A stretch of 55,762 nt of DNA from Bordetella hinzii LMG 13501. GTDB taxonomy: Bacteria > Pseudomonadota > Gammaproteobacteria > Burkholderiales > Burkholderiaceae_B. Each line of letters opens with the position of its first letter. The stretch's first letter is position 1. Under the pieces are notes generated by a model. That model had not been told where the DNA came from. It was given only the letters and a program-made list of their open reading frames with translations, and ran no database searches. Position numbers and translations under genes: made by a program. The DNA lies in contig NZ_LRUJ01000033.1 in NCBI RefSeq assembly GCF_001548475.1, positions 1 through 55,762 on the forward strand, written 5' to 3'. Shown here in pieces: positions 1 through 55,762 of this stretch.

Positions 1-325
1 CGGCGGCGGGCGCCGGGGTAGCGGGCGCCGACGTGGCGGCCCCGGCCGCCGCGGCCGCCCGCGCCGTTGCGCCTGCCCCGGCCGCCTGTCCATCTTCCCA
101 ATAGGCCAGCACGGCGCCCACCGGCGCGCTCTGTCCCGCCGGCACCAGGATCTCGGCCAGCGTGCCGGCGGCCTCGGCCGGGATCTCGTTGGCGACCTTG
201 TCGGTCTCCACCACGAAGACGCCCTGGCCCGCGCCGAAGGCCTGGCCCGGCGCGACCATCCAGTCGGCCACCAGCCCTTCGGTCATGGTCAGCCCCAGCT
301 TGGGCATGAGCAGTTCGCGGCGCAC
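1..325 (-). CDS. 2-oxoacid dehydrogenase E2 (acyltransferase), N-terminal lipoyl domain, truncated by window edge
   Basis: Reading leftwards from a GTG, the product begins VRRELLMPKLGLTMTEG and carries a biotinyl/lipoyl domain of about 75 residues with the lipoyl-lysine motif VETDKVANEI, followed by an Ala/Pro-rich swinging-arm linker that runs off the left edge. This is the start of an E2 dihydrolipoamide acyltransferase of the acetoin/pyruvate dehydrogenase kind. A TTG at 331 overlaps the stop of the preceding enoyl-CoA hydratase gene and is an alternative start; an ATG at 307 is also possible but lies close to the domain core. It is the last visible gene of a leftward set encoding E1alpha, E1beta and the hydratase, so it should supply the acyl-carrying core of that complex. 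The catalytic domain and any E3 gene lie outside the window. Confidence 0.85.
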   Translation of the reverse strand, partial: MRRELLMPKLGLTMTEGLVADWMVAPGQAFGAGQGVFVVETDKVANEIPAEAAGTLAEILVPAGQSAPVGAVLAYWEDGQAAGAGATARAAAAAGAATSAPATPAPAA

Positions 326-327
326 GG

Positions 328-1116
328 TCAATGTCCCTTGAAGTCCGGCGCACGCTTGTCCAGGAAGGCGCGGCAGCCTTCGTGGGCATCGCGGCTATCC
401 AGCACCAGGCCTATCATGGCCTGCTCATGGGCCAGCGCCGCGCCCAAGGGCATTTCCACGCCCTGGCGCAGATTGCGCTTGAGCAGCTTGAGCACCAGGG
501 GCGATTTGCGCGCGATGCGCTCGGCCATCTCCAGGGTCCGCGCCATCAGCTCGGCGGCCGGCACGGCGCGATTGCACAGGCCCAGGGCCACCGCCTCGGC
601 GGCGTCGATCTGATCGCCGGTGAACATCAATTCCTTGGCGCGGCAAGGCGCGATCTGCCGCAGCAGGCGCTGCGTGCCGCCGGCCCCCGGGAACAGCCCC
701 AGGTTGATCTCGGGCAGGCCCAGGCGGGCATTGTCGGCCACCAGGCGGATGTCCAGGGTCAGCAACAGCTCCGTGCCCCCGCCCAACGCCCAGCCGTTGA
801 TGGCGCCCAGCGTCGGCTTGTCGCAATCCTCGAAACGGCGGAACACGCGATGGATGACCTCGGCGAACTCCAGGTAGTGGGCCAGCCCCTCGCGGCTGTC
901 CAGGTCGGCGATATCGCCGCCGGCCACAAAGGCGCGCTCGCCCGCGCCGGTCACCACGATGACGTGCACGCCAGCGTCGCACTCGGCCTGCTCCAGCGCC
1001 TGTTCCAGCGCCAGCAAAGTGGGAATGTCCAGCGCATTGAGCGTCTTGGGCCGGTCTATGGTCAGGATGGCGACGTTGCCGCGCTGTTCGCGCTTGATCA
1101 CTTGTTCGTTGCTCAT
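328..1116 (-). CDS. Enoyl-CoA hydratase/isomerase family protein
   Basis: A 262-residue crotonase-fold protein. The oxyanion-hole segments are visible: AFVAGGDI near residue 65 and GWALGGGTELLLTLDIR near residue 110, followed by GLPEINLGLFPGAGGTQRL with the usual acidic catalytic position. It should hydrate or isomerise an acyl-CoA. Its position between the E1beta gene (13 bp upstream) and the E2 gene (overlapping by a few bases) suggests it acts on the acyl-CoA made by the dehydrogenase complex or on the compound just before it. A GAAGG sequence precedes the ATG. Family-level assignment is strong; the substrate cannot be told from sequence. Confidence 0.9.
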   Translation of the reverse strand: MSNEQVIKREQRGNVAILTIDRPKTLNALDIPTLLALEQALEQAECDAGVHVIVVTGAGERAFVAGGDIADLDSREGLAHYLEFAEVIHRVFRRFEDCDKPTLGAINGWALGGGTELLLTLDIRLVADNARLGLPEINLGLFPGAGGTQRLLRQIAPCRAKELMFTGDQIDAAEAVALGLCNRAVPAAELMARTLEMAERIARKSPLVLKLLKRNLRQGVEMPLGAALAHEQAMIGLVLDSRDAHEGCRAFLDKRAPDFKGH

Positions 1117-1129
1117 GGAGCCTTCCTCA

Positions 1130-2098
1130 TCAAGAAACCGACTCGCGCACCGCCGCGCAGATGCGCGCCTCGGTCACCGCATAATGTTTTTCCAGCGAAC
1201 GCGCGAAAGGCACGGGCATGAAAGGCGCGGCCACCCGCAGGATGGGCGCGTCCAGTTCGTCGAAGGCTTCGGCGCCGACATGGGCCGCGATTTCCGCGCC
1301 GATACCGAAGGCGCCGACGGCCTCGTGCGCGATGACCAGCCGATGGCTGCGCGCCACCGAAGCCAGCACCGTGGCGCTGTCCCAGGGCTGCAGGCTGCGC
1401 AGGTCCACCACCTCAACCTCTATCCCTTCGGCCGACAGCGTCCGCGCCGCGGCCATCGCGGTGTGCACCGCCGCGCCGTAGCAGACCACCGTCACGTCCC
1501 GCCCGGGGCGCGCGATGCGCGCCTGGCCGATGGGCACGGGCGTGCCGTCCACCTCCCCCTTCATGCCGTACATGGCCTTGTGCTCGATAAAGACCACGGG
1601 GTCCGGGTCCTCGATGGCCGAACGCAGAAGCCCGTAGGCATCGGCCGGCGTGGCCGGGCAGACCAGCTTCAGGCCCGGCACATGGGCCAGCCAGGCCTCC
1701 AGGCATTGCGAATGCTGCGGCCCGGCGTTCAAGCCGCCGCCATGCGGCGTGCGCAGCACCATGGGCACGCTGGAGCGCCCGCCAAACATGAAGCGCGCCT
1801 TGGCGGCCTGGTTGACCAGCGCGTCCATGGCCAGCGTAATGAAGTCCATGAACATGATCTCCACCACCGGGCGCGTGCCGCTCATCGCCGCGCCCACGGC
1901 CAGCGAGGCCAGGCTGGATTCCGAGATCGGCGTGTCGCGCACGCGGCCGGCGCCGAAGCGCTCCATCAGGCCGCGCGTGGCCTTGAATGAGCCGCCGGCT
2001 TCGCCGATGTCCTCGCCCAGCAGGATGACGCTCTCGTCGGCCTGCATGGCATCGGCCAGCGCCTGATTGACGGCCTGGGCAAACTTCATTTCCTTCAT
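1130..2098 (-). CDS. 2-oxoacid dehydrogenase E1 component, beta subunit (acetoin/pyruvate type)
   Basis: A 322-residue transketolase-like protein starting MKEMKFAQAVNQALADAM with the E1beta core VILLGEDIGEAGG, RVRDTPISESSLASLAVG, and C-terminal transketolase domain (VEVVDLRSLQPWD, VIAHEAVGAFGIGAEIA). The start was chosen at the ATG at 2098 because GAGGG lies just upstream and the family begins here; an open frame extends further upstream but overlaps the E1alpha gene. Together with the alpha subunit it forms the thiamine-diphosphate E1 that decarboxylates a 2-oxo acid and loads the acyl group on E2. The size and two-subunit layout resemble AcoA/AcoB or branched-chain/pyruvate E1; the actual substrate is not decided by the sequence. 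Confidence 0.92.
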   Translation of the reverse strand: MKEMKFAQAVNQALADAMQADESVILLGEDIGEAGGSFKATRGLMERFGAGRVRDTPISESSLASLAVGAAMSGTRPVVEIMFMDFITLAMDALVNQAAKARFMFGGRSSVPMVLRTPHGGGLNAGPQHSQCLEAWLAHVPGLKLVCPATPADAYGLLRSAIEDPDPVVFIEHKAMYGMKGEVDGTPVPIGQARIARPGRDVTVVCYGAAVHTAMAAARTLSAEGIEVEVVDLRSLQPWDSATVLASVARSHRLVIAHEAVGAFGIGAEIAAHVGAEAFDELDAPILRVAAPFMPVPFARSLEKHYAVTEARICAAVRESVS

Positions 2099-2108
2099 GG
2101 CGTGTCCC

Positions 2109-3077
2109 TCAAGCCGGCACGGTGTAGACATCGAGGCGGGCCGCCTCGTAGGCGGGCAGCGCATCGGCGCGCGCGGCCTCGATGGCCTGGGCCACCCGCG
2201 CGTCCACTTCGCTTTCCTGCGCCGCCAGGACCTCTTCCTTGACGCCCGCCTTGCGCAGCGCGGCGCGCGTCCGCGCCAGCGGATCGTCCTCGCCTTCCAG
2301 GGCCAGGTCCTCGCCGGCGCGGTACTTCTGGGGATCACCCTCGTAGTGGCCGCGGATGCGGCGGGTGGCGCACTCCAGCACGGCCGGCCCTTCGCCGCGG
2401 CGCAGTCGTTCGGCGGCCCGCGCGGCCGAGGCGGCCACGGCGGCCGCGTCATTGCCGTCGACCGCCTGATAGTCGATGCCGAAGGCCCCGGCCAGGTCGC
2501 GCAGCGCGAAAGCCAGCTGCCGGCTGCTGGGCGAAAACTCCGACCAGCCGTTGTTCTCGCACACCAGCAACAACGGCAGGCGCCACAGGCGGGCCATGTT
2601 CAGCGTCTCGTGCAGCACGCCCTCGGCCATCGCGCCATCGCCGAAAAAGGCCACGGCGATGGCGCCGTTGCCGCGCACCTGGTGGGCCACCGCGCTGCCC
2701 ATGGCGATGGGGATGCCGGCGCCGACGATGCCATTGGCGCCCAGGATGCCCAGATCCATGTCGGCCACATGCATGGAGCCGCCCCGGCCCCGGCAGATGC
2801 CGCCCTCGCGCCCCATGACCTCCTTGAAGAAGGCCGGCAGCGACAGCCCGCGCGCCAGCACATGGCCATGGCCGCGATGCGTCGTGGCCAGCGTGTCGTC
2901 GGCGCCCAGCACCGAACACACCCCGGCGGCCACGCCCTCCTGGCCCAGGCTCAAGTGGATGAAGCCCGGCACCTCGCCGTCGGCGAACAGGCGCACCAGG
3001 CTGCTCTCCACGGCGCGGATGGTTTTCATCGTGCGGAACAGGGCCAGCAGCGGTCCGGTGTCTGGCTTGGACGCCAT
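2109..3077 (-). CDS. 2-oxoacid dehydrogenase E1 component, alpha subunit (acetoin/pyruvate type)
   Basis: A 322-residue thiamine-diphosphate-binding subunit. The ThDP motif is clear: FFGDGAMAEGVLHETLNM then CENNGWSEF, preceded by the conserved GKGGSMH equivalent RGRGGSMHVAD and a THRGHGHVLARG loop. It begins MASKPDTGPLLALFRTM and ends 10 bp before the beta subunit, so the two are translated together. It is the first gene of the leftward E1alpha-E1beta-hydratase-E2 set, separated from the upstream amidohydrolase by 230 bp that hold two hairpins and a promoter-sized region, so it probably has its own promoter. Acetoin dehydrogenase AcoA is the nearest familiar analogue, but pyruvate-type E1alpha cannot be excluded. 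Confidence 0.92.
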   Translation of the reverse strand: MASKPDTGPLLALFRTMKTIRAVESSLVRLFADGEVPGFIHLSLGQEGVAAGVCSVLGADDTLATTHRGHGHVLARGLSLPAFFKEVMGREGGICRGRGGSMHVADMDLGILGANGIVGAGIPIAMGSAVAHQVRGNGAIAVAFFGDGAMAEGVLHETLNMARLWRLPLLLVCENNGWSEFSPSSRQLAFALRDLAGAFGIDYQAVDGNDAAAVAASAARAAERLRRGEGPAVLECATRRIRGHYEGDPQKYRAGEDLALEGEDDPLARTRAALRKAGVKEEVLAAQESEVDARVAQAIEAARADALPAYEAARLDVYTVPA

Positions 3078-3124
3078 GTGCGAGTCTCCATGCGCCGGCC
3101 GTCTGCGCGGCGGCTTTTATGATT

Positions 3125-3142
3125 GATGAATCGTGAGTCATC
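3125..3142. promoter_or_regulatory. Imperfect 18-bp palindrome upstream of the E1alpha gene
   Basis: The sequence GATGAATCGTGAGTCATC matches its reverse complement at 14 of 18 positions and lies about 50 bp upstream of the E1alpha start, where an operator or promoter would be expected. A related block TGAATTCGTGA occurs at 6335-6345 upstream of the FAH gene, the other leftward unit of this island. This may be a common regulator site; no regulator is proven. Confidence 0.35.
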
Positions 3143-3222
3143 TTAGGAAGCCAAACTGGCCCTGTCAATGGATGGCGCACTGGTGGAAACCCTGGCGCGA
3201 CGCGCACGGCGCCGCGGCACGC

Positions 3223-3254
3223 AAAGGGACGCGCCCCGAGGGGCGCGTCCCTTT
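3223..3254 (-). terminator. Perfect 15-bp inverted repeat, terminator-like
   Basis: AAAGGGACGCGCCCC and its exact complement are separated by GA at 3238-3239. It lies downstream of the leftward amidohydrolase stop (3310-3308) and ahead of the E1alpha gene. The A/T at the outer ends gives a short T run on either strand, so it could act in either direction; with the neighbouring genes both leftward it most likely ends the FAH-hydrolase-amidohydrolase transcript. Confidence 0.6.
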
Positions 3255-3282
3255 CTTGAAAGCCTGCCGGTCTGGAGAGGGA

Positions 3283-3303
3283 CGGCCCCGCGGCGCGGGG
3301 CCG
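3283..3303 (-). terminator. 9-bp GC hairpin directly after the amidohydrolase stop
   Basis: CGGCCCCGC, a GGC loop and GCGGGGCCG form a strong stem four bases after the amidohydrolase stop codon. There is no T tract of its own; with the hairpin at 3223-3254 it makes a tandem pair that may protect the mRNA end or add to termination. Confidence 0.4.
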
Positions 3304-3307
3304 CCGG

Positions 3308-4624
3308 CTAGACGGCCTGGCGCACCGCCGCCTCGTTGGCCGGCGCCGAGCGGATCAGGCCGCGCGCCGGCAACAGCGGGCGGCTGTTCTTGAACAGCTC
3401 GCCATCCTTCATGACCATGAGAATCCGGTCGGCATCCTGCAACAGGCTCAAGTCCTCGATGGGATTGCCGTCGACCAGGATGATGTCGGCCAGATAGCCC
3501 TCCTTGAGCAGGCCCAGCTCATCGGGCCGCATCATCAGCTCGCCGCCCAGCTTGGTGGCCGACACCAGGGCTTCCTTGGGTGTCATGCCCACATACTTCA
3601 CCAGGTATTCCAGGTCGCGCGCATTGGTGCCATGCGGCATCCAGGCAAAGCCATAGTCGCCGCCGGGCAGCACCCGGATGCCGCGCTTGTGCATCTTGGT
3701 CAGCGTCTCCGAGGCCATTTCCAGTTCGCGCTTGTAGCCCATCTTGGAGGCGATCTCCTCGGTGATGCCGAAAGCCGAGGCGTTGTACAGGGTATTGACC
3801 AGCCAGCCCAGGCCGGGCGCGACAAAGTGCTTGTCCTTGGCCGCCTCCAGCATGTCCAGCGCCTCTTCGTCGGCAAAACTGGCATGGAAGATGAGTTCGA
3901 AACCATGCTTGATGCAGGTCTTGACCGATTCCTTGGAGCGTGCATGCGCGGCCACCCGTTTGCCGGCCAGGCGCGCCTCGGCGGCCAGCATGGCGATCTC
4001 CTCCTCGGAGAAAGGATTGGCCTCGGCCGGAATGCCGGCGATGTATTCGCCCGATAGGTTGATCTTCAGCTGGTCGACGCCGAACTTCACGAACATGCGC
4101 ACGATGCGCCGCATATCCTCGGGGCCGCTGCACACGGCGCCGAAGTTCAGTTCCTCGAAGGGCAGGTGCGGCAAGGTGTTGTCGCCCAGATTGCCCGCCG
4201 TGGTGATCTCCTGGCTGCCGGCCAGGTAGCGCGGGCCGGGAAACTCGCCCGCGTTGACCGCGTTGCGCAACACCACATCCAGGCGCGGCTTGGCCGTGGC
4301 CGCGCCCAGCGCGCTCGTCCAGCCCATTTCCAGGTAGCGCCTGGCCACGCGCACACACCACAGAATGTGTTCCTCGGGAGGCATGAACTGGATCGCCGCC
4401 AGGCTGGGCTGGTCATTCCAGGAGAAGTGCGTATGCGCCTCCGTCATGCCCGGCATCAGGAAAGCGCCGTGTCCATCGATGATCTTGGCGTCGCCGGTCT
4501 GCAGGTATTCACCCGCGCGCGCGATGGCCTCGATGCGATTGCCCTTGACGAGCACCTCGCCCCGATAGGGATCGGCGCCGCTGCCGTCGAAGATCGAAAC
4601 ATTGGTGATTGCAATGCTGTCCAT
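3308..4624 (-). CDS. Metal-dependent amidohydrolase (imidazolonepropionase-like)
   Basis: A 438-residue amidohydrolase-superfamily TIM-barrel enzyme. The metal site is visible as the HxH pair in GMTEAHTHFSWND (about residues 60-66), later histidines in RVAAHARSKES and LIFHASFADEE, and the aspartate in LPGGDYGFAWMPHG. The N- and C-terminal beta-sandwich strands (ITNVSIFDGSG; GYLADIILVDGNPIEDL) are typical of cytosolic members that hydrolyse cyclic amides or related C-N bonds. It begins 27 bp after the alpha/beta hydrolase stop and is preceded by GAGGAGACAAGG, a good ribosome site, so it is the third gene of the FAH operon. Substrate unknown; a ring-opening or deacylating step in the same pathway is the natural guess. 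Confidence 0.88.
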   Translation of the reverse strand: MDSIAITNVSIFDGSGADPYRGEVLVKGNRIEAIARAGEYLQTGDAKIIDGHGAFLMPGMTEAHTHFSWNDQPSLAAIQFMPPEEHILWCVRVARRYLEMGWTSALGAATAKPRLDVVLRNAVNAGEFPGPRYLAGSQEITTAGNLGDNTLPHLPFEELNFGAVCSGPEDMRRIVRMFVKFGVDQLKINLSGEYIAGIPAEANPFSEEEIAMLAAEARLAGKRVAAHARSKESVKTCIKHGFELIFHASFADEEALDMLEAAKDKHFVAPGLGWLVNTLYNASAFGITEEIASKMGYKRELEMASETLTKMHKRGIRVLPGGDYGFAWMPHGTNARDLEYLVKYVGMTPKEALVSATKLGGELMMRPDELGLLKEGYLADIILVDGNPIEDLSLLQDADRILMVMKDGELFKNSRPLLPARGLIRSAPANEAAVRQAV

Positions 4625-4651
4625 GCCCTTGTCTCCTCGCTGTTCTTGTCT

Positions 4652-5431
4652 TCAGCGTTTGTAGAAGTCCGCCAGCAGGCGGGCGCATTCGAATGGTTTC
4701 TCGTAGGTGGTCCAGTGGCCGCAGCCTTGCAGCACGAACGGGCGCGCGTCCTTGAGACGGCCGGCCAGCGCCTGGGTGCCGGCCGGCGTGCCCACGCCGT
4801 CCTCATCGCCCGTCACCAGCAGGACCGGCATCGCGAGCTGCTCGACCGGCGCGGCCTGGGCTTCGGCCAGCGCTTCGCAATTGAGCGCGTAGCCCTCGGG
4901 CGGCTGGCGCATGATCGATTCGCGCACCAGCGCCAGGCTCACCGGCCGCTCGTTCTTGGTCTGCGCGCTGGTGGCGGCCTTGCAGATCGCGTCGGCGATC
5001 TCCTGCATGGCGGCCGCGCCGCCGCGCGCGGCGCGGGCGCGGTTGCGGGTGGGCTCGCGCGCCGCGTCGGGCGGCGCGGCCAGCGGGCCGAACAGCGCCA
5101 GCGAGCTGACGCGCTCCGGGTGCGCCACGGCCAGGTGCTGGGCGATGATGGTGCCCATGGAATGCGCCACCACATGGGCGCGCGCGATCTGCAGGGCATC
5201 GAGCACGCCCGCCAGCGCGGCGACATGGCTGGCGATGCTGATCGCGCCCGGAGGGTCGCCGCTGCGCCCGGCGCCGGCCAGATCGGGCCGGATCACGCGC
5301 TTGTCGCCGAAGGCCTCCATGACGGGCGACCAGAAGTTGGAGCTGCCGCCCAGCCCATGGATGCACAAGACGGCCTCGCCGCCCGTGCCGGAGTCTTCGA
5401 CCCAGAGGCCGTTGATGCGTTCGGAACTCAT
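4652..5431 (-). CDS. Alpha/beta hydrolase
   Basis: A 259-residue alpha/beta-hydrolase-fold protein starting MSSERINGLWVEDSG. The oxyanion region CIHGLGGSSNFW, the nucleophile elbow VAHSMGTIIAQ (Ser near residue 96), the acid in VTGDEDGVG and the final histidine in LQGCGHWTTYE make a complete Ser-Asp-His triad. The ATG at 5431 overlaps the stop of the FAH gene by ATGA, so the two are translationally coupled; a longer open frame reaches upstream but overlaps that gene. Proteins of this kind near acetoin-type dehydrogenases or FAH enzymes often act as carbon-carbon bond (beta-ketolase) or ester hydrolases in ring-cleavage pathways. Which one applies here is not determined. Confidence 0.88.
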   Translation of the reverse strand: MSSERINGLWVEDSGTGGEAVLCIHGLGGSSNFWSPVMEAFGDKRVIRPDLAGAGRSGDPPGAISIASHVAALAGVLDALQIARAHVVAHSMGTIIAQHLAVAHPERVSSLALFGPLAAPPDAAREPTRNRARAARGGAAAMQEIADAICKAATSAQTKNERPVSLALVRESIMRQPPEGYALNCEALAEAQAAPVEQLAMPVLLVTGDEDGVGTPAGTQALAGRLKDARPFVLQGCGHWTTYEKPFECARLLADFYKR

Positions 5432-6309
5432 GCGCCCACCTCGTTTTCCAGCCGGCCGATGCCGGCGATTTCTATGGTCATGACATCGCCGCGCCGCAGG
5501 AAGCGCGGCGGGTTGAAACCGATGCCCACGCCCTCGGGCGTGCCCGTGGCGATGATGTCGCCCGGCATCAGCGCGATGCCGGCCGACAGGGTTTCGATCA
5601 GTGTGGGAATATCGAAGATCAGATCGCGCGTATTGGCGTCCTGGCGCAGCTCGCCATTGATCCAGCACTTCAAGTCCAGGTTGCCGCCGTCGATCTCGTC
5701 GGCCGTCACCGCCACCGGCCCCATGGGCCCGAAGGTGTCGAAGGACTTGCCCATATGCCATTGCTTGTGCCGCTTCTGCCAGTCGCGGGCGGTCACATCG
5801 TTGAGGATGGTGTAGCCCCACACATGGTCCATGGCCTGGTCGCGCCGGATGCCGCGCCCGCCACGGCCGATGATCACCGCCAGTTCGGCCTCGTAGTCCA
5901 GCGCCTCGCTGACGCCGGCCGCGTCCCAGACCGCTTCGCCGTGCGCCACCACCGTCTGCGGCGTCTTGGAGAACACGATGGGGAACTCCGGAATAGCGTC
6001 GGCCGCGGCGGTCTGCCCGGCATCGAAACCGCTCTTGGTGAACTCCTGCGCGTGATCGCGGTAGTTCTTGCCCACGCAGAAGATATTGCGCGCCGGCTTG
6101 GGGATGGGCGCCAGCAGCTTCACGCCGCGCAAGGCCAGGACCTGTCCGTCGCCACGCAGCGTGGACAGCGGCGCGCCGCCGGCAATCAGCGCGGCCAGGT
6201 CCGTCACGGGCCGGCCGTCGGCGTAGGCCAGGGCCTGGACTTCGCCTTCGCCGGCCAGGCGTCCCACACGAGTCTGGCCAGCGCTATCAAGATAGGTGAG
6301 GAGCTTCAT
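5428..6309 (-). CDS. Fumarylacetoacetate hydrolase (FAH) family protein
   Basis: A 293-residue protein of the FAH/2-hydroxyhepta-2,4-diene-1,7-dioate isomerase superfamily. The signature stretches are NIFCVGKNYRDHAQEF, the metal-binding acids in ALDYEAELAVIIGRGG, GYTILNDVTARDWQ and the terminal GDIIATGTPEGVG. Members hydrolyse acylpyruvates or decarboxylate/isomerise oxo-dienoates, using Mg2+. The start MKLLTYLDSAG at 6309 fits the family; an in-frame upstream ATG at 6360 would add 17 residues and would run through the operator repeats, so it is less likely. It is the first gene of a leftward operon, divergent from the GntR regulator, and its ribosome site overlaps the 11-bp repeats. Confidence 0.9.
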   Translation of the reverse strand: MKLLTYLDSAGQTRVGRLAGEGEVQALAYADGRPVTDLAALIAGGAPLSTLRGDGQVLALRGVKLLAPIPKPARNIFCVGKNYRDHAQEFTKSGFDAGQTAAADAIPEFPIVFSKTPQTVVAHGEAVWDAAGVSEALDYEAELAVIIGRGGRGIRRDQAMDHVWGYTILNDVTARDWQKRHKQWHMGKSFDTFGPMGPVAVTADEIDGGNLDLKCWINGELRQDANTRDLIFDIPTLIETLSAGIALMPGDIIATGTPEGVGIGFNPPRFLRRGDVMTIEIAGIGRLENEVGA

Positions 6310-6331
6310 ATTGATCCAATATTGATCCAAT
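6310..6331. promoter_or_regulatory. Two tandem 11-bp operator repeats abutting the FAH start codon
   Basis: ATTGATCCAAT occurs twice head to tail (6310-6320 and 6321-6331), directly next to the FAH ATG. Each copy is itself a short dyad, ATTG-N3-CAAT, the size of a GntR half-site. The reverse-orientation relatives at 6426-6447 flank the other side of the same intergenic region. They are probably sites for the adjacent FadR-type repressor; here binding would cover the ribosome site and leader of the FAH operon. Confidence 0.6.
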
Positions 6332-6425
6332 TGTTGAATTCGTGAACCATTATGACCCATCCGATTGATACAGTCAGCAGAAACTCGGGTTTTACTAGAG
6401 AAAACACCTAGTATTTGACCGGAAA

Positions 6426-6447
6426 ATTGGATTAGAATTGGATCAAA
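6426..6447. promoter_or_regulatory. Mirrored pair of 11-bp operator repeats before the GntR gene
   Basis: ATTGGATTAGA (6426-6436) and ATTGGATCAAA (6437-6447) are degenerate reverse complements of the ATTGATCCAAT repeats at 6310-6331, in tandem and just upstream of the GntR gene. The pair ends next to the AAGG of its ribosome site. Autoregulation of the GntR gene is the obvious reading. Confidence 0.55.
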
Positions 6448-6458
6448 AAAGGATGTCT

Positions 6459-7178
6459 ATGAATACCCCTGACAGTACGCGAGGCCTGCGCAACAAGGCC
6501 CAGCACGGCAGCGCCGCCCTGCTGCAGCATGTGCGCAAGCGCGTGGCCGACGGCACCTGGCCGCCCGGCTACCGCCTCCCGCCCGAGCGCGAGCTGGTCG
6601 CGCAATTCGGCATTGCCCGCAACACGCTGCGCAAAGTCATGAGCCAGCTCGAGCAAGATGGCGTCATCACGCGCCATGTCGGGCGCGGCACCTTCGTGGC
6701 GGACAACCCGGCGCCGGCCGTCAATGCGGCCGAATCGCTCCTGCAGCGCATCCACGGCGCCAGCCCCGCCGAAGTCATGGAGCTGCGCCTGCAGATCGAG
6801 CCCCAGTTCGTCGAACTGGCGGCCACCCGCGCCAGCGGCCGCGACCTGCAACAGATCGCGCATTGCCTGGAACAAAGCGAACAGGCCGCCAGCGTGCTGG
6901 ATTTCGAGTATTGGGACGGGGCGTTGCACCAGGCCATCCTGGCGGCCGCGCACAACAATCTGCTCACCGACCTGTACGACGCCATCAATGGCGTGCGCAA
7001 ACAGCCCGAGTGGGAAGCCCTCAAACAGCGCAGCCTCACGCCGGCCCGGCTGGCGCGCTACCGCGCCCAGCATCGCGCCATCGTCGACGCCCTGCGCCAG
7101 CGCGACGCCCGCGCCGCCAGCGCCGGGGTGCGCGAACACCTGCTCGAAGTGCGGGCCGGCATGATGGGCGAACTGTAG
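6459..7178 (+). CDS. FadR-subfamily GntR transcriptional regulator
   Basis: A 239-residue regulator beginning MNTPDSTRGLRNKAQHG. The N-terminal winged helix has the GntR hallmark GYRLPPERELVAQFGIARNT (about residues 30-49) and the wing GVITRHVGRGTFV; the remainder is an FCD ligand-binding domain (EVMELRLQIEPQFVELAA, with histidines in the HQAILAAAHNNL stretch that commonly hold a metal). The ATG at 6459 was chosen because AAGGA sits six bases upstream; TTG 6438 and ATG 6453 are in frame but have no well placed ribosome site. It faces the FAH operon and is followed by the amidohydrolase-ABC operon, so it may control both. The effector is likely a small carboxylate of the pathway. Confidence 0.9.
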   Translation: MNTPDSTRGLRNKAQHGSAALLQHVRKRVADGTWPPGYRLPPERELVAQFGIARNTLRKVMSQLEQDGVITRHVGRGTFVADNPAPAVNAAESLLQRIHGASPAEVMELRLQIEPQFVELAATRASGRDLQQIAHCLEQSEQAASVLDFEYWDGALHQAILAAAHNNLLTDLYDAINGVRKQPEWEALKQRSLTPARLARYRAQHRAIVDALRQRDARAASAGVREHLLEVRAGMMGEL

Positions 7179-7355
7179 GCGCCGCTGGCCAGGATCGTCG
7201 CGGAAGGAACCCCTTCGGGCGCCGGCGCTTCGTGCCGCCTTGGCATTTGCTCATAAGCACAAGAAAAGAACGAATCCTTCGTTGGGCGGGCATCCCTGCT
7301 GTCTTAGAGTCTTCGACAGCAGTGGTGCCCGTCTTTTTCTTTTCTGGAGCCAGCC

Positions 7356-8879
7356 ATGAACGACCGCCTCAGCCGTGTCCAAGCCTCGCGATCCGCCGCC
7401 GTGAAAGCCACCCTGGACTATCCGGTGATCGACACCGATGTCCACGTCAATGATTACGCCCCCATCCTGGAAGACTATGTGCAGCACTATGGCGGCGCCA
7501 AGCTGGTGGACGCCTTGCGCCGCGCGCTGGGTTCGCGTTTCGCGACCAAGGCCGAGGGCCGCGACTGGTATGCCCAGACGCCCGAGGAGCGCCAGTACCA
7601 CCGCACCCTGCGCGCGCCCTGGTGGGCGCGCGTGACGCGCAACACCCTGGACCTGGCCACCTACACCCTGCCCGAGCTGCTCTACGAGCGCCTGGCCGAA
7701 CAGGGCTCGGATTATTCGGTGCTGTTTCCCAATGATGTGCTGGCCCCGCTGGCCGCGCGCGACGACACGCGCCAGGCGCTGCACCGCGCCATCAATCATT
7801 TCCACGCCGACCAGTACCGCAAGTACAGCGACCGCCTCACGCCGGTGGCCGGCATCCCGCTGAACACGCCCCAGGAGGGCATCGAGGAACTGGAGTTCGC
7901 AGTCAAGACACTGGGCCTGAAGGTGATCAACATCGCCGGCGGCGTCAAGCGCCCCATCAAGGCCATCGCCGACAAATACCCGGCCGCGCAGTATCCCGAG
8001 ATCGCCAAGCACGCGCACTACATCGACTTCTACGGCATCGACAGCGAGCACGACTACGATCCCTTCTGGGCCAAGGTGGTCGAGCTCGGCGTGCCGGTGA
8101 CCACGCATTACGGCAGCCAGGGCTGGACCGGCCGGCACTCGATCAGCAACTATATGTTCAACCACATCGGCCACTTCGCCGATGGCTCCCAGGCCTTCGC
8201 CAAGGCGCTGTTCTTCGGCGGCGTGACGCGCCGCTTCCCCGGCCTGCGGGTGGCCTTGCTCGAAGGCGGCGCGGATTGGGGCTCGCACGTCTACACCCAT
8301 CTGGTGGACCGCTGGGAGAAGCGCAATCGCCAGGCCGTGCAGAACTACAACCCGGCCAATGCCGACCTGGCGCTGCTCAAGAACCTGTTCGAGCGCTACG
8401 GCGCCGACTTCATCCGCGGCCGCGAGCTGGACCCGGCCCAGCTGCTGCGCGACAGCCTGGGCATCTCCGCCCTGCCCCACAGCCGCGACCCCAACCCCGA
8501 CGAGCTGGACGACTTCGCCCTGGCCGGCATCGAAAAGGTCGAGGACATCCGCGACCGCTGGGTCAACAGCTTCTATTTCGGCTCCGAGGCCGACGACCGC
8601 ACCGTGGCGGCCGCCTTCAATGAGCGTGTCCATCCGCTGGGCGTGAAGATCAATGCCATCTGGTCCTCGGATGTCGGCCACTGGGATGTGCCCGATCTGA
8701 CCGAGCCGCTGGCCGAGAGCTGGGACCTGGTCGAGCAAGGCGTGATCAGCGCCGAGGACTTCAAGGCCTTTGTCTTCGGCAATCCCTACCGTTTCTACAC
8801 CGAGGCCAACCCGGCCTTCTTCGCCGGCACCGAGGTCGAGCGCAAGCTCAACCGCGCCCCCCAGGCCAAAGCCGCCTGA
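7356..8879 (+). CDS. Amidohydrolase-2 family metal-dependent hydrolase/decarboxylase
   Basis: A 507-residue protein with the amidohydrolase-2 layout: an early metal motif VIDTDVHVNDYAP, a central TTHYGSQGW histidine, LLEGGADW, and a late SDVGHWDVPD with the conserved aspartate. Length is greater than the roughly 300-350 residues usual for the family because of inserts around residues 130-170 and 330-400. Such enzymes decarboxylate aromatic acids or hydrolyse C-N/C-C bonds at a divalent metal. TGGAG precedes the ATG. It is the first gene of a rightward operon with a sulfonate/nitrate-type ABC importer and an LLM monooxygenase. The 177-bp gap after the GntR gene contains a small GAAGG/CCTTC hairpin near 7203 and is wide enough for a promoter. 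Confidence 0.85.
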   Translation: MNDRLSRVQASRSAAVKATLDYPVIDTDVHVNDYAPILEDYVQHYGGAKLVDALRRALGSRFATKAEGRDWYAQTPEERQYHRTLRAPWWARVTRNTLDLATYTLPELLYERLAEQGSDYSVLFPNDVLAPLAARDDTRQALHRAINHFHADQYRKYSDRLTPVAGIPLNTPQEGIEELEFAVKTLGLKVINIAGGVKRPIKAIADKYPAAQYPEIAKHAHYIDFYGIDSEHDYDPFWAKVVELGVPVTTHYGSQGWTGRHSISNYMFNHIGHFADGSQAFAKALFFGGVTRRFPGLRVALLEGGADWGSHVYTHLVDRWEKRNRQAVQNYNPANADLALLKNLFERYGADFIRGRELDPAQLLRDSLGISALPHSRDPNPDELDDFALAGIEKVEDIRDRWVNSFYFGSEADDRTVAAAFNERVHPLGVKINAIWSSDVGHWDVPDLTEPLAESWDLVEQGVISAEDFKAFVFGNPYRFYTEANPAFFAGTEVERKLNRAPQAKAA

Positions 8880-8895
8880 TTCCTGGAGTGAATGC

Positions 8896-9978
8896 ATGAA
8901 CAAGCTGTCCAAGACGGCCGCGCGGGCGGCCCTGTTCCTCGCGCTGGCCGCCGGCGCCGCCCAGGCCGCCGATGTGGTCCGCATCGGCGTGGCCACCGCC
9001 GGCGGCGGCGACCCCATCACCTGGGGCGGCTCGCCCGGCGGCGTGGTGCGCGCCAACAATGCGCTGGAAGAGGCCTTCAAGGCCGACGGCGTCAAGGTGG
9101 AGTGGCTGTTCTTCAAGGGCGCCGGTCCCGCCGTGAACGAAGCCCTGTCCAATAAGCAGATCGACTTCGCCTACCAGGGCGACCTGCCCCAGGTGGTGGG
9201 CCGCGCCAATGGCCTGAAGACCAAGCTGCTGCTGGTCAGCGGCGCGCGCAACAACCTGTATGTCGTGGCGCCGCCGGCCTCCCCGCTGGCGCGCATCGAA
9301 GACCTGAAGGACCGCAAGGTATCCATCTTCCGGGGCACCAACGGCCATCTGGTCGCCATCAACGTGCTGGCCGCGCATGGCCTGGCCGAACGCGATATCA
9401 AGGGCGTGAACCTGGATTCGGGCAGCGCCCAGGCCGCCCTGGTCTCGCATGGCGTGGACGCGGCCTTCGGCGGTTATGAATGGTTCAAGGTGCGCGACCA
9501 GGGACTGGCCAAGGTCATCTACTCCACCCAGGGCCAGGACCCGGCCTACACGCGCCAGGCCTCGCTGCTGGTGCGCGAAGAGTTCGAGCGCGACAACCCG
9601 GCCCAAGTGCAGAAAGTGGTCGATGTCTTCGTGCAGGCCGCCAAATGGGCGTCCGATGAAAACAACCGCGATGCGCTGTTCAAGATCTGGGAAAAGAGCG
9701 GCGTGCCCTATGCCTCCTGGGCGGCCGAGTTCGACAAGCAGGACCTGGCCACGCGCAACTCGCCCCTGGTCGATGATTTCATCATCGCGCGCTACAAGGC
9801 CGTGGCCGCCGATGCGCTGAAAGAAAAGCTGATCCGCCGCGAAGTCTCGGTGGACGGCTGGTTCGATACGCGCTATCTCGAACAGGCGCTCAAGACCCAG
9901 GGACTGACCCAGTACTGGCCGCGCTACGACGCCAGCGGCAAGGTCCAGGCCGCGCCGCGCCAGGCCAGCGCCCGCTGA
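8896..9978 (+). CDS. ABC transporter substrate-binding protein (SsuA/TauA/NMT1 type)
   Basis: A 360-residue periplasmic protein beginning MNKLSKTAARAALF with a signal peptide ending AQAAD. The mature part has the aliphatic-sulfonate/nitrate binding-protein pattern: IGVATAGGGDPITWGG, then KGAGPAVNEALSNKQIDFAYQ and LKDRKVSIFRGTNGH. The start at 8896 is supported by TGGAG seven bases upstream; an open frame begins further upstream inside the amidohydrolase gene but would remove the signal peptide from the N-terminus. It is followed by two permeases and an ATPase, completing an importer. The family takes up sulfonates, nitrate, thiamine precursors or small aromatics; the ligand cannot be told here. 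Confidence 0.9.
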   Translation: MNKLSKTAARAALFLALAAGAAQAADVVRIGVATAGGGDPITWGGSPGGVVRANNALEEAFKADGVKVEWLFFKGAGPAVNEALSNKQIDFAYQGDLPQVVGRANGLKTKLLLVSGARNNLYVVAPPASPLARIEDLKDRKVSIFRGTNGHLVAINVLAAHGLAERDIKGVNLDSGSAQAALVSHGVDAAFGGYEWFKVRDQGLAKVIYSTQGQDPAYTRQASLLVREEFERDNPAQVQKVVDVFVQAAKWASDENNRDALFKIWEKSGVPYASWAAEFDKQDLATRNSPLVDDFIIARYKAVAADALKEKLIRREVSVDGWFDTRYLEQALKTQGLTQYWPRYDASGKVQAAPRQASAR

Positions 9979-10002
9979 CCCGTCCACGACAAAGGAGCCC
10001 GC

Positions 10003-10827
10003 ATGAGCACCTTGAGCCTGCCCCGCCTGCCGGGGATCGCGCTGGACGGCCGCGCCCTGGCGTGGCAGATCGCCCCCTGGCTGCTGCCGCTGTCGCTCTA
10101 CGCGCTGTGGCACCTGGGCGCCGCGCAGGGATGGATTTCGCCCCAGGTCCTGCCGCCGCCCGCTTATGTCTGGGACACGCTGCGCGACCTGGCCACCAGC
10201 GGCGACCTGTGGCTGAATCTGCGCGCCAGCATGGCGCGCGTGATCATCGGCTTTGCCGGCGGCAGCCTGCTGGGCCTGGCCCTGGGCACCGCCATGGGCC
10301 TGTGGCGCCCGCTCCAAGCCTATCTGCTGCCCACCTTCAATGCCCTGGTGCAGATCCCGGTGCTGGCCTGGCTGCCCTTCGTGCTCCTGCTGGTGGGCAT
10401 CGGCGAACCGCTGAAATACATCCTGATCGCCAAGGCCGCCCTGGTGCCCGTGACCCTGAACACGCTGCAGGGCTTCCGGCTGGCCAGCCCTGCCCTGCGC
10501 GAAGTGGCGCGGGTCTATGGCTACACCCGCCGCCAGGAAGTACTCGAAGTGATCCTGCCCCTGGCCACGCCCACCATCTTCACCGGGCTGCGGCTGGGCT
10601 TCACCAAGGCCTGGCTATCCCTGGTCGTGGTCGAACTGGTCGCCTCCAGCGAAGGGCTGGGCTATCTCATCGTCTACGGCCGTCAGCTGTTCCAACTCGA
10701 CCTGGTCATGGCCGCCGTCATCGTGGTGGGCGCGGTGGGCTACGCCATCGACCGCCTGCTCGACGGGAGCGAGGCCCGCTTCATCGGTGCGCGCCGCGCA
10801 CCCGCCGCCCTGGGAGAACGGCCATGA
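10003..10827 (+). CDS. ABC transporter permease, first copy (SsuC/TauC type)
   Basis: A 274-residue inner-membrane protein with about six hydrophobic segments and the cytoplasmic EAA loop EVARVYGYTRRQEVLEVILP followed by ATPTIFTGLRLG, the contact point for the ATPase. It lies 24 bp after the binding-protein gene and overlaps the second permease by ATGA. Having two different permeases, rather than one as in ssu or tau, suggests a heterodimeric membrane domain. The two share the loop almost word for word (VARVYGYTR), so they probably arose by duplication. Confidence 0.9.
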   Translation: MSTLSLPRLPGIALDGRALAWQIAPWLLPLSLYALWHLGAAQGWISPQVLPPPAYVWDTLRDLATSGDLWLNLRASMARVIIGFAGGSLLGLALGTAMGLWRPLQAYLLPTFNALVQIPVLAWLPFVLLLVGIGEPLKYILIAKAALVPVTLNTLQGFRLASPALREVARVYGYTRRQEVLEVILPLATPTIFTGLRLGFTKAWLSLVVVELVASSEGLGYLIVYGRQLFQLDLVMAAVIVVGAVGYAIDRLLDGSEARFIGARRAPAALGERP

Positions 10828-11606
10828 GCGAGCTGTCCCCCGTCGACGAAAACCACCGCCGCTGGCGCGGGCTGGTGCTGCCGGCCGCCGCCATCCTCGT
10901 CTGGTGGGCGGCCTCGCAGGCCGGCGTCGTCAACTCCGCCCTGCTGGTCTCGCCGGGCAAGGTGCTGCAGACGGCCGCCGACCAGATCCTCACCGGCAAG
11001 CTCTGGCGCGCCCTGGGCGCCAGCCTGGCGCGCGAACTCACCGGTTTTGTGATCGGCACCACGGCCGGCCTCTTGCTGGGCGCCCTGCTGGGCGTCTCGC
11101 GCGCCTTCAACCGCCTGGTCGGCCCGAGCTTCAACACCTTCAAGCAGATCTCGCTGTTTGCCTGGATCCCGCTGATCTCGGTGTGGTTCGGGCTGGGCGA
11201 CACCGCCAAGGTGGTGTTCCTCTCCCTGGCCGCCCTCGTGCCCGTGGTGGTCAACACCTGCGACGGCATACGCGGCACGCCGCCGGCCCTGCTGGAAGTG
11301 GCCCGGGTCTATGGCTACACCCGCCTGCAGACCTTCATCCATGTCGTGCTGCCGGCGGCCACGCCCGCCATCTTCACCGGCGTCTACCTGGCCCTGATCT
11401 ATTCCTGGCTGGCCACCATAGGCGCCGAGTATCTGCTGGTGGCCGGCGTGGGCATCGGCAATCTGCTCATCGAGGGCAGCGAGCACTTCCAGATGGACCT
11501 GGTGATCTTCGGCATGTTCGTCGTCGGCCTGGTGGGCTGGCTGATGAACGCCCTGGCCCGCCTCATCGAACGCCGCCTCGCCTTCCTGCGCGGCGCCGCG
11601 CAATAA
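10824..11606 (+). CDS. ABC transporter permease, second copy (SsuC/TauC type)
   Basis: A 260-residue permease beginning MSELSPVDENHRRWRGL, with an N-terminal hydrophobic anchor VLPAAAILVWWAAS and the EAA loop EVARVYGYTRLQTFIHVVLP then AATPAIFTGVYLAL. The start overlaps the stop of the first permease (ATGA), which implies coupled translation and a 1:1 pair. The downstream ATPase begins 17 bp later. Role: the second half of the membrane channel of the sulfonate/nitrate-type importer. Confidence 0.9.
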   Translation: MSELSPVDENHRRWRGLVLPAAAILVWWAASQAGVVNSALLVSPGKVLQTAADQILTGKLWRALGASLARELTGFVIGTTAGLLLGALLGVSRAFNRLVGPSFNTFKQISLFAWIPLISVWFGLGDTAKVVFLSLAALVPVVVNTCDGIRGTPPALLEVARVYGYTRLQTFIHVVLPAATPAIFTGVYLALIYSWLATIGAEYLLVAGVGIGNLLIEGSEHFQMDLVIFGMFVVGLVGWLMNALARLIERRLAFLRGAAQ

Positions 11607-11623
11607 CCACAGGACAGACCCGC

Positions 11624-12472
11624 ATGACAACGACTTCTTCTCCCGCGCTGGACCTGCAGCTGCAAGGCGTGGGCAAGCGCTACGCCAGCCCGCAGGCCGA
11701 CAGCGGCGCGCTCCAGGTGCTCGACGGCATCGACCTGCATATCCCGGCGGGCGAATTCCTCTCCATCGTCGGGGCCAGCGGCTGCGGCAAGTCCACCCTC
11801 TTGCGCCTGGTCCTCGGGCTGGACGCCCAGTACGAGGGCCAGATCACCCTGGGCGGCGAGCCGCTGCGGGGGACCGGCCCGGAGCGCGGCATCGTGTTCC
11901 AGGATCACCGGCTCTTCCCCTGGCTGACGGTGGCGCAGAACATCGCCGTGGGCCTGCGCAATGCGCGCGCCAGCGCCGCCGAGAAGCGCGACCGCGTGGC
12001 CGAGCACATCGCGCTGGTCGGACTGGAGGGCTTTGAACAATCCTATCCGCACCAGATCTCGGGCGGCATGGCCCAGCGCGTGGCGATCGCGCGCGGCCTG
12101 GTCAACCGGCCCCGGGTGCTGCTGCTGGACGAGCCTTTCGGCGCGCTGGACGCGCTGACGCGGGCGCGCCTGCAGGCCGAGCTGCAACGCATCTGGCAGA
12201 AGGAGCGCATCACCATGGTCCTCGTCACCCACGATGTCGAAGAAGCCGTGTTCCTGGGCGATCGCATCGTGGTCATGCAGCCGCGTCCGGGCCGCATCCG
12301 GCGCATCGTGCCGGTGCCGCTGGCCCACGCCCGCAACCGCAGCGATCCGCGCTTCATCCAGATCCGCGACGACGTGCTGTCGGACTTCCTGGCGCCGGGC
12401 GCCGGCGAGGACCTGCCCCGCGAACGCCCCCTGCCCCAGCCCTCTCTCGCCTCGCTGCGCATGGCCTGGTGA
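11624..12472 (+). CDS. ABC transporter ATP-binding protein (SsuB/TauB type)
   Basis: A 282-residue ATPase. Walker A GASGCGKST, Q-loop VFQDHRLFPW, signature SGGMAQRVAIARGL, Walker B VLLLDEPFGALD and the switch VTHDVEEAVFLGDR are all intact. The EEAVFLGDR ending and PRPGRI tail are typical of the nitrate/sulfonate/taurine family. It energises the two permeases immediately upstream. The start at 11624 follows an AGGACAG ribosome site; a longer open frame upstream runs antiphase through the permease gene and is not used. Confidence 0.93.
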   Translation: MTTTSSPALDLQLQGVGKRYASPQADSGALQVLDGIDLHIPAGEFLSIVGASGCGKSTLLRLVLGLDAQYEGQITLGGEPLRGTGPERGIVFQDHRLFPWLTVAQNIAVGLRNARASAAEKRDRVAEHIALVGLEGFEQSYPHQISGGMAQRVAIARGLVNRPRVLLLDEPFGALDALTRARLQAELQRIWQKERITMVLVTHDVEEAVFLGDRIVVMQPRPGRIRRIVPVPLAHARNRSDPRFIQIRDDVLSDFLAPGAGEDLPRERPLPQPSLASLRMAW

Positions 12473-12488
12473 GTCTCCGGAGACCCTG

Positions 12489-13838
12489 ATGACGACAAGA
12501 CAGATCAAGCTCGGCGCCTTCCTGATGCAGACCGGCCACCATATCGCGGCCTGGCGCCACCCCGGCGCCCAGGCCGACGCCGGCGTCAACATCCGCCATT
12601 ACGCGGACCTGGCCCGGCGCGCCGAAGCCGCCAAGTTCGACGCCATCTTCCTGGCCGACGCGGTGGGAGTGCGCAACAGCGAGCTGGACTCGCTGTCGCG
12701 CACCGCCCGCAGCGACCATTTCGAACCCTTGACGCTGCTCTCGGCGCTGGCCATGGTGACCGAGCGCATCGGCCTGATCGCCACCGTATCGACCACCTAC
12801 AACGAGCCCTATCATGTGGCGCGCAAATTCGCCTCGCTGGATCACATCAGCGGCGGGCGCTCGGGCTGGAACCTGGTGACCTCCAGCGGCCAGGGCGAAG
12901 CGCAGAACTTCAATCTCGATGAGCATGTGGACCACGCCCGGCGCTATGCGCGCGCGGCCGAGTTCCATGATGTGGTGCTGGGCCTGTGGGACAGCTGGGA
13001 GGACGACGCCTTCGTGCGCGACGCCGCCAGCGGCCAGTACTTCGATCCCGGCAAAGTGCACCCGCTCAATCACCGCGGCGAACACTTCCGCGTGCGCGGG
13101 CCCTTGAACGTGGCGCGCTCGCCGCAGGGACGGCCCGTGGTGGTGCAGGCCGGCGCCTCGCCCGCCGGCCGCGACCTGGCCGCGCGCACGGCCGAAGTCA
13201 TCTTCGTGGCGCACCAGACCTTCGACGAAGCCCAGGCCTTCTATCGCGACATCAAGCAACGCGCCCAGGTCTATGGCCGCGATCCCGGCCAGATCAAGAT
13301 CATGCCCGGCATCTTCCCCGTCATCGGCCGCAGCCAGGAAGAAGCCGAAGAGAAATTCGCGCGGCTGCAGGACCTCATCCATCCCGTGGTCGGCGTGCAG
13401 CTGCTGTCGAACATGATAGGCGCCGATCTCAGAGGCTATCCGGTCGACGGCCCCCTGCCCGAGCTGCCGGAGACCAATGGCGGCAAGAGCCGCCAGCAGC
13501 TGCTGGCGGACCTGGCCCGCCGCGACGGCCTGAGCATACGCGAGCTGTACCTGCGCATCGCTGGCGCCCGCGGACACCAGCAGATCGTGGGCACGCCCAA
13601 GCGCGTGGCCGACCAGCTGCAGCAGTGGTTCGAGGAAGAAGGCGCCGACGGTTTCAACATCATGTCGCCCTGGCTGCCCGGCGGCCTGGACGACTTCATC
13701 GAACTGGCCCTGCCCGAGCTGCGCCGCCGGGGCCTGGTGCGCAGCGAGTACCAGGGCAGCACCCTGCGCGAGCACCTGGGCCTGCACCGTCCGGCGCATC
13801 CGGCGGCGGCCGCGCGTGGCGCGCGCGCGGCCGCCTGA
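12489..13838 (+). CDS. LLM-class flavin-dependent monooxygenase (NtaA/SnaA/DszA type)
   Basis: A 449-residue luciferase-like protein. Family hallmarks are LGAFLMQTGHHIAAWRHP at the N-terminus, FDAIFLADAVG, STTYNEPYHVARKFASLDH and SGWNLVTSSG, then PVVVQAGASPAGRDLAA. These FMN-reductase-dependent enzymes oxidise sulfur- or nitrogen-bearing compounds (DszA sulfone, NtaA nitrilotriacetate, SnaA antibiotic precursor, or alkanesulfonates). It starts 16 bp after the ATPase gene in the same operon, so the imported compound is probably its substrate. No flavin reductase gene is visible in the window, so reduced FMN must come from elsewhere. The C-terminus ends in an Ala-rich tail. Confidence 0.9.
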   Translation: MTTRQIKLGAFLMQTGHHIAAWRHPGAQADAGVNIRHYADLARRAEAAKFDAIFLADAVGVRNSELDSLSRTARSDHFEPLTLLSALAMVTERIGLIATVSTTYNEPYHVARKFASLDHISGGRSGWNLVTSSGQGEAQNFNLDEHVDHARRYARAAEFHDVVLGLWDSWEDDAFVRDAASGQYFDPGKVHPLNHRGEHFRVRGPLNVARSPQGRPVVVQAGASPAGRDLAARTAEVIFVAHQTFDEAQAFYRDIKQRAQVYGRDPGQIKIMPGIFPVIGRSQEEAEEKFARLQDLIHPVVGVQLLSNMIGADLRGYPVDGPLPELPETNGGKSRQQLLADLARRDGLSIRELYLRIAGARGHQQIVGTPKRVADQLQQWFEEEGADGFNIMSPWLPGGLDDFIELALPELRRRGLVRSEYQGSTLREHLGLHRPAHPAAAARGARAAA

Positions 13839-13846
13839 GGCCCGGC

Positions 13847-14062
13847 TCAAAGCTTGGCGACCGAGACCTCGGTTGCCTTGACAAAGGCCAGCACCTCGGT
13901 GCCGACCTGCAGGTCCAGCTCCTTGACCGACCGCGTCGTGATCACCGAGGTCACGACGCCGGCCGGTGTTTCGATGTCGACTTCGGACACCACGGAACCG
14001 AACACGATCTCCTTGATCTTGCCCCGGAACTGGTTGCGCGCGTTGATGGATGGAATGGCCAC
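13847..14062 (-). CDS. Molbindin (Mop-like, single TOBE domain)
   Basis: A 71-residue protein, MAIPSINARNQFRGKIKE at the start, with the TOBE molybdate-binding pattern SINARNQFRGKI, FGSVVSEVDIET, VTSVITTRSVKEL and FVKATEVSVAK. Such small proteins form hexamers that bind molybdate or tungstate in the cytoplasm. It starts with GTG at 14062, eight bases after GGAG; no good ATG is available. It sits convergent to the LLM monooxygenase, ending 8 bp beyond that gene's stop. No molybdenum enzyme is visible nearby, so its place here may be incidental. Confidence 0.88.
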   Translation of the reverse strand: MAIPSINARNQFRGKIKEIVFGSVVSEVDIETPAGVVTSVITTRSVKELDLQVGTEVLAFVKATEVSVAKL

Positions 14063-14110
14063 GAAGAAATCTCCTGCGTCATGCGCCCGGAAAGCCCCGG
14101 GAAGGCGGGC

Positions 14111-14131
14111 CCGCGCGCGTTCTGCGCGCGG
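14111..14131. repeat. 8-bp GC hairpin in the 195-bp gap between livF and the molbindin gene
   Basis: CCGCGCGC, GTTCT, GCGCGCGG form a hairpin. It lies downstream of leftward livF (stop near 14258) and upstream of the molbindin start, so it may mark the end of the ior-liv transcript. There is no T tract. The rest of the gap also has a weak dyad GCGAC-N9-GTCGC at 14178-14196 that could be an operator for the molbindin gene. Confidence 0.3.
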
Positions 14132-14257
14132 CTGCCCATAGCCTAAGGCGATACGCCGCGCCGGCAAACGCACAATTGCGACTAAGGATATGTCGCGTTG
14201 CCACCTCGGCGAAGCCTCGCCATCCGCCGGAAGACTCGCCCCCGGCGCCGCGGCATT

Positions 14258-14986
14258 TCACAATCCCAGGTACGCCGCCATCACCCGCGGGTCCCGCAGC
14301 AGCGCCTGCCCGCTGCCCGAGACGGTGATGCGCCCGACCTCCAGCACATAGGCATGGTCGGCCAGGGCCAGGGCGGCACGGGCGTTCTGCTCCACCAGCA
14401 GGACGGGCATGTCCAGGTCGCGCAGGCGGGCGACCACGTCCAGCACTTCGCGCACCAGCAGCGGCGCCAGGCCCATGGACGGTTCATCGAGCAGCAGTAC
14501 GCGCGGCCGGCTCATCAACGCCCGCGCGATGGCCAGCATCTGCTGCTGGCCGCCGGACAGCATGCCGGCGGCCAGTGCCCGCTTTTCGGCCAGCACGGGA
14601 AAGAGCGCGAACATCTCGTCCATGCGCTCACGCGCCTGGCGCGCGCGCACATAGCCGCCCAGAAGCAGATTGTCTTCGACGGACAGCGGCCCGAACACCT
14701 GGCGTCCTTCCAGCACCTGCGCCAGGCCGGCCCGCACCCGGCTGTCCGGCGGGTCGCGGCTGATGTCCCGGCCCAGCAGTTCGACGCGGCCGGCGCGCGT
14801 GGGCACCAGGCCCGACAAGGCGCGCAGCAGGGTGGTCTTGCCCGCGCCGTTGGCGCCCACCAGGGCCACGAGCTGGCCGCGCGGCAGGTCCAGGTCGATG
14901 CCGTGCAGCACTTCGATGCGTCCATAGCCCGCCTTCAGGCCGCGCACGGTGAGCGCCCCGGCCGGCGCCGCGGATTCATTCTGCAT
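14258..14986 (-). CDS. livF: Branched-chain amino acid-type ABC transporter ATP-binding protein LivF
   Basis: A 242-residue ATPase of the LivF group: GYGRIEVLHGIDL, Walker A GANGAGKTT, Q-loop/ordered VLEGRQVFGPLSVEDNL, signature LSGGQQQMLAIARAL, Walker B VLLLDEPSMGLAP and VLLVEQNARAAL. It pairs with LivG, overlapping that gene by 11 bp. It is the last gene of the leftward ior-liv run. HAAP-family transporters of this type take up branched-chain amino acids but also aromatic acids, amides and urea, so the substrate should be judged from the co-transcribed oxidoreductase rather than from the name. Confidence 0.93.
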   Translation of the reverse strand: MQNESAAPAGALTVRGLKAGYGRIEVLHGIDLDLPRGQLVALVGANGAGKTTLLRALSGLVPTRAGRVELLGRDISRDPPDSRVRAGLAQVLEGRQVFGPLSVEDNLLLGGYVRARQARERMDEMFALFPVLAEKRALAAGMLSGGQQQMLAIARALMSRPRVLLLDEPSMGLAPLLVREVLDVVARLRDLDMPVLLVEQNARAALALADHAYVLEVGRITVSGSGQALLRDPRVMAAYLGL

Positions 14987-15734
14987 GGCTGGCGGCTCCC
15001 AGATAGGCTTGGATCACTTTTTCGTCGGCGCGGATCTCCTGCGCGCTGCCTTCGGCCAGGCGTCTGCCATGGTCCAGCACCAGGATGCGGTCGGAAATCT
15101 CCATCACCAGCCGCATATCGTGTTCGACCAGCAGGATGGTGATGCCGGTCCCGGCGATGCGCCGGATGAGCCGGGTGAGTTCGGCCGTTTCGCTGTCGTT
15201 CAGGCCCGCGGCCGGCTCGTCCAGCAGCAGAAGACGCGGCTCGCCGGCCAGCGCGCGCGCGATCTCCAGCCGCTTGAGCGCGCCAAAGGACAGCTGCGAG
15301 GCATGATGCTCCCGATACTCGCCCACGCCGGCCATCTCCATCCAGGCCAGGGCGTCGCGCGCTAGCCGCCGGTCAGCCGCGCGCGTCCATCCCATGAGGC
15401 CGACCAGCAGGCCGGCCCGCTGGCGCAGGTGCGCGCCCAGCATGACGTTCTCGCGCGCCGTCATGTTCATGCACACCTGCAGGTTCTGGAAGCTGCGGCT
15501 CACGCCGCGCCGCGCCAACTGTTCGGGCGCCATGCCGCCGATCGGCTTGCGGTCGAGCAGGATGTCGCCCTCGCTGGGCGCATAGACGCCGCTGATCAGG
15601 TTGAACAGCGTGGTCTTGCCCGCGCCATTGGGCCCGATCACCGCATGGACGTCGCCCTCGCGCACACGGAAACTCACATCCTGCACGGCGGCCACGCCGC
15701 CGAAGAAACGTGTCAATCCCTTGACCTCCAGCAT
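14976..15734 (-). CDS. livG: Branched-chain amino acid-type ABC transporter ATP-binding protein LivG
   Basis: A 252-residue ATPase beginning [20 protein letters not shown], with Walker [10 protein letters not shown], the LivG-type [18 protein letters not shown], signature [15 protein letters not shown], Walker [14 protein letters not shown] and [16 protein letters not shown]. The ATG at 15734 touches the livM stop (TGATG); a GTG three bases further upstream would make a 4-bp overlap instead. Either way translation is coupled to livM. It forms the nucleotide-binding heterodimer with LivF. Confidence 0.93.
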
Positions 15735-16669
15735 CACGGCCTCCGGCGCAGATAGTGTTGCAGCGTGGGCACCAGGCCCTTGGGCAAGAAGATCATGGTC
15801 AGCATCAGGATAAGGCCGAAGCCCATCATTTCGTACTCGTGCAGGCCGCCCAGCAGCTGCGGCAGCACGGTGAGCAGGGCCGCGCCCAGCACCGCGCCGA
15901 ACGTCGAGGCCATGCCGCCCAGCACCACCATGGTGGCCAGCTCCACGGAATAGGTGAATCCGGCCAGCGAGGGCGTGATGAAGCCAAGGTAATGCGCCGT
16001 GAGGCCGCCGGCCAGCGAGGTGAAGACGGCCGAGGCCACGAAGGCCCTGACCTTGTAGTCCGCGACATCCACGCCCGCCACCCGGGCCGCGACCTCCGAA
16101 CCATGCAGGCCGCGCAGCGCCCGCCCGGCCGGCGAGTCATAGAGGTTGAGCGACAGCGCCACGGCGCCGAAGAGCAGCACGGCGGCCAGGCCATACCACA
16201 TGCCCATGCCCTCGACCGCATGGCCCATGACTTCCAGCGGCCCGACCGGCATGCCATCGGGCCCGCCTGTCCAATCGACCTCATTGACGAGAATCATGTT
16301 GACGATGATGCCCAGGCCCAGCGTGGCCATGGTGAGCGAATGGCCGCGCAGCCGCAGGATGGGCTTGCCGACCAGGTAGGCCACCGCGGCCGCGCCCAGC
16401 ACGGCGGCCGCCATCGCCGCCAGCGGCGGCCAGCCCAGGCGGGCCGTCAGGATGCCCGCGCCATAGGCGCCGATGGCCACGAAGGCGGCATGCCCGATGC
16501 TGACCTGGCCGGCGAAGCCCATCAGCAGGTTCAGCCCGACGGCGGCGATGCCGGCCAGGCAGATGCGCACCGCGAGGTCCATGAGAAAGTTGTTGCCCAA
16601 GGCTAGCGGCAGCAGCGCCAGCGCCAGGGCCAGCGCGCATAGCGAGGGGCGTACCGGAAGTGTCTTCAT
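15734..16669 (-). CDS. livM: Branched-chain amino acid-type ABC transporter permease LivM
   Basis: A 311-residue membrane protein beginning [20 protein letters not shown], with eight or more hydrophobic segments and the LivM signatures [34 protein letters not shown] and [20 protein letters not shown]. The start at 16669 overlaps the livH stop by ATGA. Together with LivH it makes the membrane channel. Confidence 0.93.
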
Positions 16670-17538
16670 ACCCGCTCCGCGCTGCGTTTGCCGAAGATGC
16701 CCTGCGGCATGAACAACAAGATGACGATGATGAGCAGGAAGGGCACGGCGTCCTTGTAGGCCGAGGACACATAGCCGGCCACGAAGGCTTCCAGCAGGCC
16801 CACCAGCAGGCCGCCGGCCACCGCGCCCACGCCGCTGCCCAGTCCGCCCAGGGTGGCGGCCACGAAGCCTTTCATGCCGAGCATGAGCCCCAGGTCGTAT
16901 ACCGTGGTGGTGATGGGCGCGGCGGTCACGCCGGCCACGGCGCTCAAGCCGGCCGCCATGCCGAAGGACAACATGAGGATGCGCGAGGTGCTGATCCCCA
17001 CGGCCTGCGAGGCCAGGCGATTGGCCGCCACCGCCAGCATGGCCTTGCCCGTGAGCGTCAGCCTGAAGAAGACGGCGCAAGCCAGCACCATGGCCAGCGA
17101 TACGCCCCAGACCCACAGGCTTTGCGGCAACACATAGGCGCCGGCCAGGGACAGCGCCTCGTCGCCGCTGAACGCCGGCAGCGTGCGCTGGTTCTTGCCC
17201 AGCACCCACTGCGCCGCGCCCTGGATGAAGAGCGACGCGCCGATGGTGATGATGATGAGCGACAGCACATTGGCGTCGCGCGCCGGCCGGATGGCCAGCA
17301 GGTAGAGCAGCAGCCCCACGGCGATGCCCACCGCCACGGCCGCCGCGGCCGCCGCCGGCAAGGGCACCTGGGAAGCGGCCAGGGTGGCGGCCACCATGCC
17401 GCCTATCATCAGGAAATCTCCCTGGGCGAAATTGATCACGCCGCTGGCGTTGTAGATGACGGAAAAGCCCAGGGCGGCCAGGGCGTAGATGGCGCCCGTG
17501 GTCAGCCCGGCGAAGACGAATTGCGCAAAGTCAGCCAT
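16666..17538 (-). CDS. livH: Branched-chain amino acid-type ABC transporter permease LivH
   Basis: A 290-residue membrane protein: FAGLTTGAIYALAALGFSVI, GVINFAQGDFLMIGGM and the late VAATLGGLGSGVGAVAGGLL are the standard LivH landmarks. It follows livK after a 94-bp gap that holds a strong stem-loop (17575-17613), which probably sets the ratio of binding protein to membrane parts. It is translationally coupled to livM. Confidence 0.93.
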   Translation of the reverse strand: MADFAQFVFAGLTTGAIYALAALGFSVIYNASGVINFAQGDFLMIGGMVAATLAASQVPLPAAAAAAVAVGIAVGLLLYLLAIRPARDANVLSLIIITIGASLFIQGAAQWVLGKNQRTLPAFSGDEALSLAGAYVLPQSLWVWGVSLAMVLACAVFFRLTLTGKAMLAVAANRLASQAVGISTSRILMLSFGMAAGLSAVAGVTAAPITTTVYDLGLMLGMKGFVAATLGGLGSGVGAVAGGLLVGLLEAFVAGYVSSAYKDAVPFLLIIVILLFMPQGIFGKRSAERV

Positions 17539-17574
17539 GCGAGTCTCGATGGAGGAAGTCCTGCCTGTCGGGGA

Positions 17575-17613
17575 GCCGGGGCGCCATGGCCGTGCGGGAC
17601 ATGGCGCCCCGGC
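17575..17613 (-). repeat. 14-bp-arm intercistronic stem-loop between livK and livH
   Basis: GCCGGGGCGCCATG (17575-17588) is exactly complementary to 17600-17613 across an 11-base loop. It lies in the 94-bp leftward gap after the livK stop. There is no T run after it on the minus strand, so it is more likely an mRNA-stabilising or processing hairpin that allows more binding protein than permease than a full terminator. Confidence 0.6.
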
Positions 17614-17632
17614 GCTGTCCGCGCCGCGCGGC

Positions 17633-18787
17633 TCAGGGCAGCGCCTGGAAGACGCCCTCGCGCACCTCCACCATGCGGAAGGCCGAGATGTCCAGGCCCA
17701 TGTGGTCCTCGGGCGTCATGGTGTAGATGCCGCTCACCCCCACGAAGCCCTTGGTGTCTTCCAGCGCCTGGCGCAGCTTGGCGCGGTCGGTGCCGCCGGC
17801 GCGCCGGATGGCGTCGGCCACCATGAGCAGGCCATCATGGGCATAGCCGCCGAAGGTCGAGACTTCGACCTTGTACCGGCCTTCGAAGGCCTCGGCGTAA
17901 TTGACGCTGACCTCGCGCTGCGGATCGCTGGCCGGCAGGCTGCGGGCCACCTGCAAGGCCGGCGAAGGCATGCGTATGCCCTCGGCGGCCTCGCCCGACA
18001 GGCGCACGAACTCCATCGAGGCCTGGCCGTGGCTGGTGTAGAGCGGCAGCTTCATGGCCAATTGCCGGTAATTGCGCGCGATGATGGCCGGCGCCTGGCC
18101 CGTGCCGAACACGAACACGGCCTGGGCATGGCTGGACTTGATGCGCGTGAGCTGCGGTGTCATATCGGTGTCGCGCTCGCCGTACTGCTGGTCGTCGACC
18201 ACTTCCACGCCCATGCGCTGCGCCAGCTTCAGCGTCTCGGTCCGCCCCGACTTGCCGAAGCCGCCCGTATCCGACAGCAGCGCCATGCGGGTCAAGCCGT
18301 TCTTCTTCATGTCCTCCAGCACTTTGGCCGCGGCCATGCGGTCGGAGTGCGGCATCTTGAAGACCCAGGGCTTGACCGGCTCGACGATGACGCTGGCCGC
18401 CGCCAGCGACACAAAGGGTATCTTGGCGCTTTGCGCCTGCGGCACCATGGCCATGGTGGACCCCGTGGTCGAACCGCCGACGATGACGTCGACCTCGTCC
18501 TGCATGATCAGGCGGCGCACGAAGGCATTGGCCTTGTTGGCGTCGCTGGCGTCGTCATACAGGGTGAGCGCCAGTTTGCGTCCCAGGATCCCGCCATCGG
18601 CGTTGAGCTTGTCCACATAGAGCTGCAGCGTCTTCTGTTCCGGGTCGCCCAGGAAAGCGGCGGGTCCCGTGGCCGAGACCACGGCCCCGATCTTGATCGG
18701 GGCCGGCTCGGCCTGCGCGGGGGCCGCCAGCACCGCCGCGGCACAGGCCAGGGCGGCGGGCAGCCGGCGGGTCAATATGCGCTTCAT
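17633..18787 (-). CDS. livK: Branched-chain amino acid-type ABC transporter substrate-binding protein LivK
   Basis: A 384-residue periplasmic binding protein of the type-I (leucine/isoleucine/valine) fold. The signal peptide MKRILTRRLPAALACAAAVL ends at AQAEP; the mature part starts IKIGAVVSATGPAAFLGD and contains VIVGGSTTGSTMAMVP, FVSLAAASV and the hinge region DMTPQLTRIKSSHAQAVFVF. The ATG at 18787 has GAGGAGACAAACG upstream. The 80-bp gap to iorB holds a GACGGC/GCCGTC stem at 18811-18833. The ligand is unknown; the partner enzyme suggests an aromatic or branched amino/oxo acid. Confidence 0.9.
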   Translation of the reverse strand: MKRILTRRLPAALACAAAVLAAPAQAEPAPIKIGAVVSATGPAAFLGDPEQKTLQLYVDKLNADGGILGRKLALTLYDDASDANKANAFVRRLIMQDEVDVIVGGSTTGSTMAMVPQAQSAKIPFVSLAAASVIVEPVKPWVFKMPHSDRMAAAKVLEDMKKNGLTRMALLSDTGGFGKSGRTETLKLAQRMGVEVVDDQQYGERDTDMTPQLTRIKSSHAQAVFVFGTGQAPAIIARNYRQLAMKLPLYTSHGQASMEFVRLSGEAAEGIRMPSPALQVARSLPASDPQREVSVNYAEAFEGRYKVEVSTFGGYAHDGLLMVADAIRRAGGTDRAKLRQALEDTKGFVGVSGIYTMTPEDHMGLDISAFRMVEVREGVFQALP

Positions 18788-18867
18788 CGTTTGTCTCCTC
18801 GTTGTTATTGGACGGCTGGGCCCGCCCGCCGTCTGTCGCGGCGATGCGGAAGATGGGCAATGGCGGA

Positions 18868-20406
18868 TCAGGACCCGGCGGGCTTGCGCACAAAGCGCAG
18901 GGGCTGTTCCACCAGGGGCGGGGCGGGCAGGTCCAGCGCGCGCGCCAGCGCCTGGCCCTGCGGGTCGGCCAGCGCCGCGCGCCGCGCCGCGGCGATGCGC
19001 CCGGCCAGCTCCTCGCCGGCGCCGGCCTGGCCGGCGTCGTCCAGGATGGCCGCCAGATTGCGGTGGCCCCGTTCGCTGGTTTCGCCATAGCCCTTGACCA
19101 GGTTGCCGCACAAGGCAAGCTCCAGGGCCGCGCGCGGCGAGCCCGGCAGCAGGGCGCGCACCGCCTGCAGCCAGCGCTCGATCATGGCCTGCTCGCGCGC
19201 ATAGCGCTCGGTGCGGGGCCGCCAGCGGCGCAGGCCGCGCAACAGGCAGAGCAAGGCGAAGCCGCCCACGGTGCTGGTGCGCACATGCAGGTCCACGCCG
19301 CCCTTGCCCAGGCGCCGCGCCAGCCGCCGCCGCAGCCAGCCCGCCAGTCCGGCGGGCAGCACGGAACAGGCCTCGTCCAGGCCGGGCTTGAGGAACTCGG
19401 TAAGGTGCAAGGGCTCGCCCTGGCCGGCCCCTACCTCGCGCCGCACGCGCGCCAGGCGCTCGCGCCGCGTCTTGAGATCGGCCACGCGGATCACATCCTC
19501 ATAGCTCATCCACAAGGCCAGGTAGCGCGCCGTCTCGCGGCTGACCTCCAGGCCGGCATCGCCATAAGCCTGCTCGGCCTGCAGCACCTGCTCCACGCGG
19601 TCCAGGTAGAGATCGGCATAGGCGCGGTCCTGGTAATCCGCCGCCAGTTCGGCGCCCCGGGCGGCCACCTCGCGCAAGGCCGGCGGCAGGGCGGCCACGC
19701 GGGCCGGCATGGCCGGCATGGCCGGCATGGCCGGCATGGCCGGCATGGCCGGCGCCGGCCCGGCGGCCTCGTCCTGGACCTCGCCCCTGGCCCGCGCATA
19801 ACCGGCGGCAAATCCCGCCAGGCTGGCCTGCACCGCCTTGCCCGACTGCCGGATCGCGTCCTCGCAAGCCTGGCGGTCGAAGGGCAGCGCGCCGCTGCCG
19901 GCCATGGCGCCGAAGAGCACGGTATTGATGACGGTGCGATGACGGGCCGCCAGCACCGACATATCGAACAGGATCGCCTCGCGCGCCAGGGCGGCCGCGG
20001 CATCCGCCACGCGCCGGCTCTCGTAGCGGCCGTCGCCCATGGCCGATTTCTCGGAGACCGCGTACTCGCGGTGGGTCGAAGCCACCAGCACGGTCTTCTC
20101 CGGATGGACATAGCCGCCCTGCAGCATGCGCCCGGCCTCCACCAGTTCGGACGCCGCGACGATGGACACATCGCCCGGATAAGGCACCAGGGAGAACACC
20201 GGCTCGCGTCCGCCCAGCTCGGCGCGCGGCACGGGGAGGATCTCGACGTAATAGCTGGTGGCGCCCGTGCGCTGCGCCACGCCGGGCACGGACGTGCTTT
20301 GCACCGGATAGTCCCGCGCGGTGGCGGCCGCGATGATCCAGTCGGCCAGCACGCCGCCGCCCTCGCCTCCCAGCGCGGCGATCAACAGGGTCACGGGCGC
20401 GGTCAT
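18868..20406 (-). CDS. iorB: Indolepyruvate:ferredoxin oxidoreductase-type beta subunit with DUF6537-like C-terminus
   Basis: A 512-residue protein. Residues 1-200 are the pyruvate-ferredoxin-oxidoreductase gamma-type domain (LIAALGGEGGGVLADWI, SVPGVAQRTGATSYYVEI, NTVLFGAMAGSGALPF). Archaeal IorB stops about there. After a PAM tripeptide repeat linker at residues 218-235 it continues with a helical Arg-rich domain (ALWMSYEDVIRVADLKTRRE, GDGGVDLH-like LGKGGVDLHVRTSTVGGF) that resembles the DUF6537 part of long proteobacterial indolepyruvate oxidoreductases. The start at 20406 overlaps the iorA stop by ATGA. With IorA it should oxidatively decarboxylate an aryl or branched 2-oxo acid to the acyl-CoA, reducing ferredoxin. 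Confidence 0.85.
   Translation of the reverse strand: MTAPVTLLIAALGGEGGGVLADWIIAAATARDYPVQSTSVPGVAQRTGATSYYVEILPVPRAELGGREPVFSLVPYPGDVSIVAASELVEAGRMLQGGYVHPEKTVLVASTHREYAVSEKSAMGDGRYESRRVADAAAALAREAILFDMSVLAARHRTVINTVLFGAMAGSGALPFDRQACEDAIRQSGKAVQASLAGFAAGYARARGEVQDEAAGPAPAMPAMPAMPAMPAMPARVAALPPALREVAARGAELAADYQDRAYADLYLDRVEQVLQAEQAYGDAGLEVSRETARYLALWMSYEDVIRVADLKTRRERLARVRREVGAGQGEPLHLTEFLKPGLDEACSVLPAGLAGWLRRRLARRLGKGGVDLHVRTSTVGGFALLCLLRGLRRWRPRTERYAREQAMIERWLQAVRALLPGSPRAALELALCGNLVKGYGETSERGHRNLAAILDDAGQAGAGEELAGRIAAARRAALADPQGQALARALDLPAPPLVEQPLRFVRKPAGS
19702..19753. repeat. 9-bp tandem repeat (GGCCGGCAT x5 plus 7 bp) inside iorB
   Basis: Five perfect copies of the 9-mer GGCCGGCAT at 19702-19746 are followed by a partial seven-base copy. 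On the coding strand the unit encodes Pro-Ala-Met, giving a linker between the gamma-type domain and the C-terminal domain. The unit is a multiple of three, so copy-number change would lengthen or shorten the linker without a frameshift. Confidence 0.9.
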
Positions 20407-22535
20407 GCGGCCGCTCCCCGCGGCGCGCGGCCGGCCATGGCGTGGATGAGGCGTTCGCGCCAGCGTGCCAGGCGCCGCTCCCATGGCCGGGGATTCTGCA
20501 CGATCTCGGCCTTGAAGAAAGACGGGCACAGCTGGGCGGCATGCGCCACTTCGCCGCACAGGCCGCAACCCACGCAGCCCTGGTTGACCGTGGCCACCGG
20601 ATCGCTGCGCAAGGGGCTGGGATTGGGCTTGACCGACAGCGAAGGACAGCCCGACAGCCGGATACAGGAGTGGTCTCCGGTGCAGACGTCCTCGTCGATG
20701 CCGAAGCGCGTGCGCACCACGCGCAGGCCCTGCTTCAGGCGCTGCGCATTGCGCGGCTTGATGCGGCGCTGGCGCTCCAGCTGGCATTCGCCATCGGCGA
20801 TGATGACCTTCAGGCCGCCCTCGGCCGTGGTCATGGCCTCGTTCAGGGTGCGCTTCATGTCGGCGACCTGGTAGCTGGGCACTTTGCGCAGCCACTTCAC
20901 GCCCACGCCGCGCAGGGCCGTCTCGATATCCAGCGTCAGCGGCTTGGCCGCCGGCTGCGACGGCGAGGACGGGATGGCCTGCGTGCCGGTGGCCGAGGTA
21001 TAGCCGTTTTTCAAGATCACCAGCACCGAATCCTGGTTGTTGTACATGGCGTTGACCACGCCGCTGGTGAAGCCGTTGTGCCAGAAGCCGCCGTCGCCCA
21101 TCACGCTCACCACGCGGCGCCCCATGAGCGGAGCGATGCCCGAGGAGCTCGCCAGCCCCAGGCCGTAGCCCAGCACGGTGCTGCCGATATTGAAGGGCGC
21201 CAGCGTGCCGAAGGTGTGGCAGCCGATGTCGGCGCTGATGTGCAGCGGGCCCAGTTTCTCTTGCACCATCTTGATGGCCGAGAACACGGGCCGCTCCGGG
21301 CAGCCCACGCAAAAACCCGGCGGGCGGTTGGGCACCGGCTCGCCCAGCGCCTGCGCGGCGGCCTGCTTGTGGCGGGTCAGGCCGTGCGCGGCCGCGCCGC
21401 CGCCGGCCTCGGGCTGGGCGCGGTCCAGATAGGCGGCCACGCCGCGCAGCATCACTTCGCCGCTGTATTCGCCCGCCATCGGAAACACGTCCTTGCCGTG
21501 CACGCGCGTGGCCAGGCCCGCGCGGCGCAGCATGGCCGTCAGCGCCTCCTCCAGATAATTGGGCTGGCCCTCCTCGATCACCAGCACCGCGTCCTTGCCG
21601 GCGCAGAAGGCCTCCAGCTCGTCGGGCACCAGCGGATAGACCACATTGAGCACATGGATGGGCAGTTCGCTGGCGCCGAACACATCGGCCAGCCCCAGCT
21701 GCTGCAGGGCGCGGATCAGGCCGTTGTACAGGCCGCCCGGCACGATGAGGCCCAGGGCCGCGCGCTTGCCGGGGAAGGTTTCATTCAGGCCGGCGCGGCG
21801 GATATGTTCCAGCGCGGCCGGCCAGCGAACCTGCACCTTCTGGCGCTCATGCTCGTAGATCGAGGGCGGCAGGTTGATGCGCGAATAATCGAATTTGCCG
21901 TCGGCGATGGCCTGGCGCGTGGACACCCGGGGCGCCACGTTGTCCTTGCAGACAAAACGGCCATGCACATGGCAGGCGCGGATGCGAAGCTGCATCATCA
22001 CCGGCGTCTGGCTGGCTTCCGACAGCTCGAACGCCTGTTCGACCGCATTGACGATGGAGCTCAGGTTGGGCCGGGGATCCATCAGCCAGATCTGCGACTT
22101 CATGGCAAAGGCATGGGTGCGTTCCTGGATGATGCTGGAACCGTCGCCGTAGTCTTCGCCCAGGATGATGAGGGCCCCTCCGGTGACGCCGGCCGAGGCC
22201 AGGTTGGACAGCGCGTCCGAAGCCACATTGGTGCCCACGGTGGACTTCCAGGTCACCGCGCCGCGCACCGGATAATGGATGGAGGCGCCCAGCATGGCCG
22301 CCGCGCCCGCTTCCGAGGCGCTGTTCTCGAAATAAATGCCCAGCTGGTCCAGCAGCTCGCGCGCATCGCCCAGCACATCGATCAGGTGCGACACGGGCGC
22401 GCCCTGGTAGCCGCCGATGTAACTCACGCCGGATTGCAGCAAGGCCTTGGTCACCGCGAGGATGCCCTCGCCGTGAAACACCTCGCCCGCGCCCAGCGCA
22501 AGACTGCCCACTTCGCGTGCGAATGAACGCTCCAT
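20403..22535 (-). CDS. iorA: Indolepyruvate:ferredoxin oxidoreductase-type alpha subunit
   Basis: A 710-residue thiamine-diphosphate/iron-sulfur subunit. The N-terminal domain (GGYQGAPVSHLIDVL, NSASEAGAAAMLGAS) and the ThDP domain (FCVGCPERPVFSAI, DIGCHTFGTLAPF, VMGDGGFWHNGF) are intact. The C-terminus has two cysteine sets: VCTGDHSCIRLSGCPSL and CVGCGLCGEVAHAAQLCP, expected to bind [4Fe-4S] clusters that pass electrons to ferredoxin. An AAGGGG site precedes the ATG. It is the first gene of a seven-gene leftward run ending at livF and is divergent from a LysR regulator. The name reflects the family; indolepyruvate, phenylpyruvate and related oxo acids are all possible substrates. Confidence 0.9.
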   Translation of the reverse strand: MERSFAREVGSLALGAGEVFHGEGILAVTKALLQSGVSYIGGYQGAPVSHLIDVLGDARELLDQLGIYFENSASEAGAAAMLGASIHYPVRGAVTWKSTVGTNVASDALSNLASAGVTGGALIILGEDYGDGSSIIQERTHAFAMKSQIWLMDPRPNLSSIVNAVEQAFELSEASQTPVMMQLRIRACHVHGRFVCKDNVAPRVSTRQAIADGKFDYSRINLPPSIYEHERQKVQVRWPAALEHIRRAGLNETFPGKRAALGLIVPGGLYNGLIRALQQLGLADVFGASELPIHVLNVVYPLVPDELEAFCAGKDAVLVIEEGQPNYLEEALTAMLRRAGLATRVHGKDVFPMAGEYSGEVMLRGVAAYLDRAQPEAGGGAAAHGLTRHKQAAAQALGEPVPNRPPGFCVGCPERPVFSAIKMVQEKLGPLHISADIGCHTFGTLAPFNIGSTVLGYGLGLASSSGIAPLMGRRVVSVMGDGGFWHNGFTSGVVNAMYNNQDSVLVILKNGYTSATGTQAIPSSPSQPAAKPLTLDIETALRGVGVKWLRKVPSYQVADMKRTLNEAMTTAEGGLKVIIADGECQLERQRRIKPRNAQRLKQGLRVVRTRFGIDEDVCTGDHSCIRLSGCPSLSVKPNPSPLRSDPVATVNQGCVGCGLCGEVAHAAQLCPSFFKAEIVQNPRPWERRLARWRERLIHAMAGRAPRGAAA

Positions 22536-22608
22536 AACCCCTTGTCTCCCGGGCGGCCTGGCGCCGCCGTCATCAATTTGGAGGCATAGTAGGAGGGGAA
22601 CTACAATC

Positions 22609-22630
22609 CATACAATCGATGGTTGGTATG
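22609..22630. promoter_or_regulatory. CATAC-N12-GTATG dyad in the iorA/LysR divergent promoter
   Basis: The inverted repeat CATAC (22609-22613) and GTATG (22626-22630) lies midway in the 154-bp divergent region, with further ATCGAT boxes at 22615-22620 and 22637-22642. Size and position fit a LysR-family site controlling both iorA and the regulator. The protein that binds is inferred from position. Confidence 0.45.
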
Positions 22631-22689
22631 TTTCATATCGATGCCATCAATAATCAAGAACAGGCGCGCCGCGCCATGGAGACCCGGCC

Positions 22690-23607
22690 ATGCAATCCCT
22701 TGGCGAGGCCCGCCTCGACCTGAATCTCGTGCGCCTGATGGTGGCGGTATTCGAGACGCGCAGCGTCAGCCTGGCCGCCGAGCGCCTGGCGCTCACGCAA
22801 CCCACCGTGAGCTATGGCCTGGCCAAGCTGCGCCAGTCATACGGCGACGCGCTCTTCGTGCGCGACGGCCGGGGCATGGCGCCCACCCCGCGCGCCGAGC
22901 AGATCTACCTCGCTTTCCAGGAGGCCCTGGCTTGCATCGACAGCACCCAGGAACTCGCCAGCCCCTTCGATCCGGCCAGCACGACGCGGCGCTTCCGCGT
23001 GGCCATGTCCGATATCGGCGGACTGTGCTTTCTGCCGCCGCTGGTGGCGCATATGCGGCGCGTGGCGCCGCTGGCCGACCTGGAAGTGGTCCAGGTGCCG
23101 GTCGACACCCTGATCGAACACCTGGCCGCCAGCAAGGTCGACGCGGCCATCGGCAACCTGCCCATGCTGCACGAAAAGCTGCACAACCGCCTGCTGTTCC
23201 GCGAGCACTATGTCTGCCTCATGGCGCGGGACCATCCGGCGGCATCCGCCAAGGCGCTGACGCTGCCGGCCTTCCTGGCCGCGCGCCATGTGCTGGTGAC
23301 CTCGCCGTTTTTCGCGCACCAGCATGTGGAGGACACCCTGCGCGCCCAGGGCATACACCGCAAGATCGCGCTGCGCATCCCGCACTTCACGGTCCTGCCG
23401 GGGCTGATCGCGCAAAGCGATCTGCTGGCCACCCTGCCCTTGCGCGTGGCGCGCGTCTTCGAGTCATACGGCCAGCTGCGCAGCATGGACTTGCCGGTGG
23501 AGATCCCCGAGTTCGAAGTCCGCGTGCATGTGCACACCTACCACGCCTCCCAGCCAGCGGTGCAATGGTTCGCCGAGCAGATCGTGCTGGCCCTGCAGGA
23601 CCTCTGA
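22690..23607 (+). CDS. LysR-family transcriptional regulator (divergent to ior-liv)
   Basis: A 305-residue LysR protein. The winged helix is LNLVRLMVAVFETRSVSLAA, LTQPTVSYGLAKLRQSYGDA, LFVRDGRGMAPTPRA; the rest is the two-lobe periplasmic-binding-like domain (RFRVAMSDIGGLCFLPPL onward), of the NodD/LinR/PcpR kind. It is divergent from iorA across a dyad-containing region, so it probably activates the ior-liv operon in response to its substrate. A CATGGAGA ribosome site lies upstream. A second LysR gene follows only 5 bp later. Confidence 0.92.
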   Translation: MQSLGEARLDLNLVRLMVAVFETRSVSLAAERLALTQPTVSYGLAKLRQSYGDALFVRDGRGMAPTPRAEQIYLAFQEALACIDSTQELASPFDPASTTRRFRVAMSDIGGLCFLPPLVAHMRRVAPLADLEVVQVPVDTLIEHLAASKVDAAIGNLPMLHEKLHNRLLFREHYVCLMARDHPAASAKALTLPAFLAARHVLVTSPFFAHQHVEDTLRAQGIHRKIALRIPHFTVLPGLIAQSDLLATLPLRVARVFESYGQLRSMDLPVEIPEFEVRVHVHTYHASQPAVQWFAEQIVLALQDL

Positions 23608-23612
23608 AAGCC

Positions 23613-24521
23613 ATGAGCACCCTGTCCCAACTCGATATCGCGGCGCTGCGGCTGCTGATCGCCATCGCCGACCACGGCAGTATCAGCGCGGGCGCCAACC
23701 GCCGCCACCTCTCGGTGGCCGCGGCCAGCAAGCGCATCAGCGACCTGGAGGCGCGCGTGGGCATGGCCCTGCTGCTGCGCCACCGGCGCGGCGTCAAGCC
23801 CACGCCGGCCGGCGAGATCTTCATCGCCCACGCGCGCCGCATGGCGGCGCTGGCCGGCGCCATGGAAGACGATCTGCGCGACTATGCCAACGGCGTGGAG
23901 GACCGCGTGCGCATCGTGGCCAACTCGGCGGCCATCGTGCAGTTCCTGCCGGAGGATCTGCACGGCTATATGCAGGGCAACCCGCGCGTGCGCATCGAAC
24001 TCGAGGAGCACACCAGCCGCTCGGCGGTCGAGCTGCTGCAGACCGACCGGGCCGACCTCGGGCTGTTCGACGGCGGCTATGCGGCCGCCAACGTGCACTG
24101 CCATCCGTATCGTGCCGACACCCTGGTCTGCGTCACGCATCCCCGCCACAGCCTGGCGCGGCGGCGCGGCGCGCTGCGCTTCGAGCAGACACTGGAGCAT
24201 GACCACGTGGGCCTGTATCGCGGCACCGCCATCCTGACCCAGATGGAGCGCGCGGCGGCCCAGGCCGGCCGCATGCTGCGCCTGCGCATCCAGGTCACCA
24301 GCTTCGACGCGGTCTGCCGCATGGCCGAAAGCGGCATCGGCGTGGGCGTGGTGCCGGCGCGGGTGGCGCAATCCTATGTGACCCTGGGACGGCTGCGGCA
24401 GATCCGCCTGAGCGACCCTTGGGCGCGGCGCCAGCTCATGCTGGGCTGGCCGCAGCAGCGCGAGCCGTCTCCCGGCGCGCAGGCCTTGATCGCCCACCTG
24501 CTGACCAGCACCCAGCCTTAA
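23613..24521 (+). CDS. LysR-family transcriptional regulator (upstream of the enolase-superfamily gene)
   Basis: A 302-residue LysR protein starting MSTLSQLDIAALRLLIAIAD. Its helix-turn-helix reads GSISAGANRRHLSVAAASKR, and the effector domain RVRIVANSAAIVQFLPEDL onward. It lies 5 bp after the previous LysR gene in the same direction, and 89 bp before the enolase-superfamily gene. The start at 23613 has a clean position after the previous stop; a longer open frame overlaps that gene and is not used. The natural guess is that it governs the downstream dehydratase/racemase-Bug pair, while the first LysR governs ior-liv; both could be read from one transcript. Confidence 0.9.
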   Translation: MSTLSQLDIAALRLLIAIADHGSISAGANRRHLSVAAASKRISDLEARVGMALLLRHRRGVKPTPAGEIFIAHARRMAALAGAMEDDLRDYANGVEDRVRIVANSAAIVQFLPEDLHGYMQGNPRVRIELEEHTSRSAVELLQTDRADLGLFDGGYAAANVHCHPYRADTLVCVTHPRHSLARRRGALRFEQTLEHDHVGLYRGTAILTQMERAAAQAGRMLRLRIQVTSFDAVCRMAESGIGVGVVPARVAQSYVTLGRLRQIRLSDPWARRQLMLGWPQQREPSPGAQALIAHLLTSTQP

Positions 24522-24553
24522 CCGAAATCGAAAGCCGTTTGAGAAAAACGCGA

Positions 24554-24583
24554 TTGTCCGCGCCGCGCCGGCCGACCTATAAC
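24554..24583 (+). promoter_or_regulatory. Candidate sigma-70 promoter for the enolase-superfamily gene
   Basis: TTGTCC (24554-24559) and TATAAC (24578-24583) are 18 bp apart and about 30-60 bp upstream of the ATG at 24611. An inverted pair AATCG...CGATT around 24526-24555 overlaps the -35 and may be a regulator site. Motif match only. Confidence 0.4.
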
Positions 24584-24610
24584 GCCGGAAAGCCCAACAC
24601 GGAGACAATC

Positions 24611-25786
24611 ATGCAGCACATCGGCGCGGACATGGCCATCACCCAGGTATCCGCCATCCCCTTGAACATCGAGGTCGCCATGCCCGTGCCGGGCGGCGAA
24701 AAACGCAGCACGCTGTCCTGCGTGCTGGCGCGCATCGACACCGCCTGCGGCCTGAGCGGCTGCGGCTTCACGGCCATCACCGAAGAAGAAGTCGTGGCCG
24801 CCGCCATCGAGCACATCGCCGCCGACGCGCTGCGGGGCGAATCGGCCATGGACAGCGAGAAACTGTGGGAAAAACTCTATTGGCTGCTCACGCCGCGCGG
24901 GCAGAGCGGCTATGCCGCCCACGCCATGGCCGCCATCGACATCGCCCTGTGGGACTTGAAGGCCCAGCGCCTGGGCCTGCCGCTGTGGCGCCTGCTGGGC
25001 GGCGCGCGCGACCGCGTGCCCGTCTACGCCACCTTTGGCTTCAATTTCCTGGATCGCGAACAACTGGCCGAAGCGGCCGCGCAATGGGTGCAGCGCGGCT
25101 TCTCGCGCCTGAAAATGACCGTGGGCAACCATGGCCTGCAACGGCGCGACGAACCCCGCCCCCTGTCCGAGCTGATACGCGAGGACGAAGCGCGGGTGCG
25201 TGCGGTCCGCGCCCGCGTGGGCCAGGACATCGAGCTGTGCATAGACGCCAATTGCAGCCTGGACCCCTACCACGCCCGCGTGCTGGCCGCGCGCCTGGCC
25301 GACTGCGATATCGCTTTTTTTGAAGAACCCCTGACGCAGAACGACGCCCACGCCCTGGCCGACCTGCGCCGGCGCGCGCCCATGCCGCTGGCCGGCGGGC
25401 AGAACGAGGGCCTGGCCGCGCGCTTCGCGGACTTCTTCCGCGCCGGGTCGCTGGACATCGCCCAACCCAATGTCGCCATCACCGGCGGCTTCACACAATG
25501 CCTGCGCATCGCCGGCATGGCCCAGGCCTGCAACATCGCCATCGCCAACGGCGGGGCCTGGCCCTTCCACAACATGCACCTGCACGCCGGCCTGGCGCAC
25601 GGCGGCTTCATCGAGTACCACACCGTCGCCGTCAAGGTCTGCGAGCAGATCTTCGACGGGCTGCCCCAGCCCGAGGCCGGCTGGCTGCCGCTGCCCGAGC
25701 GCCCGGGCCTGGGCTTCACCCCCGACTGGGAGCGCATCCGCGACATCGCCCGACGCCCGCTGTCGCGCGGGCACGGCAAGCACTGA
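24611..25786 (+). CDS. Enolase-superfamily enzyme (mandelate racemase/muconate lactonizing type)
   Basis: A 391-residue enolase-superfamily protein with the N-terminal capping domain and a C-terminal barrel. Expected metal ligands are visible: D212 in CIDANCSLD, the glutamates of FFEEPL (about 238-239) and E266 in LAGGQNEG. The strand that usually carries the KxK base pair reads RLKMTVG, so only the first lysine (K168) is kept and the second is threonine; a histidine (H320, GAWPFHNMH) remains as possible acid/base. That suggests a dehydratase or epimerase acting from one face rather than a classical racemase. GGAGACAATC precedes the chosen ATG. It is followed by a Bug receptor and preceded by LysR, an acid-sugar or hydroxy-acid utilisation layout. 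Confidence 0.85.
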   Translation: MQHIGADMAITQVSAIPLNIEVAMPVPGGEKRSTLSCVLARIDTACGLSGCGFTAITEEEVVAAAIEHIAADALRGESAMDSEKLWEKLYWLLTPRGQSGYAAHAMAAIDIALWDLKAQRLGLPLWRLLGGARDRVPVYATFGFNFLDREQLAEAAAQWVQRGFSRLKMTVGNHGLQRRDEPRPLSELIREDEARVRAVRARVGQDIELCIDANCSLDPYHARVLAARLADCDIAFFEEPLTQNDAHALADLRRRAPMPLAGGQNEGLAARFADFFRAGSLDIAQPNVAITGGFTQCLRIAGMAQACNIAIANGGAWPFHNMHLHAGLAHGGFIEYHTVAVKVCEQIFDGLPQPEAGWLPLPERPGLGFTPDWERIRDIARRPLSRGHGKH

Positions 25787-25841
25787 CCCCCCACGACACC
25801 ATCCATGACAAGCCGCGCCATGACGCGGCGGGAGACAAACC

Positions 25842-26828
25842 ATGCAAGGCAACCGCCCCAAGGGGAACCGGGCACGCGGCTGGCTGGCCGCCCTCTTCGC
25901 CCTCGCCGCCTGTGGCGCGCAGGCCGCCACCTGGCCCGCGCAGCAGCCCATCAGGCTGATCGTGCCGGCCGCGCCCGGCGGCTCGCTGGACATCCTGTCC
26001 CGGCCCTTGGCGACCCAGCTGGGCGCCGTCCTCGGCCAGACCGTCATCGTCGAGAACCGGGGCGGCGCCGGGGGCATGCTGGGCGCGGACTACGCCGCCA
26101 AGGCCACCCCCGACGGCTACACCTTCCTGATGGGCGCGGTCCATCACGCCATCGGCGCCACGGTCAACCACAACCTGATGTTCAAGCCCGAGCGCGACCT
26201 GGTCGCCGTGGCGAGCATAGGCACCACGCCCAACGTCGTCATCGTCAACAAGAAGCTGCCGGTCAACACCCCACAGGAGCTGGTCGCCTGGATGAAGCAA
26301 AAGGGCGACAGCGCCAACTACGCCACCGGCGGCCCGGGCACCCTGCAGCACCTGAGCATGGAGTGGTTCAAGTCGGTGGCGGGCGTGAAGGCCGTCGCCG
26401 TGCATTACCGCGGCAGCGCGCCGGCCATGAGCGACCTGCTGGGCGGCCAGGTGGACCTGATGTTCGAGACCATGCCGCTGGCCCTGGCCCAGACCCGCTC
26501 GGGCGCCGTGCGCGCCATCGCGGTCACCAGCCAGGCGCGCGCGCCCGCCCTGCCGGCGCTGCCCACCCTGGGCGAGACGGTGGCCCCCGGCTTCGCCGTC
26601 TCCAGCTGGTATGGCGTAATGGCCCCGGCCGGCACCCCGCCCGCGATCATGGACCGCATGCATGACGCCATCGAGCGGGCGCTGGAGACGCCGGAACTGA
26701 AAAAAGTCTGGGACGGCGCCGGCGTGCAGCCGGACCCGATGTCGCGCGCGCAGTTCCAGGCCTTCTGGCTGGACGATATCCAGCGCTGGGGCAAGATCGC
26801 GCGCGAACACGCCATCCGGATCGACTAA
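25842..26828 (+). CDS. Bug-family (TctC-type) tripartite transporter solute receptor
   Basis: A 328-residue periplasmic receptor. The signal peptide runs to about residue 30 (AACGAQAATWPAQ), followed by the Bug markers IRLIVPAAPGGSLDILSRPL and VIVENRGGAGGMLG, TFLMGAVHHA, then VHYRGSAPAMSDLLGGQVDL. It lies 55 bp after the enolase-superfamily gene, with a GCCGCG/CGCGGC stem at 25812-25829 between. No TctA/TctB membrane genes are near, so, as often in Bordetella relatives, it may use a shared TctAB or act as a sensor. Ligand: probably the carboxylate used by the upstream enzyme. Confidence 0.92.
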   Translation: MQGNRPKGNRARGWLAALFALAACGAQAATWPAQQPIRLIVPAAPGGSLDILSRPLATQLGAVLGQTVIVENRGGAGGMLGADYAAKATPDGYTFLMGAVHHAIGATVNHNLMFKPERDLVAVASIGTTPNVVIVNKKLPVNTPQELVAWMKQKGDSANYATGGPGTLQHLSMEWFKSVAGVKAVAVHYRGSAPAMSDLLGGQVDLMFETMPLALAQTRSGAVRAIAVTSQARAPALPALPTLGETVAPGFAVSSWYGVMAPAGTPPAIMDRMHDAIERALETPELKKVWDGAGVQPDPMSRAQFQAFWLDDIQRWGKIAREHAIRID

Positions 26829-26844
26829 CGGCGCGGCCGCCAGC

Positions 26845-27393
26845 TCAGCCGTCGCGCGGCTCCTCGGGCGTGGGCAGCGTGAGTTGGTAGAAGGCCGCAT
26901 CCAGCCAGCGGCCGAACTTGAAGCCGACCTGCGGCATCGTGCCCGTGTGCACGAAGCCCAGTTTTTCGTGCAGGGCGATGCTGCCCGCGTTGCTGGCGTC
27001 GATACAGCCCACCAGCACATGCAGCTGCGCCTGCCGGGCGCGCCGTATCAGTTCGCGCAGCAACAGCCCGCCCAGCCCCCGGCCGCGCTGGTCGCGGTGC
27101 ACATAGACGCTGTGCTCCGCGGTGTACTTGTAGGCCGGAAAGGCGCGGAACGTGCCCCAGCTGGCAAAACCCAGCAAGCGGTCCTGCGCATCGACCGCGC
27201 CCACCACGGGGAAGCCGCCGGCGCGCTTGGCGGCAAACCAGGCCGCCATGGCCGCCGGCGGCCGCGGCACGTAGTCGTAGAGCGCCGTCGAATTGACGAT
27301 GGCGTCGTTCAGGATGTCCAGGATGGCGGCCGCGTGCCCGGCCTCGGTGCAATCGATCAGGCGCACTTCATCGTGCGGCGTAGGGGCGCTCAT
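26845..27393 (-). CDS. GNAT-family N-acetyltransferase (phosphinothricin-acetyltransferase-like)
   Basis: A 182-residue acetyltransferase. The acetyl-CoA motif is VHRDQRGRGLGGLLLRELI, followed by LVGCIDASNAGSIALHEKLG and the PAT-type ending GFKFGRWLDAAFYQ. The ATG at 27393 is preceded by CGGAG; a TTG at 27423 would add 10 residues without a clear ribosome site. Related proteins acetylate phosphinothricin, methionine sulfoximine or similar amino acids, giving resistance or detoxification. It is convergent to the Bug gene and follows the DUF4198 gene across a terminator-like hairpin, so it is probably transcribed alone. Confidence 0.88.
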   Translation of the reverse strand: MSAPTPHDEVRLIDCTEAGHAAAILDILNDAIVNSTALYDYVPRPPAAMAAWFAAKRAGGFPVVGAVDAQDRLLGFASWGTFRAFPAYKYTAEHSVYVHRDQRGRGLGGLLLRELIRRARQAQLHVLVGCIDASNAGSIALHEKLGFVHTGTMPQVGFKFGRWLDAAFYQLTLPTPEEPRDG

Positions 27394-27423
27394 CGCGGGC
27401 TCCGTCGGATAGGGGTCATTCAA

Positions 27424-27447
27424 GCGGGCGGGCCGTGGCCCGCCCGC
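27424..27447 (-). terminator. 11-bp GC inverted repeat after the DUF4198 gene
   Basis: GCGGGCGGGCC and its exact complement separated by GT at 27435-27436. It lies downstream of the leftward DUF4198 stop (27515) and 31 bp before the GNAT start. On the minus strand it is followed by TTGAA. Probably ends the DUF4198 transcript. Confidence 0.55.
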
Positions 27448-27514
27448 CCCGGCCAGGGGGCTGCCGGCATGATGCGCGCATTATCCCCCAAGCCGCCGAC
27501 CGCCGGGCCTCGCC

Positions 27515-28132
27515 TTACTGGGCGCGCTCGAAGGTCAAGGTGCTGACGTAGCGCTTCTTGGTGTAGGGCTTGCCGTCATGCTGGCCGGCCTGCTCCAGCG
27601 TGTGGCCTGCCTCGAGCACATATTGGCCCGGCCACGGCGTCTCGATGGTGAACTTGCCGGCCTCGTCGGTGCGGAATTGCTTCATCCATTTGGGCGGGCC
27701 GAAGACGGTGACTTCGGTCTTGGGCAGGGGCTTGCCCTCGAAGGTCAGCACGAAGGTGTTGCCGCCGGCGGCGGTGGGGGCGAACTCCAGCGGCAATTGC
27801 GCCCGGGTGTCGTCCCGGCCCAGCCGCGCGCTGTAATCCAGCAGGGTTTCCTTGAAGAGCACGGACTGGCCCAGGCGGGTTTCGCCGCGCGCGTCGAATT
27901 CGTAGTAATCGGCGCCGGTGGCGGCCGGCTTGACCTTCTTGCCGTTGAGCGAGGGCTCGACGACCACCTTGCCCAGGAAGCCGTCGGTCTTTTCGCGCAG
28001 GTCATCGGCCCACTCGCCGAAATAGGCGCGGACCTTGGTGTCGCCGGCCGGCTCCAGCCAGACGAAATGGGCCGCTGCCATGCCGCTCCAGCCCAGCAGC
28101 GCGAGCGCCGCGACGGATTTGATGATGCGCAT
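27515..28132 (-). CDS. DUF4198 family periplasmic protein
   Basis: A 205-residue secreted protein: signal peptide MRIIKSVAALALLGWSGMAA ending before HFVWLEP, then the DUF4198 pattern (WLEPAGDTKVRAYFGEWADD near the start; FVLTFEGKPLPKTEVTVFGP and FTIETPWPGQYVLEA near the end), an Ig-like fold. Members lie with metal transporters and TonB receptors and are thought to act in cobalt/nickel or iron handling in the periplasm. Here a Fur-box match at 28206-28224 lies about 75 bp upstream, which supports iron-responsive expression. It is a single gene: terminator-like hairpins lie on both sides. Confidence 0.85.
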   Translation of the reverse strand: MRIIKSVAALALLGWSGMAAAHFVWLEPAGDTKVRAYFGEWADDLREKTDGFLGKVVVEPSLNGKKVKPAATGADYYEFDARGETRLGQSVLFKETLLDYSARLGRDDTRAQLPLEFAPTAAGGNTFVLTFEGKPLPKTEVTVFGPPKWMKQFRTDEAGKFTIETPWPGQYVLEAGHTLEQAGQHDGKPYTKKRYVSTLTFERAQ

Positions 28133-28205
28133 ATTGCCTTCCTTTTGGGTGATGTTGTCGCGGCGCGTCCCCGCCCGCTCAAGGCTCGACGATCCTATCG
28201 AGGAT

Positions 28206-28224
28206 GCAAATTATAATCATTATT
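28206..28224 (-). promoter_or_regulatory. Fur-box-like site upstream of the DUF4198 gene
   Basis: The 19-mer here contains ATAATCATTAT exactly as in the consensus GATAATGATAATCATTATC and matches it at 15 of 19 positions. It is an AT-rich island in a GC-rich region, 74 bp upstream of the DUF4198 start. The expected regulator is Fur with Fe(II); binding has not been shown. Confidence 0.65.
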
Positions 28225-28237
28225 GATTCACCCTCAT

Positions 28238-28263
28238 GCCAGACGCCCGCCCGGGCGTCTGGC
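28238..28263 (-). terminator. 12-bp inverted repeat after the MFS gene
   Basis: GCCAGACGCCCG (28238-28249) is exactly complementary to 28252-28263. It is 31 bp downstream of the leftward MFS stop and just before the Fur box, so it should separate the MFS transcript from DUF4198. No strong T tract. Confidence 0.6.
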
Positions 28264-28294
28264 GGCAACGGCGGCGACAGCGGCGGCCGGCGGG

Positions 28295-29512
28295 TCAAGC
28301 CGCGCGCCGCTGGCGCAGGAAGACATAGCTCAGCGCGCACACGGCCAGGGCCAGCGGGATGAAGGACACCCACAAGACCGTATCCCAGTCATAGGCCGCC
28401 AGCAGGCCGCCGGAAGCAAACGACCCCACCGCCATGGTCCCGAACACGATGAAGTCGTTCAGGGACTGCACGCGGGTCTTCTCTTCCGGACGATGGCACT
28501 CCAGCACCAGGGCCGACGCGCCCACGAAACCGAAGTTCCAGCCCAGGCCCAGCAGGATCAGGGTGAGCCAGAAATGGGCCACGTCCACGCCGGCCAGCCC
28601 CACCGCCGCGGCGATCCCGGTCAGCAGCAGGCCCAGCGCCACGATGCGGCCGGAACCGAAACGCGAGATCAGCCTGCCAGTGAAAAAACTCGGGGCATAC
28701 ATGGCGATCACATGCCACTGCAAGCCCAGGTTGGCGCTTTCTTGCGGGTGGCCGCAAAGATGCATGGCCAGGGGCGCGGCCGTCATGAGGAAGTTCATCA
28801 GCAGGTAGGAGACGGCGCCGCAGACCACCGCGGTGACAAACAGCGGCTGGCGCGCGATGACCGACAGCGGACGGCCCTGCGCGACCTCGGCCGGCGTCAA
28901 GACCGGCAGGCGCACGCCCCAGAGCACCAGCCCCGACACCACCGCCACCCCGGCCTGCACGAGATAGGTGGCCGCGAACATATGCGGCTGCCAGAGAGAC
29001 ATGGTGTGGGTGACGATCTGCGGCCCGACGACGCCGGCCAGCACGCCGCCGCCCATCACGAAGGACAGCGCGCGGGCCCGCCTGGCGGGCGCCACGCCGT
29101 CGGCCGCGGCGAAGCGGAAGGACAGCACCACGGCCGCATAGGCGCCACCAAAGAAGGTCGCCAGGCAGAACAGCCAGAAGGAAGCGGACACCATGGCCAT
29201 GGCGGCCAGCAGGCCGACCAGGACGCCGCAGCCCGTGCCCGCCATGAAGGCGGCGCGCCGCCCGTGGCGGCGGGCGATGGCCCCGACCGGCATGATGCAG
29301 GCCGCCATGCCGACCACGAAGACGGAAATCGGCAGCGTGGCCAGCGCCTTGTCGGGCGCCAGCATATCGCCGACGATGGCGCCGGTCGCGTAGACCACGA
29401 CCGAATTGGCCCCGGCCAGCGCCTGGGCGATGGTGAGCCGGGCGACATTGCCGCGCTGCTCGCGCGGCGACAATTCGGCGGGAGCAGAAGCACTCAAGGC
29501 TGCGGCGGACAC
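28295..29512 (-). CDS. MFS transporter
   Basis: A 405-residue major-facilitator carrier with about twelve hydrophobic segments. The loop 2-3 motif is present as GAIARRHGRRAAFMAG (canonical GxxxDRxGRR variant) and a second copy GRLISRFGSGRIVALG in the second half. The centre carries FRFAAADGVAPARRARALSF. The N-terminal stretch SPREQRGNVARLTIAQALAG resembles uncharacterised efflux carriers of betaproteobacteria. A palindrome with 6-bp arms (29562-29579) sits upstream. Substrate unknown; export of a small organic compound is likely. Confidence 0.88.
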   Translation of the reverse strand: MSAAALSASAPAELSPREQRGNVARLTIAQALAGANSVVVYATGAIVGDMLAPDKALATLPISVFVVGMAACIMPVGAIARRHGRRAAFMAGTGCGVLVGLLAAMAMVSASFWLFCLATFFGGAYAAVVLSFRFAAADGVAPARRARALSFVMGGGVLAGVVGPQIVTHTMSLWQPHMFAATYLVQAGVAVVSGLVLWGVRLPVLTPAEVAQGRPLSVIARQPLFVTAVVCGAVSYLLMNFLMTAAPLAMHLCGHPQESANLGLQWHVIAMYAPSFFTGRLISRFGSGRIVALGLLLTGIAAAVGLAGVDVAHFWLTLILLGLGWNFGFVGASALVLECHRPEEKTRVQSLNDFIVFGTMAVGSFASGGLLAAYDWDTVLWVSFIPLALAVCALSYVFLRQRRAA

Positions 29513-29561
29513 AACACTACCTCGTAGGAATCCGGAAAACCCATCATCCTATATGCCAGAC

Positions 29562-29579
29562 AGTTATATGTAAATAACT
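29562..29579. promoter_or_regulatory. AGTTAT-N6-ATAACT palindrome upstream of the MFS gene
   Basis: Inverted repeat of 6-bp arms with an ATGTAA centre, about 50 bp upstream of the MFS start, in the 98-bp gap to the SDR gene. AT-rich in GC-rich surroundings, of a size used by TetR or MarR proteins. No candidate repressor gene is next to it. Confidence 0.4.
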
Positions 29580-29610
29580 ATCAGGACTTATGCCCCGCGC
29601 CGCCGCGCCC

Positions 29611-30342
29611 TCAGAGATACAGCCCGCCGTCGATCATGATTTCCGCCCCGGTGATGTATTTGGCGGCGTCCGACAGCAGGAACACCACGGTCGGCGCCAC
29701 GTCCTCGGCGTCGGCCAGCCGTCCCAGCGGCACCTGGGCGGCCCGCTTGCGGTTGGCCTCCTCCCCCCGGAAATGGATCATGGGCGTATTGACCGGGCCG
29801 GGCGCCACATAGTTGACGCGCACATTGTCAAAGCCCGCGTCGGCGGCCAGCGCCTTGGTCATGCCGCGCAAGGCCCATTTGGTGGCGCAGTACGAGAAGG
29901 AATTGGGCGAACCGCGCATGCCGGCGGCCGAACCGATATTGACGATGCTGCCGTCCTTGCGGGCGCGCATGGGCTCGGCGAAGATCTTCATCCCCAGGAA
30001 GGCGCCCAGCTGGTTGACCTGGAAATGGCGCTCGAAGTTCTGTGCCGTGGTGTCCGCGAGCGGCCGTGGATCATAGATGCCCGCGTTGTTGACCAGGCCG
30101 TGAATCTCGCCCAGGCTGTGCGCGACCTCCCGCGCATGACGCCAGTCTGCCTCGCGGCTGACGTCCATCGGGACAAAGCGCGCGCGTTCGCCCAGGGCGC
30201 GCTCGGCCTGCCTGCCCTCCTGCTCCAGCACATCGCCGATCACGACGCTGGCGCCGCGCTCGACCAGCATGCGGGCTTGCAGCAGGCCCTGGCCTCGCGC
30301 GCCCCCGGATATGACGATGACTTTCCCGGCAAATTCATTCAT
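29611..30342 (-). CDS. Short-chain dehydrogenase/reductase (SDR)
   Basis: A 243-residue classical SDR. The cofactor motif is VIVISGGARGQGLLQARML (GxxxGxG), then NNAGIY, the serine in NIGSAAGMRG, the YxxxK as YCATKWALRG and the PG motif in NYVAPGPVNTPMI. An acidic residue at VVIGDV after strand 2 suggests NAD rather than NADP. It follows the Bug gene by 56 bp, downstream of the cupin gene, and probably oxidises or reduces a hydroxy/oxo compound of the same pathway. The ATG at 30342 begins MNEFAGK; a longer frame upstream runs through the Bug stop. Confidence 0.9.
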   Translation of the reverse strand: MNEFAGKVIVISGGARGQGLLQARMLVERGASVVIGDVLEQEGRQAERALGERARFVPMDVSREADWRHAREVAHSLGEIHGLVNNAGIYDPRPLADTTAQNFERHFQVNQLGAFLGMKIFAEPMRARKDGSIVNIGSAAGMRGSPNSFSYCATKWALRGMTKALAADAGFDNVRVNYVAPGPVNTPMIHFRGEEANRKRAAQVPLGRLADAEDVAPTVVFLLSDAAKYITGAEIMIDGGLYL

Positions 30343-30398
30343 GCTCTTGCTCGCTGTAGGCTTGTTCGTCCAAGAGGGAAGCCCGTGGGCCTCCCGCG

Positions 30399-31352
30399 TC
30401 AATCGGCCGAAATATCGCCCTCCTTGATGATGGCGTTCCATTTGGAGATTTCGGCGGCGATATAGGCCTGCGATTGCTCGCGCGACAGCGCCATCGGCTC
30501 GGCCGCGTTATCGCGGAACAGCTTCTGCAGCTTGTCGGTCTTGATGACGGCCTGCGTGCTCCGGTGCAGCTTGTCCAGGATGTCCGGCGAGACACCCTTG
30601 GGCGTCATGAGCGCCACCCAGGTAGTGGCATTGAAGCCCGGGTAATACCTCGCGATGGTTTCCACGGCCGGATAGCCGGCCAGTCCCTTGGCCGAGCCGG
30701 TGGCGATGATCTTCAGCCGGCCCGAATCGATATGGGGCTTGGCCGCCGGCAGCGACTCCACCATCAGGTCCACGTCGCCGCCGATCAGTCCGCTCAGGGC
30801 GGCGGTCGCGCCCTTGTAGGGAATGTGCAGCACGTCCACGCCCGCATAGCGCTTGAACATCTCCATGGTCAGGTGATTGGTCAGGCCGATGCCGCCCGAG
30901 GCATAGTTGGTGCCCGGCTTGGTCTTCAGGTAGGCGACCAGCTCATCGACCCGGCCGGCCGGCAACTCCGCGCGGGTGATCAGCACCTGCGCCATTTCAT
31001 ACAGCACGGCGATCTGGTCGAAGTCGCTGAGCGTGCGGTAGGGGATGGATTTATAGAGGCTCTCGTTGATGGAGGCCGGTCCCCCGGAGGTAAACAGAAT
31101 GGTGTAGCCATCATGGGGCGCGCGCTTGGCGGCCTCGGTGCCGATGATGCCGCCCGCGCCGGCCTTGTTCTCGACGATGACGGGCTGGCCCAGCGTTTTC
31201 TGCAGTTCTTCGGCAAACGCCCGGGCGATGATGTCCGTCGTCTGTCCCGGCGGAAACGGCACGATGAGCTTGACGGGGCTTTCGGGGTAGGCTGCGTGGG
31301 CTGAAAAGGCCATGCAGGCGCTGATCAGCCATCCCTTGACGAGGGCTTTCAT
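30399..31352 (-). CDS. Bug-family (TctC-type) solute receptor in the cupin-SDR set
   Basis: A 317-residue periplasmic receptor. Signal peptide [20 protein letters not shown] ends before [20 protein letters not shown]; further markers are [37 protein letters not shown] and [20 protein letters not shown]. It lies 31 bp after the cupin gene and before the SDR gene, so the three are likely one transcript. Probably binds the aromatic or carboxylate substrate for the cupin/SDR pair. Confidence 0.92.
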
Positions 31353-31383
31353 TGTTGTCTCCGGTTTTTTCTTGTGGTTGCGC

Positions 31384-31893
31384 TCAGCGGATGAAGTGCT
31401 TGACGAAATCCCGGCCCAGGCCGACTTGCTCGAAATGCGCTTCGGCCAGGTTGGCGTAGTAAAAGGCGTCCACCACCTTCTCAACGCCGCCGTCCTCCCG
31501 GTAATAGGTGATGGCGCCGTGGTTCTGGAACAGGGTGATCATTTCGTCCTGGTCCTCGTCCACGACCAGCGTATGGATGTCGCCCGGCGTCTCGTAGAGG
31601 TAGGAACCGGCGCGCGCGACCCAGTCTCTTTCGAGATAACGCCACGAGCCCTTGATGACATAGGCGTGCACCGGCGCGGGATGCCGGTGGCGCGACAGGA
31701 AACCCCGGCCCCTGAAGCGGGTCAGGTGCACCCAATAGCCTTGCGACAGGTTCAGGCACAGCGGCCGGGACCAGCGGTTCGGGCCATTCGGCACCCATAG
31801 CCTGTCGTCGTCGGCCGAAAGCACATCGGGCACGAAAAGCTCCGGCAGCATGTGCCTTTCTTGCGGGCCGGCGTACGGTTTGATTTGCTCCAC
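31384..31893 (-). CDS. Cupin protein, 2,4'-dihydroxyacetophenone dioxygenase-like
   Basis: A 169-residue single-cupin protein. Motif 1 is [20 protein letters not shown] and motif 2 [11 protein letters not shown], giving the metal-binding His/Glu set of 2,4'-dihydroxyacetophenone dioxygenase relatives, which cleave a C-C bond next to a ketone with O2. The GTG at 31893 (product [19 protein letters not shown]) was preferred because AGAAGGGA lies just upstream; an ATG at 32022 would overlap the LysR gene. A TATATA lies 61 bp upstream. It is followed by a Bug receptor and an SDR and preceded by a LysR gene in the same direction. Confidence 0.75.
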
Positions 31894-31981
31894 GATTCCC
31901 TTCTCTGCGGCTTGGATGATCAAAGCGGGCAGTGTAGGGAGCGGCCGGGACGCTATATACCCCGGTTCGGGAATGGCGCCA

Positions 31982-32938
31982 TCAGTTTTCGTGATGGATG
32001 AGGCGGGTGCCCTGCCATACACCGTCGCCGATCAATTGCCGTATGCATGCGGTCATCGCCGAGCGCGCGGCCAGCGCCGCCGGCGACAGCTGCTCTTCGT
32101 TGAGGCTGCACAGCAGATTGATCCTGAGCGCGTCCTGGTCATTGACCCGCGTCCACTCGAAACGCTGGCGGGCGTCCTTGACGCTGCCCATGACGGCCCA
32201 GGGCTGGATGACCGCCCCCAGGCCGGCGGCCAGCGCGGCCATCGTCATGGGCAGGGAGTCCACGTCCAGCGCGATCCGGGGCTGGACCTGGGCGCGCGCG
32301 AAGGCCGCGTCCAGCACCGAGCGCAAGCCATGGCCGACCGTGGGCAGGATGAGCGGCTCGTCGGCCAGCTCGGCCAGGCTGGCCGCTTCGGGCAGGGGCC
32401 GGACGTGCCGGCGCCGCGCCCGGATCAGGAACAGCTCTTCTTCGAACAGCGGCCGCACCGTCCAGGTGCGTCCGGCGAAGATGCTGTGGCGGCCGCGCTG
32501 GTCGAACAGGATGGCCATGTCCAATTCGCGCGCGTTGAGCATATCGGCCAGCATGCCGGACATGCCGCCCACCATGTGCAGGCGCACATCCGGATAGCGG
32601 GCGCGCAGCGCCGCGACCAGCGGCAGGCCGAGGATGGATTCGGTGGTGGCCGGCAGACCGATACTGACCGAGCCTGTCAGGCGCGGCTGCTGCGCGCTGC
32701 GTATGGCCTGCTCCGCATGCCGCAAGGTCAGCTTGGCCTCGCGGAAAAACGCCGTGCCCGCTTCGGTGGGTTCGACACCGCGCGGGTTACGCTTGAGCAG
32801 GCGCGTGCCCAGCTCCCCTTCCAGCCGGCTGATCTGCTGGCTGAGCGCGGACTGCACCATGTCGAGTTCGATGGCCGCGCGGCTCATCGAGCCCAATTCG
32901 ACGATGCGGATGAAATAGCGGAGCTGGCGGAGTTCCAT
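31982..32938 (-). CDS. LysR-family transcriptional regulator (Nac/Cbl-like)
   Basis: A 318-residue LysR protein starting MELRQLRYFIRIVELGSMSR, with the DNA-binding helix DMVQSALSQQISRLEGELGT. The core LTGSVSIGLPATTESILGLP and later VGHGLRSVLDAAF resemble the Nac/Cbl branch. It lies immediately upstream of the cupin-Bug-SDR genes on the same strand with an 88-bp gap, so it probably regulates them. A GATAAT hexamer on the minus strand at 32978-32973 is a possible -10 for the gene itself. Confidence 0.92.
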   Translation of the reverse strand: MELRQLRYFIRIVELGSMSRAAIELDMVQSALSQQISRLEGELGTRLLKRNPRGVEPTEAGTAFFREAKLTLRHAEQAIRSAQQPRLTGSVSIGLPATTESILGLPLVAALRARYPDVRLHMVGGMSGMLADMLNARELDMAILFDQRGRHSIFAGRTWTVRPLFEEELFLIRARRRHVRPLPEAASLAELADEPLILPTVGHGLRSVLDAAFARAQVQPRIALDVDSLPMTMAALAAGLGAVIQPWAVMGSVKDARQRFEWTRVNDQDALRINLLCSLNEEQLSPAALAARSAMTACIRQLIGDGVWQGTRLIHHEN

Positions 32939-33001
32939 CGGGGCGGCGGATTTGTCGGCGGCGGGCCGCTTGATTATCGCCCAGGCGCCCCGGCCCGCGG
33001 T

Positions 33002-33868
33002 TTATTGCGACATGCGCCGCTGCCGCAGCCAGCGTTCGGCGCGGTCCACCAGCGGCTGGTCCACCATGCGGCCATCCAGGCGGACCACGCCCTTGCCCTG
33101 GGCCCGGCCCGCCTCGGCGGCCGCCACCACGCGCAAGGCCCATTCCAGCTCGGCCTGGGTGGGCGAGAAACCGCGATTGACAGGGGGCACCTGCCGCGGG
33201 TGCACGGCGACGCTGCCCGTGAAGCCCAAGTTGCGCGCCTCGCGCACCGCCCCCTCGAAGCGCGCCATATCCTCCATATTGGCCACGGTATCGGCCAGGC
33301 CCCAGCATCCCAGGCCGAAGGCGCGCGCGCTGTTGGCGACCTGTTGCGCGGGCCAGCGCAGATAGTCCGGCTCCGGCGGGATGCCCAGGCAAGCCGCGTA
33401 ATCCTCCGCGCCGAAGCCCAGGGCGCACAGCCGCTCCGAAGCCTGGGCGATTTCGGCGGCGCGCAGCACGCCCAGCGGCGATTCGATCAGGGCCGCGACC
33501 GCCAGCGGCCATGGGCAGGCCGACCTGCGCTCCATGACGTTGAGCGCCTCGGCCAGCGCGGCCACTTCGGCGGCCGCCTCCACCTTGGGCAGGATGACGC
33601 CCTTGAGCTTGGACAGGTCGGCCGCATCGAGGTCGGCGCACCAGGCCTGCGGATCGGCGTTCACGCGCAGCAGCACCGTCAGGCCGCGCGCGGCCAGCGC
33701 TGCCGAGGCCCGCGGCACCATCAGCCGGGCTTCGGCCTTCTGCTCCGGCAGGACCGCGTCCTCCAGGTCCAGGATGACGGCATCGGCCGAACGCTCATGC
33801 GCCCGCTCGATAAAGGCCGGCCGGTTGGCCGGCAGGAAAAGCAAGGACCGCAGTTCTTTTATTTGCAT
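33002..33868 (-). CDS. HpcH/HpaI aldolase-family CoA ester lyase (citrate lyase beta/citramalyl-CoA lyase type)
   Basis: A 288-residue TIM-barrel lyase: SLLFLPANRPAFIERAHE, ADAVILDLEDAVLPEQK, GVILPKVEAAAEV, ALIESPLGVLRAAEI and LGFGAEDYAACLG are the CitE-family landmarks, including the acidic metal-binding residues. It overlaps the CoA-transferase gene by 10 bp. With that partner it should cleave an activated hydroxy-diacid (for example citramalyl-, malyl- or a related CoA ester) to acetyl-CoA or propionyl-CoA and a 2-oxo acid. Closely similar pairs occur in itaconate/citramalate degradation; a hydratase gene is not present here. Confidence 0.9.
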   Translation of the reverse strand: MQIKELRSLLFLPANRPAFIERAHERSADAVILDLEDAVLPEQKAEARLMVPRASAALAARGLTVLLRVNADPQAWCADLDAADLSKLKGVILPKVEAAAEVAALAEALNVMERRSACPWPLAVAALIESPLGVLRAAEIAQASERLCALGFGAEDYAACLGIPPEPDYLRWPAQQVANSARAFGLGCWGLADTVANMEDMARFEGAVREARNLGFTGSVAVHPRQVPPVNRGFSPTQAELEWALRVVAAAEAGRAQGKGVVRLDGRMVDQPLVDRAERWLRQRRMSQ

Positions 33869-35103
33869 TTGATTTGCCCCTGTGCCTGCATGTCGGCGAT
33901 CTGCTCGCTGCTAAAGCCGAGTTCGGCCAGCACCTCGCGGGTGTGCTCGCCATGGGCCGGCGCGCGGCGGCGCAAGGCGCCGGGCGTGGCGCTCATGCGC
34001 GGCACCACGTCGTGCATGACGACCGCGTCGTCGCCGGCCGCCACATAGACCCCTCGGCCGCGCACATGCGCGTCCTCGTAGACGCCTTGCGCGTCGTGCA
34101 CCGGCCCCACGGTGACGCCATGGGCCTGGAAATGTTCCAGGCAGGCGGCCTGCGTCCGGCTGCCGATGAAGTCCTGCAGCATGGCCTCGATGTCGGCGTC
34201 ATGCGCCAGGCGCGCCGCATTGCTGCGATAGCGCTCGTCCTCGAACAGGCCGGGCCGGCCGATGGCCATGAAGACCTTGCGCGCCATGGAATCGGTCGAC
34301 CCCGACAGCGCGACCCAGCGGCCATCGGCGCAGCGATAGACGCCGCGCGGCGAAGCGATCTTCTCGCCCACGGTAGGCTTGGCGCCGCCATGGGCGACAT
34401 GGGTGACGTCCGGCCCCATGATGGACAGCATGGGCTCCAGCAAGGACAGGTCGATGACCTGCCCCTGTCCGCCGCGCACCTCGACCTCGCGCAGGGCCGT
34501 CATCACCGCGAAGGCGCCGGACAGGCCGGTGACCATATCGGCCAGGGCGATGCCGGGCAGCACGGGCCGGCCTTCGCTGTCGCCGCTCTTCAAGGCATAG
34601 CCGGAGAATCCCTCGATCAGGCTGCCGAAACCCGGCAGATCGCGATAGGGCCCCGACTGCCCCCAGCCGGACAGGCGCACGATGATCATTCCATGGTTGA
34701 GCACATGCAGGCCTTCGGGTCCCAGGCCCATGGCCTCCAGCGTGCCGGGACGGAAACTCTCGACCAGCACATGCGCGCTTCGGCACAGTTCGCGCACCAG
34801 GGCGACGGCGCGACGGCAGCGCAGATCCAGCGCCACGCTGCGCTTGTTGCGGGCATAGACCTGCCACCAGGCATCGAAACCTTCGGGATGTCCGGGCGTG
34901 GCCTGCGTCCATTGCCTCAGGGTGTCGCCGCCATTGACGGACTCCACCTTGATGACATCGGCGCCAAAGTCGGCCAGCTGCAGGCTGAGCATATTGCCCG
35001 CCACCAGCCGGCTCAGGTCCAGGACCCGTATGCCCTTGAGCGGGCCGTCGGCCGCCGGATTGAAAGCCACTCTGTCGAGGGCCTGCGCGCGCTCGTCCGC
35101 CAT
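33859..35103 (-). CDS. CaiB/BaiF-family (class III) CoA transferase
   Basis: A 414-residue class III CoA transferase: PLKGIRVLDLSRLVAGNM, ADFGADVIKVESVNGGD, the catalytic-Asp region GIALADMVTGLSGAFAVMTA, and the C-terminal VYEDAHVRGRGVYV. It transfers CoA onto a carboxylate substrate. The ATG touches the Bug stop (TGATG) and the end overlaps the lyase gene by 10 bp, so all three are made together: receptor, activating enzyme, lyase. Acceptor probably a C4-C5 hydroxy dicarboxylate, inferred only from the lyase. Confidence 0.92.
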   Translation of the reverse strand: MADERAQALDRVAFNPAADGPLKGIRVLDLSRLVAGNMLSLQLADFGADVIKVESVNGGDTLRQWTQATPGHPEGFDAWWQVYARNKRSVALDLRCRRAVALVRELCRSAHVLVESFRPGTLEAMGLGPEGLHVLNHGMIIVRLSGWGQSGPYRDLPGFGSLIEGFSGYALKSGDSEGRPVLPGIALADMVTGLSGAFAVMTALREVEVRGGQGQVIDLSLLEPMLSIMGPDVTHVAHGGAKPTVGEKIASPRGVYRCADGRWVALSGSTDSMARKVFMAIGRPGLFEDERYRSNAARLAHDADIEAMLQDFIGSRTQAACLEHFQAHGVTVGPVHDAQGVYEDAHVRGRGVYVAAGDDAVVMHDVVPRMSATPGALRRRAPAHGEHTREVLAELGFSSEQIADMQAQGQIKCK

Positions 35104-36080
35104 CAGTCGGGCTCGGGACCGAGTTGCCTGGCCGCCGCCTCCCAGCGCGCCTCTTCCTTGTCCAGCAGCGCGGCGAAGGCCTGGCGCGATACCGTCAGCG
35201 GTTCGGTCTCCAGGGTGGCGAAGCGCTGGCGCACCGCGGTGTTGTCCATCACCTCCGCCATGGCCGCGGCCAGGCGCCGGTTGGCCGCCTCGCTGCCCGC
35301 CTTGGGCGCGAACAGGCCGCCGATCACGGCGATGGACAGGCCCGGGTAGCCGGCCTCCTGCAGGGTCGGCACCTCGGGCAGGGACTTCTCGCGCGCCGCG
35401 CCGGTCACCGCCAGCGCGCGCAGGCGCCCGGCCTTGATGAGCGGCATGGACGCAGTCAGCGAGTCGCTGGAAAACTCGACCTGCCGGCCGATGAGATCAT
35501 TGAGCGAAGCCCCGCTGCCCTTGTAGGGAACGTGGGTGGCGGTCACGCCGGCGGCCTGCAGCAGCAACTGGCTGGCCAGATGGGTCATGGTCCCGTAGCC
35601 GGCCGAAGAATAGGCCTGGGGCTTGGCCCGCAGGCTGGCGATGAGTTCCTTCAGGCTGCGCGGCGCGTCTTCGGTATCGGGCACCAGCACCACGAAAGGC
35701 GCCTGCATGACGGGCGCCACCGGCGCGAAATCGTGGTAGCGGTAGACGGCGGCCTTGTTCAGGTAGGGCACCACGAACAGCGGCGCGGTCGAGCTGAAGA
35801 CAAAGGTATGGTCGTCGTGGCTGCGCAACACGGCCTCGTGGCCGACCACCCCGCCGCCGCCCAGCTTGTTCTCGACAATGACCGACTGGCCCAGGGATTG
35901 CCCCAGGTATTGGGCGATCAGCCGGGCCAGGACATCGCTGCCCGAACCGGGCCCCTGGGTGACCACGATCTTGACCGGCTGGGTGGGCCAGGCCGGCTCG
36001 GCCCGGGCCAGGCCGGCCACGACCGGCAGCCCCGCCAGCGCCGCCAGTACCCGCCGGCGCATCTGCGCTCTCATTTGCAT
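35103..36080 (-). CDS. Bug-family (TctC-type) solute receptor heading the CoA transferase-lyase operon
   Basis: A 325-residue periplasmic receptor. Its N-terminus MQMRAQMRRRVLAALAGLPV ends the signal peptide near ARAEPAW; then VKIVVTQGPGSGSDVLARLI, VIVENKLGGGGVVGHEAVL, ATHVPYKGSGASLNDLIGRQ. Compared with the usual family pattern PxPPGGxxD it reads TQGPGSGSD, a variation at the ligand-holding loop. It is the first gene of the operon and is divergent from a MarR regulator. In-frame ATGs 6 and 18 bases further in are alternative starts. Confidence 0.9.
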   Translation of the reverse strand: MQMRAQMRRRVLAALAGLPVVAGLARAEPAWPTQPVKIVVTQGPGSGSDVLARLIAQYLGQSLGQSVIVENKLGGGGVVGHEAVLRSHDDHTFVFSSTAPLFVVPYLNKAAVYRYHDFAPVAPVMQAPFVVLVPDTEDAPRSLKELIASLRAKPQAYSSAGYGTMTHLASQLLLQAAGVTATHVPYKGSGASLNDLIGRQVEFSSDSLTASMPLIKAGRLRALAVTGAAREKSLPEVPTLQEAGYPGLSIAVIGGLFAPKAGSEAANRRLAAAMAEVMDNTAVRQRFATLETEPLTVSRQAFAALLDKEEARWEAAARQLGPEPD

Positions 36081-36138
36081 GTCCGCCTCCGAAACCCGTG
36101 TAATAGTTCTGCTGGTATGGGAATGCTATAAGACTTTA

Positions 36139-36152
36139 GTTGCTATAGCAAC
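36139..36152. promoter_or_regulatory. Perfect 14-bp palindrome GTTGCTATAGCAAC between the Bug operon and MarR
   Basis: A fully symmetric site in the 90-bp divergent region, 19 bp before the MarR ATG. TTGC/GCAA arms are common in MarR-family operators. Placement over the likely MarR promoter suggests autorepression together with control of the divergent Bug-CoA transferase-lyase operon. Confidence 0.6.
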
Positions 36153-36170
36153 AGTTGCAAGTGAGAAAAT

Positions 36171-36638
36171 ATGCCAAGAAAAATCACGGTCGAAGACCTC
36201 ATCACCTTCAAGACCTCGGTGCTGGCCCAGCTGCTGTCGCGCGTCGTGGACGCCTCGGTCAGCCGGGACCTGGGCCTGACCAGCCGTCAATGGCGCACGC
36301 TGATCAGCCTATACCGCCTGGGGCCGTCCACCCCCTCGGATGTGGTCAGGTTTTCCCATCTGGACAAAAGCCAGATCAGCCGGGCGGTCTTCGAGGTCGA
36401 ACAGCTGGGCCTGCTCACCCAGGCCGTCGATCCGGCCGACCGGCGCCGCAGCATCGTTTCGCTCACCCCGGCCGGCGCGGCCATGGTGGAGCGCGGCCTG
36501 CACGGCACGCAATCGCGCCAGAAAACCCTGGAAAACAGCCTCTCGGCCGAAGACCGCGTGGCGCTGCACCGCATCCTGGACACGCTCACCGCCCAGGCCC
36601 GCGCCATGCTCGCCGATGTCCGCGCCGACAAGGACTAG
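36171..36638 (+). CDS. MarR-family transcriptional regulator
   Basis: A 155-residue winged-helix regulator starting MPRKITVEDLITFKTSVLAQ. The recognition helix is FSHLDKSQISRAVFEVEQLG and the wing VDPADRRRSIVSLTPAG, the classical DRR motif. It is divergent from the Bug-CoA transferase-lyase operon and has a perfect palindrome just upstream. MarR proteins of this kind often respond to CoA-thioesters or aromatic acids, which would suit the neighbouring CoA transferase. Confidence 0.92.
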   Translation: MPRKITVEDLITFKTSVLAQLLSRVVDASVSRDLGLTSRQWRTLISLYRLGPSTPSDVVRFSHLDKSQISRAVFEVEQLGLLTQAVDPADRRRSIVSLTPAGAAMVERGLHGTQSRQKTLENSLSAEDRVALHRILDTLTAQARAMLADVRADKD

Positions 36639-36642
36639 CGCC

Positions 36643-36663
36643 GGCCGCCGCGCCGCGGCGGCC
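36643..36663 (+). terminator. 9-bp GC hairpin after the MarR gene
   Basis: GGCCGCCGC, a GCC loop and GCGGCGGCC start five bases after the MarR stop. No T tract. The rest of the 236-bp convergent gap up to the sensor kinase stop (36875) shows no gene; a short AT-rich patch around 36778-36793 is the only other notable feature. Confidence 0.45.
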
Positions 36664-36874
36664 CATTGCGGGAAGGCACGGCCATGAAGCCATCGGGGCG
36701 GGCCAGCGGACCATTCAATGGGATTCATCGGAGACACCCGCGAGGGAAGCTGGCGCTGTTGTAGCCGGCGGCGCGTCAAATTTTCCTGAAATTCCGCGGC
36801 GGCTGCGCGTGCCTGCCCATGGCGCGGGCGCGCCACCTCTGCTGCCGTGGCGCCTCCAACAACCGGCGGAACAT

Positions 36875-38191
36875 TCAGCCCGCCCGCGGCAGCGCCAGCC
36901 GGCACTCCAGTCCGCCGCCCGCCGCATTGACCAACTCCAGCCGGCCATCGAAGCGCCGGGCGATGGCCGCCACGATGGCCAGCCCGAGGCCGCTGCCCTC
37001 GACCTGCCGGCCGCCGCGCCAGAACGGTTCCTGCGCCATCTCCAGGGCTTCGGCCGGCAGGCCTGGCCCATGGTCGCGCACGCGCACATCGACCGTGGCG
37101 CCGCTCACGGCGGCCGCGATGCGCACCGGCCGGTCGGCGGGCGAATACTTCAGGGCGTTGTCCACCAGGTTGCGCAAGGCGCTGGCCAGCAGCGGGGCCG
37201 GCATGCCGACATGGACGGGCGCCCGGGGCAGGTCCAGCTCCAGGCGCTGCGGCGCCAAGCCCTCGAGCGCCTGCCGGGCCGCGGCGGCCAGCTCGGCGCG
37301 TTCGGCCGGAGCGGGCGCGTTCTCCACGCGCGCCAGGCTGAGCAGTTGGTCGATGAGGCGGCGCAGCCGGTTGGCGCCCTGCAGGGCGCTGCCCAGCGAG
37401 GCGCGGCGCGGGTCTTCGGGCGGGGTCAGGCGGTCCAGCACCTGGAGGTGGGTGGTCACCACCGTCAAGGGCGTGCGCATCTCGTGCGCGGCGTTGTCGG
37501 CGAAGCGCCGCTCGCGCAGCAAGGCCTCGCGCATGCGCCGCAACAGGCCGGAGATGGTCTGCGTAAAAGGCCGCAGCTCGCGCGGCACCGGCGTGCGCGG
37601 CAGGTCGATCCGCTCCAGCGGCACGTCGGCGGTCAAGGCGCGGCGCAGGCGCTCCAGCGGCGCCAGCCCCCGGCCGATGCCCAGCCACAGCAGCAGCGAC
37701 CCGGCCAGCAGGCAGACGCCGAAAGGCAGGATGGCGGCCAGGGCCACTTCGCGGCGCAGGCCGTCGCGCAGATCCATGCGGTCGGCCGTGGCGATGCGCA
37801 GCTCGCCCTGCTCCAGCACATAGGTGCGCCAGCGCACGCCCTTTTGCTCCAGATAACCGAAACCGTTGCCGGCGGCACGCAGCCTGGGGCTGCCGGGCGT
37901 GCGCGCGACTGTGCGCGCGAGCACTTCGGCGCGCCATTCGCTGACCTCGCAGGCCACGCCATCGCGGGCCAGCACGTCCAGCGGCGCCGCCTCGCCCTGG
38001 GCCGGGCTGGCCTCGGGCAAGGGCAGCTGCGACAGCAGGCGGCCCACCATGCCGGCCGAGGCCGCCAGGCGCGAATCCAGCGCGCTGTCCATCTGCGAGC
38101 TGGCGCGCTCATAGAGCCAGAGTGTCATGCCGCCGCCCAGCAGCAGCCAGGACAGGCCCAGGAGCAAGAGCAGCCGGCCGCGCAGGCTCAT
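36875..38191 (-). CDS. Two-component sensor histidine kinase (QseC/PmrB-like)
   Basis: A 438-residue membrane kinase. Two transmembrane segments (about residues 7-27 and 150-172) frame a periplasmic domain of about 120 residues. The dimerisation box FADNAAHEMRTPLTVV puts the phosphorylated histidine at H236; the ATPase has NLVDNALKYSP (N), DHGPGLP (G1), EPFWRGG (F) and GSGLGLAIVAAI (G2). The start overlaps the response regulator stop by ATGA. The sensed signal is unknown; the periplasmic domain has a single cysteine (C81). Its divergent neighbour is an oxidase/TsdA operon, suggesting a respiratory or sulfur-related signal. Confidence 0.92.
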   Translation of the reverse strand: MSLRGRLLLLLGLSWLLLGGGMTLWLYERASSQMDSALDSRLAASAGMVGRLLSQLPLPEASPAQGEAAPLDVLARDGVACEVSEWRAEVLARTVARTPGSPRLRAAGNGFGYLEQKGVRWRTYVLEQGELRIATADRMDLRDGLRREVALAAILPFGVCLLAGSLLLWLGIGRGLAPLERLRRALTADVPLERIDLPRTPVPRELRPFTQTISGLLRRMREALLRERRFADNAAHEMRTPLTVVTTHLQVLDRLTPPEDPRRASLGSALQGANRLRRLIDQLLSLARVENAPAPAERAELAAAARQALEGLAPQRLELDLPRAPVHVGMPAPLLASALRNLVDNALKYSPADRPVRIAAAVSGATVDVRVRDHGPGLPAEALEMAQEPFWRGGRQVEGSGLGLAIVAAIARRFDGRLELVNAAGGGLECRLALPRAG

Positions 38192-38847
38192 GGTTCGCCC
38201 AGGCGGTAGCCCAGGCCGCGCACGGTCTGGATGATGCCGGCGCCGAGCTTGCGGCGCAGTTTGTGGATATGGACGTTGAGCGCATTGCTCTCGACGTTGT
38301 CGGCATAGCCATAGAGCCCGTCGCGCAGCTGCTCGGCGGTGAGGATGCTCTGCGGACGCTGCAGCAGCACGCGCAGCAGGCCCAGCTCGCGCCGCGCCAG
38401 GACGACCTCCTGGCCATCGCGCAGCACCCGGCCGGTGGACAGGCAGACCTCCAGCGGCCCGTGGCGGATGCAATCGCGGCTGTAGCCGGCGGCGCGCCGG
38501 ATGACGGCATGCAGGCGCGCGCCCAGTTCATCCAGGTCGAAGGGCTTGAGCACGTAATCGTCGGCCCCGGCCTGCAGGGCGCGCACGCGGTGGGCCGTGG
38601 CCTCGCGGGCGCTGACCACCAGCACCGGCAGCGCATGCTGGCGCGCCCGCCACCGGGCCAGCAGCGTCATGCCATCGTGGTCGGGCAGGCCCAGGTCCAG
38701 CAAGCAGGCGTCGAAACACGAGGTCATCAAGGCGGCGTCCGCCTGCTCGGCCGACCCCACGGCGTCCACGACGAAATCCTGCAGGCCCAGCCCCGCCTGT
38801 ATGCCTTGTGCGACCAGCACATCGTCTTCCACCAACAGGATGCGCAT
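38188..38847 (-). CDS. OmpR-family response regulator (QseB/PmrA/TctD-like)
   Basis: A 219-residue response regulator. Receiver residues are E7/D8 (LLVEDD), the phospho-acceptor D51 (CLLDLGLPDHDG) and K101 (VLKPFD); the C-terminal winged helix ends SNALNVHIHKLRRKLG and TVRGLGYRLG. The ATG at 38847 is the start giving the normal MRILLVEDD N-terminus; a longer frame upstream would add unrelated residues. It is the first gene of the two-gene operon. A GTTAAT-N5-CTTAAT box, the type bound by PmrA/QseB, lies in the divergent promoter region at 38955-38971. Confidence 0.93.
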   Translation of the reverse strand: MRILLVEDDVLVAQGIQAGLGLQDFVVDAVGSAEQADAALMTSCFDACLLDLGLPDHDGMTLLARWRARQHALPVLVVSAREATAHRVRALQAGADDYVLKPFDLDELGARLHAVIRRAAGYSRDCIRHGPLEVCLSTGRVLRDGQEVVLARRELGLLRVLLQRPQSILTAEQLRDGLYGYADNVESNALNVHIHKLRRKLGAGIIQTVRGLGYRLGEP

Positions 38848-38865
38848 CTCTGCCCTTCGTACTAA

Positions 38866-38880
38866 ATTATTTTTAATAAT
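38866..38880. promoter_or_regulatory. AT-rich palindrome ATTATT-TTT-AATAAT upstream of the response regulator gene
   Basis: Perfect 6-bp arms 19 bp before the response regulator ATG, within an unusually AT-rich stretch (38860-38905) for this genome. It probably contains the leftward promoter. An ATTAAC at 38897-38902, a reverse-orientation copy of the GTTAAT half-site, is nearby. Confidence 0.4.
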
Positions 38881-38954
38881 AAACATATTTCTTGTGGATA
38901 TTAACGCACCGGGCCGACCTGACCTTGGCCTACCCGCCCGCCATGCGCGGCGCT

Positions 38955-38971
38955 GTTAATCCCGCCTTAAT
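38955..38971 (+). promoter_or_regulatory. GTTAAT-N5-CTTAAT direct repeat, candidate response regulator box
   Basis: Two hexamers spaced five bases (11-bp period) match the PmrA/QseB-type box CTTAAT-N5-CTTAAT at 11 of 12 positions. It is 124 bp upstream of the ccoN-like start and 108 bp from the response regulator start, so it could control the oxidase operon, the two-component system, or both. Confidence 0.5.
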
Positions 38972-39094
38972 TCTCCCTGGCTATCTTTGCCTCGCCCCGA
39001 CAACCATCCCAGACATCCGGGGCGGAGGGAATATGCGCCTGTCACCTTTGTCCGTCCCGGCCGGGACGAAGACCGCCCCGCGCCCGGAGCAGCC

Positions 39095-40642
39095 ATGAAC
39101 ACCACGCTCGGCCTGCTCCTGGCGCTCAGTTTCGTTGTGTCGCTCGCCGCGCTCGGCGTGCTGATCTGGGCCATCGCCAACCGGCAGATCGGCGCCGGCA
39201 AGACCGAGGCGTCCAGCATCTTCCTGGCGGGCGAATCCGGCCATCTCGACGACCCCTCCTCCGGCGCCGGCGCGCACCGCTTCGACGCCCAGCGCGCCGG
39301 CGTGGACCGGCCCGGACGCCAGGTGGTGCAGGCGCTGACCCTGGTCGCCACGGGCTTTCTGATCGTGGGCTCGCTGTTTGGCATGATGGCTTCGCTGAAG
39401 CTGCACATGCCGGACTGGCTGGCCGGCCTGCCCTTCACCACCTTCGGCCGCTCACGCACCATCCACCTCAACCTCGTGGCCTACGGCTGGCTCTCGGTGG
39501 CCGGCTTCGCGGTAGCGCTGTGGATCTTGCCGCGCATGTTCCATACCCCGCTGCGCCGCCCCGGCATGGCCATGGCGGGCGGCGCCATCTGGACGCTGGG
39601 CGTGGCCGCCGGGGCCATCGCCATTGGCGCGGGATGGAGCGACGGCCTGGAATGGCTGGAGATTCCCTGGCAGATCGACATCGTGCTGGCCCTGGGCGGG
39701 TTGTTCCTGGCCTGGCCGGCGCTGGCCACGGCGCGCCGGCGCGAGGTGCATCACATCTACGTGACGGGCTGGTACTACCTGGCCGGCATGGCCTGGTTTC
39801 CCATTCTCTTCTTCATCGCCAACCTCCCCGGCCTGCACCTGGGCGTGCAGCAGGCGACGATGAACTGGTGGTTCGCGCACAACGTGCTCGGCCTCTGGCT
39901 CACGCCGCTGGGGGTGGGCACGGCCTACTACCTCATCCCCAAGATCATCGGCAAACCCATCTACTCCTACAGCGTGTCGCTCCTGGGGTTCTGGGGCCTG
40001 GCGCTGTTCTACAGCCAGGTCGGCATCCACCATCTGATCGGCGGGCCGGTGCCGACCTGGGTGGTGACGCTGTCGGTGGTGCATAGCGTGATGATGTTCG
40101 TGCCCGTGATCGCCGTTGCGGTCAACCAGCACGTCACCGTGGCGCAGAACCTCTGGGCTTTCAAGCAATCGATGGCGCTGCGCTTTGTATGGACCGGGGC
40201 GCTGATGTATACGGCCGCCTCCTTCCAGGGTTCGCTCGAGGCCGTGCGGGCGGTCAACTCGGTCACCCACTTCACGCACTACACCGTGGGCCACGCCCAC
40301 CTGGGCGCCTATGCCTTCGTATCGGTCGTGCTGTTCGGCGCTTTCTACTACATGCTGCCGCACCTGACCGGCAAGCGCTGGCCCTGGCCGCGCCTGATCG
40401 CCGCGCATTACTGGCTGACGGTCGCGGGTTTCGCCATCTACTTCCTGTCGCTGTCGGTCGGCGGCTGGCTGCAGGGCATCGCCTTGCTCGATGCCACGAC
40501 GAGCTTCGCCGACATCACGCGCGATATCCGCCCCTACCTGGAAGGCCGCTCCCTGGGCGGCGGGCTGATGACGCTGGGCCACCTGCTCTTCGGCGCCCAG
40601 GTCATCGCCCTGTTCTGTTCCAAGCGACAAGGTGCCGCATGA
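39095..40642 (+). CDS. ccoN: cbb3-type cytochrome c oxidase subunit I (CcoN) with extra N-terminal segment
   Basis: A 515-residue heme-copper oxidase subunit. Expected ligands are visible: H124 (RTIHLNLVAYGW, low-spin heme), H262 (WWFAHNVLGLWLTP, CuB), H312-H313 (GIHHLIGG, CuB), and H400/H402 (YTVGHAHLGAYAF, hemes). The helix-VII tyrosine typical of CcoN is kept (TAYYLIPK). The first 75 residues are not in ordinary CcoN: a transmembrane helix LLLALSFVVSLAALGVLIWA followed by IANRQIG, which resembles the small CcoS assembly protein. It begins an operon with ccoO, two cytochromes and a Cu ATPase. GGAG lies six bases before the ATG. Confidence 0.9.
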   Translation: MNTTLGLLLALSFVVSLAALGVLIWAIANRQIGAGKTEASSIFLAGESGHLDDPSSGAGAHRFDAQRAGVDRPGRQVVQALTLVATGFLIVGSLFGMMASLKLHMPDWLAGLPFTTFGRSRTIHLNLVAYGWLSVAGFAVALWILPRMFHTPLRRPGMAMAGGAIWTLGVAAGAIAIGAGWSDGLEWLEIPWQIDIVLALGGLFLAWPALATARRREVHHIYVTGWYYLAGMAWFPILFFIANLPGLHLGVQQATMNWWFAHNVLGLWLTPLGVGTAYYLIPKIIGKPIYSYSVSLLGFWGLALFYSQVGIHHLIGGPVPTWVVTLSVVHSVMMFVPVIAVAVNQHVTVAQNLWAFKQSMALRFVWTGALMYTAASFQGSLEAVRAVNSVTHFTHYTVGHAHLGAYAFVSVVLFGAFYYMLPHLTGKRWPWPRLIAAHYWLTVAGFAIYFLSLSVGGWLQGIALLDATTSFADITRDIRPYLEGRSLGGGLMTLGHLLFGAQVIALFCSKRQGAA

Positions 40643-41280
40643 ATCGAGTGACCTCCCTCCTGGTCGGCGCCGTCGCCGTCCTCGCCTTCGCGACCGTGTT
40701 CCTGGTGATCCTGCCGGCCTGGCAGGTGCGCCAGGCCGCCGCGCCCGCGGGCCTGCAGAACTACACCGTGGAGCAGCTGCGCGGCCGCGCGCAATACATC
40801 GCCAACGGCTGTGTCTACTGCCACAGCCAGCAGCCGCGCGCCACCGGCCAGACGCTGTCCGACCTGGCCCGCGGCTGGGGACGCGCCTCCACGCCCGGCG
40901 ACTACGCCCATGACGCGCCGCATCTGCTGGGCACCATGCGCACCGGCCCGGACCTGCTGAACGTGGGCGCGCGGCTGCCCAGCCGCGATTGGCACCTGAC
41001 GCATCTCTACCAGCCCAGGGCCATCTTCGACTGGAGCATCATGCCTTCCTATCCTTATCTGTTCGAGAAGAAGGCCCGGCCCGAGGCCGGCGATGTGGTC
41101 GTCAAGCTGCCGCCGGCGCTGCGTCCGGCCGACGGCGGCGTGATCGTGGCGCGCCAGGAAGCGCTGGATCTGGCGGCCTACCTGCTCAGCCTGGACCGCA
41201 GCTATGCCGTCAGCGACAAGGAAGCCGCCATGCGGGACCAGGGCTATGACCCCCGCGCCGTGAAAAAGGAACAGCCATGA
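40639..41280 (+). CDS. ccoO: cbb3-type cytochrome c oxidase subunit II (CcoO), monoheme cytochrome c
   Basis: A 213-residue membrane-anchored cytochrome. A single N-terminal transmembrane segment (about residues 5-27) is followed by GRAQYIANGCVYCHSQQ, with heme at C58/C61/H62, and the axial methionine in SIMPSYPYLF (M135). Length and motif order are those of CcoO. The start overlaps the ccoN stop by ATGA. It should pass electrons from the following cytochrome into CcoN. Confidence 0.92.
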   Translation: MNRVTSLLVGAVAVLAFATVFLVILPAWQVRQAAAPAGLQNYTVEQLRGRAQYIANGCVYCHSQQPRATGQTLSDLARGWGRASTPGDYAHDAPHLLGTMRTGPDLLNVGARLPSRDWHLTHLYQPRAIFDWSIMPSYPYLFEKKARPEAGDVVVKLPPALRPADGGVIVARQEALDLAAYLLSLDRSYAVSDKEAAMRDQGYDPRAVKKEQP

Positions 41281-42035
41281 AGACCGCCCGGCGCGTCGAG
41301 GACATCGACCCCGCCTTCGATCCCTGGGAACAATCCCGGCCCATTCCGCTCTTCGTGCTGGCGATCTTCATCGCCCTGGCCATCTGGGGCGCCCTGAGTT
41401 ATCTGGACGATCTGGCCCCGGCGCGCAGCGGCGAGCCCGGCGGCCTGACGGCGGACGCGCCGACCCCGGTGCAGGCCGACGCCGGCGCCCCGCTGCTGGT
41501 CAGCCGCGGCAATGCGTCCCTGTGGAGCTGCGCTTCCTGCCATGGCGCGCGCGGCGAAGGCGCGGCGCAGACGCCCCGGCTGGCGGGGCTGCCGGCCGAG
41601 TACCTGGCCAAGCAGCTGCGCGACTTCGCCGCCGGCGCGCGCGCCAATGAATCCATGCGCTATATCGCGCGCCAATTGAGCGATGCGGATATCGAGACCG
41701 TGGCGCGCTATTACGCCGGCCTGCCGCCCCTGCCCGGCGCGGCCATGGCGCTGGGCGCCTCGCAGGCGCGCGGTGAAATGCTCAACCGCCATGGCGATTG
41801 GAAACGCGACATCCCCGCCTGCGCCACCTGCCATGGGCAGAACGGCGAAGGCGTGGGCAGCGAGTTCCCGCGCCTGGCCGGCCAGCAGGCCGAATACCTG
41901 CTCAGCCAGCTGGCCGCCTGGAAGGGCGGACAGCGGCGCAACTCGCCGCAGTCCTTGATGGACGACATCGCCGCGCGCATGAGCGACGACGACATGCGGG
42001 CGGCCGCCCAATACTTCGGCTCGCTACGCCCCTGA
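41277..42035 (+). CDS. Membrane-anchored diheme cytochrome c (c4-like; TsdB- or CcoP-equivalent)
   Basis: A 252-residue protein with a cytoplasmic stub MKTARRVEDIDPAFDPWEQS, one transmembrane helix (about 24-42) and two cytochrome c domains with hemes at C85-ASC-H89 and C182-ATC-H186. The two halves are alike (PRLAGLPAEYLAKQL and PRLAGQQAEYLLSQL), as in cytochromes c4. It overlaps ccoO by ATGA. In a normal cbb3 operon this place is held by CcoP, which has two N-terminal helices; this gene has one helix and c4-like domains, closer to TsdB, the electron acceptor of thiosulfate dehydrogenase. It could serve as both. Confidence 0.85.
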   Translation: MKTARRVEDIDPAFDPWEQSRPIPLFVLAIFIALAIWGALSYLDDLAPARSGEPGGLTADAPTPVQADAGAPLLVSRGNASLWSCASCHGARGEGAAQTPRLAGLPAEYLAKQLRDFAAGARANESMRYIARQLSDADIETVARYYAGLPPLPGAAMALGASQARGEMLNRHGDWKRDIPACATCHGQNGEGVGSEFPRLAGQQAEYLLSQLAAWKGGQRRNSPQSLMDDIAARMSDDDMRAAAQYFGSLRP

Positions 42036-42052
42036 CTCCCCGGAGATCCGCC

Positions 42053-43123
42053 ATGAAGACTTCCTCCCGGCCGGGCAGCCGCCTGGCCCGCGCCAGCCTC
42101 CTGGGCCTGCTGCTGTTCGCCGCCGGCTACGGCGTGTATGAAAGCGGCCTGATCGCCGATGGCTATCGTCTGTTCGGCGGCCACGCCGGCCAGGCCGACA
42201 GCCCGCCGCCCTACTCGCGCGCCCAGATGGAGGCCGACCGCAAAGCCTATGCCAAGAGCGCATCGGCCGCGCCGCCGCGCATGCCGGTCGGCAGCGACGG
42301 CTACTACCTGCCGCCGCCCGAGGACGCGCTGCCCAAGGGCCCGCATGGCGAGGCCGTCAAGCGCGGACGCGATATCTTTACGCAGACCGGCGCCTATGTG
42401 AAAGACCACGTCGGCAATGCCATGGCCTGCGCCAACTGCCACCTGGATGCCGGCCGCCGCGAGAACTCGGCGCCCATGTGGGCCGCCTACGGCGCGTATC
42501 CGGCCTACCGCGCCAAGACGGGCAGCATCAGCACGCTGGAGGACCGCATCCAGGGCTGTTTCATGTACTCGATGAACGCCCAGCACTCGCCTTCGGGCCA
42601 CGCGCCCGAGGCCGGCAGCGATGTCTACCGCGACCTCATCACTTATATGGCCTGGCTGGCCGACGGCGCGCCGGCTGGAGAAAAACTGCGCGGCGCCCTC
42701 TATCCCAAGATCGCCAAGCCCAAGGAAGGCTACGACCTGGGACGCGGCCTGGCGGTCTACCAGCAGAACTGCGCGCTATGCCATGGCGAACAGGGCCAGG
42801 GCACGCGCGATGCGCAAGGCCAGATGAAGTTCCCCCCGCTATGGGGCGCGGAGTCGTACAACTGGGGCGCCGGCATGGCGCGCATCGACACCGCCGCCGG
42901 CTTCATCAAGGCCAATATGCCCATGGGCAAGCCCTACTCCCTGAGCGACCAGCAGGCCTGGGACGTCGCGGCCTTCATCAACAGCCACGAACGGCCCAAG
43001 GATCCGCGCCAGACCGGGACGGTCGAGGCCGCCGCGCGCGATTTCCACGCCGGCGAAGAGAGCTATTACGGCAAGATGCTCAAGGGCCACCTGCTGGGCA
43101 CTGGCGTCGTGGCCTCGCGCTAG
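42053..43123 (+). CDS. tsdA: Thiosulfate dehydrogenase (TsdA-type diheme cytochrome c)
   Basis: A 356-residue protein with an N-terminal signal anchor (about residues 12-30). Heme 1 is bound at C126-ANC-H130; the TsdA-specific block STLEDRIQGCFMYSMN supplies C169, which in characterised TsdA is the unusual cysteine axial ligand. Heme 2 is at C240-ALC-H244, with M289 or M291 in IKANMPMG as likely ligand. The conserved AAYGAYPAYRAKTGSI stretch also matches the family. TsdA joins two thiosulfates into tetrathionate, or works in reverse, in the periplasm. Its place between a c4-like cytochrome and a Cu ATPase in an oxidase operon suggests direct electron delivery to oxygen. Some TsdA-like cytochromes have no known activity, so the function needs testing. 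Confidence 0.8.
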   Translation: MKTSSRPGSRLARASLLGLLLFAAGYGVYESGLIADGYRLFGGHAGQADSPPPYSRAQMEADRKAYAKSASAAPPRMPVGSDGYYLPPPEDALPKGPHGEAVKRGRDIFTQTGAYVKDHVGNAMACANCHLDAGRRENSAPMWAAYGAYPAYRAKTGSISTLEDRIQGCFMYSMNAQHSPSGHAPEAGSDVYRDLITYMAWLADGAPAGEKLRGALYPKIAKPKEGYDLGRGLAVYQQNCALCHGEQGQGTRDAQGQMKFPPLWGAESYNWGAGMARIDTAAGFIKANMPMGKPYSLSDQQAWDVAAFINSHERPKDPRQTGTVEAAARDFHAGEESYYGKMLKGHLLGTGVVASR

Positions 43124-43131
43124 GGCCGGGC

Positions 43132-45300
43132 ATGATGGACATGGAGCCGGCGCGCCGGGCCGGACGCATGGTGTTCGCGGTCGAGGGGCTATGGTGCGCG
43201 AGCTGCGCCATGGCCTTGCAGCGCGCCCTGGCCCGGCTGCCGGGCATCACCTCGGCCTCGGTGAACTTCACCTCCGGCTCGGCCCTGCTCACCTGGGCGC
43301 CCGAAACGGTGGATTTCGAACAAGTCTTCGAGCGCGCCCGCAAGCTGGGCTATGGCCTGGCGCCCCTGCAGGCCGCCGATGCGCAGGCGCTGCCGCTCCA
43401 GGCCCGCCGCATCCGCCTGCAGCTGGTCGTGGCCGTGGTCTTCGGCATGTGGAGCATGCTGGGCTCCTGGGTGCTGTACCTGGACGAGGGGCGCCTGGAG
43501 CCGTCGGCCGCGCTCGCCATCGCCTGGGCGGCGTTCCTGGCCGGGCTGCCGGTGGTGGGCTATGCCGGCCTGGACTTCTATCGCGCCGCCTGGCGCACGC
43601 TGCGCGCCGGCCTGGCCGGCATGGACGCCCTCATCACGCTGGGCGTGGCCGGCTCGCTGCTGGTCTCGCTATGGGAGCTGGCCCATGGGCAGACGCGCAT
43701 CTATATCGACGCGGCCACCATGCTCATCGGTTTTCTGCTGGCCGGCCGGCTGATCGAGGTCCATGCCCGCCAGGAAAGCCGGCTCGCCGCCGATGCGCTC
43801 GGCCAGCTGGCGCCCGAGACCGCCAACCGGCTCGAACAGGGCCAGCCCATACCGCGCCGGCTGGCCGAGCTCGCCGCCGGCGACACGGTCCTGGTGCGCG
43901 CCAATGAGCGCGTGCCGGTCGATGGCATCGTCCTGCGGGGCGAATCCGCGCTGGACCGCTCGCTGCTGACCGGCGAGTCCCTGCCCGCGCCCGTGGGCGA
44001 AGGCCAGGCCGTGCTGGCGGGATCGGTCAATCTGCAAGGCGCGCTGACATTGCGCGTGACGGCCGCCGCCGGCCAGCGCCGCATCGATTTCCTGGGCCTG
44101 CGCATGCTGGAGCTTTTCGGCGCGCGCAGCTCGCTGTCCGAAACGGCCGAACGCTTTGTGCGCTTCTTGCTGCCGGCCGTGCTGCTGGTCGCCCTGGCCG
44201 CCTTCGGCCGCTATCTTTGGGCCGGCCAGGCCGTCGACATGGCGTTGATCCAGGCCCTGGGCATCCTGGTGGCGGCCTGCCCTTGCGCGGTCGGGCTGGC
44301 CACGCCGCTGGCCTATACCCTGGCCTGCCGCAAGGCGGCCGCCAGCGACATCCTGTTCCGCGATCCGGCCAGCGTGGAGGCGCTGGCGCGGGCACGGATC
44401 TATGCCTTTGACAAGACCGGCACGCTGACCTTGGGCGAGTTGGCGCTCACCGGTATCCGGACCGCCGCCGGCTGGAGCGAGGCCCAGGTGCTGGGCCTGG
44501 CCCGGGAAGCGGAATCCGTGGTCAGCCATCCCATCGCCAACGCCCTGCGGCGGATCGCGCAAGAACGGCAGCTGCCGGACACCGCCGGCGCCACCGCGCA
44601 TCGCGCGCATGCGCGCGGCGTCTCCATGCGGGCCGCCGATGGCGCGCTGATACAGGCCGGCGCCCATGATTGGCTGGCCGGCGCCGCCTCGCTGCCGCCG
44701 GACACGGCGGGCAGCATGCACCTTGTCCGCAACGGTGTCTGGATAGGCAGCCTGCACTTCCAGGACAGGCCGCGGCCCGAGGCGCGGGCCACGCTGGCCG
44801 CGCTGGCCGCGCAAGGCCGCCGGCGCTGGCTGCTGACCGGCGACAGCGCCGCGGCCACCGGCCAGCTGCTGGCGGCCCTGGAGACGGATTTCGACCTGGT
44901 GCGCTGCGCGCTGACGCCCGAAGACAAGGCCGATTGCCTACGCGGGACCTCGGCGGTGTTCGTCGGCGACGGCGCCAACGACGGCCTGGTGCTGGCCAGC
45001 GCCGCCTGCGGCGTGGCGATTCCGGGCGCCAGCAGCGTGGCGGTCGCCGCCGCCGGCGTGGTCATCACGCGCGGCGGAATCGGACGGCTGCTGCAGGCGC
45101 GGGCCATCGCGTGCCGCATGCTGGGCATCGCGCGCCAGAACCTGCTGTTTTCCATGGCCTACAACGTGGCGGTGGTGGCCGTCTTCTTCGGCACCGGCGC
45201 CACGCCCTTCGCGGCGGCGCTGGCCATGCTGGCGAGCAGCCTTTCGGTATTCGCCAACACCGCCCGCATCGGGCTGCCGGCGCGCGCGGCAAGCGCCTAG
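43132..45300 (+). CDS. P1B-type copper-transporting ATPase (CcoI/CopA2-like)
   Basis: A 722-residue pump. The N-terminal metal domain has C22-AS-C25 (GLWCASCAMALQ); the core has T280-GES, the CPC motif at C383 (AACPCAVGLATP), D427-KTGT, the HP motif VVSHPIANAL and D613 in GDGAND. The last helices carry YN (MAYNVAVV) and MLASSLSVFAN, the P1B-1 signature for Cu(I). The hinge reads GDGANDGLVLAS instead of the usual GDGxNDAPALA, a divergence also worth checking. It starts 8 bp after tsdA with a weak ribosome site. CcoI-type pumps load copper into the CuB site of cbb3 oxidases, which fits this operon. A 12-bp palindrome spans its stop codon (45293-45304). Confidence 0.9.
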   Translation: MMDMEPARRAGRMVFAVEGLWCASCAMALQRALARLPGITSASVNFTSGSALLTWAPETVDFEQVFERARKLGYGLAPLQAADAQALPLQARRIRLQLVVAVVFGMWSMLGSWVLYLDEGRLEPSAALAIAWAAFLAGLPVVGYAGLDFYRAAWRTLRAGLAGMDALITLGVAGSLLVSLWELAHGQTRIYIDAATMLIGFLLAGRLIEVHARQESRLAADALGQLAPETANRLEQGQPIPRRLAELAAGDTVLVRANERVPVDGIVLRGESALDRSLLTGESLPAPVGEGQAVLAGSVNLQGALTLRVTAAAGQRRIDFLGLRMLELFGARSSLSETAERFVRFLLPAVLLVALAAFGRYLWAGQAVDMALIQALGILVAACPCAVGLATPLAYTLACRKAAASDILFRDPASVEALARARIYAFDKTGTLTLGELALTGIRTAAGWSEAQVLGLAREAESVVSHPIANALRRIAQERQLPDTAGATAHRAHARGVSMRAADGALIQAGAHDWLAGAASLPPDTAGSMHLVRNGVWIGSLHFQDRPRPEARATLAALAAQGRRRWLLTGDSAAATGQLLAALETDFDLVRCALTPEDKADCLRGTSAVFVGDGANDGLVLASAACGVAIPGASSVAVAAAGVVITRGGIGRLLQARAIACRMLGIARQNLLFSMAYNVAVVAVFFGTGATPFAAALAMLASSLSVFANTARIGLPARAASA

Positions 45301-45311
45301 GCGCCTGCCGC

Positions 45312-46601
45312 TCAGGCCTTGGCCAGCGCCTGGTCCAGGTCCGCGATCAGGTCGTCGATATGCTCGATGCCGATGGACAGGCGCACCGTTTCTTCGCGCA
45401 CGCCGGCCCGCGCCAGTTCCTCGGGATTGAGCTGGCGGTGCGTGGTGGAAGCCGGATGCGTGGCCAGCGACTTGGCGTCGCCGATATTGACCAGGCGGGT
45501 GAAGAGCTGCAGGGCATCCTGGAAGCGCGCGCCGGCCTCGCGGCCGCCCTTCACGCCGAAGGTGAACAGGCCGGGCGCCTTGCCGCCCAGGTATTTCTGC
45601 GCCAGGGCGTGGTCGGGATGGTCCGGCAGCCCCGCATAGTTGACCCATTCGACCTTGGGATGCTCGCGCAGGAAGCGGGCCGCCTTGACGGCGTTCTCGA
45701 CGATGCGGTCCACGCGCAACGCCAGCGTTTCGATGCCCTGCAGGATCTGGAAGGCATTGAAGGGCGAGATGGCCGCGCCGGTATTGCGCAGCGGCACCAC
45801 GCGCGCGCGCCCGATATAGGCGGCCGCGCCGAAGGCCTCGGTGTAGACCACGCCGTGGTAGCTGACGTCCGGCTCGTTCAGGCGCTTGAAGCGGGCCTTG
45901 TGCTCGGCCCAGGGGAATTTGCCCGAATCGATGATGGCGCCGCCCAGGCTGGTGCCGTGACCGCCCAGGTACTTGGTGAGCGACTGCACGACGATGTCGG
46001 CGCCATGTTCGATCGGGCGCAGCAGATAGGGCGAGGGCACGGTGTTGTCGACGATGAGCGGCAGGCCGTGGCGATGCGCCAGCTCGGCCAGGGCCGCGAT
46101 ATCGGTGATATTGCCCAGCGGGTTGCCGACCGACTCGGCGAAGATGGCCTTGGTGCGCTCGTCGATCTGGCGCTCGAAACTGGCCAAGTCGCGCGGATCG
46201 GCGAAGCGCGTGCTGATGCCATACTGCGGCAGCGTATGCGCGAAGAGATTGTAGGTGCCGCCGTACAGCGTGCTGGACGACACGATGTTGTCGCCCGCCT
46301 CGGCGATGGTCAGCACGGCATAGGTCACCGCCGACTGGCCGGAAGCCAGCGCCAGCGCGGCGACACCGCCCTCCAGGGCCGCCACGCGCTGCTCCAGCAC
46401 ATCGGTGGTGGGGTTCATGATGCGGGTGTAGATATTGCCCGGCACCTTCAGGTCGAACAGGTCGGCGCCATGCTGCGTGTCGTCGAACGCATAGGCCACG
46501 GTCTGGTAGATGGGCACCGCGACCGCGCGCGTGGTCGGGTCGGGCCGGTAGCCGCCATGCACGGCTATGGTTTCCAGACGCCATTGTGGGCTCTTGCTCA
46601 T
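45312..46601 (-). CDS. metY: O-acetylhomoserine sulfhydrylase (MetY-type PLP enzyme)
   Basis: A 429-residue Cys/Met-metabolism PLP enzyme: TIAVHGGYRPDPTTRAVAVP, IYTRIMNPT, ALASGQSAVTYAVL and the PLP lysine K210 in QSLTKYLGGHG. The C-terminal LVNIGDAKSLATHPASTTH and VRLSIGIEHIDDLIADL are typical of OAH sulfhydrylase rather than cystathionine enzymes, and the length (429 versus about 400) agrees. It converts O-acetylhomoserine and sulfide to homocysteine. It lies leftward after the DeoR/SufR-like regulator, 114 bp away; an ATATCGATAT palindrome (46694-46703) in that gap may be a control site. Confidence 0.93.
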   Translation of the reverse strand: MSKSPQWRLETIAVHGGYRPDPTTRAVAVPIYQTVAYAFDDTQHGADLFDLKVPGNIYTRIMNPTTDVLEQRVAALEGGVAALALASGQSAVTYAVLTIAEAGDNIVSSSTLYGGTYNLFAHTLPQYGISTRFADPRDLASFERQIDERTKAIFAESVGNPLGNITDIAALAELAHRHGLPLIVDNTVPSPYLLRPIEHGADIVVQSLTKYLGGHGTSLGGAIIDSGKFPWAEHKARFKRLNEPDVSYHGVVYTEAFGAAAYIGRARVVPLRNTGAAISPFNAFQILQGIETLALRVDRIVENAVKAARFLREHPKVEWVNYAGLPDHPDHALAQKYLGGKAPGLFTFGVKGGREAGARFQDALQLFTRLVNIGDAKSLATHPASTTHRQLNPEELARAGVREETVRLSIGIEHIDDLIADLDQALAKA

Positions 46602-46693
46602 GACTTTCTCCTCGTTGTGTTTATCGCCGACCGGTGCCAGGCATGGCCGCGATTGTAGGCTGGATGGGAGAAAGCGCCAGGCGCGGGCCCGGC

Positions 46694-46703
46694 ATATCGA
46701 TAT
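46694..46703. promoter_or_regulatory. ATATCGATAT palindrome upstream of metY
   Basis: Ten-base perfect palindrome in the 114-bp gap between the regulator stop and the metY start, 93 bp from the ATG. AT-rich relative to neighbours. A possible operator or promoter element; no regulator can be named with confidence. Confidence 0.3.
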
Positions 46704-46715
46704 ACGCCCGGCGTC

Positions 46716-47375
46716 TCAGGCCGGCAGCACCCGGTAGGCGCAGCGGCGCGCCCCGGCCAGGATGTGCTCTTCGCGCTCCACCCTGGCCTGGTCGCCGAGC
46801 ACGTCGCGGAACAGCTCCAGCTCGCTGCGGCAAAAGCCCATGCAGGCCTTGGCCGCCGAACAGATGGGGCAATGGTTTTCCAGGAAGAGAAAGCCTTCGC
46901 CCTCGGGCTGGACCTCGGCCATATAGCCTTCGGCGCTGCGCAACTCGGCCAGCCTGCGCAGGCGTCCGTGCAGGTCGGCCGCGCCGGCCATGGCCTTGCG
47001 ATAGGCGCTGCGCATGGCGTCCTCGCGCGCGCTGATGAGCTTGTCTATGCCTTCTTCGCCGAAGACCAGGCGCACGGCGTGCAGCATCTGCACCGTCATT
47101 TCGGCATGCGTATCCGGGAACCGCGCATTGCCGGCCGCCGACAGGCGCCAGATCTGCGTGGGCCGGCCCCGGCCGGCGCTCTGTGTCTCGGACTCGACCA
47201 GCCCTTCCTCGTGCAGCCGCGCCACCTGCAGGCGCACGGCCTCGGCCGTGAGCGACAGCACACGGGCGATGGTGGCCACCGACTGCGGCCCGCGCGTCTT
47301 GAGCGTCATCAGGACGCGGTCGGCGGGCTGATGCGGCTGCGACCAATAGGGAATGGGATGGTTGGCGTCTAGCAT
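46716..47375 (-). CDS. HTH transcriptional regulator with C-terminal cysteine cluster (SufR/COG2345-like)
   Basis: A 219-residue regulator. Residues 18-80 form a winged helix (RVLMTLKTRGPQSVATIARV, AGRGRPTQIWRLSAAG). The C-terminal part carries cysteines C169, C172, C178, C182 and C212 (ENHCPICSAAKACMGFC ... ARRCAYRV), the pattern of SufR-like proteins that hold an iron-sulfur cluster. It begins 15 bp after the RND outer-membrane gene on the same strand, so it may be read from the efflux operon, and lies upstream of metY. It could tie Fe-S or redox state to efflux or sulfur assimilation; the target is not shown. Confidence 0.85.
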   Translation of the reverse strand: MLDANHPIPYWSQPHQPADRVLMTLKTRGPQSVATIARVLSLTAEAVRLQVARLHEEGLVESETQSAGRGRPTQIWRLSAAGNARFPDTHAEMTVQMLHAVRLVFGEEGIDKLISAREDAMRSAYRKAMAGAADLHGRLRRLAELRSAEGYMAEVQPEGEGFLFLENHCPICSAAKACMGFCRSELELFRDVLGDQARVEREEHILAGARRCAYRVLPA

Positions 47376-47390
47376 GGCTATCCGGCGATC

Positions 47391-48794
47391 TTAACCCATG
47401 CCCGGCTCCCAGCCGCCGCCCAGCGCTTTGTAGAGCGCCGCCAGGCTGGTGTAGGAAGCCATCTCCGCCTCGGCCACCGCATCCTGCGCGCGCAGCAGGG
47501 TGCGCTGCGCATCCAGCACCGCGAGATACGGGGCGGCGCCCTCCTGATAGCGCAAGGTGGCCAGCGCCAGGGCGCGCGCGCTCTGGCCGGCCGCCTCGGC
47601 CAGGCTGCGCAGCCGGCGCTGGGTCTGCCCGTATTGGGTCAGCGCCGACTCCAGCTCCTCGATGGCGCGCAGCACGGTCTGCTCGTATTGCGCCGAGCTG
47701 CCTTCGAAACGCGCCTGCGCGGCGCGCTGGCGCGCCAGCGCCGTGGGCAGGTGCAAGGCCGGCCAGCTGATGCCGGCGCGCGTGCTGAAGGCGCGACTGG
47801 CGCCCGTGCCGAAGTCCGCGCCCCGCAAGGCCGCGAAGCCCAGGAAGCCGCCCAGGTCGATACGCGGATAGCGTTCGGCGGCCGCCACGCCCACCTCTGC
47901 ATTGGCCGCGGCCAGCGCGCGTTCGGCGGCGCGCACATCGGGCCGGCGCGCCAGCAGGCGCGCCGGGTCGCCGATGGGCAGGCGCGTGGCCAGGGGCGCC
48001 AGGGACGGCGCCGGCTCCAGCTCGCCCAGTTCGGCCGGCCGCAGGCCAGCCAGCACGGCCAGGCGGTAAGCCGCCAAGCGGCGCGCCGTTTCCTGCACCG
48101 GCAGGCTAGCCTCGACCGTGGCCAGCTCGGCGCGGGCGCTGGCCACGTCGCTTTCGTTGCCGCGGCCGCTGTCGGCCAGCGCCTGCACGATGCGCAGGGT
48201 GTCGCGCTGGCTGGCCAGGCTGTCCCGCGCCACGCGCAGGCGCTGCTCGGCGCCGCGCATCTCGAAATAGTTGCGCGCCACCTCGGCGGCCACGACCACG
48301 CGGATCTGCGCCAAGTCGGCCTCGCTGGCCTGGCTGGCGGCCGCCGCGCTTTCGGCGGCCCGGCGCAGGCGGCCGAAAAGATCGATCTCCCAGACAGCGT
48401 CGAACCCCGCCTGGTAGCTGCGCGCCAGGTTGCGCTGGCCCGCCGGCCCGGCATTGAGCTGCGACAGGCTGCGGGCATAGTCGCCCTGGGCCGTGACCGC
48501 CGGCCAGCGGTCCAGTTCGCGCTCATCCAGTACGGCCCGGGCCTCGGCCAGGCGCGCCTGCGCCAGGCGGATGTCCTGGTTGCGCGCCAGGGCCAGGGCG
48601 ACCAGGCGGTCCAGTTGCGGATCCTGCAATTGCTTCCACCAGTCGCGCTGCACGCGCTCATGCGTGAACAAAGCCTGCTCGGGGCTGGCCAGCGCCACCG
48701 GCTCGGGCCGGGGCGCCTGGTAGTCCGGTCCCACGGCGCAACCCGCCAGCCACAGCAGCGGCGCCAGGCGGAAAACAGAGAACTTGTGATGCAT
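47391..48794 (-). CDS. RND efflux outer-membrane lipoprotein (NodT/OprM family)
   Basis: A 467-residue OprM-type channel. The lipobox is LWLAGCAVGPDY near residue 19, followed by the usual PDYQAPRPEPV start and two coiled repeats with VAAEVARNYFEMRGAEQRL and ALATLRYQEGAAPYLAVLDA. It is the third gene of the efflux operon, 12 bp after the RND pump gene. It forms the trimeric outer-membrane exit duct. Confidence 0.93.
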   Translation of the reverse strand: MHHKFSVFRLAPLLWLAGCAVGPDYQAPRPEPVALASPEQALFTHERVQRDWWKQLQDPQLDRLVALALARNQDIRLAQARLAEARAVLDERELDRWPAVTAQGDYARSLSQLNAGPAGQRNLARSYQAGFDAVWEIDLFGRLRRAAESAAAASQASEADLAQIRVVVAAEVARNYFEMRGAEQRLRVARDSLASQRDTLRIVQALADSGRGNESDVASARAELATVEASLPVQETARRLAAYRLAVLAGLRPAELGELEPAPSLAPLATRLPIGDPARLLARRPDVRAAERALAAANAEVGVAAAERYPRIDLGGFLGFAALRGADFGTGASRAFSTRAGISWPALHLPTALARQRAAQARFEGSSAQYEQTVLRAIEELESALTQYGQTQRRLRSLAEAAGQSARALALATLRYQEGAAPYLAVLDAQRTLLRAQDAVAEAEMASYTSLAALYKALGGGWEPGMG

Positions 48795-48806
48795 GATTGC
48801 CTTTCC

Positions 48807-51800
48807 TCAAACGGCCGCCGGCCGGTCTTCTGCCTGGGCGGCGGCCAGTTCGCGCGCCCGCGGCGTGGCCGCCGCCTGGCGGTGGTCGCGCGCCAGGACG
48901 GTATAGACCGTGGGCAGGACGAACAGCGTGAACAAGGTGCCCACCAGCATGCCCACCACGATCACCAGGCCCAGGCTGTAGCGGCTGTGCGCGCCCGCGC
49001 CGGTGGCGGACAGCAAGGGGATGAGCCCCACCACCATGGCCGCCGTCGTCATCAGAATGGGGCGCAGGCGGACGCGGGCGGCCTGCTCCATGGCCGCGCG
49101 CCGGTCCAGCCCGTGACTGAGCTGCATCTCGTTGGCGAACTCCACCATGAGGATGCCGTGCTTGCTGATCAGGCCGATCAGGGTCACCAGCCCGATCTGG
49201 GTGTAGATGTTGATGGTGGCCGCGCCCAGCGCCAGCGGGATGAGGGCGCCGCAGATCGACATCGGCACGCTGATGAGGATGATGAGCGGGTCGCGCAGGC
49301 TTTCGTACTGCGCGGCCAGCACCAGATAAATGACGATGATGGCGAACACGAAGGTCACCATCAGCGCCGAGCCCTCGTGGGAATACTGGCGCGCATCCGA
49401 CTGCCAGTCATAGCTGAAACCGGCCGGCAGCGAGGCGGCTTGGCGCGTGAGGAAAGCGACCGCGTCGCCCATGGTCACCCCCGGCATGGGAATGGCCTGG
49501 AAGGTGGCCGAGTTGCGCTGGTTGAATTGCGTAAGCGAATTGGGCTCGACGCCCATGCTGACGCTCACCAGGTTGGACAGCGGCACCATGCCGCCCGAGG
49601 CGCTGCGGACGTGATAGCCTGCCAGCGCCTGGGGCGTGAGCCGCTGCTGGCGCGCGCTTTGCGGGATCACATCGTAGGAGCGTCCGTCCATGCCAAAGCG
49701 GTTGACGTAGTTCTCGCCCACCAGCACGGCCAGGGTATCGCCGATGTCTTTCATCGTGACGCCCAGGCTGTTGGCCTTGGCCCGGTCCACGCGCACCTGC
49801 ACCACGGGATTGTTGTAGTCCAGGTCGCTATCGACCACCATGAACAGGCCGCTTTGGCGCGCGGCCTGCTTGAGCCCCTCCATGGCCTCGAACACCACCG
49901 GATAATCGGCCGGGCTCATGATGACCATCTGCACCGGCAGGCCACCCGTGGACCCCGGCAGCGACGGCAGCTGGAAAGCGAACACATTGCTGCCCTCGAT
50001 GTCGTTGGCCATGGCCTGGATCTGCCCCTGCAGCACGTCGGCCGAGCGCGAGCGCCGGCTCCACTCGACGAAATCCACCCCGCCTATGCTGTTGGAGACT
50101 CCATCCGAACCATTGATGAGCCAGCGCCCCTGCTGCTCGGGCAGGGTCTTCATGACGTCGTCCCATTGCTTGCCGAATGTCTCGACGTATTCGATATTGG
50201 CCTGCTGCGGCGATTTGATGGCCGTCAGCACGGTGGACTGGTCTTCCACGGGCGCCAGCTCGCTTTGCGCGGACTGGTATAAGAAAGGCAGGCTGGCCAG
50301 CACCGCCACGGCCAGCAGTCCCGTCACCCAGCGATGGTGCAGGGAGAGGTCCAGCAAACGTCCGTAGGCATCGCCCAGCTGGGTGAAGAAATGCTCGGCG
50401 CGGCGCGCCATCCAGCCTTCGGAAACCTTGCTGTCCAGCAAGAAGGAACTCATCACCGGCGACAGCGTCAGCGCGATCACGCCCGACACCACGACCGCGC
50501 CCGCCAGGGTGAAGGCGAACTCCTTGAACAGCGAACCGGTCAGCCCGCCCATCAGGCCGATCGGCGCATACACGGCCGCCAGCGTGATCGTCATGGCGAT
50601 CACCGGCCCGGCCACCTCGCGCGCGCCCACCAAGGCCGCGCGCACCGGCGATTTGCCCTCCTCGATATGGCGATGCACGTTCTCGACCACGACGATGGCA
50701 TCGTCGACCACCAGGCCGATGGCCAGCACCATGGCCAGCAGTGTCAGCAGGTTCACGCTGAAGCCGAACACAGCCATGATGGCCGCCGCGCCCAGCATGG
50801 ACAACGGAATCGTCACCACCGGGATGAGCACCGCGCGCAGCGAGCCCAGGCACAGGAAGATCACCACCACCACGATGACAACGGCTTCGGCCAGGGTGTG
50901 CTTGACCTCGTCGATGGAGGCGCTGATAAAGCGCGCCAGCTCGAACGGCACTTGCACCGAGGTGCCCGGCGGCAGATTGCGCTTGATGTCGGGCAGGAGC
51001 CGGTTGAGCTCGCCCACGATGACCAGCGGGTTGCCCACCGGCGTGGCGTTCAGGCCGAAATACACGGCCGGCTCGCCGTCCATCAAGCCGCTGGAGTCCT
51101 TGTTGGCCGCGCCCAGCTCCACGGTGGCCACATCGCCCAGGCGCACAATGGCGCCGCCCTGGCGCTTGATCACGAGATCACGGAAATCGGCCACGCTGAC
51201 CAGGTCGGTGTTGACCTTGATATTGGCCACCACGTACTGACCCTTGACCTGGCCGGGCGCGGCCTGCACGTTGTTATCGCGCAATGCCTGCGCCAGTTCG
51301 CCGGCCGAGACGCCGCGCGCGGCCAGCCGGTCGGGGTCTACCCAGACGCGCATGGCCAGCTTCTGCCCGCCATACAGATCCACGCTCGCCACGCCCGGGA
51401 TGGAGGACAGCTGCGGCTGCACCACGCGCGACAGATAATCCGTCAGCGCCGGCACGCTCATGGTGGAGCTGGAGAAACCCACATAGGCCACGGCGGTGGC
51501 TTCGCCCGAGGACTTCTTCAGCACCGGGTCGTAGGCGTCGGGCGGCAGGCGGTACTTCACCTCGTTGATCTTGGCCATGACCTCGGTCATGGCCTTGTTG
51601 GAATCCGCGTTCAGCTGCATGCGCACGGTGATCACGCTGCGCCCCTGCGTGGAGGACGACGACAGATAGTCGATGCCCTCGACGGTGGCCACGGATTGCG
51701 CGATGGGCTGGGTCACGAAACCCTGCATCAGCTCCGGCGAGGCGCCGGGATACTCGGTGGTGATGGTGATGCTGGTGTTTTCGGTAAGGGGATATTGGCG

Positions 51801-51902
51801 CACGGGCAGGCCGCTCAGGGCGCGCAGGCCCATCAGCAGCACCAGCGTGCTGACCACCAGCGCCAGCACCGGCCGGCGCACGAACAGATCGGTGAATCTC
51901 AC
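48807..51902 (-). CDS. RND efflux inner-membrane transporter (AcrB/MexF-like, HAE1)
   Basis: A 1031-residue pump of the hydrophobe/amphiphile efflux family: N-terminal MRFTDLFVRRPVLALVVSTL, periplasmic ATVEGIDYLSSSSTQGRSVI, and the proton-relay aspartates in helix 4, LAIGLVVDDAIVVVENVHRH. Later segments GLVTLIGLISKHGILMVEFA and PILMTTAAMVVGLIPLL match AcrB helices 10-11. It lies 1 bp after the membrane-fusion gene and 12 bp before the outer-membrane gene. Substrates cannot be predicted; similar systems export antibiotics, dyes and fatty acids. Confidence 0.95.
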   Translation of the reverse strand: MRFTDLFVRRPVLALVVSTLVLLMGLRALSGLPVRQYPLTENTSITITTEYPGASPELMQGFVTQPIAQSVATVEGIDYLSSSSTQGRSVITVRMQLNADSNKAMTEVMAKINEVKYRLPPDAYDPVLKKSSGEATAVAYVGFSSSTMSVPALTDYLSRVVQPQLSSIPGVASVDLYGGQKLAMRVWVDPDRLAARGVSAGELAQALRDNNVQAAPGQVKGQYVVANIKVNTDLVSVADFRDLVIKRQGGAIVRLGDVATVELGAANKDSSGLMDGEPAVYFGLNATPVGNPLVIVGELNRLLPDIKRNLPPGTSVQVPFELARFISASIDEVKHTLAEAVVIVVVVIFLCLGSLRAVLIPVVTIPLSMLGAAAIMAVFGFSVNLLTLLAMVLAIGLVVDDAIVVVENVHRHIEEGKSPVRAALVGAREVAGPVIAMTITLAAVYAPIGLMGGLTGSLFKEFAFTLAGAVVVSGVIALTLSPVMSSFLLDSKVSEGWMARRAEHFFTQLGDAYGRLLDLSLHHRWVTGLLAVAVLASLPFLYQSAQSELAPVEDQSTVLTAIKSPQQANIEYVETFGKQWDDVMKTLPEQQGRWLINGSDGVSNSIGGVDFVEWSRRSRSADVLQGQIQAMANDIEGSNVFAFQLPSLPGSTGGLPVQMVIMSPADYPVVFEAMEGLKQAARQSGLFMVVDSDLDYNNPVVQVRVDRAKANSLGVTMKDIGDTLAVLVGENYVNRFGMDGRSYDVIPQSARQQRLTPQALAGYHVRSASGGMVPLSNLVSVSMGVEPNSLTQFNQRNSATFQAIPMPGVTMGDAVAFLTRQAASLPAGFSYDWQSDARQYSHEGSALMVTFVFAIIVIYLVLAAQYESLRDPLIILISVPMSICGALIPLALGAATINIYTQIGLVTLIGLISKHGILMVEFANEMQLSHGLDRRAAMEQAARVRLRPILMTTAAMVVGLIPLLSATGAGAHSRYSLGLVIVVGMLVGTLFTLFVLPTVYTVLARDHRQAAATPRARELAAAQAEDRPAAV

Positions 51903-51903
51903 A

Positions 51904-53007
51904 TCAGCCTCCGCTTGCCGCCGCGGCCTGCGCCAGCGTGTCCGATGCGGTCACTTCGACCGCCGCGCCGTTGTGCAGCCGGACCTGGCCGGAGACGACC
52001 ACGCGGTCGCCCGGCGCCAGGCCCTCGCTGACCACGATGCGCCCGTCCCGCCGCTCGCCCGTCTTCACATAAGCCTGGCGCACCGTGGGCGCGGCGCCCC
52101 CGGCCGCCGCGGGCGCCAGCACATAGACCGAATCGCCATAGGCGCTATAGCTCACGGCGGTCTCGGGCACCATCAGCGCGCGCAGGCGCCCATCCAGCTG
52201 GACCCGGCCCTGGGCGTACATGCCGGCGGCCAGCGCGCCGTCGGCATTGGCCAGCGTGGCCTGCACCCGCACGCTGCGCGTGCCCGCGTCCACCTGGGGC
52301 TCTATGCTCGAGACCCGGCCCTCGAAACGCCGCGGACCATGGGCGTCGACGGCCACGGTCATGGACTGGCCCACCCGCAGCCCGGCCAGCGCCTGCTCGG
52401 GCAAATCGAGATTGGCATAGATGACGGCCGTGTCGGTCAGCGACACCAGGGGATCGCCGGCACGCACGAACTGTCCGAGATTCACGCGCCGCAGTCCCAG
52501 CACACCGTCGAATGGCGCGCGTATCCGTTTCTGTTCGATCAGCGCCTGCACGCGCCTGAGCTCGCCCTCGACCTGCTGCGCTTCGGCCTGCGCCTGGTCG
52601 AACTGCTCGCGGGTGGCCGCCTGCTGCGGCATCAGCCGGCGCGTGCGCTCCAGCACGGCGCGGGCGTTGCGCGCCTGCGCCTGCAGGCGCGCAAGCTCTC
52701 CCTGCTCGGGCGCGTCATTGAGCTGGGCCAGCACCTGGCCCGCCTTCACCGCCTGTCCGGCCTGGAACAGAATCTGCACCACCCGGCCATCCACCTCGGC
52801 CGGCACCATCACCTGCCGCGCCGCCTCCAGGCTGCCTATCCCGCCCAGCTCGCGCGGCAGGTCGACCTGCTCGGTGGCGGCCACGGCGACCTTGACCGGC
52901 GGCGCCGACCAGCCGGCCGCCCCGCCCTCGCCGGCCTTGCCCAGACGCCAGAAGACGCCCGCGGCCGCGATCGCCACCACGGCGATCAAAAGCCCCCTGC
53001 CTTTCAT
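51904..53007 (-). CDS. RND efflux membrane fusion protein
   Basis: A 367-residue HlyD/AcrA-type adaptor. A single N-terminal transmembrane anchor (GLLIAVVAIAAAGVFW) is followed by the lipoyl-like half-motifs VPAEVDGRVVQILFQAGQAV and IRAPFDGVLGLRRVNLGQFV flanking a long coiled coil (residues about 95-165), then the beta-barrel and membrane-proximal parts. The start MKGRGLLI at 53007 is only 10 bp from a large palindrome (53018-53049), so the operator covers the leader. It is the first gene of the MFP-RND-OMF operon. Confidence 0.94.
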   Translation of the reverse strand: MKGRGLLIAVVAIAAAGVFWRLGKAGEGGAAGWSAPPVKVAVAATEQVDLPRELGGIGSLEAARQVMVPAEVDGRVVQILFQAGQAVKAGQVLAQLNDAPEQGELARLQAQARNARAVLERTRRLMPQQAATREQFDQAQAEAQQVEGELRRVQALIEQKRIRAPFDGVLGLRRVNLGQFVRAGDPLVSLTDTAVIYANLDLPEQALAGLRVGQSMTVAVDAHGPRRFEGRVSSIEPQVDAGTRSVRVQATLANADGALAAGMYAQGRVQLDGRLRALMVPETAVSYSAYGDSVYVLAPAAAGGAAPTVRQAYVKTGERRDGRIVVSEGLAPGDRVVVSGQVRLHNGAAVEVTASDTLAQAAAASGG

Positions 53008-53017
53008 ACTTACCCCG

Positions 53018-53049
53018 TTAATTATCCAAGTAAACACTTGGATAATTAA
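53018..53049. promoter_or_regulatory. Perfect 14-bp-arm palindrome (TetR-type operator) ahead of the RND operon
   Basis: TTAATTATCCAAGT (53018-53031), AAAC, ACTTGGATAATTAA (53036-53049). It is AT-rich in a GC-rich genome and lies 10-42 bp upstream of the membrane-fusion ATG. Length and symmetry fit TetR-family repressors of efflux operons. No tetR gene lies on either side in the window. Confidence 0.7.
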
Positions 53050-53160
53050 GCAAAGTCCTAGCCATGTCAAAAATAGGCTCAGGGATCGAAGGGGATTTCT
53101 GTTGCGGCAAGGTCAAATTGAGCGCGGCCGGGCCTCCCGGCAACGAACCGCGCGCAATGC

Positions 53161-54813
53161 TCAGAAAGCATATTGGGCCGTCAGCCAGAACATCGGCTTG
53201 CGGTCCTTGCTGTCCGATTGCGGCGCGCCGCCATCGGTACGCCAGGCCACCGTCGCCTCGGCGCGCCAGCCGCCCAGGTTCAGCCGCGCGCCCACGCCGG
53301 TGCCCGCGATCCGCCGGAAGTTCTCGCCCGCCATCCAGGGATGGGCATTGATCTGCACCCGGCCCGCGTCGTAGAACACAAAGGGCGAGACCGGACCGAC
53401 GGCGTAGCGCACTTCCACCTGGGCCAGCCAGCCCCGGTCGCCATAGCCTTCGCCCACCGGATAAGCCCGCACGCCGGCCGGGCCGCCCAGGCCGAAGTCT
53501 TCCGAGGAATCGAGGTTGTCATCGGTCCACTGGCCGCTGAAGCGCCCATACAAGGTCCATTTCGGCGCCAGCGACTGCAGCCGCGCGATGTCCAGGTTCA
53601 GTTTGTTGTAGCGGCCATCGGACTTCGCGGTCAGCGCATCGGCCTCGGCCTGGCCGCCCTTGAGCTTGAGCGTGCCCGGCGTCCACGTCAGCGCTCCATA
53701 GGTCACGCCGCCGCCGCCCAGGCTGTCGCGCACGTCGAATTGCGCCGAGACGGGCACGCTATTGGTGAACTTGTCCAGCGTCAGCTCTGCCGCGCGGTAC
53801 TCGTCGCGCAGCTGCTTGTGCAGGAAGTCCACCCCCAGCGTCAGATTGCGCGATTGTGAGCGCAACAACGGGTAGCTCAGCCCGGCGCTGGCCACCTTGG
53901 CCGTGCCATGCGCGTCCAGGTCGTTGAATTCCTTGCCCAGCTCATAGTTCGTGTAGCCATAGCCCACCCGTCCACGCAGGCCCGACGTCCCCAGCGGCAG
54001 GCTGTAGCCGACGTCGCCGAACGTCATGTTCTCGCTGGTCTGCTGCGCGCGCAGCGCGATCTGGTCGCCCAGCATGAAGGGACTGTTGATCGCCAGGCTT
54101 GCATTGGCGCGGAACTGGCCCGTGTAGCGGTTGCCCTGGTTGTCCAGGCCCACCGAGCCCGTCACCCGCTCGCCGCGCCGCACATCCACCGCCAGGTCTC
54201 CCGTGCCCAGCTCCTGGCCGGGACGCATGATCGGCGAGATGTTCACGCCCGGCAAGTCCGACAGCAGCAGGGCCGCCCGCTCCAAGGGCGCGCTCTCGAT
54301 CACCTCGCCCGGTTTGAGCCCCGACAGATAGCCCTGCGCCCGCGTGTCGCCCTCGGCCGTCACTCGCCCATAGCGGCCCTCCAGCACCTGCATGCGCACA
54401 ATGCCCTTGTCCAGCGACTGGGCCGGCAGGTAGACCCGCGCAAACGGGTAGCCCGCGTCGTGGTAGTAGCGCGTCAACTGGTTGGCCAGCCCTTGCAGAC
54501 CCGCCAGATCGTATTCCCGGCCCTGGTAGCCGCCCAACCGCGCAAGCAATTGCGCCTGCGTGAACACCTGGTTGCCGCTCAGTTCGATGCCATCGACCCT
54601 GGCCTTCGCGCCCCCCGGCGCGACCGTGTCCGGGATCGGGCTGCTCATGTTGAGATCCGGGCTGGCCGCCGGCACCGGGGGCTCGGCCTGTTGCTGCTCC
54701 TGCAGAATACGCCCCGCGTTGGGCAGTTGTTGCGCCGCCGCCATGACGGGCAGCAGCGCGGCAAGCGCCGCCAACAGGGGACGCGGACGGAATTGCGATG
54801 AAACGAGCTTCAT
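53161..54813 (-). CDS. Two-partner secretion outer-membrane transporter (TpsB, FhaC/ShlB family)
   Basis: A protein of about 550 residues (562 if started at 54849). Signal peptide near the start, LLAALAALLPVMAAAQQ; POTRA domains (GIELSGNQVFTQAQLLARLG, GYPFARVYLPAQSLDKGIV, MQVLEGRYGRV), then a beta barrel with GLGGPAGVRAYPVGEGYGDR, the VRGY-like motif, and a C-terminal aromatic end TAQYAF. Length is near the 584 residues of FhaC. The start is uncertain: the ATG at 54813 lies outside the stem-loop at 54832-54863, while the ATGs at 54849 and 54843 lie in its loop and arm. No good ribosome site is seen at any. It should secrete the TpsA protein encoded upstream. Confidence 0.88.
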   Translation of the reverse strand: MKLVSSQFRPRPLLAALAALLPVMAAAQQLPNAGRILQEQQQAEPPVPAASPDLNMSSPIPDTVAPGGAKARVDGIELSGNQVFTQAQLLARLGGYQGREYDLAGLQGLANQLTRYYHDAGYPFARVYLPAQSLDKGIVRMQVLEGRYGRVTAEGDTRAQGYLSGLKPGEVIESAPLERAALLLSDLPGVNISPIMRPGQELGTGDLAVDVRRGERVTGSVGLDNQGNRYTGQFRANASLAINSPFMLGDQIALRAQQTSENMTFGDVGYSLPLGTSGLRGRVGYGYTNYELGKEFNDLDAHGTAKVASAGLSYPLLRSQSRNLTLGVDFLHKQLRDEYRAAELTLDKFTNSVPVSAQFDVRDSLGGGGVTYGALTWTPGTLKLKGGQAEADALTAKSDGRYNKLNLDIARLQSLAPKWTLYGRFSGQWTDDNLDSSEDFGLGGPAGVRAYPVGEGYGDRGWLAQVEVRYAVGPVSPFVFYDAGRVQINAHPWMAGENFRRIAGTGVGARLNLGGWRAEATVAWRTDGGAPQSDSKDRKPMFWLTAQYAF

Positions 54814-54831
54814 GATGTGTGCGATCAAGTG

Positions 54832-54863
54832 GACCGTGTTCATGGCCATCCATGAACACGGTC
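54832..54863 (-). repeat. Perfect 14-bp-arm stem-loop between tpsA and tpsB
   Basis: GACCGTGTTCATGG (54832-54845), CCAT, CCATGAACACGGTC (54850-54863). It lies 21 bp after the tpsA stop (54885) in a leftward transcript. It has no T tract. It includes two possible tpsB start codons, so it may lower tpsB translation relative to tpsA or act as a partial terminator. Confidence 0.7.
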
Positions 54864-54884
54864 AAGACGGAAAGAGAATGAGGA

Positions 54885-55762
54885 TCAGATACCGCCCAGG
54901 CCTTGCGGCAGGCGAATGCCGCCTTCGATGACCCATACGTGGCCCGCAGGCAATTGGCCGAGTCCCGCGCCGGACGGGGGCAAGCCTCCCTTCGTGGGCG
55001 CCGAGACAAGCAACGGGCCCGCGCCGGCAGGCAGCAGCGGCGGCGCGGTCATGACGATGGAGGGGCCGTCCTGTTGCTGGGCGGCGCTGATGGCGGCGTC
55101 GCGGCGCGTATCCAGCGGCACGCCGCTGATGGTCAACAGGCCATCGACCGGCGAGACCTGGTAGTTGCCGTTGGCCAGCGCGGCGGCGCTGATGCGGTAG
55201 TCGCCGAGGGTCTCGCCTGGCGCTCGCACGAGCGCGCCTTGCAGCGTGTCGCCCTCAACCAGGCTGCCCGCGGTCACCTTCCAGGTCAGCGCCGGATCGG
55301 CCGCGCCCGCGTTCTTGCGCTGGTTGTCCGCCGTCACCGTGATCGCCCGCCGGGCGATGTCGGCCACCGCCACGCTATTCGTGGACAGCGCATAGTTGTC
55401 GGCATCCGCGCCCGACAGGCGGCCCGACACATTGACGGTCTTGCCCAGGCCCGCGTTGCGATCGGCAAACTGGCCCTGCGTCAGGATGCCCACCTGGTCG
55501 CCCGCCAGCACCCCGGACAGGATGCCGCGGGTCGACGCCGACGTGTTGCCGTCATAGGTCTTGCCCGAGGCCGTGATGGCGCCCGTGATCGCCAGCTTGG
55601 CGATGTCGGCATAGGCCACGCTATTGGCGTTCAACTGATAGTTGCCCGCGTCCAGGCCGGTCAGCTGACCGGCGACATTGACCACCTTGCCGGCGCCGGC
55701 ATTCTTGTCGGCAAACGCGCCCGAGCTGGCCATCGCCACGTTGTCGCCCGCCAGCACGCCGG
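54885..55762 (-). CDS. Filamentous haemagglutinin/TpsA-type adhesin, C-terminal part (gene continues beyond window)
   Basis: The visible 292 residues are the C-terminus of a large secreted protein. They hold the tail of one and all of a second YDG-type repeat: SGVLAGDNVAMASSGAFADK aligns with SGVLAGDQVGILTQGQFADR, and DAGNYQLNANSVAYADIAK with DADNYALSTNSVAVADIAR, followed by a single MBG-like module (ITVTADNQRKNAGAADPALT ... GNYQVSPVDGLLTISG). The C-terminal 80 residues are Gly/Pro/Ala-rich and end GGIRLPQGLGGI. The true start lies outside the window. It is followed by a TpsB gene, so this is a two-partner secretion pair in the order tpsA-tpsB. Confidence 0.85.
   Translation of the reverse strand, partial: GVLAGDNVAMASSGAFADKNAGAGKVVNVAGQLTGLDAGNYQLNANSVAYADIAKLAITGAITASGKTYDGNTSASTRGILSGVLAGDQVGILTQGQFADRNAGLGKTVNVSGRLSGADADNYALSTNSVAVADIARRAITVTADNQRKNAGAADPALTWKVTAGSLVEGDTLQGALVRAPGETLGDYRISAAALANGNYQVSPVDGLLTISGVPLDTRRDAAISAAQQQDGPSIVMTAPPLLPAGAGPLLVSAPTKGGLPPSGAGLGQLPAGHVWVIEGGIRLPQGLGGI

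Follow-up and report, generated by a model that had tools for sequence, protein, structure and literature searches.

A Bordetella hinzii operon joining a TsdBA-type thiosulfate dehydrogenase to a divergent C-type oxidase probably encodes a thiosulfate:oxygen oxidoreductase

Results

Five same-strand genes of B. hinzii LMG 13501, at positions 39095–45300 of the 55,762-nucleotide stretch of DNA that was analyzed (the window), probably form a dedicated thiosulfate:oxygen oxidoreductase operon. The genes encode CcoN, CcoO, a TsdB-like cytochrome, TsdA and a heavy-metal P-type ATPase, with a two-component system transcribed divergently from ccoN:

39095..40642, plus strand: ccoN, 515 aa, divergent C-type (cbb3-like) heme-copper oxidase catalytic subunit (COX1, 246 bits)
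40639..41280, plus strand: ccoO, 213 aa, monoheme c subunit with one CxxCH (FixO, 109.5 bits)
41277..42035, plus strand: tsdB-like gene, 252 aa, CcoP-like membrane anchor and c4-type diheme domain (Cytochrom_C in two stretches)
42053..43123, plus strand: tsdA, 356 aa, thiosulfate dehydrogenase-type diheme cytochrome c (SoxA-TsdA_cyt-c and Cytochrom_C)
43132..45300, plus strand: P1B-type heavy-metal ATPase (E1-E2 ATPase and HMA domains)
38188..38886, minus strand: PmrA/QseB-like response regulator, divergent from ccoN (best models PmrA and QseB, both below cut-off)
36875..38110, minus strand: QseC-like sensor histidine kinase, the regulator's partner (best model QseC, below cut-off)

Coordinates and domain families bore out the layout proposed in an earlier sequence-only reading, with 4-bp overlaps at ccoN/ccoO and ccoO/tsdB-like, a 17-bp gap at tsdB-like/tsdA and an 8-bp gap at tsdA/ATPase. 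Its claim that the operon lacks CcoP, CcoQ, CcoG and CcoH also held, as the plus strand leaves no space for ccoP or ccoQ between the operon genes and no CcoP, CcoG or CcoH was recognized by domain family among the five products. The genome does contain a canonical cbb3 locus on another contig (C19), with a ccoN scoring 760 bits against TIGR00780, a CcoP with FixP_N and ccoG, as well as three further COX1 loci. The refutation that the earlier reading had named, a second complete ccoNOQP locus carrying all oxidase activity, is thus present in part, although the existence of such a locus is silent on flux. SoxB was not found above its model cut-off in this genome, and no relatives of SoxB, SDO, Blh/SQR or SCO1 were found within the window.

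The earlier reading had called for a search for the gene order in other genomes. The order ccoN-ccoO-(tsdB)-tsdA on one strand was found in 75 of 80 loci from alpha-, beta- and gammaproteobacteria, these 80 being the best of 494 relatives ranked by CcoN likeness, so that the counts hold for the near branch only. Five of the 80 lacked that order, two of them truncated by a contig end; three loci (L165, L202 and L206) combine the oxidase with a two-heme middle gene and have no TsdA. Chance association of neighbors was rejected on this recurrence. After removal of 10 near-duplicate loci for trees and distance work, CcoN and TsdA distances were correlated across 66 loci (r = 0.87), compared with at most 0.53 in 2000 permutations within architecture.

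The middle gene appears to tie the dehydrogenase to the oxidase. The best PDB match of the window's c4-type protein was residues 11–188 of 5lo9, the TsdB half of a TsdBA fusion. It is a c4-like diheme cytochrome encoded directly 5′ of tsdA, with CxxCH motifs at residues 85 and 182 and two Met residues, M127 and M228, invariant in 14 aligned sequences of the anchored two-heme form and candidate ligands of both hemes; by these sequence features its heme part is TsdB. The TsdB of Halomonas is described in the available text of PMC9237845 as soluble and periplasmic with a signal peptide. As read from its sequence, the window protein instead begins with an anchor resembling that of a CcoP-like oxidase subunit (X), and it is therefore classed as a variant of TsdB. 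Among the 80 best loci, the middle gene takes three forms: a one-heme X and a two-heme TsdB encoded separately (9/80), a three-heme X-TsdB protein (43/80) and, as in the window, an X anchor joined to the two hemes of TsdB (23/80). For the 43 fusions, hemes were counted as CxxCH motifs in one open frame, and 3 of the 43 were aligned to TsdB. The TsdA tree groups each form into a single clade, and the CcoN tree nearly does the same. Profile comparison matched the anchors of the window form to X with 99.4% probability (two controls, 4.1% and 17.2%), using sequences chosen by motif that covered 19/19 of the window form, 8/9 of the split form and only 5/38 of the fusions. The earlier proposal that one c4-like protein replaces CcoP, the third oxidase subunit, as well as TsdB is thereby borne out, and sharpened to TsdB hemes on the anchor of the one-heme X. 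That the middle gene occurs in split, fused three-heme and anchored two-heme forms argues strongly, on comparative grounds, for TsdB being a subunit of this oxidase, and relatives in which the two parts are fused suggest that the module works as a single complex.

The oxidase core is of the C type. Window CcoN scored 221–222 bits against the ccoN equivalog model TIGR00780 (cut-off 583) and is therefore regarded as a divergent relative of canonical ccoN; a plain canonical cbb3 oxidase was rejected on the same score. The six His ligands and the helix-VII tyrosine expected of C-type oxidases (H124, H262, Y306, H312, H313, H400 and H402) were invariant across 93/93 aligned CcoN rows, including two canonical sequences, and are accompanied by a monoheme CcoO. 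A nitric oxide reductase was rejected, given retention of the oxidase tyrosine and all His ligands. The diheme CcoP with FixP_N typical of cbb3 oxidases is not encoded in the operon; among separately encoded X proteins of relatives, FixP_N was matched in 2/5 tested, at E values of 0.15 and 0.21. The CcoN N terminus (approximately residues 1–50) is putatively CcoS(FixS)-like, with four pieces at E values from 1.5e-4 to 0.056, all below the Pfam cut-off, and FixS against whole CcoN at 0.28. A profile of this N terminus ranked the free upstream ORFs of two sister loci without tsd genes (L062 and L063) first among 1245 frames, and the ORF of L062 exceeds the FixS cut-off. The canonical CcoS of the B. 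hinzii genome was not recovered by the profile, and in pairwise alignment of canonical CcoS with the N terminus, equally good scores arose from 5 and 39 of 2000 shuffles.

Window TsdA found its best PDB match in the TsdA half of 5lo9 (residues 211–516). Both CxxCH motifs, the Cys distal ligand of heme 1 and the Met of heme 2, ligand roles taken from the available text of PMC5146829, are present in the window and in all 66 operon rows. In a TsdA tree built without SoxA sequences, the operon clade had support of 95/93, with 5lo9 as its sister at 92/80 (unstarred and on a long branch) and Allochromatium vinosum TsdA further away; the tree carried a warning of long branches meeting, and the long rows include both of these reference sequences. 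The SoxA model scored window TsdA at 56 bits against a cut-off of 110. Placement among non-thiosulfate cytochromes, which the earlier reading had named as a refutation, was thus not observed; operon TsdA groups with characterized TsdA, and thiosulfate oxidation is its predicted activity. Around heme 2, operon TsdA has Asn-Met, as does the tetrathionate-reducing Campylobacter jejuni enzyme, and 5lo9 likewise has Asn. Because the family is bidirectional, according to the same text of PMC5146829, the direction of catalysis is not given by sequence. A rough test of uncleaved anchor versus signal peptide in TsdA did not separate the groups; an A-x-A-like site was present in 10/20, 32/37 and 7/9 sequences of the operon TsdA groups and in 21/21 other TsdA loci.

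Starting from TsdA rather than CcoN, every one of the 19 fetched loci whose TsdA was closest (62–94% identical; a sample of the family) had the order N-O-B-A, one of them with TsdA split over two frames (76 and 58% identical). Among 21 fetched loci with more distant TsdA, which represent part of the matches and mostly span 13 kb, this CcoN was present in 0/21 stretches; one (L122) adjoins canonical ccoNO. In a scan of the phylum this CcoN family (E ≤ 1e-90) was found in at least 5 of 398 genomes, all from the window's taxonomic order, and in a scan of that order in at least 24 of 399, B. hinzii being counted in both; up to three candidates were scored per genome, which makes both figures lower bounds.

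The ATPase has an HMA domain and a heavy-metal ATPase core, scoring 380.8 bits against TIGR01525 (cut-off 346) and 343–344 bits against the copper model TIGR01511, below its cut-off of 397. Its metal is probably copper, and it is a probable stand-in for CcoI. The divergent response regulator is a probable regulator of the operon: of 49 non-duplicate tsd-type loci covered over 20 kb, 25 have a similar regulator and kinase pair nearby, and in Bordetella pseudohinzii a histidine kinase copy 92% identical occupies the same place.

Genes resembling SoxB, SDO or Blh/SQR lie near 21/49 tsd-type loci (SDO-like, 8/49; Blh/SQR-like, 4/49). SoxB, SDO and regulator counts come from single queries at E ≤ 1e-15, and the SoxB matches, at 25–32% identity, may include other 5′-nucleotidases. 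The tsd-free comparison loci span approximately 6–14 kb versus more than 20 kb for the tsd set, which favors neighbor detection in the latter. The module seems mobile and is widespread in the three proteobacterial classes: a 21.5-kb stretch is 100% identical in four genera, and plasmids of Paracoccus versutus (pBEN) and Indioceanicola profundi carry copies with tsdBA. Thioclava pacifica is another environmental carrier. A Pandoraea plasmid encodes a TsdA 69% identical; its record gave no match in a plasmid scan with CcoN (E ≤ 1e-60).

Discussion

Among solved structures, window TsdB and TsdA best match the two halves of Marichromatium purpuratum TsdBA (5lo9), and both systems place tsdB just 5′ of tsdA and retain the Cys ligand. 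However, M. purpuratum TsdB is fused to TsdA and not to an oxidase subunit, whereas the gene for window TsdB lies within an oxidase operon and its product would be tethered to the membrane through the anchor of an oxidase subunit. Canonical cbb3 oxidases (CcoNOQP; e.g., PDB 3mk7) share the CcoN metal ligands, the helix-VII tyrosine and CcoO; in contrast, the window has Gln for the Glu of the TFEG motif, its operon is without diheme CcoP and CcoQ, and a putative CcoS-like stretch starts its CcoN. Sister oxidases without tsd genes are of two kinds, a Burkholderiales type (N-O-X with SCO1/SenC) and one on a Paraburkholderia fungorum plasmid (N-O-X-ATPase-SorAB). These share the CcoN family (43–57% identical), CcoO and a one-heme anchored X, but have no tsdBA in the stretches covered; SCO1/SenC adjoins 19/23, and the P. 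fungorum plasmid has SorA/SorB-like sulfite dehydrogenase genes instead.

The closest experimental work concerns Erythrobacter flavus 21-3, in which a related arrangement may occur. The available text of PMC7608252 reports that its tsdA-soxB cluster is thiosulfate-induced, that tsdA is required for sulfur globules and that TsdA forms tetrathionate; the terms "cytochrome c oxidase" and "cbb3" do not occur in the main text. Our locus L174 fits the tags published there from SoxB on, by position only: a SoxB-like gene, four ORFs (the last two ccoN and ccoO), TsdB, TsdA, ATPase and a 5′-nucleotidase. Two of these four ORFs match no NCBIfam model. Still further upstream, L174 has an SDO piece, matching the placement of sdoA in E. 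flavus; the ORFs separating it from SoxB are more numerous than the tags permit. A locus from another genome of the same family (L221) is N-O-X/TsdB-A with no SoxB match within 20 kb. Direct electron donation by TsdB has been proposed in the available texts, to cbb3 oxidases (PMC9237845) or to heme-copper oxidases generally (PMC9774590). Neither a locus physically tying TsdB to an oxidase nor biochemical work on this oxidase was found in the searchable literature; the parts are of known kinds, and their combination was found described nowhere in that literature.

By analogy with the family, two thiosulfates would be oxidized to tetrathionate at the Cys-ligated heme of TsdA, and TsdB would receive the two electrons at its diheme domain. 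Neither the soluble cytochrome c pool nor the bc1 complex would take part in the route to the oxidase. Maturation roles, covering metal delivery and assembly, would fall to the ATPase and the CcoS-like N terminus of CcoN; the operon is probably regulated by the divergent two-component system.

An alternative, which we consider unlikely, is a loose partnership: TsdBA and the oxidase would be co-regulated and co-inherited, TsdB electrons would enter the general cytochrome c pool for any oxidase to accept, and the oxidase would serve other donors too. The distant TsdA loci indicate that tsdBA commonly occurs in the family separately from this oxidase, and the other COX1 loci of B. hinzii would offer further acceptors; however, the three-heme proteins, the shared anchor and the CcoN/TsdA distance correlation favor physical coupling. 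We think it quite improbable that the main role is detoxification, in which the operon would clear thiosulfate or other reactive sulfur and allow respiration in the presence of sulfide, with little energy gain. Sulfide or persulfide genes (SDO-like, Blh/SQR-like) do stand beside some loci, such as L137, but they are infrequent and absent from the window, and such a role is compatible with thiosulfate:oxygen oxidoreduction rather than exclusive of it. Finally, TsdA running backwards as a tetrathionate reductase beside an unrelated passenger oxidase is very improbable despite the heme-2 Asn-Met, as the 5lo9 fusion also has this Asn, the E. flavus enzyme is the reported tetrathionate former and an oxygen-reducing partner would make the reductive direction pointless.

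The reading of the five genes as a compact thiosulfate:oxygen module is thus supported, and refined, by its recurrence and by the forms of the middle gene, with function inferred from sequence. A broader proposal, on which we are evenly divided, is that a distinct branch of C-type oxidases has TsdB as a structural subunit, that the five genes would yield one membrane complex needing no quinone, bc1 complex or soluble cytochrome, and that the N-O-X branch, with its CcoS-like N terminus, is a modular platform bearing its own periplasmic dehydrogenase, TsdBA for thiosulfate or, on the Paraburkholderia plasmid, SorAB for sulfite. The direct-donor proposal can be tested directly on the proteins in which TsdB and an oxidase subunit are joined and, if the reading is true, one operon would give heterotrophs thiosulfate respiration.

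Anatomy of the operon and identity of its products

Five co-directional genes were recovered as the sequence-only reading had placed them, spaced by two 4-bp overlaps, a 17-bp gap and an 8-bp gap:

39095-40642, ccoN (Pfam COX1)
40639-41280, ccoO (Pfam FixO)
41277-42035, c4-type cytochrome, assigned as TsdB (Pfam Cytochrom_C, two stretches)
42053-43123, assigned as tsdA (Pfam SoxA-TsdA_cyt-c and Cytochrom_C)
43132-45300, P-type ATPase (Pfam E1-E2_ATPase and HMA)

The ATPase scored above the heavy-metal and below the copper cut-off. Genes for a response regulator (best models PmrA/QseB) and a sensor kinase (best model QseC), all below their cut-offs, diverge from ccoN. The genome of the strain (GCF_001548475.1) comprises 4.99 Mb; the nearest named relative found was Bordetella pseudohinzii, whose CcoN shares 96% identity with the window's.

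Both cytochromes found their best solved match in one chain, 5lo9, at residues 11-188 (c4-type) and 211-516 (TsdA), which is the TsdBA fusion of M. purpuratum (PMC9237845, PMC5146829). By alignment the two proteins are assigned as TsdB, the c4-type diheme acceptor of TsdA, and TsdA itself; the earlier view that the c4-like cytochrome takes the place of TsdB is upheld by its match to the TsdB part of the chain. In TsdA the two CxxCH motifs are retained, as are the distal Cys that ligates heme 1 and the Met ligand of heme 2; Asn stands at the A. vinosum Lys position, as in 5lo9 and C. jejuni TsdA (PMC5146829). TsdB M127 and M228, candidate Met ligands, do not vary among the 14 sequences aligned for the window's form. 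A second TsdA-like protein (40% identity) is encoded on contig C32 of the same genome. At nine other loci (L152, L153, L155-L160, L164), a second, more distant TsdA-like diheme protein directly precedes ccoN, itself preceded in L153 by a 450-aa three-heme cytochrome. A TsdA sharing 69% identity with that of the window is encoded on the Pandoraea faecigallinarum plasmid pPF72-1 (L226:7770-8924); the 17 kb seen there contain no annotated oxidase gene, and the matches listed by the CcoN scan of plasmids include none on this record.

The window's CcoN aligned with solved cbb3 CcoN at E 4e-53, and the six His ligands are retained in 93/93 aligned rows, as is the helix-VII tyrosine, with ligands assigned to hemes and CuB after the cbb3 structure. 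Both canonical rows carry Glu in the TFEG motif; this residue is replaced by Gln in the window and in 21/21 rows of its form, 33/38 fusion, 9/9 split, 5/5 lacking tsdA and 17/18 tsd-free rows (forms defined below). At 221-222 bits against a canonical ccoN cut-off of 583, the protein is, by score, far from canonical ccoN. Its first 50 residues resemble CcoS (FixS), with four N-terminal pieces matching at E 1.5e-4 to 0.056, below the Pfam cut-off. In a sister lineage (L062), a free ORF directly before ccoN exceeds the Pfam FixS cut-off, and a profile of 73 CcoN N-termini ranked the free ORFs of L062 and another locus, L063, first among 1245 frames. The canonical CcoS of the window's own genome gave a weak direct match to the CcoN N terminus and was missed by that profile. 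A fusion of CcoS to the N terminus of the window's CcoN is likely, not proven.

Three forms of the middle gene

A scan of named genomes by CcoN alignment yielded 494 relatives, of which the best 80 were kept and compared between ccoO and tsdA. Nine of the 80 loci have a split form, with separate genes for a one-heme, CcoP-like anchored subunit (X) and a two-heme TsdB; 43 have a single three-heme fusion and 23 the single two-heme protein of the window, while five are without tsdA. In three aligned fusions, the N terminus is X-like and the remainder matches TsdB over its full length. The window's TsdB starts FDPWEQSRPIP followed by a single hydrophobic stretch; X starts FEPYE..NP.P in most split loci, and the canonical CcoP of the same genome has E.NNPVPRWW (all read from sequence). 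Profile comparison matched the anchors of the window's form and X at 99.4% probability (19 versus 8 sequences), whereas the region preceding the hemes in split TsdB reached 4.1% and the N terminus of CcoO 17.2%. The window's protein is therefore identified from its sequence as an X anchor carrying the TsdB hemes, X's own heme being lost. That two proteins are fused in relatives is standard evidence for their acting together, and TsdB is thereby linked to the oxidase, whereas in 5lo9 its link is to TsdA.

Conservation and co-inheritance

In a family sample, a TsdA search at E <= 1e-40 found matches in 121/268 genomes. At the 19 fetched places with the TsdA nearest to the window's (62-94% identical), N, O and TsdB stand beside TsdA in 19/19, and the ATPase in 11/19, all eight places without an ATPase match belonging to one genus. 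At one place, L111 (genome G443), tsdA is split over two overlapping frames (pieces 76 and 58%), a broken gene or a sequencing error. Another 21 fetched loci, which sample the remaining matches and mostly span 13 kb, have a more distant TsdA, and a window-type CcoN was seen in none of them; in one, L122:5181-10046, tsdBA adjoins canonical ccoNO, apparently a separate tsdBA-cbb3 linkage. The order extended to the named genomes, where ccoN and ccoO precede tsdA on one strand in 75 of the best 80 loci and the ATPase is present in 65. The five misses are L149 and L187 (contig end), L165 (N-O-B-ATPase) and L202 and L206 (without TsdA). Loci L137-L140, from Pigmentiphaga kullae, Achromobacter pulmonis, Pseudomonas abietaniphila and Cupriavidus gilardii, share the operon and its flanks at 100% identity over up to 21.5 kb (in L138 in two pieces, the left flank shifted), suggesting either a recent mobile element or mixed-up assemblies.

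In a CcoN tree of 93 rows (quick method), the 73 tsd-type rows, five of which show no tsdA in the stretch covered, form one group at 99, apart from 18 tsd-free and two canonical rows; the split form is one clade, and the window and fusion forms nearly so. The 66 TsdA from operons make up a clade (95/93) in a TsdA tree of 93 rows built by a careful method, and all bootstrap trees (100%) recover each of the three forms as one clade. The operon clade was not placed away from the thiosulfate dehydrogenases, 5lo9 being its sister (92/80), with a program warning that long branches meet. CcoN and TsdA distances correlated at r=0.87 over 66 shared loci, versus <= 0.53 in 2000 permutations within architecture; both ends of the operon are co-inherited.

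Wider oxidase branch and neighboring genes

The 23 tsd-free loci of the same taxonomic order also contain ccoN and ccoO, with X in 22/23 (L059 is cut by a contig end) and an SCO1/SenC relative in 19/23. On a Paraburkholderia fungorum plasmid (L225:6932-13797), N-O-X-ATPase precedes SorA-like and SorB-like sulfite dehydrogenase genes (best models SorA, 572 bits, cut-off 600; SorB, 67, cut-off 93), so another periplasmic sulfur dehydrogenase seems to partner this oxidase branch there. Marinobacter aromaticivorans has two operons of the branch within 20 kb (L205:1846-6980 and 10001-17127), one N-O-X-ATPase without tsd, the other with tsdBA.

A counterpart of the window's two-component pair was found near 25/49 non-duplicate tsd loci over 20 kb versus 0/23 tsd-free loci, and SoxB-, SDO- or Blh/SQR-like genes near 21/49 versus 3/23, contrasts partly due to the shorter tsd-free stretches. 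Neighbor examples scored below the SoxB, Blh and SQR cut-offs, as relatives do, and no SoxB-, SDO- or Blh/SQR-like gene was found in the window. A QseB-type regulator stands upstream of tsdBA in published Halomonas loci (PMC9237845), consistent with a regulator travelling with tsdBA.

In Erythrobacter flavus 21-3, cluster D0Y83_01340-01450 is increased in the proteome with thiosulfate, and deletion of tsdA (01395) almost completely abolishes sulfur globule formation (PMC7608252). In a Pelagerythrobacter locus (L174), a SoxB-like gene is followed by two ORFs, ccoN, ccoO, X-TsdB, TsdA, ATPase, 5'-nucleotidase and a two-component pair; the reported E. flavus tags (soxB 01365, four tags, TsdB 01390, TsdA 01395, one tag, 5'-nucleotidase 01405; PMC7608252) match this order by position. 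An SDO piece stands at the upstream edge of L174, as sdoA (01345) likewise stands upstream of soxB in E. flavus, although L174 has more ORFs between SDO and SoxB than the E. flavus tags permit. Its two ORFs before ccoN matched no NCBIfam model. By analogy, ccoN and ccoO would be among the four E. flavus tags after soxB; the main text of PMC7608252 contains neither "cytochrome c oxidase" nor "cbb3". Window-type CcoN was found at E <= 1e-150 in only 2/149 genomes of this family, including that of L174; in the other (L221), the 20 kb seen gave no match to SoxB.

Other oxidases of the host and proposed function

Five COX1 loci, the window's included, are present in the host genome, and the operon is therefore not its sole oxidase. 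The second complete ccoNOQP locus weighed earlier as an alternative seat of oxidase activity was found in part, as a canonical ccoN with CcoP and ccoG on one contig. Next to canonical ccoN on contig C19 (L036, ~8580-9520, minus strand) is a ~310-aa CcoI-like ORF in which the transmembrane and CPC part is retained but no ATP-binding part was seen in translation; a separate CcoS ORF follows. No SoxB scored above cut-off in this genome, and tetrathionate may thus be the end product in this host.

Electrons would pass from TsdA through TsdB, CcoO and CcoN to oxygen, bypassing bc1, while the ATPase would supply the oxidase metal and the two-component system would detect the substrate or its products. 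TsdA is bidirectional (PMC5146829), so that direction is set by the partner rather than given by sequence. Direct feeding of cbb3 by TsdB has already been proposed (PMC9237845). In the accessible literature searched, neither the operon nor a junction of TsdB with an oxidase subunit was found described, a result that does not prove absence. The components are of known kinds; the composite and its series of forms appear to be new. Anatomy, retained ligands, conserved order, co-inheritance and three middle-gene forms are established here. The operon is real and conserved, and is best read as a module dedicated to thiosulfate:oxygen electron transfer in which TsdB is integrated into the oxidase.
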